The notes under the pieces were generated by a model, which was given only the letters and a program-made list of their open reading frames with translations, had not been told where the DNA came from and did no database searches. Source: Schoenoplectus triqueter (taxonomy: Eukaryota; Streptophyta; Magnoliopsida; Poales; Cyperaceae). From it: 64,000 nucleotides of DNA. Each line of letters starts with the position of its first letter. The stretch's first letter is position 1. Below are positions 1-64,000 of the stretch, one piece after another. The stretch is taken from NCBI GenBank assembly GCA_964058805.1, contig CAXKVV010002169.1, positions 1 through 64,000 on the forward strand. Reading direction: 5' to 3'. The position numbers and the translations under genes are program-made.

Positions 1-3000
1 CTTCCTCATCTGATTTCTAACTTTGCTCTCCTTTTTGTCATCAGCCTTGTTACTTTGCTCTCCTTTTTGTAAAGTTATCAGCAGTCCAAAATAGATCCAA
101 TTCTACATTCAGAACTTTTTAACTATTCCATATTATCCATACTTTACACTATTGATTTTATTTTTATTTTCATTTATCTTAATATTCATATTATTTTTCT
201 CCTTTTTTCATTTAAACAGATGATATGATGTTTTAAGGTACAATTTAAATACTAATTAAAGCAATACATCTCTTTATATCCTTTTTGATAAATTAATATA
301 TTTCATAGCTAATTATAATATTTATCATTAAATATATTTTAGCATTCTGAAAAAAATTTATGTTTAATTTTTTTACAAAAACAACAAAACCTTTCATTCC
401 AAATAAATTGAAGTAAACTAATGTTAAAAATTTTCCTAATAAAAAATATTTTAGAGAAAACTTTTTATTTTAAATATTTAATTATTTATATATGTTATAT
501 TATTCTGGGACAAAGTCCGATGAACAGCCTTGTTTCTTGCCTAGCTGCTCGCCTCAACATTTTCTTCTCGACGAAGCAAGCTTTTCATTTTTTCTTGATA
601 ACAATCATCTTTAATGGTCATGTGGCTAGACTAAGTTGTAGAATCAATATTTTCTAAGGACATGATTTAGATTAAAGAACAATTTCTATATTTATGATGC
701 CACAATATTGATTAAGAACAAGTTAATTTTGATGGTGTTGTATCGATGCATCTGGTTCCTGTGCTTGAGACCTCCCATAATTTGGTTGATCTTTCACTGT
801 GGTCACCCCCCCATTCTTTTTTAGCGTGTTTTCTTTGCTTGGCCCTGTTGGTATCGAACTGGTAATGTTCACAGATAATTTTGTTGTTTGATGCTATCGT
901 TGCTTGTGTTTGTCTATCAAATTGCATCTATCATTTATTTGGGATTTATGAACACTTAAATGCATAATTTGGGATGGTAGTTGATGTTGTTTCATTTTGA
1001 CATCTGAAATATTGTACCAGTATGCACAGTGCCAAATAGTTTAGATGCATCTGCGAACTAGTAATGAGACCATAGTTTAATTTTATTTTATATTTTCTTT
1101 AATTCAACAGCATTTTTTTCTGAATTATTTTTGATGCTCCGGAAACATACAAAAATAGGTGCGAAGTTGTGTATTTGTTAAGTTAAATAAAATAATAATT
1201 CATAATAGAACAAAATGATATTAAATAAGTATTAATATTAAATAAAATATCAACATATAATAAAAATATTATTAAATTAATAATAGATAATATAATAATC
1301 ATTATTATTAAATAAAATAATAATTAATAATAAATGATAATAGAGAATAATATTTTTTAATATTAAATAGAATAGCACAAAATAATAAACAATAATACTA
1401 ATAAATAAAATAATAATCGTTCATATCAAAAGAAAAAAAATCACTACTTTATTTATCTTCTCCATCATTATTTTTAAGTACTGAGCAGAAAGTAAAAAAA
1501 AAGCTCTATTTTTATATTTTCTGTGATGTCAACCTATTCTCAATAAAAATCACTATTTTTACCGTAATTCTTCCACTATTCAAACACAGCTCCAAGCTGT
1601 TCAACTAGAGATGGTAACGGGTCGGGTGGCGTGTAAAATGTCAATCTCATGGTCCGGTCTGTCCATCAAAATTACATACCCATCCTGTCCAGTTCATATC
1701 TCCGGGCCTGAAAATCTCAGCCCGTCCTGCCTGTGGGCAAGTTTTCTGGCCTGGCCTGGCCCATCCAGAACCATTCTTACTGTGCCGTTTTTTAAATTTG
1801 GCTGAGAAACGTATTTTTTTTGAGCATTTTAGATTATGAATTTGAAAAAAATTTAAATATGAAAGTTGTATTGTTATGAATCTATAGAATTTTAATTCAT
1901 ATTAATATAATTTTTTATTAAAAATTTATGATTAAAAAAGTATTCAGAGGTCTAAAATTTTTCAGCAGCAAACCTTCGTAATATGAATTTTTGAGATTTA
2001 TATGTTCTGTGTTTGAAAGAGATCAAAATATAAAAATGATAAATATAGTTATCATGATTTTAAAAAAAAAATTTGTGCTGATTTAATTTTTGAGTTAAAA
2101 GATATGACTAAAAAGGTACTGAGAGTCTATTGAATTATATTTTTCACATGTACAAATTTAAAAAATATTAGCGTTTCTATTTATATAATAAAAGTGGTTT
2201 GCTTATTTATTTTTTTGTTATGGAAAATATGGAAAATCTATAGTCACATGTGACTGGTGCAGGCTCGTGGGCAATCAAGAAAAATGGATGTTTAAATACT
2301 AATTTTTCATTGTTTTTTCACTTTTACTAAAATAATATGCTTCTAAGATCTGATACTAAAAATATTTCCATCTAAAGTCGATAAAGAAACTAGTATTTTT
2401 TTTAGAAAAAAAATAAGAGTAGTTATAAAATTTCATTTTGTGTCTATGAAACCTTAAACTCATAACCTCTTGAAGATTATTCTAATTATTCTATATATTA
2501 GAGAGAGAGTTATGCTATGGTTAGTCACGAATTATAAAATATTTTTGTACTACGTGTCGTATCTCCCATTTTTGAATTGAAAATACTGATCTGACCGTTA
2601 AAATTGTTCTCCATATTAAAATATATTTGGAGACCAAATTTTAAATTTTTTAGATTTTTTTTATTTTTTTGAGGATTAAAAAATTATTCTTATTAGAAAT
2701 CATAAACTCAATGTATTTTCATCCCCTAAAAAAATAGAAAAAAATTTCTAAAAAATATAAAATTTCATCTCAAAACATATTTCAATATGAAGAACAATTT
2801 TAACCCTTACAAGATCATACTTAAAGTACCCTCCCCCTGTGCCGAATTGTGTTTGGACCATACTGATTTTGTGTTATGTAGGAATTTGATCACCTTTTTT
2901 GTCATTTTTCTCTTTATGTCTTTTAAATACACCAGTACCATGTGCAGAATTGTATTTATACTCTGTACCATAAATTAAATATTTACCTACAACTACCTTC

Positions 3001-3050
3001 TTACCCTTTTTAATTTGCTCAAAATTTTGCCAATATTCAGTCATATTTTC
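1..3050. other. AT-rich flanking DNA, no gene recognised
   Basis: This stretch has very low GC content and many A/T runs, and its only open frames are short (60-80 codons) with no recognisable motif. A GC-richer island at about 1608-1800 contains gggtcgggtggcg and cccgtcctgcctgtggg. I could not assign it to a family. I see no LTR ends, tRNA or splice-supported gene here. It is either host intergenic DNA or a decayed transposon. Confidence 0.6.
1195..1425. repeat. low-complexity A/T repeat (AATAAT-rich)
   Basis: The sequence is almost only A and T, with repeated aataataa and attattaaa words. It is simple-sequence DNA without coding potential. Confidence 0.7.
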
Positions 3051-3438
3051 TCGTTCCCGAGCCTTCTTGGTGCTGGTTGATAAGCCTCATTTATATACTA
3101 TATTCAATTAGGATTTTATCTCAAAAACTATATATTTTATGTTAATTGTTAAGAATTTATTTAGTTTTTATGTCGAGTTCGAGATACTGCTGCATTTCTT
3201 ATTATTTTACAGGTCATTGAGTGTAAACAAAGATGTTAACATGAGAAATAATGTTTGGAACGAGATGGGTCGGATTTACATGAAGAAATCAAGTTAAAAG
3301 CATTCCCATACCAAAATTGCGGACCGCAATTATCAATTGCGGACCGCAAATGCTCTCTGGTTCATTTTGGGAAAAATGACAAAAATTGCGGACCGCAATT
3401 ATGGGAATTGCGGACCGCAAAAATTGGGCTGGAAACGC
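3051..3438. other. possible remnant of an older element at the insertion site of A
   Basis: The DNA just left of element A contains a word resembling plant LTR leaders (cgagatgggtcggattta near 3262) and four copies of a palindrome (next entry). It is cut off by the TG start of element A at 3439. That it is a fragment of another LTR retrotransposon is inference; the matching half would lie past the right end of the window. Confidence 0.3.
3317..3420. repeat. four copies of palindrome TTGCGGACCGCAA
   Basis: The 13-base odd-centred palindrome TTGCGGACCGCAA occurs exactly at 3317, 3337, 3386 and 3408, in two close pairs (starts 20 and 22 bp apart). The last copy ends 18 bp before element A begins. 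Function is unknown; the perfect arms suggest a protein-binding or hairpin array. Confidence 0.75.
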
Positions 3439-3632
3439 TGTTTACCCTTGAAAAATTTCAAGGATGAGTAGATGAATAAATGAAATAAACTGATGATTAA
3501 TAATGAATTATAAGAAAGGGGGAGAAGAGAGAGAGCAGTGGAAAGGTGGCCCACTGATCAGGAGAGGTCGCTGCATAACCCCGGAACAAATCCATTAGTC
3601 CCACAATGGAATGCTGAGCGCAAAGTGAAGAG

Positions 3633-3640
3633 TATAAATA
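3633..3640 (+). promoter_or_regulatory. candidate TATA box 1 (TATAAATA)
   Basis: TATAAATACCCC lies in the first duplicated module, about 30 bp ahead of a pyrimidine-rich start-like region. It is conserved in element B as TATTTATA on the plus strand (55784-55791). Whether it is used, instead of the TATA at 6482, is not known. Confidence 0.45.
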
Positions 3641-3878
3641 CCCCGCTATTCTCTATCCACTCAGCATGTGTGACAGCCAAGAAGATCGAGGGAGAGAGGA
3701 GACCTCTTGGGTGTCACCATGTGATTATATCTTTTCTGACAAGTGGGACCCACACGGCAGTCCCTTATGAGCAGCTCCAATAACATGGACCTAGCCTATT
3801 TTGCTAAGAAATCTAACCAACCCGGAACAGAGGTTAAGCATTAATCCCACAATAAAATAATAGGGTGAATGACGAGGA

Positions 3879-3886
3879 TATAAATA
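3879..3886 (+). promoter_or_regulatory. candidate TATA box 2 (TATAAATA)
   Basis: This is the second copy of TATAAATACCCC, 246 bp after the first, in the second module. It is conserved in element B (55539-55546, reverse strand). Confidence 0.45.
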
Positions 3887-4889
3887 CCCCACCACCTCCT
3901 ACTCATTCGAGGTGGCTGACCCTCGGGAGATTTAGGAGAGAGAAAATCTCCTGATGGGTCAGCCATTTGATTACATTTTCTCTGACAAGTGGGACCCACC
4001 TGGCAGTCCCTTGAAGATGAATCTAACAACATAGCCTATCTGATGAGTCACCATGTGACCATTTTCACTGACAGGTGGACCCCACACCTCAGTGACCTAT
4101 TGAAGGGGTCAGAATTGAACCCTAGAAATCTGCCTTTGGAGCTAACCCTAGAAAGGAGCTGAAGTAGTGAAATCCCTACGCTACATGAAATGATGTCAAT
4201 GCCAAGCTAGCATTTTGATGCAACTAGTTATAAGAAATTCCAAATGTGATTTTGCTTTCAAGGCTGACTTGGTGCCAAAGCTGCGAGCAACCACCTAACC
4301 ATGCTTTGATTTGTGTCAATTACTGATAAGTAGTCAGTTCTTTGATCAAGTCACCCTCATGTTAAGGGATTGAAAGCCAATTTCACAAGACTGATCAGGT
4401 GCCAAAGCTGGGAGCAACCACCTGATCAAGTCTAGATTTGTATTAATTGCTGATAAGTAGTCAGCATTTGATCAAATCAAGCCCTAATGAATATCAATAT
4501 AAGTCTAATTGGTATTTAGTTAGGGTGGTTTCTGCAAGAGGGAGATAATTGGCAGAGACACAGAGCTACAACTGAGATCAGGGATTAATTCATAAGAGAA
4601 TAATAGGGTTTTATGGATAAAAGAATTTTTAATCCAGAGAAGCAAGGGAAAAAATGGAATTAAAAATTACAGGGATGATCATCATGAATTTAGGGATTTT
4701 TGGTGAAATTTTCATGATTTTTGGATAAGTGGAGCTATTAAAATAAATTCAGGGAAGATAAAGGCAGAATAAATGGATTAATCAAAGGCTGAGATTCAAT
4801 CAAGGGTTCATCTGGGTGCAATCTGGGGACAGAGACTCATCTGGGTGCAAACTGGGGATCCTAAGCACACCTATACCGAATCAGAGAAG

Positions 4890-5330
4890 AGAGAGGGTGT
4901 GACACGTGTCAGCATTTCATTGGGCCATCTCATGCCACGTGTCAGCACCCCATTGGTCCACCTCAGCCATGTGGGTCCCACACCCCTACAGACCTGACAA
5001 GTGGGCCCCACCTATGCCACATGGCAGTCAGCCATTGGTCCACATCAGCAGCCACCTCATTCAACAGCTGGACAAATGGCAGCATGCTATAAGGCCACCT
5101 CAACAGCCCATTGCCATGTGGCCTTCCCTTATTGGTCCACCTCACCACTGTGAATCCCACTATGCTATAAGGCGACTGACAAGTGGGCCCCACTGGATGC
5201 CACATGGCATGCACTCACTGGTGCCATGTCACCATACAGTGTGTATAAAGAGTGACAGATGGCTCTTTGTGGTTGGTACAGGGCAACACAAAGTGCCACA
5301 TGGCACTATCTCACAGGGCCACATCATACA
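4890..5330. repeat. block of short motifs: CACGTG, GCCACATGGCA, GTGGGCCCCAC, CATTGGTCCACCTCA
   Basis: Short near-palindromic words recur every 20-60 bp: gacacgtgtcagca and gccacgtgtcagca, tgccacatggca, acaagtgggccccac, and cattggtccacctca. CACGTG is the plant G-box core. The equivalent block in element B (32330-32720 and 54146-54536) is also full of gccatgtggcac and gccacgtggcac. It looks like an enhancer-type array. Long open frames here are by-products of the repeats. Confidence 0.55.
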
Positions 5331-5589
5331 CAAATTATTAACACTAAGGGTTTGTTTAATAAGCAATCAACCAATCAGGCAGAGCCACCTCAGCCTATTA
5401 ACCCTAATCATTATACTAATCAACTGCTAATTAGATCTATAGGCGTATACTCACAAACCTTACAGGTGGGGTCCAGGATACAGAGATAAGAGTATAGGCT
5501 CATGGTTGAAGTGGTATGCCAAGTCTATCCTACCGGTTTGTCCTGCTCAAAGCGATCAAATTTAAAAAAGAGATGAAAACAAGATGAAC

Positions 5590-5746
5590 CTGGTGCATGC
5601 TCTCCCAGTCGCTGATCTACTCCCCTCTGACGCTTTGGTGCACGTGCGCCTGAGCCGTCCAGCCTAGCCGAACACTCTCCCCGCTCTCCCTTCTTCTCCT
5701 TCTCCTCTCGCGCGCGAGTTTGTCCCTTCCCATGGCGTCTCACCAT
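5590..5746 (-). CDS. LTR-encoded antisense first exon, 5' LTR copy in A (basic N-terminus MVRRHGK...)
   Basis: The frame starts at an ATG at 5746 and runs 157 nt to a donor-like CAG|GTTCATC, leaving one base of a split codon (phase 1). The peptide is rich in Arg/Lys/Glu and includes APKRQRG, a possible nuclear localisation signal. In the 3' LTR the identical exon (57054-56898) is positioned to splice into the antisense PMD gene. Here in the 5' LTR, transcription would instead leave the element into the left flank, so this copy could only form read-out transcripts. The exon assignment is inference from phase and conservation with element B. Confidence 0.45.
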
Positions 5747-6237
5747 TGTGAGAGCTTCAAAGACAGTTGATGCACTTTAATGAATTAATCAGAGAAGCTA
5801 GAGCAGGGGGGTAACAATAAAAGGGAGTTAAACAACAAGTATACCTCAATTCGAATTGGAACAGTAGAAGTACACTCCTGTTGAATACAATTGAGTACTC
5901 CAGGCACTAAATTGAGCACAGAGACAGCTTGATTATGCTTAGGCGATGTCAATTGGCAAGCAATTACAAAGAAATTGAGCAAGAAGAAAGCCTGGAGATT
6001 GAGAATTGTCGAGAGCAGTCACAAAGAGGCAAGCTTGATAGGCGCTTCAAAGGCCAAATTGAACGATCAGAGAGCTTATTCAGATCAAGGCGACGCTAGT
6101 TAGCATGAAAAGAGTGAGTGATTGAGTGGAAGAAGTGAATTGTGCCAAGAGAAGAGGTGAGGCAGAAACCGGATTTTGAAATAAATGAAATTCAGTGAAA
6201 TTGAAAGAGAGAGAATGCTAACCATGGTGCAGAGGCA

Positions 6238-6489
6238 TTTAAATACGGATTATTGATAAGAGGGCTTGCTTATCAATCAAAGTAGCTGTTGAATTGGAGT
6301 CAAAGAGTCACGGCACAGTCAAAGGGAATAACAGAAACGGTTATACAGCTGCAGCAACAAACACAAATCAATCTCAGCCATTGATTGAAGGAGATTAAAG
6401 GGTATGGATGTATCCAAGGTGGCAATCCGGGTGAAAGGCACTCAACCAATCGCAATTGGGTTCAATTGGCCGGTTCTAGCCTATATAAA
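6238..6489. promoter_or_regulatory. divergent (bidirectional) promoter of the LTR
   Basis: A minus-strand TATTTAAA (6245-6238) and a plus-strand TATATAAA (6482-6489) face away from each other, 236 bp apart. In element B the same pair is 243 bp apart. Between them lie blocks conserved in A and B, including CGGCACAGTCAAA, AACAGAAACGGTTATAC and GCTGCAGCAACAAACACA. The plus-strand box would start the genomic RNA near 6515. The minus-strand box would start the antisense transcript carrying the exon at 5746-5590. Use of either box is unproven. Confidence 0.55.
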
Positions 6490-6843
6490 TTGAGAATCAG
6501 CAACAGTAGGGGGAGGCCATTAGAAGAGCAATCAAGAGCATACATACACCTATATACACCCAATAGTGATCACAGAGGAAAGAGAGAGCCTTTATTAAGA
6601 GCTAATAAGAAGAATTCGAGTAATTGAGATTTCTGTCAAAGCTTGAGGTAATCAATCGTATGAATTGATTTAATTAGCATATATTTTTGTTATCTCCTCT
6701 GGAATCTTTGCTATTTGATACATTTTATGAGAATTCCTTGATCAATTTTACTATTGGGGTCTATTTTCTTGAAATCTCCTTTATTTCTTTTCTGATTTGG
6801 CCATTTCTTGTTATTAGAATTAATTGTTGAATAATATCATAAT

Positions 6844-6899
6844 ATCCAGTGAGCCACTGGCCCAATTACAAAGTAATTGGTGAGCCTTTAGGCCTGGAT
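6844..6899 (+). repeat. conserved multi-stem hairpin, copy 1
   Basis: The outer stem is ATCCAG/CTGGAT. Inside are CCAGTG-agc-CACTGG, AATTAC-aaa-GTAATT and GCC-ttta-GGC. The central stem is AATCAC-aaa-GTGATT in element B, so a T-A pair has become C-G, a compensatory change that supports RNA or cruciform structure. Element C inserted in the 3' arm of this stem in the A 3' LTR. Confidence 0.6.
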
Positions 6900-7135
6900 T
6901 GATCACAAATACTAAGAATTCATGATTATATGGTTTCCATGGTAAATTTTCATTTCTTGATTAACTTCTTTGTATTCATTCGCATAATGACTCAAGGTAT
7001 GAACTTGCTATCTCTTAATCACTTTAATTGTATGATTCATTCAGCTAAGAACATAGGCTTTGCAATTTTGTATTGGAATTGTTTAATCTGATAATGGAAC
7101 AGTATACTGCTAAATCGATTAACACTATTGCAATC

Positions 7136-7184
7136 TCAGTGAGCCACTGGCCCTAGCTGAAGCTGGGTGTGCCTTTAGGCCTGA
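7136..7184 (+). repeat. conserved multi-stem hairpin, copy 2
   Basis: This is a second copy of the same module about 290 bp downstream: CAGTGAGCCACTGGCCC, a short AGCT-containing centre, then GGGTGTGCCTTTAGGCCTGA. Element B also has two copies, at 30602-30650 and 30913-30970. Confidence 0.55.
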
Positions 7185-7238
7185 GGGGTGTTAATTGAAT
7201 AAGAATGGTTAGTGAGTGCTTCAAGTTGGCAAGAAATT

Positions 7239-7640
7239 GAAAATGGTACCGATCAGTACCATTCTTGAATCACAGGTGCTCCAACACGATTGCCGATGAA
7301 TGATATCCTTTATAACCATCTAAGATCAACTTAATATATTCAGACGACACTCATTGATCTTGTAATTATGAGAGAAGTTAGTTAATTCTGTTGAATCTGG
7401 CAAAAAGGCAATTCGGTACCAATCGGTACTGTGTACTGATAAATGGTGAGTTGGTCTTGCACCATTATTAGCTTAAGAATGTTCAGTTAATCGCTTTAAA
7501 TCATAGTAACATGTCAAGGCGATGCTTATCGAACCTATAATTGCCAAGAATTCCGATTAATCTGATCTAATTTGGTAAGAATTCAATTCGGTACCGATGT
7601 CAAGTGATGCAACTCAATTCGGTACCATAGTACAGCCTCT
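7239..7640. repeat. diverged direct repeats carrying GGTACCRATCRGTAC
   Basis: GGTACC words sit at 7245, 7415, 7590 and 7621, the first three about 170-175 bp apart. Each is preceded by a tggcaagaa-like stretch, and several are followed by an inverted GTACC. This suggests old tandem duplication within the LTR. Confidence 0.45.
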
Positions 7641-7864
7641 ACTGCCGTATAGATTCTTGATCAGATGTTTCAGATGAATTCTACACGTTGAGACGATGTC
7701 AATACACCAATCTGATCGGAGAGAGGGAGCTCCGGCGGCCGGGAACGCCACCTAGCACGGATCTTGATACATCGGAGAATCAGAGACTGAAGGGATCCTG
7801 TCTGCACGATTCTTGAAGCGTCCACCGATCTTGAAGAATATCTAACGAACAAGATCTGGCGGGA

Positions 7865-8100
7865 GTTCGGAAATTTAAACGAGGAAAGATCTGGGCCTTA
7901 TACATATTAAACACGCATCTTAATTAAATCAAGCGGCCCAGATATGTTTAAACGTTTGAATAATAACTCTGCACTAATCTGGGCCGTAGATCCATTAAAC
8001 ACGTATCTCAAACTAATCTGGCGGCCCAAATGAAGAAGAGAGTTAGAAAGATGCGCACTAATCTCAATATATATCTGACGGCCCAGATTAGGCCCAGTAA
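7865..8100. repeat. cluster of TGGGCC/GGCCCA motifs
   Basis: ATCTGGGCC or GGCCCAGAT occurs five or six times in alternating orientation within 235 bp, separated by aaacacg and taatct words. TGGGCC is a known element of plant promoters (site II/TCP type). Both LTRs of element B have the same cluster (29875-30080 and 51690-51895). Confidence 0.5.
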
Positions 8101-9313
8101 TTAAATAATAACAGAATAGTGATAATATGGAGTAAATAAATAATTTGAAAATGTTCCTGAACTCCAAATTGACTCAAATTTATTTCTAAAATTTCCTTAT
8201 TTTTCATACTATTTTTCTATACAATAATATTCCAGTTTTAAAAATATAATCATGATAAAACAATTTAAAAGCAAAATACATTACATATATTGGTACATTT
8301 GACCTAGCTTTGACTTGTCATTTTAAATACTATAAAAATTCCAAAAATACAAATAAAAATCATAAATAATAACTAGATATATTTTAGTGATTTTTCAAGT
8401 GATTTTCCATGAAATAATAATAGTGATAGTAATATACCATAATAAATGATGAGATTAGCTATATTCTTTGATAAATAAATAAAAAAAATATAATAATAAT
8501 AATAATAATAATAGATATTATATTGATATTTTCTGTAAAAAGAATAATAAAAATAAATAGCACAAAATATACAAAAAGATATACTACTATGGTAATAAAT
8601 AGTAAAATACATTTTCTTTTATAATAAAGAATGATAATATAGTTTTATAATATGAATTGTATTTCTTTTGTTATTTCTATACAATAAAAATACTTTTGAT
8701 GAATAAAATGTAATAAAAATAATAGTTGTAATAAAAACATAATGAATTTCATCTCTTATAACTATTTTCAACTAATAATAAAAATCTTATACTTTTCTAT
8801 AGATAATAAATAGAAATAATAAAATAGATATAATGAATAGTATAATAAAAAGGTTAGAATATTAGTAATGATTTCTTTTAGCTATTATAGATATTAAAAT
8901 AAAATAAAATAAAATAAAAAATAATAATAATAAAAAATATAATAATAGTAAAATAGTATAGCTAACCATCTTTTGATTTTGTAAATAATTCTTACATAAT
9001 GAATAGTATTACAATATAATAGAATATAATAACAAAATTCTATTACTTTAGCTATTATAAGCATTTTGAAAATATAAATAAAAAAAAAACATAGCTATCT
9101 TACTTTCTATTATTTTTGTAAGTGATTTTCTACAAAATAAATAGGGTTTAGAAATAATAAAAATAAAAATTCTATTATTTTAGCCATTATAAAAATCCCA
9201 AAAATATTAATAGCTACCCCTTTTCCTATTATTTTTGTAAATAATTTTCTACATAGATAAATAGAGTTTAAGAAATAAAAATAATAATAATAAAAATAAT
9301 AATAGTAATAAGA

Positions 9314-9361
<48 letters not shown>

Positions 9362-9420
9362 GCATCTTCATAATAAAAATAATAATGAAAAATATTATAT
9401 AATAGACTTTGTGCATTTTA
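8100..9420. repeat. A/T simple-sequence tract with (AAT)n microsatellite
   Basis: About 1.3 kb of nearly pure A/T made of aataata and ttattat words, with an uninterrupted (aat)n run around 9318-9358. The equivalent tract in element B carries (tta)n at about 28665-28710. I see no gene in it. Confidence 0.8.
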
Positions 9421-9504
9421 GAAATGAATAAATATGCTCACATAAGGAGTGTAGAGCCACGTAAGAATATTTGCACACATGATATGACATTTAGAATGAT
9501 TAGT

Positions 9505-10050
9505 CAAGACGAGAACACCTTGACGGAGGATAACTAAGGTTGCAATGACAACATGAAAAAATGCGTTGAGACAGGAACATCTTGACATAGGATGATTAAG
9601 GCTTCAATAGCAATATAAAGAAGGTACGTTGAGACAAGAATATCTTGACGTGAGATGGTTAAGGCTTTAATAGCAATACGAGAAAATATGTCAAGACAGG
9701 AACATCTTGACACTTGATGAAGAATAACAAGATACGTCGAGACAGGAACATCTTGACGCGAGATGAATAAGGCTTTGATAGCAACATGAGTGAATATGTC
9801 GAGACAAGAACATCTTGACGCTTGATGAAGAATAACCAGAGCTACGATACTAACATGGAGATATATGTCAACTCTGAAGAAGAAGAACATTACGATGTCC
9901 TAGATAGGTGACATCTTAATGACTCGCTGCCATGAGCAAGTAACTCATGATTGAATACGCTCACATAAGGGGTGTAGGGCAACATAGTAATTTTGCATAA
10001 GGGATGCAACACGAAGAATGATTAGTCGAGACAAGAACATCTCGACGCTC
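9505..10050. repeat. array of near-palindrome GACAAGAACATCTTGAC, about 62-bp period
   Basis: Seven units begin near 9505, 9567, 9629, 9692, 9738, 9799 and 10027. The core CAAGAACATCTTG is nearly self-complementary, and the spacer contains aggctttaatagcaa. The array is also present in both LTRs of element B (about 28030-28535 and 49845-50350). The long open frame on the minus strand here with repeated VSTYL words is a consequence of the repeat. Confidence 0.7.
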
Positions 10051-10254
10051 GCTGAAGAATGACCAAAGCTACGACATCAGCATGGAGAGATATGTCGACT
10101 TTGAAGAAGAAGAACATTATGATGTCCGAGCGAAGTGACATCTTAATGACTCGGTGTCATGAACAAGTAATTCATGACCATTTGAGCTAGCAAGACTGAA
10201 CTCGTCCGTCGATGAGTTTGTCTCCTGGCTCACTTCCCGAGACTGTGAGATTGA

Positions 10255-10795
10255 ATCGGTCTATTGGTAGATTCATCCACAAAACAGTGAATGTGAACCA
10301 TTCTGTAGGTAGGTTCCTTCACTAACACATGCCTCAATGTTGAACTGGCCCAGCGCTTCAGGTTTAATATTGTGTGCAATTGTGTTTCCTAGGTTTATGA
10401 ATCGGCTTAGTGCTTCGAATTCATGATCTAGAAGATCGGTGAGAAGAAACACGTGGGCCATATCCACCCTTCTCCTGATTCACCAACCTCAAGATCAACC
10501 GGCTCAGCGCTTCGAGTTGTATTTTGTGAGATTGGTTGTTGACTAGTTAAGATTGAACCGATCTGTTTGTAGGTTTATCTTCTAGATCAACGGAGGTCGA
10601 GTCGGTCTGTATGTAGACTCACCTCAAGCCCCCTATGAAGAGATTAACCTGGTCTGTAGGTAAGGTTACATCTCGAGGTGGCATGGACTGAACCGACCTG
10701 TTTGTAGGTTCGTCCTCCATAGGACAAAACCGATCTGTTTGTAGGTTTGTCTTCCATAGATTGAACCAATCTGTTTGTAGGTTCATCTTCCGTAG
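10255..10795. repeat. array of CTGTTTGTAGGTT motifs
   Basis: About eight copies of ctgtttgtaggtt and close variants, commonly as gaaccgatctgtttgtaggtt followed by cgtcttcc, are spaced about 35 bp apart near the end and further apart before. The same array in reverse is at about 27305-27560 and 49120-49375 in element B. Confidence 0.65.
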
Positions 10796-10859
10796 ACCCC
10801 TTTTTATAAACCTAGACGACCACTTGACCATCTTTTAACTATACTATTTGCTTCTCTCT

Positions 10860-11104
10860 TTCAAAGATCCAGAGGTGCCTCGAGGTTCGTAGCCCAGGGT
10901 AATTAACGGTGGGGGCTTGCGCCCACCGGAATCTACAAGAACTCACAATCACTAAAAACCCCCTGAATGTGCATCCAAATATCTCTAAACGGCAGAATCG
11001 GCCGACACCCGGCAGATGCACGCTCGGGAGGGATCTCCGTGTCCTTCTTCCGCAGAACCCATCGCCCGGCGGCGGTGCGGCGGCGCGCGAAAAAGGGTCG
11101 CACA
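10860..11104 (+). repeat. GC-rich terminal part of the LTR
   Basis: The last 240 bp before CGCACA are GC-rich (cggcggtgcggcggcgcgcg near the end), in sharp contrast to the AT-rich middle. This is the segment most alike between A and B, consistent with a U5 region that shares function with the primer-binding site. Confidence 0.5.
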
Positions 11105-11109
11105 GGATC

Positions 11110-11127
11110 TGGCACGCCCGGTGGGAC
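11110..11127 (+). other. primer-binding site of element A
   Basis: TGGCACGCCCGGTGGGAC starts 5 nt after the LTR end and begins with TGG, which pairs with the CCA end of a tRNA. The identical sequence occurs in element B. I do not assign the tRNA; it is not initiator Met. Confidence 0.7.
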
Positions 11128-11244
11128 CTAGATTCTCCTCTTATCTCTGAAAGAGAGAGGCAAATAGAATAATTAAGAGATACAAGTGGTCTTCTATGTG
11201 CTAAAATGACTAATAATTTTCAAGTGTTTTTGTTTTTGCAGGAA

Positions 11245-14200
11245 ATGACATACTTTGGAAACTTCAACCTCGCTCCCTACACCGTCACTCCTGCAAAGAG
11301 CCCAGAGGGCAAGCTCTTTATGTTCTTCGGGACCATCCCGCAAGAACTCACCATCTACGGCCCAGCTCCAGTGGCCACGATCACTCCCGCGACCGTCCGG
11401 ATCTCCATCCCGGACGAGGAGGAAGAATCGATCACCCTGACTCCCAAGGGTATTTCTAACAACATCATGGCCTCTCCTACTACCTCCCCAAAGAGGAGAA
11501 GGCGCCCGTCTAAGAAAATGGCCCCAAAGGCAGTAGCCCAAACTGCCCGTAACTCTCAAGCGTCCAGGAAGAGGGCCTTGGATGCATACCAGAACCAGCT
11601 GGTGGCTAGGCCAGCTATCCCAGTCTCCAATAAATTCGCAGCTCTCCGCATAGTGGCCAAAAACTCGGCCACAGGCCAGCTCCGCCAGGCATGGGAGGTG
11701 CCTAAGCCCACACCTCGCCCAACTCAAAGGTCTCAGCGCCGCCAGGACAAGTCTCAAACCCCTGCAGAAGCCATCTACAAGGCTCACAGGGCCCTCAAAC
11801 AGAGGAAGAGCGTTAGAAACGCTAGGTCGAGACGATACGTCCCCCGCCCCGATCACTCTCAAAGCATGGCTCAGCCGCAAGCCATTGCCTCCACTCCGAA
11901 CACAAGGAGGTTTATACTAAAGGCAACACCTAGCACCCAGCAGGTGTGGGTCCCGAAGGGTTCCCAGCCAACAAAGCCCCAATCTCAAACCCAGCCCAGA
12001 AAGGCCGGCAGGTCCAACGCTCCGCCCGAGAGCGTATTTAGCCGCTTAGGTCAGAAGAGTGTATTCAGCCAATTAGGCTCGAGAATACCACTCAACAACT
12101 TAAAAATAACTGCCCCTGACCAAGCAAAGAAGAAGAGAAGAACCGCTCGATATGAGGAGCACTTCTCAGTCAACACCATCAGTATAAGCTACGATACTGA
12201 TCCTGATACTGATGGAGAGGTGAACATGGTCCAGGATGACCAGTCCCCGCCTAATCAAGCTCATGTCACCAATACCAATAAAAATAATGGTAGAAAAGGG
12301 AGACCCCCCAAGAGAGTCAACCCCGAAGGCAACAGCAGGGAAGGGGAAGACCATAACGAAAACCCTGATCTCTTCGATAACGAAGATGACGTTGAAACAC
12401 GTCCCGAGATGCCCATCGATGAAATAGAAATATTAAAAGGCCACATCGAGGCACGGGATGAAGAGCTGATTAGGCAACGGGAGCTAATTGCTACCATGCT
12501 GAAGCAAAACGAAGAACTGATTAAGGCGGTCAAGTCGTTACAAGAATCACAAGACGCCAATTTCAAAGCTGGTAGCTCCCGTCAAGAAGGGGTCCACAGT
12601 ACCAAAAGCAATCATAAGGGAAAACAACCTGTCGATTCTAAACCCCATCCACATAGAACAATAGATGTGGAGGCTGAACCAACGGGAATATCCCGGAAAG
12701 AGATTCAAGCCATGATTGCCCAGCAAATGCAAATAGCTGGAGGTGGATACGCTATCCCTCCTGTTAAAAACTGTGGACATCCATACCCCGCCGTATACGA
12801 CTTGGAAGAATATCCTAAAGGGTATGTGATCCCCCGTTTCAGGACCTTCTCCGGGGAAGGCAATAAAGACCTGAACCCCGAACAACACCTGACCCACTTT
12901 GTAGCCTCGTGCGGCAACACGGGCGGCAATGACGCGCTGTTGTTAAGACAATTCCCTCAGAGCCTAGTGGGAACCGCTTTCCAATGGTATTATTCGCTGG
13001 AAAACAACAGCATCAGAACCTGGGACGAGATGGCAGACTCGTTCAGGGCGCGATTTGTCATGGTGTCTGACAAAATAAATATAGCCGATCTGGCAAGCAC
13101 TAAACCCAAGAAAGGGGAGTCAATGACGGATTTTATCAACAGATGGCGGAACCTCAGCATTAAATGCGACCGCACATTAACCGAAGATGAGGCCGTCAAC
13201 CTAATCATGAAGAACATTGACGGGTGGATGGGCATGCTTCTTGGTGTGACAAAGGTCAACACATTCAAAGACTTGCTCAGATCAGTATCCAACATGGAAA
13301 GGATGTCACCGCACACCATGCCGAACTTTATGAACAATAGGCCGCAACGAGGGGCCCGAGCTGAAACCAAAGTGGCATTCACCTCGCTAAAAGATAAGAT
13401 GGTTGCCAACGCAGACACCCAAGGCGGCAGCAGTAGCACAAATGGTAACAATTACAACAAGGGACCCAGGCCCAATCCAGGAGGGAGTTCACGGAGTTTT
13501 GAATCCCTTAAACAAAAGAAATCTAAACCGTACTCCTTCAGAAAAGATAAAGTTGCCCAAATCTTCAGAGGGGCACTGAAGAACGGCCTAACCCTGCCGG
13601 CCAGTAAACGCCCGGAAGATGCCGATAAATCGGACGAACCCAACTTTTGCCCATACCACAGAATAATAGGGCATTCAATTGAAGATTGCTGGGTCTTCAA
13701 AGATTGGGTCGAAAAGGCATACAAAAACGGTGAAATTACTTTACCAAAAGGGTTCTTGCAAAGCCCATCAGCCCATGAACAGGCCAACACGATCTCTCAT
13801 GAGGAAGAGAAAGTCCCGGGCCAATTAAGCGAAGACCAAGAAGAACAATGGACTACGCACTTATCGAAGAAATCGATTAAAATGCTTAAAGCTCTCAAGA
13901 AAGAACCTGGCATGAAATGGAAAGACGATATCACGCCAATGGTCCCACCAAAACCCAGGGTATATTATAAGGTGGACCAAAGCCAAGACCAGGTTCTTAA
14001 GAAGAAAAAGAAGCATAGAAATAACAAGTCCAAAAAGAACAAGATTGAAGAGTACGAGCAGGGCAGTCCCGAGGCGATCACCCTTCAACATTTCATCTCC
14101 AAAGAAGACTGGGAGAAGCTAACCCTAGGTCAAAAGGAAGAAAATGTAGATGAAGAAATAAATAAAGAAGAAAGCGAAGAGATCTGGGGTGCTTCGTGCA

Positions 14201-17200
14201 ACATGGTATATTCTTCTCACGACGAAGATATGCCAACATTAGAGGAGATGTTCTTCCCGAATAATGAAGGGGAAGCAAGCACCTCTGGGACCAAAAATGA
14301 AGAATGCAAAGCCGTGCTCCGGTCCGGGACTTACATACCTGAGAGACAAGCTCCCAAGGATTCCGATAAAGGAAAGGACAAGGCCCTGAATAAAGATAAA
14401 GAGGCTGAGAATCCAAGCAAGAACCCAGAAAAGACCCGGTCGACGGGCGAAGAATATAACGTGTTGGCACATCTGCGTAAGATTCCGGCGCTGTTAAGCA
14501 TATTTGACGCATTGATGATGTCGCAAGACCTAAGGGAGGTACTAATTCAGGCCTTACAAGATCCCGAGAAGTACAAGTCATACTTCATAGAGCAAAATAT
14601 GCAAGAAGCCCTATTCACCGCCAAACGGGCCGCCTGTATAAATTTCACAGATGATGACCTCCTAATAGGCACCGTCGACCATAATCGCCCGCTATACATT
14701 ACTGGAAATTGCGGAGGGCAAAAGATTGGCCGTATTTTGGTCGACGCAGGGTCTTCAATCAATATCATGCCGCTTAAAACTCTGAAGACCATCACCTTAG
14801 ACGTGAAGAATCTATCTGATGAAAAGGTGATTATTCATGGCTTCAATCAAAACTCCCAAAAGGCCCTGGGAGCTATAACTCTGAACCTGCAATGCGGAAG
14901 TCTAAAAGCGCCTACTAAATTCTATGTCATTGACGCTGAAACCTCTTATCGGGCGTTGCTGGGTCGCCCGTGGCTTCACAGCAATCAGGTCATACCCTCT
15001 ACTCTGCACCAGTGCCTGAAATATATCGAGAATGGTAAGCAAAAGAGAATTGACGGAGATGTCAAGCCATTCGGGGTGCATGAGATTAAATTCAATGACG
15101 CCCAGTACTTTCTGCCTAAATCCGCTGTGGCGCCGAGCCGGCCAATGACAAAAGCAGGTCAGAAACCCTTCAACAAAGGCCCTAAATTTGATACCTCGTC
15201 CGGAGAAGAAGAAGAGGTCAAATTTAATATTAAACCCCGAGGTGCTCGAGCCCAAAGACCCGGAAGAAAGTCGGGTGAAGAAGCAACCTTCCGTTTCAAA
15301 CAGGTGGCTGCGTATAAGGCCCAAATAAAACCGAGCGAAATCAATGCAAGTGATTCTGAAGAGGAGGTCATTTTCAATTTTAAGCCTGCCAACACCCCTC
15401 AAATTCAGATCATAGAGGCAACTTCGGGAGAAGACTCTGAAGATTCTAACAACTCAGGCAATACCACCTCGGGAGAGGAATCTGGCCATGATCGTCAACC
15501 CTGGGAAGAGGAGTCTGACGAAGAGATCATCTATCACATCCTCAAGAAGCCATATAAAGGGCCCGAAACAGATAATGAAAGTGAGGAGTCATATATGATC
15601 AACACGGGACCCGGTAGCGGAAGGGATAACCCGGTTAGACCAAGGCCTATAAATGAAGAACGCTCATGGCGGGAGAATTTCGAAGGTCGCGTCTGGAATG
15701 CGATCGATGAAATAAGACACCAGGTTGAAAATAATAGAAGAGAGGTGTCTGAACAATGGGAAGTGATGCAGGATATCAAAACGCAACACAATGAAATCAT
15801 GATAATGATTGAAAACCTGCAAACCGCGATCTATAATTCCGAGCTGCTCAAAGAAATGATGAGCGAACCCCATTCCGGGACCCCCGAAAGACAAGCACCC
15901 GATAGCGGCAAGCGGGTAATTGTAATAGTAGATGAATCAAAGGGGGAAGAAATGAAAGCTAAGCAGTCGACCGTCATGCAAACCCTCAAGGTCAAGAAGA
16001 GTAAACCATACTCTTTCTTGAAAAATAAAACAGCTCGGATATTTGAGCAGGCCCTAAAGAGCGGATTGACACTTCCCGTCTGTAAAAGACCCGCCGACAT
16101 AGAAAGAGCCGGTGAAGGTGAATTCTGCCCTTATCATCGCATATTGGGTCATACTATTGAAGAATGCTGGGTATTCAAAGACCTAATAGAAGAAGGGCAT
16201 AGAAACGGGACAATCCAACTCCCGAAGAGCTTTCAACAAGACCTAGCTCCGCATAACCTGAATAATAAGGGCAAAGGGGTGACTTATACGATCTCGCACA
16301 CTCCCGTACTTAGTAAACCTAAGGTTGCGAGACGTAAGCCTATCAAAGAAATCTACCGCTCCAACTCGGTCATGAATATTGAGATAGAAGAAGAGATGGC
16401 AGCGCTAGAGATTACTGTGGTCCCCGAAAGGCATTTCAAAGACCTCATACCGAGGGAAGTGAACCACATTCAAACCCTGAAGACCTTTGTTGTGCCGGCA
16501 AAGGTAGAGCGCATCAAAGGGAAAACTATCATCCACAAGGCTATCATTTTCTATCAGAGCGATTCAACCCAGTCTCTGAAGAACCCTGATCACAATACTT
16601 GGAAGAAATGGGTGATAGAACAAGAATCGGAGAATGCAACGAGCGATGACGCTGCATCTCATCCCTTTGGAAAGGAGCTGTATAAACTGGCAAAAAGGGC
16701 GAAATGTCTGAGAGACATATCCAAGGCCGAGGCCAAGCGCTTCGATGAACTCTGGAATGGCGGCCAGAATAAAGTCCTGGGCCTGGATGGCAAAATAAAA
16801 TACACCCGGGGGTTAGGGTATAACTGCGATGACGCAGCATGTCTTGAGGGGTCTCTCAAGGGGTACCGTATGGAAGAGAGCTGCTGCATGACTTCTGTTG
16901 AAATGCCAGATGATAAAACAGAAGAGGACAATACCCCGGTCCTGAAAAATGCTTTGAAACAGCTAGAAAAGGAGCCTAACACGATCGATGAGTTAGCTGA
17001 AATTAATCTGGGGACGGAAGAAGACCCACGACCAACCTTCATAAGCGCGTCGTTACCAAAAGAGGTGGCTGACAGGTTGAAGACATTCCTTAAAAGCTAT
17101 ATAGACTGCTTCGCTTGGAGTTATAAAGAAATGCCTGGATTAGATCCCAACGTGGCGGTCCATTACTTGAAAATTGATCCAACCTTCAAGCCGATTAAAC

Positions 17201-20200
17201 AAGCGCCGAGGCGGATGAGAATAGAACTCGAAGAAAAGGTCGTGGAGGAGACAAAGAAACTCATCGACGCCGGCTTCATACGGGAAGAAGAGACGCCAGA
17301 ATGGGTGGCTAGCATTGTCCCGGTTAAAAAGAAAAATGGGCAGATCCGCATTTGTGTGGACTTTCGGGACTTAAATAAGGCGTGCCCTAAAGATGATTTC
17401 CCGCTCCCGGTAACCGAAATCATAATTGATCATACATCTTCCTATGAAGTCTTCTCCTTCATGGACGGTTACGCGGGCTATAATCAAATTAAAATGGCGC
17501 CAGAAGATGAGAGGCATACGGCATTCCGCACGCCGATCGGCATATATTGTTACAAAGTCATGCCGTTTGGGCTCAAAAATGCGGGAGCCACCTACCAGCG
17601 GGCGATGACGAAGATATTCGACGATCTGATCCACAAAATAGTAGAATGCTATGTGGACGATCTAGTCATCAAGGCCATGTCATATGAAGAACACCTCCAA
17701 TATCTTGAGGTCATTTTCAAACGCCTAAGAGAACACGCGCTCAAACTAAACCCATTGAAATGCGCATTCATGGTATCATCCGGTAAATTTCTGGGGTTTG
17801 TGGTACGCCACAGGGGAATTGAAATAGACCCGGGCAAGATCAAAGCAATAACTGAACTATCCCCGCCAAAGAATTTAAAACAGTTGCGATCTTTGCAAGG
17901 GCAATTGGCGTATATCAGGCGGTTCATAGCCAATCTATCGGGTAAAATCCAACCCTTCACCCGGCTAACTAAGAAGAATATCCCGTTTAAATGGGATGGC
18001 GAGTGCCAGCGAGCCTTTGAAGAAATCAAGGCATATCTACTCAACCCTCCAGTGTTGGCGGCGCCCATACCCGGGAAGGAGCTTATTCTATACACGACCG
18101 CCCTAGATGGATCCTTGGGAGCCCTATTGGCCCAAGAAAACCAGGATGGTAATCAAAATGCGCTATATTACCTAAGTCGCATGATGGTAGGGGCAGAACA
18201 CGGGTATTCACCGATCGAGAAACATTGTTTGGCCCTAATCTTTGCGGTGAAGAAATTGAGACACTACATGCTAGCCCACAAAATCATATTAATATCCAAG
18301 GTAGATCCTCTCAAATACCTGATGACTCGGCCAATGCTGACGGGGAGGCTGGCCAAGTGGGCTATCATCCTCACTGAATTCGACATCACCTATACACCGC
18401 AAAAGGCGATAAAGGGGCAGACGCTAGCAGATTTCCTGGCTGCACACCCGATCCAAGATGACTCCCCATTAAAATGTGACTTCCCTGATGAGGAAACTCT
18501 ACATGTTGAAGAAGGAAGTCCTATATGGGAGATGTACTTTGATGGTGCTTCTTCAATCAAGCCAATCGCGGGCCCGGGAGTCCCAACTGTGCGAGCTGGC
18601 GCATGACTAGTCTTCGTAACCCCGGAAGGCGGGATAATACGACATTCTCTGGCTTTAACTGAACCATGCACGAATAATGAAGCAGAGTATGAGGCACTTA
18701 TCGCCGGACTAGAGCTATCACTGGAGCTGGAGATCAAGGCTGTGCGTATCTTCGGGGATTCACAGCTGATTATAAATCAAATAATTGGCGAATACAAGGT
18801 CTTAAAGCCGGAACTAATACAATATCACCAAAAGGCCATGGAACTAATGAAGAAAATCCCGTATGTGTCCATTGAGAAGGTCACGAGGGCTGTGAATGGT
18901 GAAGCAGATGCGTTGGCCAAACTCGCCAAGGAGCTGGGTGAACCAACAGAGCCGGAAATCCACATTATCGTCCGCAATAGGAGGCCATTATCATTGTGTC
19001 AAATAACAGATGAGGCGAATAATGAAAATGCTGGGTTAGAAAAAATAGAATGCCAAGAGACAATGATAATTGAAGAAGACGATGATTGGAGACAGCCGTT
19101 TATCGAATATTTCCGGCATGGCACCCTCCCCAAAGATAAAAGAATCGCTGATCAACTAAGAAAAAGGGTACTACGGTATGCGTATGTGGGCAATACGCTA
19201 TACCGTAGGTCTTATGATCAGTTATGGCTAAGATGTGTATCAGGGCCTGAAGCCAAGCAGGTTATGAAAGAAGTTCATTCTGGACTATGCGGAGCACATC
19301 AGTCTGGGCCGAAAATGAAGTTGAAGATCAAGCGAATGGGATATTATTGGCCCACGATGGTGGCTGATTGTGAAGAGCACGCAAGGAAGTGCCGCATGTG
19401 CCAGATACATGGCCCTTTTATACATCAAGCGCCAAACCCGTTGCACCCCACGGTAGCATCCTGGCCATTTAATATGTGGGGCACAGATATAGTGGGGCCC
19501 ATAGACCCTCCTACGTCGAGAGGTCATCGGTTCATCCTGGCGGCGACAGATTACTTTACAAAATGGGCTGAAGCCATCCCGCTTAAAGAAGTTAAAGCAT
19601 CCGATGTGGTTAAGTTCTTCAAGACGTACATCCTTTACCGATTCGGTACACCGCAACGAATAATATCCGATAACGGGACAGCCTTCAAGAGCTCCAAAGT
19701 CTATGCCCTGGCGGAGCAATTTAATATTGACTGGAGATTCTCGTCCATTTACAACCCGAGAGCCAACGGCTTGGCCGAAGCCTTTAATAAAACCCTAATA
19801 AATATCATGAAGAAGACCGTGGACGGCAACCAACGAGACTGGGATAATCGTCTACAAGAGGCATTATGGGCTTATCGGACCACGTACCGAACGCCTTTGC
19901 AAGCTACCCCGTATTCTTTGGCTTTTGGGGTTGAAGCCGTCCTCCCTCTTGAGGTGGAACTACCGTCATTACGGGTGGCTATGCAAAATGATATGACCAT
20001 GGACGAATGCCAACAACTTAGACTGGACGAGTTGGATGCCATGGACGAGAAGAGGCTGATAGCCCAGCAGAACCTTGAAATATATCAGGCAAAAATGGCA
20101 AGGGCATATGACAAAATGGCGCGAGTCAGGGCATTTCAACAAGGGGAGCTTGTTCTTGTCCTTAAGAGGCCGATTATTGGCCGGCACATCGGCCCGAAAT

Positions 20201-20334
20201 TCTCTCCGAACTGGGAAGGGCCATATGTAATTGAGAAGGTATACGAGGGCGGCGCATACCAACTCATAGACCATGAAGGTGAAAGGCCCATGCCACCGAT
20301 TAATGGGCGATATCTGAAGAAGTACTACACATAG
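11245..20334 (+). pseudogene. gag-pol: gag-pol polyprotein of element A (Tat-type), one in-frame TGA
   Basis: A single frame of 3,030 codons, open except for TGA at 18604-18606 (codon 2454); element B has GGA there. I chose the ATG at 11245 because B shares it while the upstream in-frame ATG at 11206 is frame-shifted in B. Order by residue: an unrecognised N-terminal extension (1-500) with a coiled coil at 391-440; gag at about 530-690; zinc motif C802-x2-H-x4-H-x4-C815; aspartic protease with VDAGSS (Asp 1167); four acidic motifs (1317-1450); a second zinc motif C1628-C1641; RT with YVDD at 2136-2139; RNase H; a second, archaeal-type RNase H starting YFDGASS near 2432, where the stop falls; integrase HHCC from about 2677, then D2748, D2809, E2845. 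The proteins would form virus-like particles, copy the RNA and integrate the cDNA. The stop would truncate the product before the second RNase H and integrase. Confidence 0.93.
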
Positions 20335-22074
20335 CCCGGAGCGGGGCCGATCGAGTAGTATCTATTGTAAATAAATAAGGAGGGAATAAGTGTTCGTTTA
20401 CACACACGTGCACGAAACACAAACCCATGTCTAACCTCCACTTTGCATAAAAATCCCAAAACCCTACTTGTGCATCTGTAAATAGAATGCATCCAAAAAT
20501 CCAAAACCACACAAACACATTTAGCCCTATAATAAAATAAAAATAGAATAAGGGAATACAACGCCAAAACCACGCGAGAATGTAAGGCGAGAGCTTTGGT
20601 GTTTGGGCTCACAATACAAATACCACTGGGTTTGTCCATTTGATACAGAATAAACACAAAAATGGGCAGGGTTTGCAGTTTGTCCCTCAAACTATCTGGT
20701 GCCCAGTGACGAAAGTTGCTCATATTGGTCGCCCGCGGCGCAAGCTAAGGGATAGGTCGAGCAAATTGGTGGCTAGTAAATAGTCGCTTCCGAGGGCATA
20801 TAAATAAATAACTCTCGTATTATTAGTAGCATGTATCACTAATAACCAAAAAAAAAATCTGCCTTCTTCTAATAAAATAAATGGATATATGTGTAAAACA
20901 ATAAAAACCTATTTTCCTACTCATAAAAAAAATGATAATAAAAAAAATATAATAAAATCTTTTCAATAAGGGGTTGCCACCTTTGTCCCCGACACTACGA
21001 GTGTTATACAAAGCCAGGTTGGGTGCATTCATCCGTAAAAGCACCACACGCCCGAAGAAATGGTGTGTTATAATCCCACGACATATCATGGAGGGGTCAG
21101 ACCAAGGGTTTACGCTTGTACCCGACATTTCATGTTAAACAAAGCGGCTCGCTTAAAGAAGTGACTCAGGTCATGGAGAGCGGACCTACCCGATGAAAGC
21201 CTGTCTCGTAGGGATGCGTGATGGATGTTTGAGGGTAGCCGAAATATAAAAAGCCAGGTTGGGTACATTCATCCGCAAAAGTACCACACGCCCAAGGAGG
21301 TGATCTGTTTCTAATCCCAAAATAGATCATGGAGGGGTCAGACTAAGGGTTTATGCTTTTGCCCGACATTCAGTGTCAAATAAAGTAATTCGCTTAAAGA
21401 AGTGACTCAGGTCATGGAGAGCGGACCTACCCGATGAAAGCCTGTCTCGCAGGGATGCGTGATGGATGTTTGAGGGTAGTACCCCCACAAAACAAATTGA
21501 GTGGAGATGAGTGAACGTGAGTTTCCACTTTAGCACGCAACAGTGCACAAATGAGGGGAGAGTGGGTGAGCTTCCACAAATAAATGTCAACTAAATATAC
21601 AAGGAGCATCCACAAAATGGTGTTATCAATTGCATCCATAATTCAATTGATACTGGTAAGTTTATCCATCAGTAATAAAGGGATAAACGGGTTTATTCTG
21701 TACCCGGCCTAGAGGTCAATACAGACAGGTTCGGTATCCGTAAAATACCACGGTTACTTGAGTTTTGTATTGCCATAAAGAGAAATGATGTATAGAATCA
21801 ATGTAATAGGATGTTGTAAGATTTTCCTTTTATTATGATTAGACGCTGCGAAAGAATGAAGCAGTTGTAATAGGGCGCTTTTGCAAATAAGATTGGAGGT
21901 GCACAACATGAATGCATAAAATATTTCCTCGCGCTGCAGAGGAAGCGATTAAGGGATAATAATAAAAGCAAGCATCATCCACAACAAGAGATCAAAATGA
22001 TAAATGTCAAGGCATCCTATATCAAGTATAACAAAAGAAAAGGAGAAAGAAAAAAAAATGAATGAAAGTGCAGT
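20335..22074. other. spacer between convergent gag-pol and antisense gene of A
   Basis: This 1.7-kb spacer separates the ends of two tail-to-tail genes. It holds a two-copy 240-bp tandem repeat and no supported coding frame. Both transcripts should terminate here, but I see no single clear polyadenylation signal to call. Confidence 0.7.
21011..21478. repeat. 240-bp tandem repeat, two copies
   Basis: aagccaggttgggt begins at 21011 and again at 21251. Both copies run through ggtcatggagagcggacc to tgatggatgtttgagggta. Element B has the same pair at 38439-38905 in reverse. Its position between convergent genes suggests a role in 3' end formation or template stability (inference). Confidence 0.8.
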
Positions 22075-25000
22075 CTATGGGCCCAAAAAGCGGGACTCCA
22101 ACTCTAATAGCACAGTGCTAATAGTCTCTAAATGAGTATGGAGGGAGTGCCTATCCTCCTCCGAGGCTGCCTCGAAGTCCAGGAACTGAGAGAAAGCACT
22201 ATCTCGGGCGCTCGAATGAATCTGCAACTCCGGGAGACGTCCCGCCAAATGTCGAGAGAAGCCCTCTACTGATAATCTGTTGTCCTCTAGCTCCTGCACG
22301 AGCAGTCGAGCGGGCCCACCACTAACTCCCATGGAGCGGAGAGTGGCACAAGAAGAGAGCCGCTGAAGATAATGGAGTCGAGCAGCCTCCAAATGCCTGC
22401 GTAGCTCATGAATCTCCAACTCATGCTGGTATACGAGAGAGCTCGCATCCTGGTAAGCCCTGAGCAGCTCCTCACACCTCCTGAAAATGAAAGTGCTCTC
22501 GAGACGAGGTGCAATGAGTAGAGATGGCGCGATGGTATCCCGCATCAGCCTATACCAATCGAAAGAGAAGCCACTGGGCAGAGAGTCCAGGATCTCGAAA
22601 TCTAGCGGATAGCCTCCGAAGAAGGTATCCCGGAGTGCATCCGCCAGCGCGGCCAAGGCGAGCTGCACATCCCTCGATGAAACATCTGCAAGTAAAATAA
22701 ATGGGTTAGACAAATTGTTATAACCAAAGAAGAAATAGAAGGAAGAGAAGATCTAACCTATCGCCTCGTCGCCTGAGACAGGCGGGACTGAGTCGGGGAT
22801 AGGGATGTCGGTCGCCTCAGGAGGACCCATAGGTGTACCAGACCCGGCTACAAAATAAAATGAAGAAGCATAAGTACATGAAAAGTAAAAATACGGGCAA
22901 ATGATAAAGGAAATATAAGATACCAGGAGAAGCATGAGGCTCGGCGAGACCCTCGCTAGCCGGAAACCCCGTCTCTGGGCTGTGGAATAGCTGCTCCACC
23001 AGCCAGCTCTCATCCAACTCTGAGTCGTAATCGACTGCAACCCGCTCAGTCGAGACTCTGCTATCTGTGGCCATGAGAGGCTGCCCGTCGGGAGATGAAG
23101 AAGCATGAGATGGCCCTCCCTCAATCAATAATGGCTCGTCGCCTGCGGGCTCGACAGCCAATGGACTCCCCTGCTCTAAAGAAGCCTCCTCTGGTCGTAC
23201 AAGAGTGAGCACTGGCCCCAGAACCACATCAAAGGAGTCGCCATCCCCGGTAGGCACCAATAAGATCGACGGTGAGGCAGGACCGTCGTAAAAGAAAGAC
23301 TCCGAGCGATGAGGAGACGCCATGTCATCGGCCTCAGGGTCTGTAAAATCTACATGTAAGAATGAAAATACTAGTGCATGCTGACAACTAGGTATTAAAT
23401 GAAGCACACGAACCTGCGACGGCAAGGTCGGTGCAAAACCCTGGAATAGCAGTGCTCGCAAGCGCCGATATATCTGCTATGATGTCGTCTCGGGTAGCCT
23501 CCACAGGAGATATCCCATGAACTGAAAAATAAACCCTAATCAGAGGTGTAAATGAAGTGCGCCCGAATAAGGATAGGCGAGTCAGTAAAGAAAATCACCC
23601 GGAGTGGGAGAAGAAAAAGAAGATGGAGAAGACGGCTGAGAGGCGCCGTCTCGATCCCTCCCCATAGTAGCTGGAGCCGGTGGCTCGACATGGGGCTGAG
23701 AATGAACATCAACTACTCGTGGACGAGGGACCGAGAACCCAGGCTCCGCGTGATCATACTCATAAGCCAGCTCTGAATCAAAAGAGAATTGGTCGAAATG
23801 AGATGAAGCTTATCGAAAAGAAATAACCTAAAGGGATGATGAAGTGTACCTGTGAGAATGGTCCTAACAGGAGCATGAGAAAACCGGCTGTCTAAACCCT
23901 GAAAGTCGACAGGCTCCGCAGCAATGGCCGGGAAAGGGCTGCGATCACGCGAAACGGTGCCATCTAATAGAGGCTGACCATCTCGCGGACATGTACTCCG
24001 GACGACCACCGGAGGAGTATACGACTGGTAAGAGCGAATGGTCTCATAATACCACTGCTGATAACGCCTCGTGAAGGTGGAAGTCCTAGAGGTGGATACC
24101 ATCTGATAGCGAGTGCCCGTGCCTAGTCGGAAGAGGTGAGTGTAGCACCATCCGATACCCTCCAAATCGGCCGCCAGTGATACAGGGCGGAGAAGAGATG
24201 CTGGAATATCCTGATCCAAGCCAAACTGATGTGCGCATCGATGTGGCGAATAGGGCTCGATGAACATATGATCGCCCAATCTGAGAGGAAGAAAGCCCTG
24301 ACGAATACTGATCAGGTACTCCAAATCGATAGGCCTGGCTCGAATGCTAGAAGAGTCAGAAGAGGGGACCCTGCTGTCAATCACCATCCTGTCAGCAACC
24401 CTAGCTGCCCCACGGGCCACTGATCTGTCTCGAGAGAAGCGCAGATGGTCTCGGCTCCTAAAGAATCTATAACGAGCAGCCTCCGGAGTCAATGAAGCCG
24501 GCTGCACCCCAGCTAAGTCACTCAATGAAGGTAGACGATCTCGTAGCGTGACCGCCATGCCGGGATCATATGAGCCAGACCAATGCAAATGGAGCCATCC
24601 GCTAATCAGATGCCACGGGATCAGCTCCTGGCACTGTGAAGGACCCCGAGATGAAGTCAGACCGCGGAGGCACCTATAAATGTTGGCCAGTACAGGCACG
24701 ACCAAAGAAATCCTGTCGCCACGCGCGATCAGGCTCGCCATAATGAACACCGAAGGCCGAATGGTGTATGCGGGAGAGCTAGGTAATAAGAAATAGCAAA
24801 TCCACCAAGAAATGAAAGCTGTCAAATAAGTCTCCCGATCCACGACATGTGAACACAGGGTATCCTGAGATGGGATAGGGCCGTCGTGATGAATCTCGAG
24901 CCGACCTGTACCAAATGGATCTCTGGTGGAAGCCAGACCCGTAGGGCGAGTATGGACCCGATCGGTGAAATAGGCGATCCAATGTCTGAACGGAACTCCG

Positions 25001-25637
25001 GGATGCCCCCTCCGTAAATGATGATAAATCTCATAAATCCTATGCAAAGAAGGCGGGAATCGAGTGAAGTCTCCCGAGTCAGCGGGCGAGACCATGAACT
25101 CATCATAGAAATGGCCGAAGATCGGCAGCCCGGTCAACTGCTGTATCTCTAGGAGGGTCGGAGTCAACTCCCGATCGTCAATGAACAAAGTGTTGGTGGA
25201 ATAGTTCCACCTCTCACAAAAGGCCCGTAGCCAGGGTGTGTCGATATGATAATGAAACATCGACAAGAAAACCGAGTCATATATCCCGGCTCGCCTGAGC
25301 AGAGTCCCCTCCCGCATGAGCACATACCGGGTCCACTCTAGCTGATATCCATGGCACTCCAAGGGAGTGATGAAGGGAGCAGTAGTCCATCTGTGAGCCT
25401 CCCCGTCGATAATCTCCTTGCCCAGGAGATGTGTCAAAGGAGCCGTAGAGGCAACGCCTAGAGGCTGAAGGGGCATGATGTCATGAGGCTGATCATCCCT
25501 GAAGAACAAACCGCCGCCTCGCGGGTAGACAGGAGTCGCTCGGATGGCTGAGACGAGAGAAGTCCAATCGCTAGGATCCTCGTAAAAGGAATGATAATGA
25601 CTCAAGGGGCGACGCGGAATGGCGTCATGAGATGAAA
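22075..25637 (-). CDS. antisense plant mobile domain (PMD) gene of element A, spliced, exons 2-7
   Basis: Predicted exons on the minus strand: 25637-23850, 23772-23599, 23521-23414, 23340-22924, 22847-22758 and 22685-22075, with exon 1 at 57054-56898 in the 3' LTR. All introns are GT-AG and phase 1; the five short ones are 72-77 nt. Joined length is 3,345 nt, 1,114 residues. Without splicing, the frame stops at 23713. Exon 2 encodes a PMD: WNYSTNTLFI, LTGLPIFG, a hydrophobic SWWICYFLLP stretch and GWLHLHWSG. Exons 3-6 are Pro/Ser/acid-rich linkers. Exon 7 is helical with a likely coiled coil (HELEIHELRRHLEAARL). Exon lengths equal those in B while intron lengths drift, as expected under selection on the spliced protein. 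The exon 2 frame has no ATG in its first 130 codons or so, so the start probably comes from exon 1. Element B now lies in intron 1. The function is unknown; host PMD proteins act in silencing. Confidence 0.75.
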
Positions 25638-25752
25638 CTACAATACCCGAAGAAGAGAAGACGTCATGAGAAATGAAATGATGAATAATAAGGAATAATG
25701 CACCAAGACAAGCCTTTCGAGCGTTCAAGACTCGTCTTGGTGGGTGGCTCTT
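25638..25752 (+). other. junction between antisense exon 2 and 3' LTR, with polypurine-like tract
   Basis: The sense strand ends CTTGGTGGGTGGCTCTT immediately before the LTR start TGTTTACCC. GGTGGGTGG is the likely plus-strand primer tract, although it is not a classic uninterrupted purine run. The antisense strand has the T-rich acceptor CGGGTATTGTAG at 25638. Both are identical in element B. Confidence 0.5.
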
Positions 25753-26991
25753 TGTTTACCCTTGAAAAATTTCAAGGATGAGTAGATGAATAAATGAAAT
25801 AAACTGATGATTAATAATGAATTATAAGAAAGGGGGAGAAGAGAGAGAGCAGTGGAAAGGTGGCCCACTGATCAGGAGAGGTCGCTGCATAACCCCGGAA
25901 CAAATCCATTAGTCCCACAATGGAATGCTGAGCGCAAAGTGAAGAGTATAAATACCCCGCTATTCTCTATCCACTCAGCATGTGTGACAGCCAAGAAGAT
26001 CGAGGGAGAGAGGAGACCTCTTGGGTGTCACCATGTGATTATATCTTTTCTGACAAGTGGGACCCACACGGCAGTCCCTTATGAGCAGCTCCAATAACAT
26101 GGACCTAGCCTATTTTGCTAAGAAAGCTAACCAACCCGGAACAGAGGTTAAGCATTAATCCCACAATAAAATAATAGGGTGAATGACGAGGATATAAATA
26201 CCCCACCACCTCCTACTCATTCGAGGTGGCTGACCCTCGGGAGATTTAGGAGAGAGAAAATCTCCTGATGGGTCAGCCATTTGATTACATTTTCTCTGAC
26301 AAGTGGGACCCACCTGGCAGTCCCTTGAAGATGAATCTAACAACATAGCCTATCTGATGAGTCACCATGTGACCATTTTCACTGACAGGTGGACCCCACA
26401 CCTCAGTGACCTATTGAAGGGGTCAGAATTGAACCCTAGAAATCTGCCTTTGGAGCTAACCCTAGAAAGGAGCTGAAGTAGTGAAATCCCTACGCTACAT
26501 GAAATGATGTCAATGCCAAGCTAGCATTTTGATGCAACTAGTTATAAGAAATTCCAAATGTGATTTTGCTTTCAAGGCTGACCTGGTGCCAAAGCTGCGA
26601 GCAACCACCTAACCATGCTTTGATTTGTGTCAATTACTGATAAGTAGTCAGTTCTTTGATCAAGTCACCCTCATGTTAAGGGATTGAAAGCCAATTTCAC
26701 AAGACTGATCAGGTGCCAAAGCTGGGAGCAACCACCTGATCAAGTCTAGATTTGTATTAATTGCTGATAAGTAGTCAGCATTTGATCAAATCAAGCCCTA
26801 ATGAATATCAATATAAGTCTAATTGGTATTTAGTTAGGGTGGTTTCTACAAGAGGGAGATAATTGGCAGAGACACAGAGCTACAACTGAGATCAGGGATT
26901 AATTCATAAGAGAATAATAGGGTTTTATGGATAAAAGAATTTTTAATCCAGAGAAGCAAGGGCAAAAATGGAATTAAAAATTACAGGGATG
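25753..26991 (+). repeat. 3' LTR of element A, part 1
   Basis: Matches the 5' LTR from 3439 at a constant offset of 22,314, with four substitutions by eye. It contains the duplicated TATA modules again (TATA boxes at 25947 and 26193). It is cut at 26991 by element B. Confidence 0.95.
26987..26991. other. target site duplication of element B, left (GGATG)
   Basis: GGATG here is repeated at 55981-55985. The uninterrupted 5' LTR of A has only one copy (tacagggatgatcatc near 4672). Confidence 0.95.
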
Positions 26992-28658
26992 TGTGCGACC
27001 CTTTTTCGCGCGCCGCCGCACCGCCGCCGGGCGATGGGTTCTGCGGAAGAAGGACACGGAGATCCCTCCCGAGCGTGCATCTGCTGGGTGTCGGCCGATT
27101 CTGCCGTTTAGAGATATTTGGATGCACATTCAGGGGGTTTTTTAGTGATTGTGAGTTCTTGTAGATTCCGGTGGGCGCAAGCCCCCACCGTTAATTACCC
27201 TGGGCTACGAACCTCGAGGCACCTCTGGATCTTTGAAAGAGAGAAGCAAATAGTATAGTTAAAGGATGGTCAAGTGGTCGTCTAATTTCATAAAAGGGGT
27301 CTACGGAAGATGAACCTACAAACAGATCGGTTCAATCTATGGAAGACAAACCTACAAACAGATCGGTTTTGTCTTATGGGGACGAACCTACAAACAGATC
27401 GGTTCAGTCCATGCCACCTCGAGATGTAACCTTACCAACAGACCAGGTTAATCTCTTCATAGGGGGCTTGAGGTGAGTCTACATACAGACCGACTCGACC
27501 TCTGTTGATCTAGAAGATAAACCTACAAACAGACCGGTTCAATCTTAACTAGTCAACAACCAATCACACAAAATACAACTCGAAGCACTGAGCCGGTTGA
27601 TCTTGAGGTTGGTGAATCAGGAGAAGGGTGGATATGGCCCACGTATTTCTTCTCACTGATCTTCTAGATCATGAATTCGTAGCACTAAGCCGATTCATAA
27701 ACCTAGGAAACACAATTGCACACAATGTCAAACATGAAGCGCTGGGCCAGTTCAATATTGAGGTATGTGTTAGTGAAGGAACCTACCTACAGAACGGTTC
27801 ACATTCACTGTTTTGTGGATGAATCTACCAACAGACCGATTCAATCTCACATTCTCGGGAAATGAGCCAGGAGATAAACTCATCGACGGACGAGTTCAGT
27901 TTTGCCAGCTCAAATGGTCATGAATTACTTGTTCATGACACCGAGTCATTAAGATGTCACTTTGCTCGGACATCGTAATGTTCTTCTTCTTCAAAGTCGA
28001 CATATCTCTCCATGTTGATATCGTAGCTTTGGTCAATCTTCAACGAACGTCAAGATGTTCTTGTCTCGACTAATCATTCTACATATTGCATTACTTGTGC
28101 AAAATTACGATGTAGCCCTACACCCCTTGTGTGAGCGTATTCAATCATGAGTTACTTGCTCATGGCAGCGAGTCATTAGGATGTCACCTCTCTAGGACAT
28201 CGTAATGTTCTTCTTCTTCAGAGTTAACGTATATCTTCATGTTAACGTCGCAACTCTGATTATTCTTCATCAAATGTCAAGATGTTCCTGTCTCGACATA
28301 TTCCTTCATGTCGCTATTGAAGCCTTAATCTTCTCATGTCAAGATGTTCTTGTCTCAACGCATCTTCTTCATGTTGCTATCAAAGCCTTAATCATCCTAC
28401 GTCAAGATGTTCTTGTCTCAACGTATCTTATTATTATTCATCAAATGTCAAGATGTTCTTATCTCGACATATCTTCTCATATTGCTATTAAATTCTTAAT
28501 CATCCTATGTCAAGATGTTCTTGTCTTGACTAATCGTTCTAAATGTTGTGCAAATATCCTCATGTGACTCTACACTCCTTGTGTGAGCATTTTTATTCAT
28601 CTCAAAATACACAAAGCCCATATAATATCTCTTATTATTATCTCTATTATAAAGATGC

Positions 28659-28705
<47 letters not shown>

Positions 28706-31700
28706 TTATTATTATTATTATTTTTGAATGCTATTTATCTATGTAGAAAACTATTTACAAAAATAATAGAAAATGGGTAGCTATTAACTTAGAACTTTAT
28801 TTATATTTTTGGGATTTTTATAATAGCTAAAATAGTAGAATTTTATTTTTATTATTTCTAAACTCTATTTATTCTAAAGAAAATCACTTACTAAAATAAC
28901 AGAAAATAAAATGGCTATGATTTTTTTTATTTGTATTTTTAAAATGTTTATAATAGCTAAAGTAATAGAATTTTATTATTATATTCTATCATATTTAAAA
29001 TACTATTCATTATGTAAAAAATCATTTACAAAATTAAAAGGGTGATTAGGCTATACTATTTTACCATTATTATTTTTTATTATTATTATTTTTTTATTTT
29101 TATTTTTAATATCTATAATAGCTAAAAAGAAATCATTATTATTCATTATGTCTACTTTTATTATTTCTATTTACTATATAAGATTTTTTATTATTACTAT
29201 TATTAGTTGAAAAATAGCTATAAGAGATGAAATTTATTATACTTTTATTACAACTATTATTTTTATTACATTTTATTCATCAAAAGTATATTTTTGTATA
29301 TTTGTAAAGAAATACAAAGGAAATACAATTCATATCATAAAACTATATTATTATTCTTTATTATAAAAGAAAATGTATAGTAGTATATTTTTGTATATAT
29401 TTTTTATTATTATTATTTTTATTCTTTTTACAGAGAAAATATCAATATAATATCTATTATTATTATTTATTTATTATTATCATATATTTTTTTTTAAAGA
29501 ATATAGCTAATCTCATTATTTATTATGACATATTATTATCATCATTATTATTTCATAGAAAATCACTTGGAAAATCACTAAAATATATCTACTTATTATT
29601 TATGATTTTTATTTGTATTTTTGGAATTTTTATAGTATTTAACATGACAAGTCAAATCTAGGTCAACTATATCAATATATGTAATGCATTTTGCTTTTAA
29701 AATGTTTTATTATGATTATATTTCTAAAACTGGAATATTATTGTATAGAAAAATAGTATGAAAAATAAGAAAATTTTAGAAACAAATTTGAGTCAATTTG
29801 GAGTTCAATAGCATTTTCAAATCATTTATTTACTTCATATTATTACTATTCTGTTATTATTTAATTAATGGGCCTAATCTGGGCCGCCAGATCTGCTCTG
29901 AGATTGGTGCGCATCTTTCTAACTCTCTTCTTCACTTGGGCCGCCAGATTAGTTTGAGATAAGTGTTTAATGGATCTACGGCCCAGATTAATGCAGAGTT
30001 ATTATTCAAATGTTTAAACATATCTGGGCCACTGGATTTAATTAAGATGCGTGTTTAATATGTATAAGGCCCAGATCTTTTCTCGTTTTAAATTTTCGAA
30101 CTCTTGCCAAATCTCGTTCATCAGATATTCTTCAAGATCGGCGGACACTTCAAAAATCGTGCAGACGGAATCCCTTCAGTCTCTGACTCCCCGATGTGTC
30201 AAGATCCGTGCTAGGTGGCGTTCCCGGTCGCCGGAACTTCCTTCCTCCGATCAGACCAGCACATTGGTATCGTCTTAGTGCATAGAATCATTCTATATTA
30301 TCCGATCAAAGATCTATACGGTGGTTGATACTTATACGACACTATCAGTTACTGTGCTAGTAAGAACCGGTATCAAGATCATTTCTTCATCAAATTCACC
30401 GAATTCAATTGAGATTCTTGACAATTATACAACTATTGAGCATCGCCTTGACATGTACATATGATCTGGGATGAGTATGAAGCTTCCTGGATGCTATTAA
30501 CCGGGTTGGAACAACTGTGCATGGCGGGTATGCGGTACCGATTGGTACCGACTGCGATCCTTTCTCAATTCGAGATGTTTTTATATTCAATTGATGACTC
30601 TCAGGCCTAAAGGCTCACCCAGACATTGCTAGGGCCAGTGGCTCGCTGAGATAGAGATCAATTGAAGCCAATTCACCTCTGTAATTTCATCAGTATATTG
30701 ATTTGTGCTAGAATCAGTGCATTTCTTCGAATTTGCAAGAATTGGTTCATCTATTCAATCAGAATCATACAACTAGGATACTCAAAGGATAACAAGTCAT
30801 TATCTTTCATCAATTGGGCAAATATAAACAAAGAAATCGGTTTAAAAGAAAAAATCATAAAAGAACAGATGCAATACTATTGAATTATAAGAAAATCTTT
30901 ATATCTGTGACTAATCCAGGCCTAAAGGCTCACCAATCACTTTGTGATTGGGCCAGTGGCTCACTGGATTTAGTCATTTATTATTGATTAAGATTTATAT
31001 GGAAAAAGAAAATGAAAGAATGTGGCAAAACAACAAGAATCAAGAAAGAAATGAATTGATTATCCAATTAACTATGCAAAACATTCTAAACTCAGCTACA
31101 AAGGATGAAATGCAAAGAAAAGCGCCAATGAAGCTAATGGACATATGAACAATTACCTCTAAGCTTGAATAGTAATCCGAATCAATTAGCTTCTGTGTAA
31201 CCTCTACAATTGGCGTTTAACAGTAAATGGATACTCTCAATTGCTCTGATAATGGATGTTTATGGATGTCTGTATGTCTCTCTCTTACTGTTGCTGCCAA
31301 TTTTGGTTTATATAGGCTAATTAGGCTGGTTAATCACAATTGTGATTGGTTAATTGCCTTCCACTCGGATTGCCACCTTGGGTTCATCTTCACCCTCCAT
31401 TCTAATTCAATCAACGGTCCAGATAGGTTTGTGTTTGTTGCTGCAGCCGTATAACCGTTTCTGTTAGGATTTTTGACTGTGCCGCGATTCTTTGACTCCA
31501 CACTCTCAATTACCCATGTAATCTCAACTGACAAGCGGGCCCAAGGTCATTACTCACTATTTAAACACTCCATGATCACTCTGACTGCTGTTTCATTCAT
31601 CCATCAACTCCAATTTCACTGAGCCCATTTCTGCCCCGATTTCTTCTTTTGATCAATTAGCATCTCATACTTCAAATTGCCTCATCAATACACCTCCATT

Positions 31701-34164
31701 GGCGTCGCCTTGCCCTAAAGGATCGACCTTGCCGTGCAATTTGATCTCCAGAGTGTTAATTCATCTCTTCTTATAAACTCAATTCTCGGTAATAAACCGA
31801 TTTCATCCTTTGTTCATCCCTTTTCATCTGTTGATTCAATAGCACCTATAATTCAGTCGCCTAATCATCACTATCCATCAGATCATCTTCGATCATGGTG
31901 AGGCGTCAAGGGAAGCGGAAGGCGCAAGCTTCGGTTGAATCGGGCAATGGCGAGAAGAAGAGGGAGGGAGAAGGCCCTTCCGCTAGCTTGGATGCGCACG
32001 GCGCGCGTGATCCAAAGCGTAGAGGAGAAGAGGAGCAGCGGCATAGAGCTCGTGCACCAGGTTTATCCTTTTCTTATTCTTCTTTTAAATTTAGCTGCGT
32101 TGAATTGGATGAATAGGCTGTACAGACTTGGTTCATGGATTAACTATGCGCCTCTATCTGCCCCCCTGACTGTTGGGCCCCATTGTCAGATGTAAATGGG
32201 CTTAGGAGTAGCCATGTCAGCAATTTAGGATTAATTGTGCTAATGTGGCATGTTTCTATTGGCTGCTTCATCTGATCTTGCAATGTTTACATTAATCACC
32301 TTGTTTAATTTTGCTGACTGTGCATTAACCTACGAGTGACACATGGCACATAATAGGGCCCACATGTATAACCTTGGTCCAATGGTTCACTGCCATGTGT
32401 CTAATAGTTGTAATCTGAATGGTGAGGTGGCTGGTCAGAAGGGTGCCATGTGGCACAGCTGAGTTGAGATGGCTTAATGTAGCTGTGCCATGTGGCTTGA
32501 GGTTAGGTGAGGTGGCCTTGTGGTGTGATGCCATGTGGCACAGAGAGTATGTAGTGGACCTGTTATGCAGAGCCATGTGGCACTGGGGTGGTGAGGTGGC
32601 CCACTGGCTGTCTGCCACGTGGCACTAAGGTGGGGTCCACCTGTCAGTGACTCATACCTGGGTGGGGCCCACTTGCTGACATGGCCCAATGAGAGGCTGC
32701 CACGTGGCACACCCTCTCTCTTCGATTATTTTATGCCTCCTGTGTTTCTTGTACCCAGTTTGTACCCAGAGCTGTTGTTATCCCCAACTTGCACCCAGAT
32801 CTGCCTTGATCAAATCTCAGCCTCTGATTAATCCATTTAATCTGCCTTTATTTTCCTTGAATTTATTCTGATAGCTCCACTTATCCAAAAATTATGAAAT
32901 TTTCACCAAAAATCCCTAAATTCATGATGATCATCCCTGTAATTTTTAATTCCATTTTTACCCCTGCCTTTCTGAATTAAAAATTCTTTTATCAAATAAA
33001 CCCTGTTATCTCTTCTGATTAATCCCTGGTTTCATCTGTAGCTCAATGTCTCTGCCAATTATCTCTCTCTTGCAGAAACCACCCTAACTAAATACCAATT
33101 AGACTTATATTGATATTCATTAGGGCTTGATTTGATCAAATGCTGACTACTTATCAGCAATTAATACAAATCTAGACTTGATCAGGTGGTTGCTCCCAGC
33201 TTTGGCACCTGATCAGTCTTGTGAAATTGACTTTCAATCCCTTAACATGAGGGTGACTTGGTCAAATAACTGACTACTTATCAGTAATTGACACAAATCA
33301 AAGCATGGTTAGGTGGTTGCTCGCAGCTTTGGCACCAGGTCAGCCTTGAAAGCAAAATCACATTTGGAATTTCTTATAACTAGTTGCATCAAAATGCTAG
33401 CTTGGCATTGACATCATTTCATGTAGCATAGGGATTATACTGCTTCAGCTCCTTCTTAGGGTTAGCTCCAAAGGCAGATTTTTAGGGTTCAATTCTGACT
33501 CCCTCAATAGGTCACTGAGGTGTGGGGTCCACCTGTCAGTGAAAATGGTCACATGGGTGACTCATCAGATAGGCTGTGCTATTAGACTCATCTGCAAGGG
33601 ACTGCCAAGTGGGTCCCACTTGTCAGAGAAAATATAATCAAATGGCTGACCCATCAGGAGATTTTCTCTCTCCTAAATCTCCCGAGGGTCAGCCACTTCA
33701 AATGAGCAGAAAGTGGCTGGGTATTTATATCCTTGCTCCATATTTAGGATTTCCTTGTGGGATTAATGCTTAACCTCTGTTCCGGGTTAATTAGCTTTCT
33801 TTAGCAAAATAGGCTAGGTCCATGTCATCGGAGCTGCTCATAAGGGACTGCCGTGTGGGTCCCACTTGTCAGAAAAGATATAATCACATGGTGACACCCA
33901 AGAGGTCTCCTCTCTCCCTCGATCTTCTTGGGTGTCACTCATGCTGAGTGGATAGAGAATAGCGGGGTATTTATACTCTCCACTTTGCGCCCAGCATTCC
34001 ATTGTGGGACTAATGGATTTGTTCCGGGGTTAGGCAGCGACCTCTCCTGATTAGTGGGCCATCTTTCCACTGCTCTCTCTCTCTTCCCCCCTTTTCTTAT
34101 GATTTATCATCAATTTATTTCATTTATTCATCTATTCATCCTTGAAATTTTTCAAGGGTAAACA
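26992..34164 (-). repeat. 3' LTR of element B (7,173 bp)
   Basis: Equal in length to the 5' LTR at 48808-55980. Sub-features in plus coordinates: motif array CTACAAACAG 27305-27560, near-palindrome array 28030-28535, (TTA)n 28665-28710, A/T tract to about 29860, TGGGCC cluster 29875-30080, hairpins 30602-30650 and 30913-30970, divergent TATA boxes 31307-31565, antisense exon 31895-32060, G-box block 32330-32720, and duplicated hairpin/TATA modules 33540-34060. Short open frames within it are not conserved between A and B and are not called as genes. Confidence 0.95.
31307..31565. promoter_or_regulatory. divergent promoter in the 3' LTR of B
   Basis: The sense TATATAAA on the minus strand (31314-31307) and the antisense TATTTAAA on the plus strand (31558-31565) are 243 bp apart and face outwards. 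The core between them is conserved with A (GACTGTGCCG, GTATAACCGTTTCTGTTA and GTTGCTGCAGC on the plus strand). In this 3' LTR the plus-strand box is positioned to transcribe the antisense PMD gene, whose first ATG lies about 330 nt downstream. Confidence 0.55.
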
Positions 34165-37100
34165 AAGAGCCACCCACCAAGACGAGTCTTGAATGCTCGA
34201 AAGGCTTGTCTTGGTGCATTATTCCTTATTATTCATCATTTCATTTCTCATGACGTCTTCTCTTCTTCGGGTATTGTAGTTTTATCTCATGACGCCATTC
34301 CGCGTCGCCCCTTGAGTCATTATCATTCTTTCTACGAGGATCCTAGCGATTGGACTCCTCTCATCTCAGCCATCCGAGCGACTCCTGTCTACCCGCGAGG
34401 CGGCGGTTTATTCTTCAGGGATGATCAGCCTCATGACATCATACCCCTTCAGCCCTTAGGCGTTGCTTCTACAGCTCCTTTGACACATCTCCTGGGCAAG
34501 GAGATTATCGACGGGGAGGCTCACAGGTGGACTACTGCCCCCTTCATCACTCCCTTAGAGTGCCATGGATATCAGCTAGAGTGGACCCGGTATGTGCTCA
34601 TGCGGGAGGGGACTCTGCTTAGGCGAGCCGGGATATATGACTCGGTTTTCTTGTCGATGTTTCATTATCATATCGACACACCCTGGCTACGGGCCTTTTG
34701 TGAGCGGTGGAACTATTCCACCAACACTCTGTTCATTGACGATCGGGAGCTGACTCCGACCCTCCTGGAGATACAGCAGTTGACCGGGCTGCCGATCTTC
34801 GGCCATTTCTATGACGAGTTCGTGGTCTCACCCGCTGACTCGGGAGACTTCACTCGATTTCCGCCTTCTTTACAGAGGACTTATGAGATTTATTATCATC
34901 TACGGAGGGGGTATCCCGGAGTTCCGTTCAGACATTGGATCGCCTATTTCACCGATCGGGTCCACACTCGCCCTACGGGTCTGGCTTCCACCAGGGATCC
35001 ATTTGGTACAGGTCGGCTCGAGATCCATCACGACGGCCCTATCCCATCTCAGGATACCCTGTGTTCACATGATGTGGATCGGGAGACTTATTTGACAGCT
35101 TTCATCTCTTGGTGGATTTGCTATTTCTTGTTGCCTAGCTCTCCCGCATACACCATTCGGCCTTCGGTGTTCATTATGGCGAGCCTGATCGCGCGTGGCG
35201 ACAGGATTTCTTTGGCCGTGCCTGTACTGGCCAACATTTATAGGTGCCTTCGCGGTCTGACTTCATCTCGCAGTCCTTCACAGTGCCAGGAGCTGATCCC
35301 GTGGCATCTGATTAGCGGATGGCTCCATTTGCATTGGTCTGGCTCATATGATCCCGGCATGGCGGTCACGCTACGAGATCGTCTACCCATATTGAGTGAC
35401 TTAGCTGGGGTGCAGCCAGCTTCATTGACTCCGGAGGCTGCCCGTTATAGATTCTTCAGGAGTCGAGACCACCTGCGCTTCTCTCGAGACAGATCAGTGG
35501 CCCGTGGGGTAGCTAGGGTTGCTGACAGGATGGTGACTGACAGCAGGGTCCCCTCTTCTGACTCTTCTAGCATTCGAGCCAGGCCTATCGACTTGGAGTA
35601 CCTGATCAGCATTCGTCAGGGCTTTCTTCCTCTCAGATTGGGCGATTATATGTTCATCGAGCCCTATTCGCCACATCGATGCGCACATCAGTTTAGCTTG
35701 GATCAGGATATTCCAGCGCCTCTTTTCCGCCCTATATCTTTGGCGGCTGATTTGGAGGGTATCGGATGGTGCTACACTCACCTCTTCCGACTAGGCACGG
35801 GCACTTGCTATCAGATGGTATCCACCTCTAGGACTTCCACCTTCACGAGGCGTTATCAGCAGTGGTATTATGAGACCATTCGCTCTTATCAGTCATATAC
35901 CCCTCCGGTGGTCGTCCGGAGTACATGTCCGCGAGATGGCCAGCCTCTATTAGATGGCACCGTTTCGCGTGATCGCAGCCCTTTCCCGGCCATTGCTGCA
36001 GAGCCTGTCGACTTTCAGGGTTTAGACAGCCGGTTTTCTCATGTTCCTGTTAGGACCATTCTCACAGGTACATTTCATCATCCCTTTAGGTTATTTCTTT
36101 TCGATAATCTTCATCTCATTTCGACCAATTCTCTTTTGATTCAGAGCTGGCTTATGAGTATGATCACGCGGAGCCCGGGTTCTCGGTCCCTCATCCACGA
36201 GTAGTCGGCGTTCATTCTCAGCCACACGTCGAGCCACCGGCCCCAGCTACCATGGAGAGAGATCGAGATGGTGTCTTTCAGCCGTCTTCTCTATCTTCTT
36301 TTCCTTCTCCCACTCCGGGTGATTTTCTTTATTGACTTCGCCTATCCTTATTCGGGCGCACTTCATTTACATCTCTGATTAGGGTTTGTTTTTCAGCTCG
36401 TGGGACATCTCCTGTGGAGGCTACCCGAGACGACATCATAGCAGATCTATCGGCGCCTGCGAACACTGCTATTCCAGGGTTTTGCACCGACCTTGCCGTT
36501 ACAGGTTCGTGTGCTTCATTTAATACCTAGTTGCCAGCATGCACTAGTATATTCTTACATGTAGATTTTACAGGCCCTGAGGCCGATGACATGGCATCTC
36601 CTCACCGTTCGGAGTCTTTCTTTCACGACGGCCCTGCTTCACCGTCGATCTTATTGGTGCCTACCGGGGATGGTGACTCCTTTGATGTGGTTCTGGGGCC
36701 AGTGCTCACTCTTGCACGACCAGAGGAGGCTTCTTTAGAGCAGGGGAGTCCATTGGCTGTCGAGCCCGCAGGCGACGAGCCATTACTGATAGAGGGAGGA
36801 CCATCTCATGCTTCTTCATCTCCCGACGGGCAGCCTCTCATGGCCACAGATGGCAGAGTCTCGACTGAGCGGGTTGCAGTCGATTATGACTCGGAGTTGG
36901 ATGAGAGTTGGTTGGTGGAGCAGCTATTCCACAGCCCAGAGACGGAGGTTCCAGTTAGCGAGGGTCTCGCCGAGCCTCATGCTTCTTCCGGTACCTTATA
37001 TTTCCTTTATCATTTGCCCGCATTTCACTCTTCCATGTATTCATACTTTTATTTTATTTTGTAGCCGGGTCTAGTGCACCTGCAGGTCCTCCTGAGGCGA

Positions 37101-37843
37101 CTGATACCCCTGCCCCCGATTCAGTCCCGCCGGTCTCAGGCGACGAGGCGATAGGTTAGATCTTCTCTTCCCTCTATTTCTTTTTTTTTTTTTGTTATAA
37201 CAATTTGTCTAACCCATTTATTTTACTTGCAGATGTTTCATCGAGGGATGTGCAGCTCGCCTTGGCCGCGCTGGCGGATGCACTCCGGGATACCTTCTTC
37301 GGAGGCTATCCGCTGGATTTCGAGATCCTGGATTCTCTACCCAGTGGTTTCTCTTTTGACTGGTATGGGCTGATGCGGGATACCATCGCGCCAGCTCTAC
37401 TCATTGCACCTCGTCTCGAGAGCATTTTCATTTCCAGGAGGTGTGAGGAGCTGCTCAGGGCTTACCAGGATGCGAGCTTTTTCGTATATCAGCACGAGTT
37501 AGAGATTCATGAGCTGCGCAGGCATTTGGAGGCTGCTCGACTCCATTATCTTCAGCGGCTCTCTTCTTGTGCCACTCTCCGCTCTATGGGAGTCAGTGGT
37601 GGGCCCGCTCGACTGCTCGTGCAGGAGCTAGAGGACCACAGATCATCAGTAGAGGGCTTCTCTCGACATTTGGCGGGACGTCTCCCGGAGTTGCAGATTC
37701 ATTCGAGCGCCCGAGATAGTGCCTTCGCTCAGTTCTTGGACTTCGAGGCAGCTTCGGAGGAGGATAGGCACTCCCTCCATACTCATTTAGAGACTATTAG
37801 CACTGTGCTATTAGAGTTGGAGTCCCGCTTTTTGGGCCTATAG
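31895..37843 (+). CDS. antisense plant mobile domain (PMD) gene of element B, seven-exon model
   Basis: Predicted exons: 31895-32060, 34280-36067, 36145-36318, 36397-36504, 36574-36990, 37065-37154 and 37233-37843; 3,354 nt, 1,117 residues. All six introns are GT-AG and phase 1, so every internal exon is a multiple of three. Intron 1 is 2,219 nt and crosses the LTR boundary; the others are 69-78 nt. Exon 1 begins with an ATG in the LTR and encodes a basic peptide with DPKRRGE, a possible nuclear signal. Exon 2 holds the PMD (about residues 165-410; W199 of RWNYSTNTL, then LTGLPIFG and SWWICYFLLP). Exons 3-6 are disordered Pro/Ser/acidic linkers. Exon 7 is helical with a predicted coiled coil and ends FLGL. 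No stop interrupts the joined frame, whereas unspliced reading stops at 36204. The exon 2-7 model is strong; the exon 1 join rests on phase and conservation only. The function is unknown. Confidence 0.78.
34165..34279 (-). other. polypurine-like tract and intron 1 end of B
   Basis: AAGAGCCACCCACC directly right of the LTR is the complement of the polypurine-like GGTGGGTGGCTCTT. The plus strand ends in TCGGGTATTGTAG at 34279, the proposed acceptor of antisense intron 1. The open frame extends leftwards to the LTR edge, where TAA stops it. Confidence 0.5.
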
Positions 37844-39578
37844 ACTGCACTTTCATTTTTTCTTTCTCCTTTTCTTTTGCTATACTTGATATAGGATGCC
37901 TTGACATTTATCATTTGATCTCTTGTTGTGGATGATGCTTGCCTCTATTATTATCCCTTCATCGCTTCCTCTGCAGCGCGAGGAAAATATTTCATTCATT
38001 CACACTGTGCACCTCCAATCTTATTTGCAAAAGCGCTCTATTACAACTGCTTCATTCTTTCGCAGCGTCTAAACATAATAAAAGGAAAATCTTATAACAT
38101 CCTATTACATTCGTTCTCTACATCATTTCTCTTTATTTATGGCAATACAAAACTCAAGTAACCGTGGTATTTTACGGATACCGAACCTGTCTGTATTGAC
38201 CTCTAGGCCGGGTACAGAATAAACCCGTTTATCCCTTTATTACTGATGGATAAACTTACCAGTATCAATTGAATTATGGATGCAATTGATAACACCATTT
38301 TGTGGATGCTCCTTGTATATTTAATTGACATTTATTTGTGGAAGCTCACCCACTCTCCCCTCATTTGTGCACCGTTGCGTGCGGAAGTGGAAACTCACGT
38401 TCTCTCATCTCCACTCAATTTGTTTTGTAGGGGTACTACCCTCAAACATCCATCACGCATCCCTGCGAGACAGGCTTTCATCGGGTAGGTCCGCTCTCCA
38501 TGACCTGAGTCACTTCTTTAAGCGAATTACTTTATTTGACATTGAATGTCGGGCAAAAGCGTAAACCCTTAGTCTGACCCCTCCATGATCTATTTTGGGA
38601 TTAGAAACAGATCACCTCCTTGGGCGCGTGGTACTTTTGCGGATGAATGTACCCAACCTAGTTTTTTATATTTTAGCTACCCTCAAACATCCATCACGCA
38701 TCCCTGCGAGACAGGCTTTCATCGGGTAGGTCCGCTCTCCATGACCTGCGTCACTTCTTTAAGCGAGCCGCTTTGTTTAACATGGAATGTCGGGTACAAG
38801 CGTAAACCCTTAATCTGACCCCTCCATGATATGTCGTGGGATTATGACACACCATTTCTTCGGGCGTGTGGTGCTTTTACGGATGAATGCACCCAACCTG
38901 GCTTTGTATAACACTCATGGTGTCGGGGACAAAGGTGGCAACCCCTTATTGAAAAGATTTTATTATTATATTTTTTTTTATTATCATTTTTTATGAGTAG
39001 GAAAATAGGTTTTTATTGTTTTACATATATATTCTTTATTTTATTAGAAGAAGGCAGATTTTTGGTTATTAGTGATACATGTTACTAATAATACGAGAGT
39101 TATTTATTTATATGCCCTCAGAAGCGACTATTTACTAGCCACCAATTTGCTCGACCTATCTCTTGGCTTGCGCCGCGAGCGACCAATATGAGCAACTTTC
39201 GTCATTGGGCAACAGATGGTTTGAGGGACAAACTGCAAACCCTGCCCATTTTTGTGTTTATTCTGTATTAAATGGACAAACCCAGTGGTATTTGTATTGT
39301 GAGCCCAAACACCAAAGCTCTCGCCTTACATTCTCGCGCGGTTTTGGCGTTGAATTCTCTTATTCTATATTTTTTATTTTTATAGGGCTAAATGTGTTTG
39401 TGTGGTTTTGGATTTTTGGATGCATTCTATTTACAGATGCACAAGTAGGGTTTTGGGATTTTTATGCAAAAGTGGAGGTCAGACATGGGTTTGTGTTTCG
39501 TGCACGTGTGTGTAAACGAACACTTATTCCCTCCTTATTTATTTACAATATATACTACTCGATTGGCCCCGCTCCGGG
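37844..39578. other. spacer between convergent antisense gene and gag-pol of B
   Basis: Counterpart of 20335-22074. It holds the 240-bp tandem repeat (38439-38905) and an AT-rich stretch near 38950-39060. Short open frames here are not supported as genes. Confidence 0.7.
38439..38905. repeat. 240-bp tandem repeat of element B, two copies
   Basis: taccctcaaacatccatcac begins at 38439 and again at 38679. Each copy continues to a caacct-containing end (acccaacctagt and acccaacctggc). Homologous to 21011-21478 in A. Confidence 0.8.
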
Positions 39579-42500
39579 CTATGTGTAGTACTTCTTCAAA
39601 TATCGCCCATTAATCGGTGGCATGGGCCTTTCACCTTCATGGTCTATGAGTTGGTACGCGCCGCCCCCGTATACCTTCTCAATTACATATGGCCCTTCCC
39701 AGTTCGGGGAGAATTTTGGGCCGATGTGCCGGCCAATGATCGGCCTCTTAAGGACAAGAACAAGCTCCCCTTGTTGAAATGCCCTGACTCGCGCCATTTT
39801 ATCATATGCCCTTGCCATTTTTGCCTGATATATTTCAAGGTTCTGCTGGGCTATCAATCTCTTCTCGTCCATGGCGTCCAACTCGTCCAGTCTAAGTTGT
39901 TGGCATTCGTCCATGGTCATATCATTTTGCATAGCCACCCGCAATGACGGTAGTTCCACCTCAAGAGGGAGGACGGCTTCAACTCCAAAAGCCAGAGAAT
40001 ACGGGGTAGCTTGCGTAGGCGTTCGGTACGTAGTCCGATAAGCCCATAATGCCTCCTGTAGACGATTATCCCAGTCTCGTTGGTTGCCGTCTACGGTCTT
40101 CTTCATGATATTTATTAGAGTTTTGTTAAAGGCTTCGGCCAGGCCATTGGCTCTCGGGTTGTAAATGGACGAGAATCTCCAATCGATATTAAATTGCTCC
40201 GCCAGGGCATAGACTTTAGAGCTCTTGAAGGCTGTTCCATTATCAGATATTATTCGTTGTGGGGTACCGAATCGGTAAAGGATGTGCGTCTTAAAGAACT
40301 TAACCACATCGGATGCTTTAACTTCTTTAAGCGGGACGGCTTCAGCCCATTTTGTAAAGTAATCTGTCGCCGCCAGGATGAACCGGTGACCTCTCGACGT
40401 AGGAGGGTCTATGGGCCCCACTATATCTGTGCCCCACATATTAAATGGCCAGGATGCTACCGTGGGGTGCAACGGGTTTGGCGCTTGATGTATAAAAGGG
40501 CCATGTATCTGGCACATGCGGCACTTCCTTGCGTGCTCTTCACAATCAGCCACCATTGTGGGCCAATAATATCCCATTCGCTTAATCTTCAACTTCATTT
40601 TTGGCCCAGACTGATGTGCTCCGCATAGCCCGGAATGAACTTCTTTCATAACCTGCTTGGCTTCAGGCCCTGATACATATCTTAGCCACAACTGATCATA
40701 AGACCTACGGTATAGCGTATTGCCCACATATGCATACCGTAGTACCCGCTTTCTTAGTTGATCAGCTATCCTTTTATCCTTGGGGAGGGTGCCATGCCGG
40801 AAATATTCGATGAATGGTTGTCTCCAATCATCGTCTTCTTCAGTTATCATTGCTTCTTGGCATTCCATCTTTTCTGGTCCAGTGCCTTCATTATCCACAT
40901 TGTCTGTCGTCTGACACAATGAGAATGGCCTTCTATTGCGGACAATGATGTGGATTTCCGGCTCTGTTGGTTCACCCAGCTCCTTGGCGAGTTTGGCCAA
41001 CGCATCTGCTTCACCATTCACAGCCCTCGTGACCTTCTCGATGGACACGTACGGGATTTTCTTCATTAATTCCATGGCCTTCTGGTGATATTGTATTAGT
41101 TTCGGCTTTAAGACCTTGTATTCGCCGATTATTTGATTTATTATCAGCTGTGAATCCCCAAAGATACGCACGGCCTTGATTTTCAGCTCCAGTGATAGCT
41201 CTAGTCCGGCGATGAGTGCCTCATACTCTGCTTCATTATTTGTACATGGTTCAGTTAAAGCCAGAGAATGTCGTATTATCCCGCCTTCCGGGGTTACGAA
41301 GACTAGTCCTGCGCCAGCTCGCACAGTTGGGACTCCCGGGCCCGCGATCGGCTTGATTGAAGAAGCACCATCAAAGTACATCTCCCATATAGGACTTCCT
41401 TCTTCAACATGTAGAGATTCTTCATCAGGGAAGTCACATTTTAATGGGGAGTCATCTTGGATCGGGTGTGCAGCCAGGAAATCTGCTAGCGCCTGCCCCT
41501 TTATCGCCTTTTGCGGTGTATAGGTGATGTCGAACTCGGTAAGAATAATAGCCCACTTGGCCAGCCTCCCCGTTAGCATTGGCCGAGTCATCAGATATTT
41601 GAGAGGGTCCACCTTGGATATTAATATGATTTTGTGGGCTAGCATGTAATGCCTCAATTTCTTCACCGCGAAGATTAGGGCTAAACAATACTTCTCAATC
41701 GGTGAATACCCGTGTTCTGCCCCTACCATCATGCGACTTAAGTAATACAGCGCATTTTGATTACCATCCTGGTTTTCTTGTGCCAACAAAGCTCCCAAGG
41801 ATCCATCTAGGGCGGTCGTGTATAGAATGAGCTCCTTCCCGGGTATGGGCGCCGCCAATACTGGAGGGTTGAGTAGATATGCCTTGATTTCTTCAAAGGC
41901 TCGCTGGCACTCGCCATCCCATTTAAACGGGATATTCTTCTTAGTCAGCCGGGTGAAGGGTTGGATTTTACCCGATAGGTTGGCTATGAACCGCCTGATG
42001 TACGCCAATTGCCCTTGCAAAGATCGCAATTGTTTTAAATTCTTTGGCGGGGATAGTTCGGTTATTGCTTTGATCTTGCCTGGGTCTATCTCAATTCCCC
42101 TGTGGCGTACCACAAACCCCAGAAATTTACCAGATGATACCATGAATGCGCATTTCAACGGGTTTAGTTTGAGCGCATGTTCTCTCAGGCGGTTGAAAAC
42201 GACCTCTAGATATTGGAGGTGTTCTTCATATGACATGGCTTTGATGACTAGGTCGTCCACATAGCATTCTACTATTTTGTGGATCAGATCGTCGAATATT
42301 TTCGTCATCGCCCGCTGGTAGGTGGCTCCTGCATTTTTGAGCCCAAACGGCATGACTTTGTAACAATATATGCCAATCGGCGTGCGGAATGCCGTATGCC
42401 TCTCATCTTCTGGCGCCATCTTAATCTGATTATAGCCCGCGTAACCGTCCATGAAGGAGAAGACTTCATAGGAGGATGTGTGGTCGATTATGATTTCGGT

Positions 42501-45500
42501 TACTGGGAGCGGGAAATCATCCTTAGGGCACGCCTTGTTTAGGTCCCGAAAGTCTACGCAAATGCGGATTTGCCCATTTTTCTTTTTAACCGGGACAATG
42601 CTAGCCACCCATTCTGGCGTCTCTTCTTCCCGTATAAAGCCGGCGTCGATGAGTTTCTTTGTCTCCTCCACGACCTTCTCTTCGAGTTCTATTCTCATTC
42701 GCCTCGGCGCTTGTTTAATCGGCTTGAAGGTTGGATCAATTTTTAAGTAATGGACCGCCACGTTGGGATCTAATCCAGGCATCTCTTTATAACTCCAAGC
42801 GAAGCAGTCCATGTAGCTTTTAAGGAATATCTTCAACCTGTCAGCCACCTCTTTTGGTAACGACGCGCTTATGAAAGTTGGTCGTGGGTCTTCTTCTGTC
42901 CCCAAATTAATTTCAGCTAACTCATCGACCGTATTAGGCTCCTTTTCTAGCTGCTTTAAAGCATTTTTCAGGACCGGGGTATTGTCCTCTTCTGTTTCAT
43001 TATCTGGCATCTCAACAGAAGTCATGCAACAACTTTCTTCTATACGGTACTTGTTGAGAGACCCTTCAAAACATGCTGCGTCATCGCAGTCATACCCTAA
43101 TCCCCGGGTGTATTTTATTTTACCATCCAGGCCCAGGACTTTATTCTGGCCGCCATTCTAGAGTTCATCAAAGCGCTTGGCCTCGGCCTTGGATATGTCT
43201 CTCAGACATTTCGCCCTTTTTGCCAATTTGTATAGCTCCTTTCCAAAGGGATGAGATGCAGTGTCATCGCTCGTTGCATTCTCCGATTCTTGTTCTATCA
43301 CCCACTTTTTCCAAGTGTTGTGATCAGGGTTCTTCAGAGACTGGGTTGAATCGCTCTGATAGAAAATTATAGCCTTGTGGATGATAGTCTTCCCTTTGAG
43401 ACGCTCTACCTTTGCCGGCACAACAAAGGTCTTTAGGGTTTGGATGTGGTTCACCTCTCTTGGTATGAGGTCTTTGAAATGCCTTTCAGGAACCACAGTA
43501 ATCTCTAGCGCTGCCATCTCTTCTTCTATTTCAATATTCATGACTGAGTTGGAGCGGTAGATTTCCTTGATCGGCTTACGTCTCGCCACCTTAGGTTTAC
43601 TAGGTACGGGAGTGTGCGAGATCGTATAAGCCACCCCTTTGCCCTTGTTATTCAGGTTATGCGGAGCTGGGTCTTGTTGAAAGCTCTTCGGGAGTTGGAT
43701 CGTCCCGTTTCTGTGCCCTTCTTCTATTAGGTCTTTGAATACCCAGCATTCTTCAATTGTATGGCCCAATATGCGATGATAAGGGCAGAATTCGCCTTCG
43801 CCGGCTCTTTCTATGTCGGCGGGTCTCTTACAGACGGGAAGTGTTAATCCGTTCTTTAGGGCTTGTTCAAATATCCGAGCTGTCTTATTTCTCAGAAAAG
43901 AGTATGGTTTACTCTTCTTGACCTTGAGAGTTTGCATGACGGTCGGTTGCTTAGCTTTCGTTTCTTCCCCCTTTGATTCATCTACTATTACAATTACCCG
44001 TTTGCCGCCATCGGGTGCTTGTTTTTCGGGGGTCCCGGAACGGGGTTCGCTCGTCACTTCTTTGAGTAGCTCGGAGTTATAGATCGCGGTTTGCAGGTTT
44101 TCGATCATTATCATGATTTCATTGTGTTGCACCTTGATATCCTGCATCACTTCCCATTGTTCAGACACCTCTCTTCTATTATTTTCAACCTGGTGTCTTA
44201 TTTCATCGATCGCATTCCAGACGCGACCTTCGAAATTTTCCCGCCATGAGCGTTCTTCATTTATAGGCCTTGGCCTAACCGGGTTATCCCTTCCGCTACC
44301 GGGTCCCGTGTTGATCATATATGACTCCTCACTTTCATTATCTGTTTCAGGCCCTTTATATGGCTTCTTGAGGATGTGATAGATGATTTCTTCGTCAGAC
44401 TCCTCTTCCCAGGGTTGACGATCATGGCCAGACTCTTCTCCCGAGGTGGTATCGCCCGAGTCGTTGGAATCTTCGGAGTCTTCTCCCGAAGTTGCCTCTA
44501 TGATCTGAATTTGAGGGGTGTTGGCAGGCTTAAAATTGAAAATGACCTCCTCTTCAGAATCACTTGCATTTATTTCGCTCGGTTTTATTTGGGCCTTATA
44601 CGCAGCCACCTGTTTGAAGCGGAAGGTTGCTTCTTCACCCGACTTTCTTCCGGGTCTTCGGGCTTGAGCACCTCGGGGTTTGATATTAAATTTGACCTCT
44701 TCTTCTTCTCCAGATGAGGTATCAAATTTAGGGCCTTTATTGAAGGGTTTCTGACCTACTTTTGTCATTGGCCGGCTCGGCGCCACAGCGGATTTAGGCA
44801 GAAAATACTGGGCGTCATTGAACTTAATCTCATGCACCCCGAATGGTTTGACATCTCCGTCAATTCTCTTTTGCTTACCATTCTCGATATATTTCAGGCA
44901 CTGGTGCAGAGTAGAGGGTATGACCTGATTGCTGTGAAGCCACGGGCGACCCAGCAACGCCCGATAAGAGGTTTCAGCGTCAATGACATAGAATTTAGTA
45001 GGCGCTCTTAGGCTTCCGCATTGCAGGTTTAGGGTTATAGCTCCCAGGGCCTTTTGGGAGTTTTGATTGAAGCCATGAATAATCACCTTTTCATCAGATA
45101 GATTCTTCACATCTAAGGTGATGGTTTTCAGAGTTTTGAGCGGCATAATATTGATCGAAGACCCTGCGTCGACCAAGATGCGGCCAATCTTCTGCCCTCC
45201 GCAGTTTCCGGTGATGTATAGCGGGCGGTTGTGGTCAACGGTACCTATTAGGAGGTCGTCGTCTGTGAAATTTATACAGGCGGCCCGTTTGGCGGTGAAT
45301 AGGGCTTCTTGCATATTTTGCTCTATGAAGTATGACTTGTACTTCTCAGGATCTTGCAAGGCCTGAATTAGGACCTCCCTTAGGTCTTGTGACATCATCA
45401 ATGCGTCAAATATGCTTAATAGCGCTGGGATCTTACGCAGATGTGCCAACACATTATATTCTTCACCCGTCGACCGGGTCTTTTCTGGGTTCTTGCTTGG

Positions 45501-48500
45501 ATTCTCGACTTCTTTACCTTTATTCTGGACCTTGTCCTTTCCTTTATCGGAATCCTTGGGAGCCTGTCTCTCGGGTATATAAGTCCCGGACCGGAGTACG
45601 GCTTTACATTCTTCATTCTTGGTCCCAGAGGTGCTTGCCTCCTCTTCGTCATTTGGGAAGAACATCTCCTCTAATGTTGGCATATCTTCGTCGTGAGAAG
45701 AATATACCATATTGCACGAAGCACCCCAGATCTCTTCGCTTTCTTCTTTATTTATTTCTCCATTTACATTTTCTTTCTTTTGACCTAGGGTTAGCTTCTC
45801 CCAGTCTTCTTTGGAGATGAAATGTTGAAGGGTGATTGCCTCGGGACTGCCCTGCTCGTACTCTTCAATCTTATTCTTTTTGGACTTGTTGCTTCTATGC
45901 TTCTTTTTCTTCTTAAGAACCTGGTCTTGGCTCTGGTCCACCTTATAGTATACCCTGGGTTTTGGTGGGACCACTGGCGTGATGTCGTCTTTCCATTTCA
46001 TGCCAGGTTCTTTCTTAAGGGCTTTAAGCATTTTAATTGATTTCTTCGATAGGTGCGTAGTCCATTGTTCTTCGTGGTCTTCGCATGACTGGCCCGGGAC
46101 TTTCTCTTCTTCATGAGAGATTATGTTGGCCTGCTCATGGGCTGATGGGCTTTGCAAGAACCCCTTAGGTAAAGTAATTTCACCATTTTTATACGCCTTT
46201 TCGACCCAATCTTTGAAGACCCAGCAATCTTCAATTGAGTGCCCTATTATTCTGTGGTACGGGCAGAAGTTGGGTTCATCCGATTTATCGGCATCTTCCG
46301 GGCGTTTACTGGCCGGCAGGGTTAGGCCATTCTTCAGTGCTCCTCTGAAGATTTGGGCAACTTTATCTTTTCTGAAGGAGTACGGTTTAGATTTCTTTTG
46401 TTTGAGAGATTCGAAACTCCGTGAACTCCCTCCTGGATTGGGCCTGGGTCCCTTATTGTAATTGTTGCCATTTGTGCTACTGCTGCCGCCTTGGGTGTCT
46501 GCGTTGGCAACTATCTTATCTTTCAACGAGGTGAATGCCACTTTAGTCTCGGTTCGGGCTCCTCGTTGCGGCCTATTATTCATAAAGCTTGGCACGGTAT
46601 GCGGTGACATCCTTTCCATGTTGGATACCGATCTGAGCAAGTCTTTGAATGTGTTGACCTTTGTCACACCAAGAAGCATGCCCATCCACCCGTCAATGTT
46701 CTTCATGATTAGGTTGACGGCCTCATCTTCGGTTAATGTGCGATCGCATTTAATGCTGAGGTTCCGCCATCTATTGATAAAATCTGTCATTGACTCCCCT
46801 TTCTTGGGTTTAGTGCTTGCCAGATCGGCTATGTTTATCTTGTCAGACACCATGACAAATCGTGCCCTAAACGAGTCTGCCATCTCGTCCCAAGTCCTGA
46901 TGCTGTTGTTTTCCAGCGAATAATACCATTGAAAGGCGGTTCCCACCAAGCTTTGGGGGAATTGTCTTAACAACAGTGCATCATTGCCGCCCGTGTTGCC
47001 GCACGAGGCTACAAAGTGGGCCAGGTGTTGTTCGGGGTTTAGGTCTTTATTGCCTTCCCCTGAGAAGGTCCTAAAACGGGGGATCACATACCCTTTAGGA
47101 TATTCTTCCAAGTCGTATATGGCAGGGTATGGATGTCCACAGTTTTTAACGGGAGGGATAGCGTATCCACCTCCAGCTATTTGCATTTGTTGGGCAATCA
47201 TGGCTTGAATCTCCTTCCGGGATATTCCCGTTGGTTCAGCCTCCACTTCTATGGTTCTATGTGGATGGGGTTTAGAATCGACAGGTTGTTTCCCCTTATG
47301 ATTGCTTTTGGTACTGTGGACCCCCTCTTGACGGGAGCTACCAGCTTTGAAATTGGCGTCTTGTGATTCTTGTAATGACTTGACCGCCTTAATCAGTTCT
47401 TCGTTTTGTTTTAGCATGGTAGCGATTAGCTCCCGTTGCCTAATCAGTTCTTCGTCCCGTGCCTCGATGTGGCCTTTTAGTATTTCAATTTCATCGATAG
47501 GCATTTCGGGACGTGTTTCAACGTCCTCTTCGTTATCGAAGAGATCAGGGTTTTCGTTGTGGTCTTCCCCTTCCCTGCTATTGCCTTCGGGGTTGACTCT
47601 CTTTGGGGGTCTCCCTTTTCTACCATTATTTTTATTGGTATTGGTGACGTGAGCTTGATTAGGCGGAGACTGGTCGTCCTGGACCATATTCACCTCCCCA
47701 TCAGTATCTGGGTCAGTATCGTAGCTTATACTGATGATGTTGACCGAGAAGTGCTCCTCATAGCGAGCGGTTCTTCTCTTCTTCTTGGCTTGGTCGGGGG
47801 CAGTTATTTTTAGGTTATTGAGTGGTATTCTCGAGCCTAATCGGCTGAATACACTCTTCTGGCCTAAGCGGCTGAACACGCTCTCGGGCGGAGCGTTGGA
47901 CCTGTCGGCCTTACTGGGCTGGGTTTGAGATTGGGGCTTTGTTGGCTGGGAACCCTTCGGGACCCACACCTGCTGGGTGCTAGGTGTTGCCTTTGGTGTG
48001 AACCTCCTTGGGTTCGGAGTGGAGGCAATGGCTTGCGGCTGAGCCATGCCTTGAGAGTGATCGGGGCAGGAGACGTATCGTCTCGATCTAGCGTTCTTGA
48101 CGCTCTTCCTCTGCTTGAGGGCCCTGTGAGCCTTGTAGATGGCTTCTGCAGGGGTTTGAGATTTGTCCTGGCGGCGCTGAGGCCTTTGAGATGGGCGAGG
48201 TGTGGGCTTAGGCACCTCCCATGCCTGGCGGAGCTGGCCTGTGGCCGAGTTCTTGGCCACTATGCGGAGGGCCGTGAATTTATTGGAGACTGGGATAGCT
48301 GGCCTAGCCACCAGCTGGTTCTGGTATGCATCCAGGGCCCTCTTCCTGGACGCTTGAGAGTTACGGGCAGTTTGGGCTGCGACTTTTGGGGCTGTCTTCT
48401 TAGACGGTCGCCTTCTCCTCTTCGGGGAGGCAGTAGGAGAGGCCATGACGTTGTTGGAGATGCCCTTAGGAGTCAGGGTGATTGAGTCCTTCTCCTCGTC

Positions 48501-48668
48501 CTGAATAGAGATCTGGACGGTCGCGGGAGTAAAGGCGGCCACTGGAGCTGGGCCGTAGATGGTAAGTTCTTGCGGGATGGTCCCGAAGAACATAAAGAGC
48601 TTGCCTTCTGGGCTCTGTGCAGGTGTGACAGTGTAGGGAGCAAGGTTGAAGTTTCCAAAGAATGCCAT
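39579..48668 (-). pseudogene. gag-pol: gag-pol polyprotein of element B (Tat-type), one in-frame TAG
   Basis: From the ATG at 48668 to the stop at 39579 there are 3,030 codons, exactly as in A, with the same domain order: N-terminal extension, gag, zinc motif FCPYHRIIGHSIEDC, protease VDAGSS, acidic motifs, second zinc motif FCPYHRILGHTIEEC, RT (YVDD), RNase H, archaeal-type RNase H (YFDGASS, GDSQLI, NGEADALAKLA) and integrase (HHCC, DDE). A single TAG at 43160-43158 (codon 1837, TGG in A) separates gag-PR-zinc from RT-IN. The region where A carries its own stop is intact here. A downstream ATG at 43025 could start an RT-IN fragment of 1,148 residues, but this would need internal initiation. 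The start is chosen for agreement with A and for the TTTTGTTTTGCAG acceptor just upstream. Confidence 0.93.
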
Positions 48669-48671
48669 TTC

Positions 48672-50473
48672 CTGCAAAACAAAAATACTTGAAAATTATT
48701 AGTCATTTTAGCACATAGAAGACCACTTGTATCTCTTAATTATTCTATTTGCCTCTCTCTTTCAGAGATAAGAGGAGAATCTAGGTCCCACCGGGCGTGC
48801 CAGATCCTGTGCGACCCTTTTTCGCGCGCCGCCGCACCGCCGCCGGGCGATGGGTTCTGCGGAAGAAGGACACGGAGATCCCTCCCGAGCGTGCATCTGC
48901 TGGGTGTCGGCCGATTCTGCCGTTTAGAGATATTTGAATGCACATTCAGGGGGTTTTTAGTGATTGTGAGTTCTTGTAGATTCCGGTGGGCGCAAGCCCC
49001 CACCGTTAATTACCCTGGGCTACGAACCTCGAGGCACCTCTGGATCTTTGAAAGAGAGAAGCAAATAGTATAGTTAAAGGATGGTCAAGTGGTCGTCTAA
49101 TTTCATAAAAGGGGTCTACGGAAGATGAACCTACAAACAGATCGGTTCAATCTATGGAAGACAAACCTACAAACAGATCGGTTTTGTCTTATGGGGACGA
49201 ACCTACAAACAGATCGGTTCAGTCCATGCCACCTCGAGATGTAACCTTACCAACAGACCAGGTTAATCTCTTCATAGGGGGCTTGAGGTGAGTCTACATA
49301 CAGACCGACTCGACCTCTGTTGATCTAGAAGATAAACCTACAAACAGACCGGTTCAATCTTAACTAGTCAACAACCAATCACACAAAATACAACTCGAAG
49401 CACTGAGCCGGTTGATCTTGAGGTTGGTGAATCAGGAGAAGGGTGGATATGGCCCACGTATTTCTTCTCACTGATCTTCTAGATCATGAATTCGTAGCAC
49501 TAAGCCGATTCATAAACCTAGGAAACACAATTGCACACAATGTCAAACATGAAGCGCTGGGCCAGTTCAACATTGAGGTATGTGTTAGTGAAGGAACCTA
49601 CCTACAGAACGGTTCACATTCACTGTTTTGTGGATGAATCTACCAACAGACCGATTCAATCTCACATTCTCGGGAAATGAGCCAGGAGATAAACTCATCG
49701 ACGGACGAGTTCAGTTTTGCCAGCTCAAATGGTCATGAATTACTTGTTCATGACACCGAGTCATTAAGATGTCACTTTGCTCGGACATCGTAATGTTCTT
49801 CTTCTTCAAAGTCGACATATCTCTCCATGTTGATATCGTAGCTTTGGTCAATCTTCAACGAACGTCAAGATGTTCTTGTCTCGACTAATCATTCTACATA
49901 TTGCATTACTTGTGCAAAATTACGATGTAGCCCTACACCCCTTGTGTGAGCGTATTCAATCATGAGTTACTTGCTCATGGCAGCGAGTCATTAGGATGTC
50001 ACCTCTCTAGGACATCGTAATGTTCTTCTTCTTCAGAGTTAACGTATATCTTCATGTTAACGTCGCAACTCTGATTATTCTTCATCAAATGTCAAGATGT
50101 TCCTGTCTCGACATATTCCTTCATGTCGCTATTGAAGCCTTAATCTTCTCATGTCAAGATGTTCTTGTCTCAACGCATCTTCTTCATGTTGCTATCAAAG
50201 CCTTAATCATCCTACGTCAAGATGTTCTTGTCTCAACGTATCTTATTATTATTCATCAAATGTCAAGATGTTCTTATCTCGACATATCTTCTCATATTGC
50301 TATTAAATTCTTAATCATCCTATGTCAAGATGTTCTTGTCTTGACTAATCGTTCTAAATGTTGTGCAAATATCCTCATGTGACTCTACACTCCTTGTGTG
50401 AGCATTTTTATTCATCTCAAAATACACAAAGCCCATATAATATCTCTTATTATTATCTCTATTATAAAGATGC

Positions 50474-50520
<47 letters not shown>

Positions 50521-52972
50521 TTATTATTATTATTATTTTTGAATGCTATTTATCTATGTAGAAAACTATTTACAAAAATAATAGAAAATGGGTAGCTATT
50601 AACTTAGAACTTTATTTATATTTTTGGGATTTTTATAATAGCTAAAATAGTAGAATTTTATTTTTATTATTTCTAAACTCTATTTATTCTAAAGAAAATC
50701 ACTTACTAAAATAACAGAAAATAAAATGGCTATGATTTTTTTTTATTTGTATTTTTAAAATGTTTATAATAGCTAAAGTAATAGAATTTTATTATTATAT
50801 TCTATCATATTTAAAATACTATTCATTATGTAAAAAATCATTTACAAAATTAAAAGGGTGATTAGGCTATACTATTTTACCATTATTATTTTTTATTATT
50901 ATTTTTTTTTTATTTTTATTTTTAATATCTATAATAGCTAAAAAGAAATCATTATTATTCATTATGTCTACTTTTATTATTTCTATTTACTATATAAGAT
51001 TTTTTATTATTACTATTATTAGTTGAAAAATAGCTATAAGAGATGAAATTTATTATACTTTTATTACAACTATTATTTTTATTACATTTTATTCATCAAA
51101 AGTATATTTTTGTATATTTGTAAAGAAATACAAAGGAAATACAATTCATATCATAAAACTATATTATTATTCTTTATTATAAAAGAAAATGTATAGTAGT
51201 ATATTTTTGTATATATTTTTTATTATTATTATTTTTATTCTTTTTACAGAGAAAATATCAATATAATATCTATTATTATTATTTATTTATTATTATCATA
51301 TATTTTTTTTTAAAGAATATAGCTAATCTCATTATTTATTATGACATATTATTATCATCATTATTATTTCATAGAAAATCACTTGGAAAATCACTAAAAT
51401 ATATCTACTTATTATTTATGATTTTTATTTGTATTTTTGGAATTTTTATAGTATTTAACATGACAAGTCAAATCTAGGTCAACTATATCAATATATGTAA
51501 TGCATTTTGCTTTTAAAATGTTTTATTATGATTATATTTCTAAAACTGGAATATTATTGTATAGAAAAATAGTATGAAAAATAAGAAAATTTTAGAAACA
51601 AATTTGAGTCAATTTGGAGTTCAATAGCATTTTCAAATCATTTATTTACTTCATATTATTACTATTCTGTTATTATTTAATTAATGGGCCTAATCTGGGC
51701 CGCCAGATCTGCTCTGAGATTGGTGCGCATCTTTCTAACTCTCTTCTTCACTTGGGCCGCCAGATTAGTTTGAGATAAGTGTTTAATGGATCTACGGCCC
51801 AGATTAATGCAGAGTTATTATTCAAATGTTTAAACATATCTGGGCCACTGGATTTAATTAAGATGCGTGTTTAATATGTATAAGGCCCAGATCTTTTCTC
51901 GTTTTAAATTTTCGAACTCTTGCCAAATCTCGTTCATCAGATATTCTTCAAGATCGGCGGACACTTCAAAAATCGTGCAGACGGAATCCCTTCAGTCTCT
52001 GACTCCCCGATGTGTCAAGATCCGTGCTAGGTGGCGTTCCCGGTCGCCGGAACTTCCTTCCTCCGATCAGACCAGCACATTGGTAACGTCTTAGTGCATA
52101 GAATCATTCTATATTATCCGATCAAAGATCTATACGGTGGTTGATACTTATACGACACTATCAGTTACTGTGCTAGTAAGAACCGGTATCAAGATCATTT
52201 CTTCATCAAATTCACCGAATTCAATTGAGATTCTTGACAATTATACAACTATTGAGCATCGCCTTGACATGTACATATGATCTGGGATGAGTATGAAGCT
52301 TCCTGGATGCTATTAACCGGGTTGGAACAACTGTGCATGGCGGGTATGCGGTACCGATTGGTACCGACTGCGATCCTTTCTCAATTCGAGATGTTTTTAT
52401 ATTCAATTGATGACTCTCAGGCCTAAAGGCTCACCCAGACATTGCTAGGGCCAGTGGCTCGCTGAGATAGAGATCAATTGAAGCCAATTCACCTCTGTAA
52501 TTTCATCAGTATATTGATTTGTGCTAGAATCAGTGCATTTCTTCGAATTTGCAAGAATTGGTTCATCTATTCAATCAGAATCATACAACTAGGATACTCA
52601 AAGGATAACAAGTCATTATCTTTCATCAATTGGGCAAATATAAACAAAGAAATCGGTTTAAAAGAAAAAATCATAAAAGAACAGATGCAATACTATTGAA
52701 TTATAAGAAAATCTTTATATCTGTGACTAATCCAGGCCTAAAGGCTCACCAATCACTTTGTGATTGGGCCAGTGGCTCACTGGATTTAGTCATTTATTAT
52801 TGATTAAGATTTATATGGAAAAAGAAAATGAAAGAATGTGGCAAAACAACAAGAATCAAGAAAGAAATGAATTGATTATCCAATTAACTATGCAAAACAT
52901 TCTAAACTCAGCTACAAAGGATGAAATGCAAAGAAAAGCGCCAATGAAGCTAATGGACATATGAACAATTAC
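48672..52972 (-). other. possible leader intron of B gag-pol mRNA
   Basis: The donor CTTAGAG|GTAATT has its G at 52972, and the acceptor TTGCAG ends at 48672, four bases before the ATG. It corresponds to 6648-11241 in A. Removal would take out the primer-binding site and most of the LTR leader. The splice-site pairing is inference. Confidence 0.4.
48785..48802 (-). other. primer-binding site of element B
   Basis: Reads TGGCACGCCCGGTGGGAC on the minus strand, 5 nt (GGATC) inside the 5' LTR, identical to element A. Confidence 0.7.
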
Positions 52973-53122
52973 CTCTAAGCTTGAATAGTAATCCGAATCA
53001 ATTAGCTTCTGTGTAACCTCTACAATTGGCGTTTAACAGTAAATGGATACTCTCAATTGCTCTGATAATGGATGTTTATGGATGTCTGTATGTCTCTCTC
53101 TTACTGTTGCTGCCAATTTTGG

Positions 53123-53381
53123 TTTATATAGGCTAATTAGGCTGGTTAATCACAATTGTGATTGGTTAATTGCCTTCCACTCGGATTGCCACCTTGGGTT
53201 CATCTTCACCCTCCATTCTAATTCAATCAACGGTCCAGATAGGTTTGTGTTTGTTGCTGCAGCCGTATAACCGTTTCTGTTAGGATTTTTGACTGTGCCG
53301 CGATTCTTTGACTCCACACTCTCAATTACCCATGTAATCTCAACTGACAAGCGGGCCCAAGGTCATTACTCACTATTTAAA
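53123..53381. promoter_or_regulatory. divergent promoter in the 5' LTR of B
   Basis: Same TATATAAA (minus, 53130-53123) and TATTTAAA (plus, 53374-53381) pair as in the 3' LTR. Here the minus-strand side would start the B genomic RNA, and the plus-strand side would read out into the A 3' LTR. Confidence 0.5.
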
Positions 53382-53710
53382 CACTCCATGATCACTCTGA
53401 CTGCTGTTTCATTCATCCATCAACTCCAATTTCACTGAGCCCATTTCTGCCCCGATTTCTTCTTTTGATCAATTAGCATCTCATACTTCAAATTGCCTCA
53501 TCAATACACCTCCATTGGCGTCGCCTTGCCCTAAAGGATCGACCTTGCCGTGCAATTTGATCTCCAGAGTGTTAATTCATCTCTTCTTATAAACTCAATT
53601 CTCGGTAATAAACCGATTTCATCCTTTGTTCATCCCTTTTCATCTGTTGATTCAATAGCACCTATAATTCAGTCGCCTAATCATCACTATCCATCAGATC
53701 ATCTTCGATC

Positions 53711-53876
53711 ATGGTGAGGCGTCAAGGGAAGCGGAAGGCGCAAGCTTCGGTTGAATCGGGCAATGGCGAGAAGAAGAGGGAGGGAGAAGGCCCTTCCGCT
53801 AGCTTGGATGCGCACGGCGCGCGTGATCCAAAGCGTAGAGGAGAAGAGGAGCAGCGGCATAGAGCTCGTACACCAG
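53711..53876 (+). CDS. LTR-encoded antisense first exon, 5' LTR copy in B
   Basis: Second copy of the 166-nt exon (MVRRQGKRK...) ending at a CAG|GTTTATCC donor in phase 1. In this LTR it points outwards, so no PMD exon lies downstream in B. Spliced read-out into neighbouring DNA is conceivable. One base differs from the 3' LTR copy near its end (cgtgcacc versus cgtacacc). Confidence 0.4.
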
Positions 53877-56800
53877 GTTTATCCTTTTCTTATTCTTCTT
53901 TTAAATTCAGCTGCGTTGAATTGGATGAATAGGCTGTACAGACTTGGTTCATGGATTAACTATGCGCCTCTATCTGCCCCCCTGACTGTTGGGCCCCATT
54001 GTCAGATGTAAATGGGCTTAGGAGTAGCCATGTCAGCAATTTAGGATTAATTGTGCTAATGTGGCATGTTTCTATTGGCTGCTTCATCTGATCTTGCAAT
54101 GTTTACATTAATCACCTTGTTTAATTTTGCTGACTGTGCATTAACCTACGAGTGACACATGGCACATAATAGGGCCCACATGTATAACCTTGGTCCAATG
54201 GTTCACTGCCATGTGTCTAATAGTTGTAATCTGAATGGTGAGGTGGCTGGTCAGAAGGGTGCCATGTGGCACAGCTGAGTTGAGATGGCTTAATGTAGCT
54301 GTGCCATGTGGCTTGAGGTTAGGTGAGGTGGCCTTGTGGTGTGATGCCATGTGGCACAGAGAGTATGTAGTGGACCTGTTATGCAGAGCCATGTGGCACT
54401 GGGGTGGTGAGGTGGCCCACTGGCTGTCTGCCACGTGGCACTAAGGTGGGGTCCACCTGTCAGTGACTCATACCTGGGTGGGGCCCACTTGCTGACATGG
54501 CCCAATGAGAGGCTGCCACGTGGCACACCCTCTCTCTTCGATTATTTTATGCCTCCTGTGTTTCTTGTACCCAGTTTGTACCCAGAGCTGTTGTTATCCC
54601 CAACTTGCACCCAGATCTGCCTTGATCAAATCTCAGCCTCTGATTAATCCATTTAATCTGCCTTTATTTTCCTTGAATTTATTCTGATAGCTCCACTTAT
54701 CCAAAAATTATGAAATTTTCACCAAAAATCCCTAAATTCATGATGATCATCCCTGTAATTTTTAATTCCATTTTTACCCCTGCCTTTCTGAATTAAAAAT
54801 TCTTTTATCAAATAAACCCTGTTATCTCTTCTGATTAATCCCTGGTTTCATCTGTAGCTCAATGTCTCTGCCAATTATCTCTCTCTTGCAGAAACCACCC
54901 TAACTAAATACCAATTAGACTTATATTGATATTCATTAGGGCTTGATTTGATCAAATGCTGACTACTTATCAGCAATTAATACAAATCTAGACTTGATCA
55001 GGTGGTTGCTCCCAGCTTTGGCACCTGATCAGTCTTGTGAAATTGACTTTCAATCCCTTAACATGAGGGTGACTTGGTCAAATAACTGACTACTTATCAG
55101 TAATTGACACAAATCAAAGCATGGTTAGGTGGTTGCTCGCAGCTTTGGCACCAGGTCAGCCTTGAAAGCAAAATCACATTTGGAATTTCTTATAACTAGT
55201 TGCATCAAAATGCTAGCTTGGCATTGACATCATTTCATGTAGCATAGGGATTATACTGCTTCAGCTCCTTCTTAGGGTTAGCTCCAAAGGCAGATTTTTA
55301 GGGTTCAATTCTGACTCCCTCAATAGGTCACTGAGGTGTGGGGTCCACCTGTCAGTGAAAATGGTCACATGGGTGACTCATCAGATAGGCTGTGCTATTA
55401 GACTCATCTGCAAGGGACTGCCAAGTGGGTCCCACTTGTCAGAGAAAATATAATCAAATGGCTGACCCATCAGGAGATTTTCTCTCTCCTAAATCTCCCG
55501 AGGGTCAGCCACTTCAAATGAGCAGAAAGTGGCTGGGTATTTATATCCTTGCTCCATATTTAGGATTTCCTTGTGGGATTAATGCTTAACCTCTGTTCCG
55601 GGTTAATTAGCTTTCTTTAGCAAAATAGGCTAGGTCCATGTCATCGGAGCTACTCATAAGGGACTGCCGTGTGGGTCCCACTTGTCAGAAAAGATATAAT
55701 CACATGGTGACACCCAAGAGGTCTCCTCTCTCCCTCGATCTTCTTGGGTGTCACTCATGCTGAGTGGATAGAGAATAGCGGGGTATTTATACTCTCCACT
55801 TTGCGCCCAGCATTCCATTGTGGGACTAATGGATTTGTTCCGGGGTTAGGCAGCGACCTCTCCTGATTAGTGGGCCATCTTTCCACTGCTCTCTCTCTCT
55901 TCCCCCCTTTTCTTATGATTTATCATCAATTTATTTCATTTATTCATCTATTCATCCTTGAAAATTTTCAAGGGTAAACAGGATGATCATCATGAATTTA
56001 GGGATTTTTGGTGAAATTTTCATGATTTTTGGATAAGTGGAGCTATTAAAATAAATTCAGGGAAGATAAAGGCAGAATAAATGGATTAATCAAAGGCTGA
56101 GATTCAATCAAGGGTTCATCTGGGTGCAATCTGGGGACAGAGACTCATCTGGGTGCAAACTGGGGATCCTAAGCACACCTATACCGAATCAGAGAAGAGA
56201 GAGGGTGTGACACGTGTCAGCATTTCATTGGGCCATCTCATGCCACGTGTCAGCACCCCATTGGTCCACCTCAGCCATGTGGGTCCCACACCCCTACAGA
56301 CCTGACAAGTGGGCCCCACCTATGCCACATGGCAGTCAGCCATTGGTCCACATCAGCAGCCACCTCATTCAACAGCTGGACAAATGGCAGCATGCTATAA
56401 GGCCACCTCAACAGCCCATTGCCATGTGGCCTTCCCTTATTGGTCCACCTCACCACTGTGAATCCCACTATGCTATAAGGCGACTGACAAGTGGGCCCCA
56501 CTGGATGCCACATGGCATGCACTCACTGGTGCCATGTCACCATACAGTGTGTATAAAGAGTGACAGATGGCTCTTTGTGGTTGGTACAGGGCAACACAAA
56601 GTGCCACATGGCACTATCTCACAGGGCCACATCATACACAAATTATTAACACTAAGGGTTTGTTTAATAAGCAATCAACCAATCAGGCAGAGCCACCTCA
56701 GCCTATTAACCCTAATCATTATACTAATCAACTGCTAATTAGATCTATAGGCGTATACTCACAAACCTTACAGGTGGGGCCCAGGATACAGAGATAAGAG

Positions 56801-56897
56801 TATAGGCTCATGGTTGAAGTGGTATGCCAAGTCTATCCTACCGGTTTGTCCTGCTCAAAGCGATCAAATTTAAAAAAGAGATGAAAACAAGATGAAC

Positions 56898-57054
56898 CTG
56901 GTGCATGCTCTCCCAGTCGCTGATCTACTCCCCTCTGACGCTTTGGTGCACGTGCGCCTGAGCCGTCCAGCCTAGCCGAACACTCTCCCCGCTCTCCCTT
57001 CTTCTCCTTCTCCTCTCGCGCGCGAGTTTGTCCCTTCCCATGGCGTCTCACCAT
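56898..57054 (-). CDS. proposed exon 1 of the A antisense PMD gene (in the 3' LTR)
   Basis: The ATG at 57054 opens a 157-nt frame encoding a Lys/Arg/Glu-rich peptide with APKRQRG, ending at the phase-1 donor CAG|GTTCATC. The next exon in phase starts at 25637. Before B inserted, the intron would have been 2,266 nt; it is now 31,260 nt and contains the whole of B. The exon is 9 nt shorter than in B, an in-frame difference. Confidence 0.5.
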
Positions 57055-57545
57055 TGTGAGAGCTTCAAAGACAGTTGATGCACTTTAATGAATTAATCAG
57101 AGAAGCTAGAGCAGGGGGGTAACAATAAAAGGGAGTTAAACAACAAGTATACCTCAATTCGAATTGGAACAGTAGAAGTACACTCCTGTTGAATACAATT
57201 GAGTACTCCAGGCACTAAATTGAGCACAGAGACAGCTTGATTATGCTTAGGCGATGTCAATTGGCAAGCAATTACAAAGAAATTGAGCAAGAAGAAAGCC
57301 TGGAGATTGAGAATTGTCGAGAGCAGTCACAAAGAGGCAAGCTTGATAGGCGCTTCAAAGGCCAAATTGAACGATCAGAGAGCTTATTCAGATCAAGGCG
57401 ACGCTAGTTAGCATGAAAAGAGTGAGTGATTGAGTGGAAGAAGTGAATTGTGCCAAGAGAAGAGGTGAGGCAGAAACCGGATTTTGAAATAAATGAAATT
57501 CAGTGAAATTGAAAGAGAGAGAATGCTAACCATGGTGCAGAGGCA

Positions 57546-57797
57546 TTTAAATACGGATTATTGATAAGAGGGCTTGCTTATCAATCAAAGTAGCTGTTGA
57601 ATTGGAGTCAAAGAGTCACGGCACAGTCAAAGGGAATAACAGAAACGGTTATACAGCTGCAGCAACAAACACAAATCAATCTCAGCCATTGATTGAAGGA
57701 GATTAAAGGGTATGGATGTATCCAAGGTGGCAATCCGGGTGAAAGGCACTCAACCAATCGCAGTTGGGTTCAATTGGCCGGTTCTAGCCTATATAAA
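57546..57797. promoter_or_regulatory. divergent promoter in the 3' LTR of A
   Basis: Copy of 6238-6489, TTTAAATA and TATATAAA on the plus strand. Its minus-strand side would drive the A antisense PMD gene through exon 1 at 57054-56898. Confidence 0.5.
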
Positions 57798-58181
57798 TTG
57801 AGAATCAGCAACAGTAGGGGGAGGCCATTAGAAGAGCAATCAAGAGCATACATACACCTATATACACCCAATAGTGATCACAGAGGAAAGAGAGAGCCTT
57901 TATTAAGAGCTAATAAGAAGAATTCGAGTAATTGAGATTTCTGTCAAAGCTTGAGGTAATCAATCGTATGAATTGATTTAATTAGCATATATTTTTGTTA
58001 TCTCCTCTGGAATCTTTGCTATTTGATACATTTTATGAGAATTCCTTGATCAATTTTACTATTGGGGTCTATTTTCTTGAAATCTCCTTTATTTCTTTTC
58101 TGATTTGGCCATTTCTTGTTATTAGAATTAATTGTTGAATAATATCATAATATCCAGTGAGCCACTGGCCCAATTACAAAG

Positions 58182-58186
58182 TAATT
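58182..58186. other. target site duplication of element C, left (TAATT)
   Basis: TAATT is repeated at 62958-62962. The intact site in the A 5' LTR reads aagtaattggtgagcc with a single copy. Confidence 0.93.
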
Positions 58187-58849
58187 TGATAGCGTTCGAG
58201 CTATGAATCGTCCAAGGACACGCACACGTTCAACTATAAAATCACAACTGGAGGATACTCTCAACTCACAGCAGGATAAAAGAGGAGATAAACTCAACTC
58301 AAGATAAACTTTTTCATAATAATTCAACAAGTGAGTTTACATTCAGAAATTAGGCTTTATATAGCCATACAACTCAACTCTAGAAACTTCCTACTAATTA
58401 ATAACTCCTTAACTATTTTTGCAAATATCAAAACACAATAAAAACAACATTAACTACTACTGCTAATTCCCAAATATAATTAAAACATAGAAAGACTCAA
58501 AAGACAAGTTCCAAGAAACTAATTGCTGGCTGGCTCCTCAGTAACCACGCTCACTTGACACGAGGTTTTGACCAAGAAGACTCTGGAATCTGGAGAAACT
58601 CAATACATAAAAAAGATAGTCCATGTCATTATCTGATCACAGAAATTTAAATCACCCAAATCCGAGCCTTTATGAGAGAGTTATGCCCAAAATACTGGCC
58701 CAGTACGAATCTGTCCAGAGAGCTGCTGTTTCGTAAATTAATTGTAAATATGACTTGGGCCTGGTTCTTCAAGCTGAGAACTGGTCCATAACTTGCTTCC
58801 TTGATCATGATTGTTTATATGTAAACCTGCCATGACTTGATCGCCATCA
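58187..58849 (-). repeat. 3' LTR of element C
   Basis: 663 bp, matching 62295-62957. Its right part (58738-58849) encodes the last 37 residues or so of the polyprotein. Confidence 0.93.
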
Positions 58850-61800
58850 TTCTCCCCCGGTTGAAAAGAACTCGCCCACGAGTTCGGCTCATTTTCGCCA
58901 TGGTATGGAGAAAGATCCTTCACATTGAATGTGGATGAAACACCATAATCTCCGGGAAGCTCCACCTTGTAAGCATTGTCACCTATGCGCTGCAAGATTT
59001 TAAACGGTCCATCACCACGGTGCTTGAGCTTTGCATTGCGCCCAGGTGGAAATCTCTCCTTGCTCAAATGCACCCACACAAGATCACCTTCTTTGAAAAT
59101 CACAGCCCTTCGGTGCTTGTTAGCTTGTCTTTCATACTTCTGATTTTGCTTCTCAATCCTCTTGCTGACTTGTTCATGCAAGCCCTTGATTGCTTTAGCA
59201 CGCTCATCTGCCACCTGATTTGAAGCACCACTTTTATGCTTGATGTGGAATGTGTAGCCTTGTAAAAATTCCACCCACCTTGCATGTCTCGGTTTGAGCT
59301 TGTGCTGCCCATTTATGAACTTCAGCGCCTCATGGTCGGAGTAGAGAATGAACTCCTTGGAAATGAGGTAGTGTCTCCAATGCCCAAGAGCTCGTACAAT
59401 TGCATAGAACTCTTTGTCATATGTAGTGTAGTTCTTACGTGAATCTGAAAGCTTTTCACTAAAGAAGGCAATAGGTCGACCCTCTTGATTGAGAACCGCA
59501 CCAATGCCTACACCAGATGCATCACATTCAAGCTCAAAAATATTCTCAAAGTTGGGCAAAGCAAGAATTGGGGCTGCTGTCATCTTCTCCTTGATGAGCT
59601 GAAAGTTCTTTTCAGCTTCCTTCGTCCATTTGAATACTCCTCCTTTCAAGCACTCGGTGATTGGAGAGACAAGAGTGCTGAAATCTCGAATGAACCGGCG
59701 ATAGAATGAGGCCAGTCCCTGAAAACTTCTCACATCATGAATGTTGGCTGGTGTTGGCCATGAAACAATTGCATCCACCTTAGAAGGATCAACATGAATA
59801 CCTTCAGCTGAAACCACATAGCCTAAAAACACCAAGTTGCTGGTTAGGAACTCGCACTTCTTGAGGTTGATGTAGAGTTTCTGTTCAGCTAGCACTTCAA
59901 AGACTTGGTGAAGGTGTTCCAAATGCTCTTCTTTACCCGTGCTATACACGAGTATGTCATCAAAATAGACCACCACAAATCTGCCAATAAAAGACTTAAA
60001 CACCAAATTCATTAGTCTCATAAAAGTACTAGGAGCATTAGAGAGTCCGAATGGCATCACCAACCACTCAAACAATCCATCACGGGTCTTAAATGCTGTC
60101 TTCCATTCATCACCAGGCCTCATACGAATCTGATGGTACCCACTTCTAAGATCAATCTTTGAAAACACACTAGCACCATGGAGCTGATCTAGCATGTCAT
60201 CTAGACGAGGAATAGGGAAGCGATACTTGATAGTAATCTTGTTGACCGCTCTACTATCCACACACATGCGAAAAGAACCATCTTTCTTTGGCACAAGCAA
60301 GGCTGGAACTGCACAAGGACTCATGCTTTCACGCACCAAACCCTTTCTCATCAACTCATCTACTTGCCGCTGCAACTCGGCATTTTCTGTTGGGTTCATT
60401 CGGTATGCTGCTTTGTTTGGCAAAATTGCACCAGGAACAAAATCTATGCAGTGTTGCACACTCCTCATTGGAGGTAAACCTGCTGGAATTTCATCTGGAA
60501 CAAGGTTCTGAAATTGTTCAAGTAAAGGTACCACTGGTCCGGGTATTAGAGGATTTCTGTCACCCTTAACTTCTTTCACCACCAATGCAAAGGCTATTTG
60601 GGATTCTTCAAAAATTTCAGTAAATTCAGATTTTGAGAGAATGAAATTGCTATCCTTGAGGGCTGGTTTAGATTTCATTTCCATTCTAGAAGGACCCAAA
60701 GTAATCTTAGCACCATTCAGCTCAAAAGAATAAGTGTTTTTAAAACCATCATGGTGTACCTTTCTATCAAACTGCCAAGGTCTCCCCAAAAGTAAATGAC
60801 AAGCATCCATAGGAACTACATCACACCATACCTCATCTCGGTACTTCTCACCAATAGAAAAATTAACCAAACAACGCTGGTCAACTTGCACACATTTACC
60901 CTTTTCCAACCAAGAGAGTTTGTACGGTTTTGGGTGCTTTTCAGTTTTAAGCGGCAACTTTTGTACCATAATTTCAGAAACAACATTCTCACAACTCCCG
61001 CTATCAATGATAACATCGCATACCTTCCCATGAGAGGTGCATCGTGTATGGAAGATATTGTTACGGAGCCACACATCATCTTGAACGGGACTGGAATTCA
61101 GCACACGCCTAATCACCAACATCTCACCCGTATCTCCATAAATGACATCCTCCTCATCTGCTGCCTCATCAAACACGGGTGGAGAATCAAAATCTGTTTG
61201 CTCCTCTTCTAGGGGTTCTTCAATAATGGTAAATACCCGCTGGTTTGGGCACTCGGACATGATGTGACCGTACCCTTTGCACCGATAGCATTGAACAGCT
61301 TTAGGGGCTGGTTTAGAGGGTCCTGCGGTTGCGGTTTTTGCTGAAAATTTGGCCACTGCACTTGATGTTGGTTTGGCTGATTGCGTACTGCTCCCATGGC
61401 TTGTTGGATGGCCTCGATTGAGAACTCGGCTACCACCAAAGCTCGCTGTTTTTCTGACTTCTTTCTCCTTGAGTTGCTTCTCAACTTTTGTGGCAAGTTT
61501 AAACACATCATGATAAGAGATAAAAGGCTGTAAAGTTACCACATCATGAATCTCCTTGCGAAGGCCACGAAGATATCGTGCAATGGTTTGTTCTTCGGGC
61601 TCAACAACGCCACATTTCAACATGAGGTGATCAAGTTCTTCAGTGTAATCTGCCACAGTTTTTTCACCTTGAACAAAGCCATGAAGTTGAAAAAAGGCCT
61701 CTTGCAAGTACCCTTCCGGCAGAAACTTCTTTCGTAACTCTTTCACCATCTTTTCCCATGTTCTGATTTTTTGCTTACCCTCACGGGCTCGCTTCATCTT

Positions 61801-62268
61801 CAACTGCTCCCACCAAATAGATGCATGCTTCTTTAATTTGATGGCAACAATCTTCACCTTCTCTTCCTCAGGGACATCTTGGTATTCAAAGACACGTTCA
61901 ACCGTATTGAGCCAATCTATGAACTCATCGGGTTGTATGCGCCCTTCGTACACAGGAATATCCGCTTTTAGATCAAAAGCCCGTCGAAATTGCTGGTTCC
62001 TTCGGGTGTGATTTTGATGGAGAGCCTCTTCATCACTGGACACCAAGGTGTGGTTGTCGTGGAAGGGGTTGAACTCGGCATCATCGTCACCATCAGTTTC
62101 GCCATCTGAGCCACGATAGGAATCATCGCGGTTGTTCCCAGCGGCCTCCATGCGCGCTAGACGCTCTTGGAGTTGTTGCACATGCTGCCTCAACTCGTTC
62201 AACTCAATATCTCGATCGGCTTGCTGGTTGCCTTCAGGAGGATTGACACGAGCACTACGTCGCACCAT
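58738..62268 (-). CDS. gag-pol: gag-pol polyprotein of element C, integrase zinc finger and catalytic core deleted
   Basis: 1,176 codons from the ATG at 62268, just inside the 5' LTR. Gag (about residues 60-290) is followed by zinc knuckle CYRCKGYGHIMSEC (about 327-340), aspartic protease IIDSGSCENVVS (about 420), RT with YFDDILVYS (about 767), RNase H with ELECDASGVGIGAVL (about 913) and the HKSGASNQVAD end of RNase H. At about 59205 the frame jumps directly to RAKAIKGLHEQVSKRIEKQN, the C-terminal part of an integrase region (GDLVWVHL, GPFKILQRIGDNAYKVELP). The integrase HHCC finger and DDE core, normally several hundred residues, are missing, yet the frame is kept. No clear chromodomain follows. 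The product could still make particles and cDNA but needs integrase in trans. Confidence 0.9.
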   Translation of the reverse strand: MVRRSARVNPPEGNQQADRDIELNELRQHVQQLQERLARMEAAGNNRDDSYRGSDGETDGDDDAEFNPFHDNHTLVSSDEEALHQNHTRRNQQFRRAFDLKADIPVYEGRIQPDEFIDWLNTVERVFEYQDVPEEEKVKIVAIKLKKHASIWWEQLKMKRAREGKQKIRTWEKMVKELRKKFLPEGYLQEAFFQLHGFVQGEKTVADYTEELDHLMLKCGVVEPEEQTIARYLRGLRKEIHDVVTLQPFISYHDVFKLATKVEKQLKEKEVRKTASFGGSRVLNRGHPTSHGSSTQSAKPTSSAVAKFSAKTATAGPSKPAPKAVQCYRCKGYGHIMSECPNQRVFTIIEEPLEEEQTDFDSPPVFDEAADEEDVIYGDTGEMLVIRRVLNSSPVQDDVWLRNNIFHTRCTSHGKVCDVIIDSGSCENVVSEIMVQKLPLKTEKHPKPYKLSWLEKGKCVQVDQRCLVNFSIGEKYRDEVWCDVVPMDACHLLLGRPWQFDRKVHHDGFKNTYSFELNGAKITLGPSRMEMKSKPALKDSNFILSKSEFTEIFEESQIAFALVVKEVKGDRNPLIPGPVVPLLEQFQNLVPDEIPAGLPPMRSVQHCIDFVPGAILPNKAAYRMNPTENAELQRQVDELMRKGLVRESMSPCAVPALLVPKKDGSFRMCVDSRAVNKITIKYRFPIPRLDDMLDQLHGASVFSKIDLRSGYHQIRMRPGDEWKTAFKTRDGLFEWLVMPFGLSNAPSTFMRLMNLVFKSFIGRFVVVYFDDILVYSTGKEEHLEHLHQVFEVLAEQKLYINLKKCEFLTSNLVFLGYVVSAEGIHVDPSKVDAIVSWPTPANIHDVRSFQGLASFYRRFIRDFSTLVSPITECLKGGVFKWTKEAEKNFQLIKEKMTAAPILALPNFENIFELECDASGVGIGAVLNQEGRPIAFFSEKLSDSRKNYTTYDKEFYAIVRALGHWRHYLISKEFILYSDHEALKFINGQHKLKPRHARWVEFLQGYTFHIKHKSGASNQVADERAKAIKGLHEQVSKRIEKQNQKYERQANKHRRAVIFKEGDLVWVHLSKERFPPGRNAKLKHRGDGPFKILQRIGDNAYKVELPGDYGVSSTFNVKDLSPYHGENEPNSWASSFQPGENDGDQVMAGLHINNHDQGSKLWTSSQLEEPGPSHIYN
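58850..58860 (-). other. polypurine tract of element C
   Basis: Reads CCGGGGGAGAA on the minus strand directly before the 3' LTR start TGATGG. It lies inside the coding frame and is translated as part of PGEN. Confidence 0.8.
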
Positions 62269-62276
62269 CCTTCGCC

Positions 62277-62292
62277 TGCTGCTCTGATACCA
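62277..62292 (-). other. primer-binding site of element C (initiator tRNA-Met)
   Basis: Reads TGGTATCAGAGCAGCA on the minus strand, 2 nt after the 5' LTR. TGGTATCAGAGC is the standard complement of the plant initiator methionine tRNA 3' end. Confidence 0.92.
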
Positions 62293-62294
62293 AC

Positions 62295-62957
62295 TGATAG
62301 CGTTCGAGCTATGAATCGTCCAAGGACACGCACACGTTCAACTATAAAATCACAACTGGAGGATACTCTCAACTCACAGCAGGATAAAAGAGGAGATAAA
62401 CTCAACTCAAGATAAACTTTTTCATAATAATTCAACAAGTGAGTTTACATTCAGAAATTAGGCTTTATATAGCCATACAACTCAACTCTAGAAACTTCCT
62501 ACTAATTAATAACTCCTTAACTATTTTTGCAAATATCAAAACACAATAAAAACAACATTAACTACTACTGCTAATTCCCAAATATAATTAAAACATAGAA
62601 AGACTCAAAAGACAAGTTCCAAGAAACTAATTGCTGGCTGGCTCCTCAGTAACCACGCTCACTTGACACGAGGTTTTGACCAAGAAGACTCTGGAATCTG
62701 GAGAAACTCAATACATAAAAAAGATAGTCCATGTCATTATCTGATCACAGAAATTTAAATCACCCAAATCCGAGCCTTTATGAGAGAGTTATGCCCAAAA
62801 TACTGGCCCAGTACGAATCTGTCCAGAGAGCTGCTGTTTCGTAAATTAATTGTAAATATGACTTGGGCCTGGTTCTTCAAGCTGAGAACTGGTCCATAAC
62901 TTGCTTCCTTGATCATGATTGTTTATATGTAAACCTGCCATGACTTGATCGCCATCA
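62295..62957 (-). repeat. 5' LTR of element C
   Basis: 663 bp, apparently identical to 58187-58849. The right end CGCCATCA is followed by the TAATT duplication. Confidence 0.93.
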
Positions 62958-64000
62958 TAATTGGTGAGCCTTTAGGCCTGGATTGATCACAAATACTAAG
63001 AATTCATGATTATATGGTTTCCATGGTAAATTTTCATTTCTTGATTAACTTCTTTGTATTCATTCGCATAATGACTCAAGGTATGAACTTGCTATCTCTT
63101 AATCACTTTAATTGTATGATTCATTCAGCTAAGAACATAGGCTTTGCAATTTTGTATTGGAATTGTTTAATCTGATAATGGAACAGTATACTGCTAAATC
63201 GATTAACACTATTGCAATCTCAGTGAGCCACTGGCCCTAGCTGAAGCTGGGTGTGCCTTTAGGCCTGAGGGGTGTTAATTGAATAAGAATGGTTAGTGAG
63301 TGCTTCAAGTTGGCAAGAAATTGAAAATGGTACCGATCAGTACCATTCTTGAATCACAGGTGCTCCAACACGATTGCCGATGAATGATATCCTTTATAAC
63401 CATCTAAGATCAACTTAATATATTCAGACGACACTCATTGATCTTGTAATTATGAGAGAAGTTAGTTAATTCTGTTGAATCTGGCAAAAAGGCAATTCGG
63501 TACCAATCGGTACTGTGTACTGATAAATGGTGAGTTGGTCTTGCACCATTATTAGCTTAAGAATGTTCAGTTAATCGCTTTAAATCATAGTAACATGTCA
63601 AGGCGATGCTTATCGAACCTATAATTGCCAAGAATTCCGATTAATCTGATCTAATTTGGTAAGAATTCAATTCGGTACCGATGCCAAGTGATGCAACTCA
63701 ATTCGGTACCATAGTACAGCCTCTACTGCCGTATAGATTCTTGATCAGATGTTTCAGATGAATTCTACACGTTGAGACGATGTCAATACACCAATCTGAT
63801 CGGAGAGAGGGAGCTCCGGCGGCCGGGAACGCCACCTAGCACGGATCTTGATACATCGGAGAATCAGAGACTGAAGGGATCCTGTCTGCACGATTCTTGA
63901 AGCGTCCACCGATCTTGAAGAATATCTAACGAACAAGATCTGGCGGGAGTTCGGAAATTTAAACGAGGAAAGATCTGGGCCTTATACATATTAAACACGC
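62958..64000 (+). repeat. 3' LTR of element A, part 3 (continues past the window)
   Basis: Begins with the right TAATT duplication of C and matches the 5' LTR from 6874 to 7916 at offset 56,084. It contains hairpin copy 2, the GGTACC repeats and the start of the TGGGCC cluster. One substitution (gatgtcaag to gatgccaag) was noticed. Confidence 0.95.

Follow-up and report, generated by a model that had tools for sequence, protein, structure and literature searches.

A seven-exon antisense gene model with an LTR first exon in a Tat-clade retrotransposon of Schoenoplectus triqueter

Element B and its predicted antisense gene

The window, by which we mean the whole 64,000-nt stretch of Schoenoplectus triqueter DNA analyzed here, contains two LTR retrotransposons, A and B, each with a copy of the same predicted multi-exon gene. 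Element B reads on the minus strand, from a 5' LTR (48808..55980) through a gag-protease frame (43158..48695) and pol (39579..43157; reverse transcriptase [RT], RNase H, a second RNase H, and integrase) to a 3' LTR (26992..34164); the 7.2-kb LTRs are 99.86% identical and the target site duplication (TSD) is GGATG. A single stop codon stands between gag-protease and pol, which share one frame, while the same boundary in element A is open, with no stop. The RVT_3 match (612-724) falls between RT_RNaseH (439-542) and rve (904-1001), and such a second RNase H (aRH), placed after RNase H and ahead of integrase, is the mark of the Tat clade (PMC6317226). This position fits either Ogre or Retand: the plant mobile domain (PMD) described below and the giant LTRs recall Ogre, whereas the missing spacer between gag-pro and RT recalls Retand, in which Transposase_28 (PF04195), not detected here, is usual. 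The Ogre-type spacer or intron between gag-pro and RT is absent from element B, where the two frames abut, and a Pfam search of the joined antisense product at E<=1 returned PMD only. A preliminary description of this DNA had pointed to Tat-lineage elements such as Retand; the second RNase H upholds the Tat clade, but the Retand label is not established.

Antisense to gag-pol of element B, the plus-strand frame 34162-36204 is open up to a stop at 36204. Excision of a 77-nt GT-AG intron, intron 1 (36068..36144), leaves the frame open, and four further GT-AG introns of 69-78 nt carry it to a stop at 37843: intron 2 (36319..36396, 78 nt), intron 3 (36505..36573, 69 nt), intron 4 (36991..37064, 74 nt), and intron 5 (37155..37232, 78 nt). 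All five are in phase 1, and the internal exons between them, exon 2 (36145..36318), exon 3 (36397..36504), exon 4 (36574..36990), and exon 5 (37065..37154), are 174, 108, 417, and 90 nt long, all multiples of three. The preliminary description had proposed this entire arrangement, from the stop at 36204 to the phases and exon lengths, and rereading and recomputation agreed with it throughout. Retention of a single intron would shift the frame (introns 1 and 4) or introduce an in-frame stop (introns 2, 3, 4, and 5). The start given in the preliminary description, 31895, is the ATG of an extra exon within the 3' LTR, so that the predicted gene has seven exons and a joined product of 1117 aa. 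This exon 0 (31895..32060, plus strand) has 55 codons rich in K and R and ends in a phase-1 donor (CAG/GT); intron 0 (32061..34279, 2219 nt) spans the border between LTR and internal sequence (34164/34165) and fits in phase. Exon 1 (34280..36067) bears the PMD, with a PF10536 match at 34630..35868 (residues 157-569 of the frame 34162-36204; E=8.9e-26, 91.3 bits against a cut-off of 34.9) that covers positions 1-346 of the 347 in the profile; the same profile matches the joined product at E=5.2e-25, which bears out the family assignment first proposed. Exon 6 with its stop codon (37233..37843) encodes a conserved C-terminal region. Beyond it lie two AATAAA pattern matches (38077..38082 and 38218), candidate polyadenylation signals. 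T content is 39-55% in the introns vs 13-28% in the exons (leaving out intron 0, at 33%), and the donor sites are without the strong GTAAG form.

Element A has exons 1-6 of the same gene on the minus strand at 22075..25637, with limits set by register with B and in inverted repeat to it. Insertion of B has since parted its exon 0 (56898..57054, minus strand) from exon 1, and the 5' LTR of B holds a second copy of B's own exon 0 at 53711 (plus strand).

Constraint on the joined frame and relatives of its product

We aligned 22 copies from one genome, namely 20 fetched copies and window elements A and B. Two fetched copies (L017 and L018) are identical, leaving 21 distinct rows; the copies share ancestry and are not 22 independent trials, and they come from the top of the exon 1 match ranking, a choice that favors intact copies (the fifth best match, L005, at a contig end, entered other comparisons but not this alignment). 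The GT and AG of introns 1-5 are kept in 22/22 copies, as is the acceptor AG of intron 0 at 34279, while intron lengths vary: 77, 78, or 80 nt for intron 2; 69, 73, or 75 nt for intron 3; 74-77 nt for intron 4; and 64, 72, or 78 nt for intron 5. Introns 1-5 hold 15 distinct gap intervals in 376 nt, 12 of them not multiples of three, against a single in-frame interval of 24 nt and no frame-breaking gap in the 3188 nt of exons 1-6 (rough Fisher p = 2.5e-14, with bases treated as independent). One premature stop interrupts the joined frame in L025; in the other 21 copies it is open.

Across the joined frame of this alignment dN/dS is 0.14, compared with 1.14 and 1.63 in the shifted forward frames and 1.18, 0.23, and 2.26 in the three reverse frames. 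The 0.23 is most likely an expected shadow, because the third positions of that reverse frame mirror those of the antisense gene. By exon, dN/dS is 0.094, 0.33, 0.44, 0.20, 0.46, and 0.088 for exons 1 to 6. Coding constraint begins ahead of the first Met in both exon 1 (by 105 codons) and exon 6 (by 46 codons). In a diverged copy, L041, exon 1 is 63% identical over 595 aa without gaps (pN 0.235 vs pS 0.756), and splice sites and phase are the same. By eye, all nine fetched relatives that read beyond exon 1 lose similarity at intron 1. Introns 1, 2, and 4 have no clear third-position excess and intron 5 a slight one on few sites. Overall intron divergence (0.062) is not above that of exon third positions (0.092); what carries the argument is the distribution of gaps, the splice sites, and the codon pattern. 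On these grounds, comparison of the copies shows the exon-intron structure and its coding constraint, and we conclude that the predicted spliced antisense reading frame is maintained by purifying selection.

Among 5.8 billion proteins none spanned a junction; there were three hits, none spliced, which by eye contain intron residues or internal deletions and lend no support to spliced RNA. For intronless copies, a 171-nt query of exons 4-5-6 scored 40 of 142 candidates, and no listed match crossed a junction; this lack neither supports nor refutes splicing.

The PMD of exon 1 is 34% identical, over 64 aa only, to one other PMD frame from the same genome (L042), and 30% identical to a Rhododendron protein record. 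Against the 18 JGI-only metagenome relatives its identity is 50-96% for 17 and 38% for the other (P0017). These similarities fit a retroelement PMD lineage, such as clades PMD-A1/A2, which are reported to be restricted to Gypsy elements (Ikeda et al., 2017; PMC5418596). Exon 6 does not resemble the C-terminal end of the Rhododendron PMD record, a sequence search of solved structures gave no match, and 59 pattern matches for relatives in viral contigs yielded 0 confirmed. The preliminary description had spoken of a spliced host-type gene. Sequence comparison supports its first half, an antisense gene of a Tat-clade element that is spliced and encodes a protein; "host-type" finds no support in these comparisons, the PMD being far from L042.

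The predicted LTR exon and alternative readings

Among the 20 fetched copies, 17 have a basic, phase-1 exon 0, of two kinds that begin MVRR... or MAPS...; it is homologous to that of element B in seven and unlike it in ten. The GT donor of intron 0 is kept in 17/17 of these. Exon 0 was not seen in two copies (L010 and L016), and in another (L027) the region is cut off by the contig end. Both types have a coding-frame bias, with pN 0.198 and pS 0.365 for type I and pN 0.077 and pS 0.269 for type II (computed without L014 and L028). In the type I LTR alignment, from which L029 and L030 were omitted as duplicates of the window's own LTRs, gaps within exon 0 are 3 or 9 nt long, and divergence is 0.238 in the exon vs 0.377 before and 0.277 after it; type II exon 0 has no reduction in substitution divergence relative to adjoining sequence (0.122 vs 0.128). 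Constraint on exon 0 is weaker than on exon 1. The comparison of copies shows the location of the predicted exon 0 in the LTR. A candidate promoter element, TATAAA (31772..31777, plus strand), lies 123 nt before its ATG and is absent from most type I LTRs. Separately, a GGTA about 100 nt upstream of the ATG was noted by eye in 21/21 aligned type I sequences and may belong to a 5'-UTR intron.

Several other explanations could be offered for this locus. Exons 1, 4, and 6 might be independent antisense ORFs with their own starts and no splicing; each does sit in an unspliced frame of at least 177 aa, and surveys have counted antisense ORFs singly (PMC11963269; PMC6317226). Against this stand the dN/dS below 0.5 of the short exons 2, 3, and 5 in the joined frame and the intact splice dinucleotides, and we rejected it, as having only the slightest chance of being right, on the constraint that precedes the first Met of exon 1 and of exon 6 and on the confinement of frame-breaking gaps to sequence outside the exons. 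It is less far-fetched, but still improbable, that exons 1-6 and their introns are correct and the transcript starts elsewhere, with translation from another upstream exon or a non-ATG codon, exon 0 not being the usual first exon. The two copies lacking a detectable exon 0, the two unlike types, the weaker constraint, and the unkept TATAAA would all suit such a start; the ATG-started basic exon in 17 of 20 copies, with a phase-1 GT matching the acceptor at 34279, the type I gap lengths, and the lower divergence of type I exon 0 relative to its flanks argue for the LTR start.

An RNA role has been proposed in a review for antisense transcripts of such elements generally (PMC7264820), and here the transcript might act chiefly as RNA, for example by forming dsRNA with genomic RNA to give siRNAs, with the protein secondary. 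We think this very unlikely, given that the low dN/dS along the joined frame, and the saturated synonymous but conserved nonsynonymous sites of L041, point to selection on protein. Nor do we give much credit, and rather less than to the RNA role, to the recent capture of an intron-containing host PMD gene that is carried passively. PMD is present in ordinary plant genes and the exon structure is gene-like, but the copies are under purifying selection, they have little similarity to L042 or the Rhododendron record, the 63% identical subfamily in the same genome also lies within a retroelement-like repeat, and the gene begins in an LTR.

Known systems, proposed mechanism, and implications

Two components of what we describe have already been published: Tat elements with antisense ORFs, and Gypsy elements with a PMD. 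Reports of such ORFs in Tat-type elements go back to the 1990s, with no known function, and a 2020 review called for a search for spliced antisense transcripts (PMC7264820). Grande gene23, RIRE2, and Retand ORF4 are likewise antisense, between pol and the 3' LTR, and kept in many copies, and the Grande antisense gene has a promoter of its own and a nuclear protein (PMC7264820; PMC11963269). The surveyed Tat/Retand antisense ORFs, as far as these sources describe them, are mostly Transposase_28, single ORFs, in elements with LTRs of 315-1194 bp, in contrast to the PMD, seven exons, and first exon in a 7.2-kb LTR of element B. PF10536 occurs in an extra ORF of other Ty3/gypsy elements (PMC6317226; PMC5418596; PMC9289625), including 57% of Ogre elements (PMC6317226); the accessible parts of these three papers describe neither an exon structure nor an LTR exon. 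ORF prediction in one of them required 250 or more codons without interruption (PMC6317226), and Ikeda et al. applied Fgenesh to such loci, so spliced models may exist in their supplements (PMC5418596). The Ogre intron between gag-pro and RT is also a case of splicing in the plant Tat clade, but of the sense transcript (cited in PMC6317226); in element B such a sense intron was not seen, and the introns belong to the antisense gene. In the searchable literature we did not find the spliced, LTR-started layout for a plant antisense gene.

The closest parallel in layout is HTLV-1 HBZ, an antisense gene whose transcript starts in the 3' LTR, whose start codon comes from a first exon in the LTR, whose main exon lies between pol and the 3' LTR, and whose LTR splice sites are conserved (PMC1459196). 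The long intron leading to the main exon is 1400-1540 nt in HBZ (PMC1459196) and 2219 nt here. Comparison of copies indicates the same defining arrangement in element B, where the first coding exon sits within the 3' LTR and is predicted to be joined to an internal exon. HBZ, which has a single intron and demonstrated RNA, encodes a bZIP protein of an animal retrovirus; here a PMD protein, with six introns in its gene, is predicted in a plant retrotransposon. The resemblance appears to be one of layout, with no sign of common descent.

Taken together, these observations make it quite probable that element B carries a seven-exon accessory gene opposite gag-pol, LTR-started and spliced, with a protein of ~1117 aa kept by selection. 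What follows on its promoter, its splicing in vivo, entry of its protein into the nucleus, the placing of exon 0 in U3, and its function is inferred. The antisense transcript most likely begins within the 3' LTR, translation would start in the short basic exon 0, and splicing would remove the 2.2-kb border-crossing intron and the five introns of 69-78 nt. The protein would consist, in order, of a basic and probably nuclear-targeting N-terminus, the PMD, a fast-evolving linker, and the conserved C-terminal region, and is probably a nuclear regulator serving the element, encoded in an HBZ-like layout. The introns could persist because they are present in genomic RNA as reverse complements. The spliceosome should pass these over, so that reverse transcription would copy them. 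Exon 0, if it lies in U3, would be inherited from the 3' LTR of the parental element, which is the copy adjoining the gene. A broader and rather speculative proposal, to which we assign a distinctly minor chance, is that Tat-clade plant elements keep a multi-intron antisense gene of HBZ layout with an exchangeable basic LTR exon of at least two types; that its nuclear PMD protein counters host PMD silencing (MAIN/MAIL1) in trans; that antisense orientation lets its introns survive reverse transcription; and that many separately listed antisense ORFs may be its exons.

A whole gene model backed by comparison makes the junctions, start site, and protein directly testable. It also serves as a warning that ORF-based surveys may fragment such a gene and overlook LTR exons. 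The gene would supply plants with a counterpart in layout of HTLV-1 HBZ and would show a route by which an intron-rich gene can pass through the RNA stage of a retroelement. Should the PMD product act against PMD silencing by the host, this would help explain why the PMD is common to Gypsy elements and silencing factors.

Short introns in the antisense gene

The plus-strand gene that lies antisense in element B (31895-37843) has the structure proposed for it in the preliminary description: the antisense frame at 34162-36204 and five GT-AG introns of the lengths claimed for them, all in phase 1, with internal exon lengths that are multiples of three. Retention of any of the five introns introduces a frameshift or an in-frame stop, and the predicted joined product is 1117 amino acids long. 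The proposed PMD assignment was also borne out, with matches to PF10536 at 8.9e-26 for the main exon (exon 1, 34280-36067) and 5.2e-25 for the joined product.

We searched the 82-Mb assembly for further copies, scoring 65 of 281 candidate places; internal stops are absent from 52 of these 65 matches. Twenty of the best matches, not including L005, which lies at a contig end, were fetched and aligned with element B and its relative on the opposite strand, element A (n=22, L017 and L018 being identical to each other). The ten splice dinucleotides of introns 1-5 are kept in all 22 copies, and 21 retain an open joined frame, L025 having one stop, in a sample biased toward intact copies by the choice on exon 1 match, although introns 2-5 and exons 3-6 were outside the query. 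Intron 1 is 77 nt in every copy, and introns 2-5 vary in length (intron 5 is 64, 72, or 78 nt). Introns contain 15 distinct gap intervals in 376 nt, of which 12 have lengths not divisible by three, whereas exons 1-6 contain one in 3188 nt, an in-frame 24-nt interval in exon 4, the other five exons being gap-free. From these sequence comparisons, the five short introns are nearly certain to be real.

A probable first exon in the LTR

The first methionine of exon 1 comes only at joined residue 163, and the codons ahead of it are constrained. The start given in the preliminary description, 31895, is an ATG within the 3' LTR, where exon 0 (31895-32060) would supply 55 codons, very basic in content, that end CAG|GT in phase 1 and match the acceptor at 34279. 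From 32677 to 31500, a highly variable part of the LTR, no match between elements A and B reaches 150 nt at E 1e-20. Across copies the LTR middle (31300-32680 and its equivalents) is hypervariable and holds one of two unlike types of exon 0, and the remaining LTR is alignable.

Element A has an exon 0 of type I (MVRR...), homologous to that of element B, as do 7 of the 20 fetched copies; a further 10 of the 20 have type II (MAPS...), which is unlike type I but likewise basic and ending at a phase-1 GT. Exon 0 was not found in two fetched copies (L010 and L016), even by a looser scan, and in L027 the region is lost at a contig end. GT follows exon 0 in 17 of 17 copies, preceded by G in 16 and by A in L015, and ten LTR loci picked by similarity (L031-L040) keep a type I exon 0. 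Among 18 distinct type I sequences pN is 0.198 and pS 0.365, with approximately equal rates in shifted frames, and the exon is less divergent (0.238) than the flanks before (0.377) and after it (0.277). For eight of the ten type II copies pN is 0.077 and pS 0.269, and exon length is constant with gaps on the intron side, but divergence is no lower than in neighbouring sequence (0.122 versus 0.128). It is very probable on these patterns that exon 0 is real. By eye, GGTA occurs about 100 nt upstream of the exon 0 ATG (31790-31890 and matching LTRs) in all 21 aligned type I sequences, many of which also have an AG closer to the ATG, making this interval a possible candidate for a 5'-UTR intron.

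Constraint and distant relatives

Over all pairs of copies the joined frame has a dN/dS of 0.14 (0.094, 0.33, 0.44, 0.20, 0.46, and 0.088 for exons 1 to 6), compared with 1.14 and 1.63 in shifted forward frames. Between elements A and B, dN is 0.026 and dS 0.126 for the antisense gene, and 0.014 and 0.202 for pol; both are constrained, pol more strongly. A diverged copy, L041 (L041:965-4527), aligns with element B over 595 amino acids of exon 1 at 63% identity without gaps (pN 0.235; pS 0.756, saturated) and has the same donor, acceptor, and phase; its exon 2 contains a stop. Because exon 4 is 91% identical and exons 5-6 agree at 222 of 232 aligned residues, L041 seems to have arisen by recombination between two subfamilies, with the break apparently around introns 1-3.

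A protein search with exon 1, in which the 8000 candidates sharing most words were scored, returned at least 23 relatives (18 in JGI only, 2 in ENA only, and 3 in NCBI or UniRef), of which 13 were fetched. Nine (P0002-P0005, P0007, P0011, P0012, P0017, and P0018) extend beyond exon 1, and by eye homology stops in all nine after a glycine whose next residue is Met, Ile, Thr, or Lys, all encoded by codons that start with A. In these protein sequences, this is the pattern that would be expected if a G|GTA donor stood at that position, down to 38% identity. At the front of the relatives, homology by eye starts near the acceptor at 34279. Elsewhere in the same genome, a 452-amino-acid open PMD frame, L042:334-1689, scores 249.6 bits against PF10536 and bears very little resemblance to the PMD of the element.

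The carrier element and a possible role of the gene

Element B is a Ty3/gypsy element of 28,989 bp on the minus strand (26992-55980), with LTRs of 7,173 bp each that are 99.86% identical and a 5-bp target duplication, GGATG, and it sits in the 3' LTR of element A. Its pol domains run RT, RNase H, second RNase H, and integrase, the order used as a criterion for Tat (PMC6317226), which fits angiosperm Tat elements, Ogre or Retand. Element B lacks the Ogre-type spacer between gag-pro and RT, and a Pfam search of the joined antisense product gave no Transposase_28, reported in 97% of Retand clusters (PMC11963269). The antisense gene reads the region from pol to the 3' LTR. The gag-pro and pol of element B form one minus-strand frame with a single stop codon between them (43155-43157), and the same boundary is open in element A, so in element B the polyprotein is broken and the antisense gene intact. 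Tandem repeat pairs of about 235 nt, 87% alike, lie between exon 6 and pol in both elements (38436-38910 in B, 21005-21479 in A). At 58187-62958, an insert of about 3.4 kb in that LTR of element A into which element B is also inserted (the 3' LTR) lies between the copies of a 664-nt direct repeat, 100% identical, and is probably another small LTR element nested there.

Published work already describes antisense ORFs of Tat elements (PMC7264820, PMC11963269), the presence of PMD in Gypsy elements (PMC6317226, PMC5418596, PMC9289625), and the sense-strand intron of Ogre (cited in PMC6317226), and HTLV-1 HBZ is an established case of an antisense gene that is spliced and has its first exon in an LTR (PMC1459196). 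The Retand survey (PMC11963269) uses neither "intron" nor "PMD" in its main text. Among titles and the starts of abstracts, we recognised no such gene in an LTR retrotransposon, a claim bounded by a search that left supplements, preprints, and most subscription papers outside, including Steinbauerova 2011, reportedly on extra ORFs.

If exon 0 lies in U3, the version in the parent's 3' LTR would be copied into both LTRs, so that the version inherited would be the one adjoining the gene. Sense-strand introns of a retroelement would tend to vanish at the next cycle; antisense-strand introns should escape splicing of the genomic RNA and be copied. Among the 40 scored copies no junction-crossing match is listed, in keeping with an antisense mRNA that seldom, if ever, serves as a template. 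The predicted product would have a basic N-terminus that may serve in nuclear targeting, followed by the PMD, a linker that evolves fast, and a C-terminus that is conserved. Since the antisense protein of Grande is reported to be nuclear (PMC7264820), the Arabidopsis PMD proteins MAIN and MAIL1 act in TE silencing (PMC5418596), and Ikeda et al. speculated that MULE-captured PMDs serve anti-silencing (PMC5418596), our leading guess is that the product has an anti-silencing or regulatory role.
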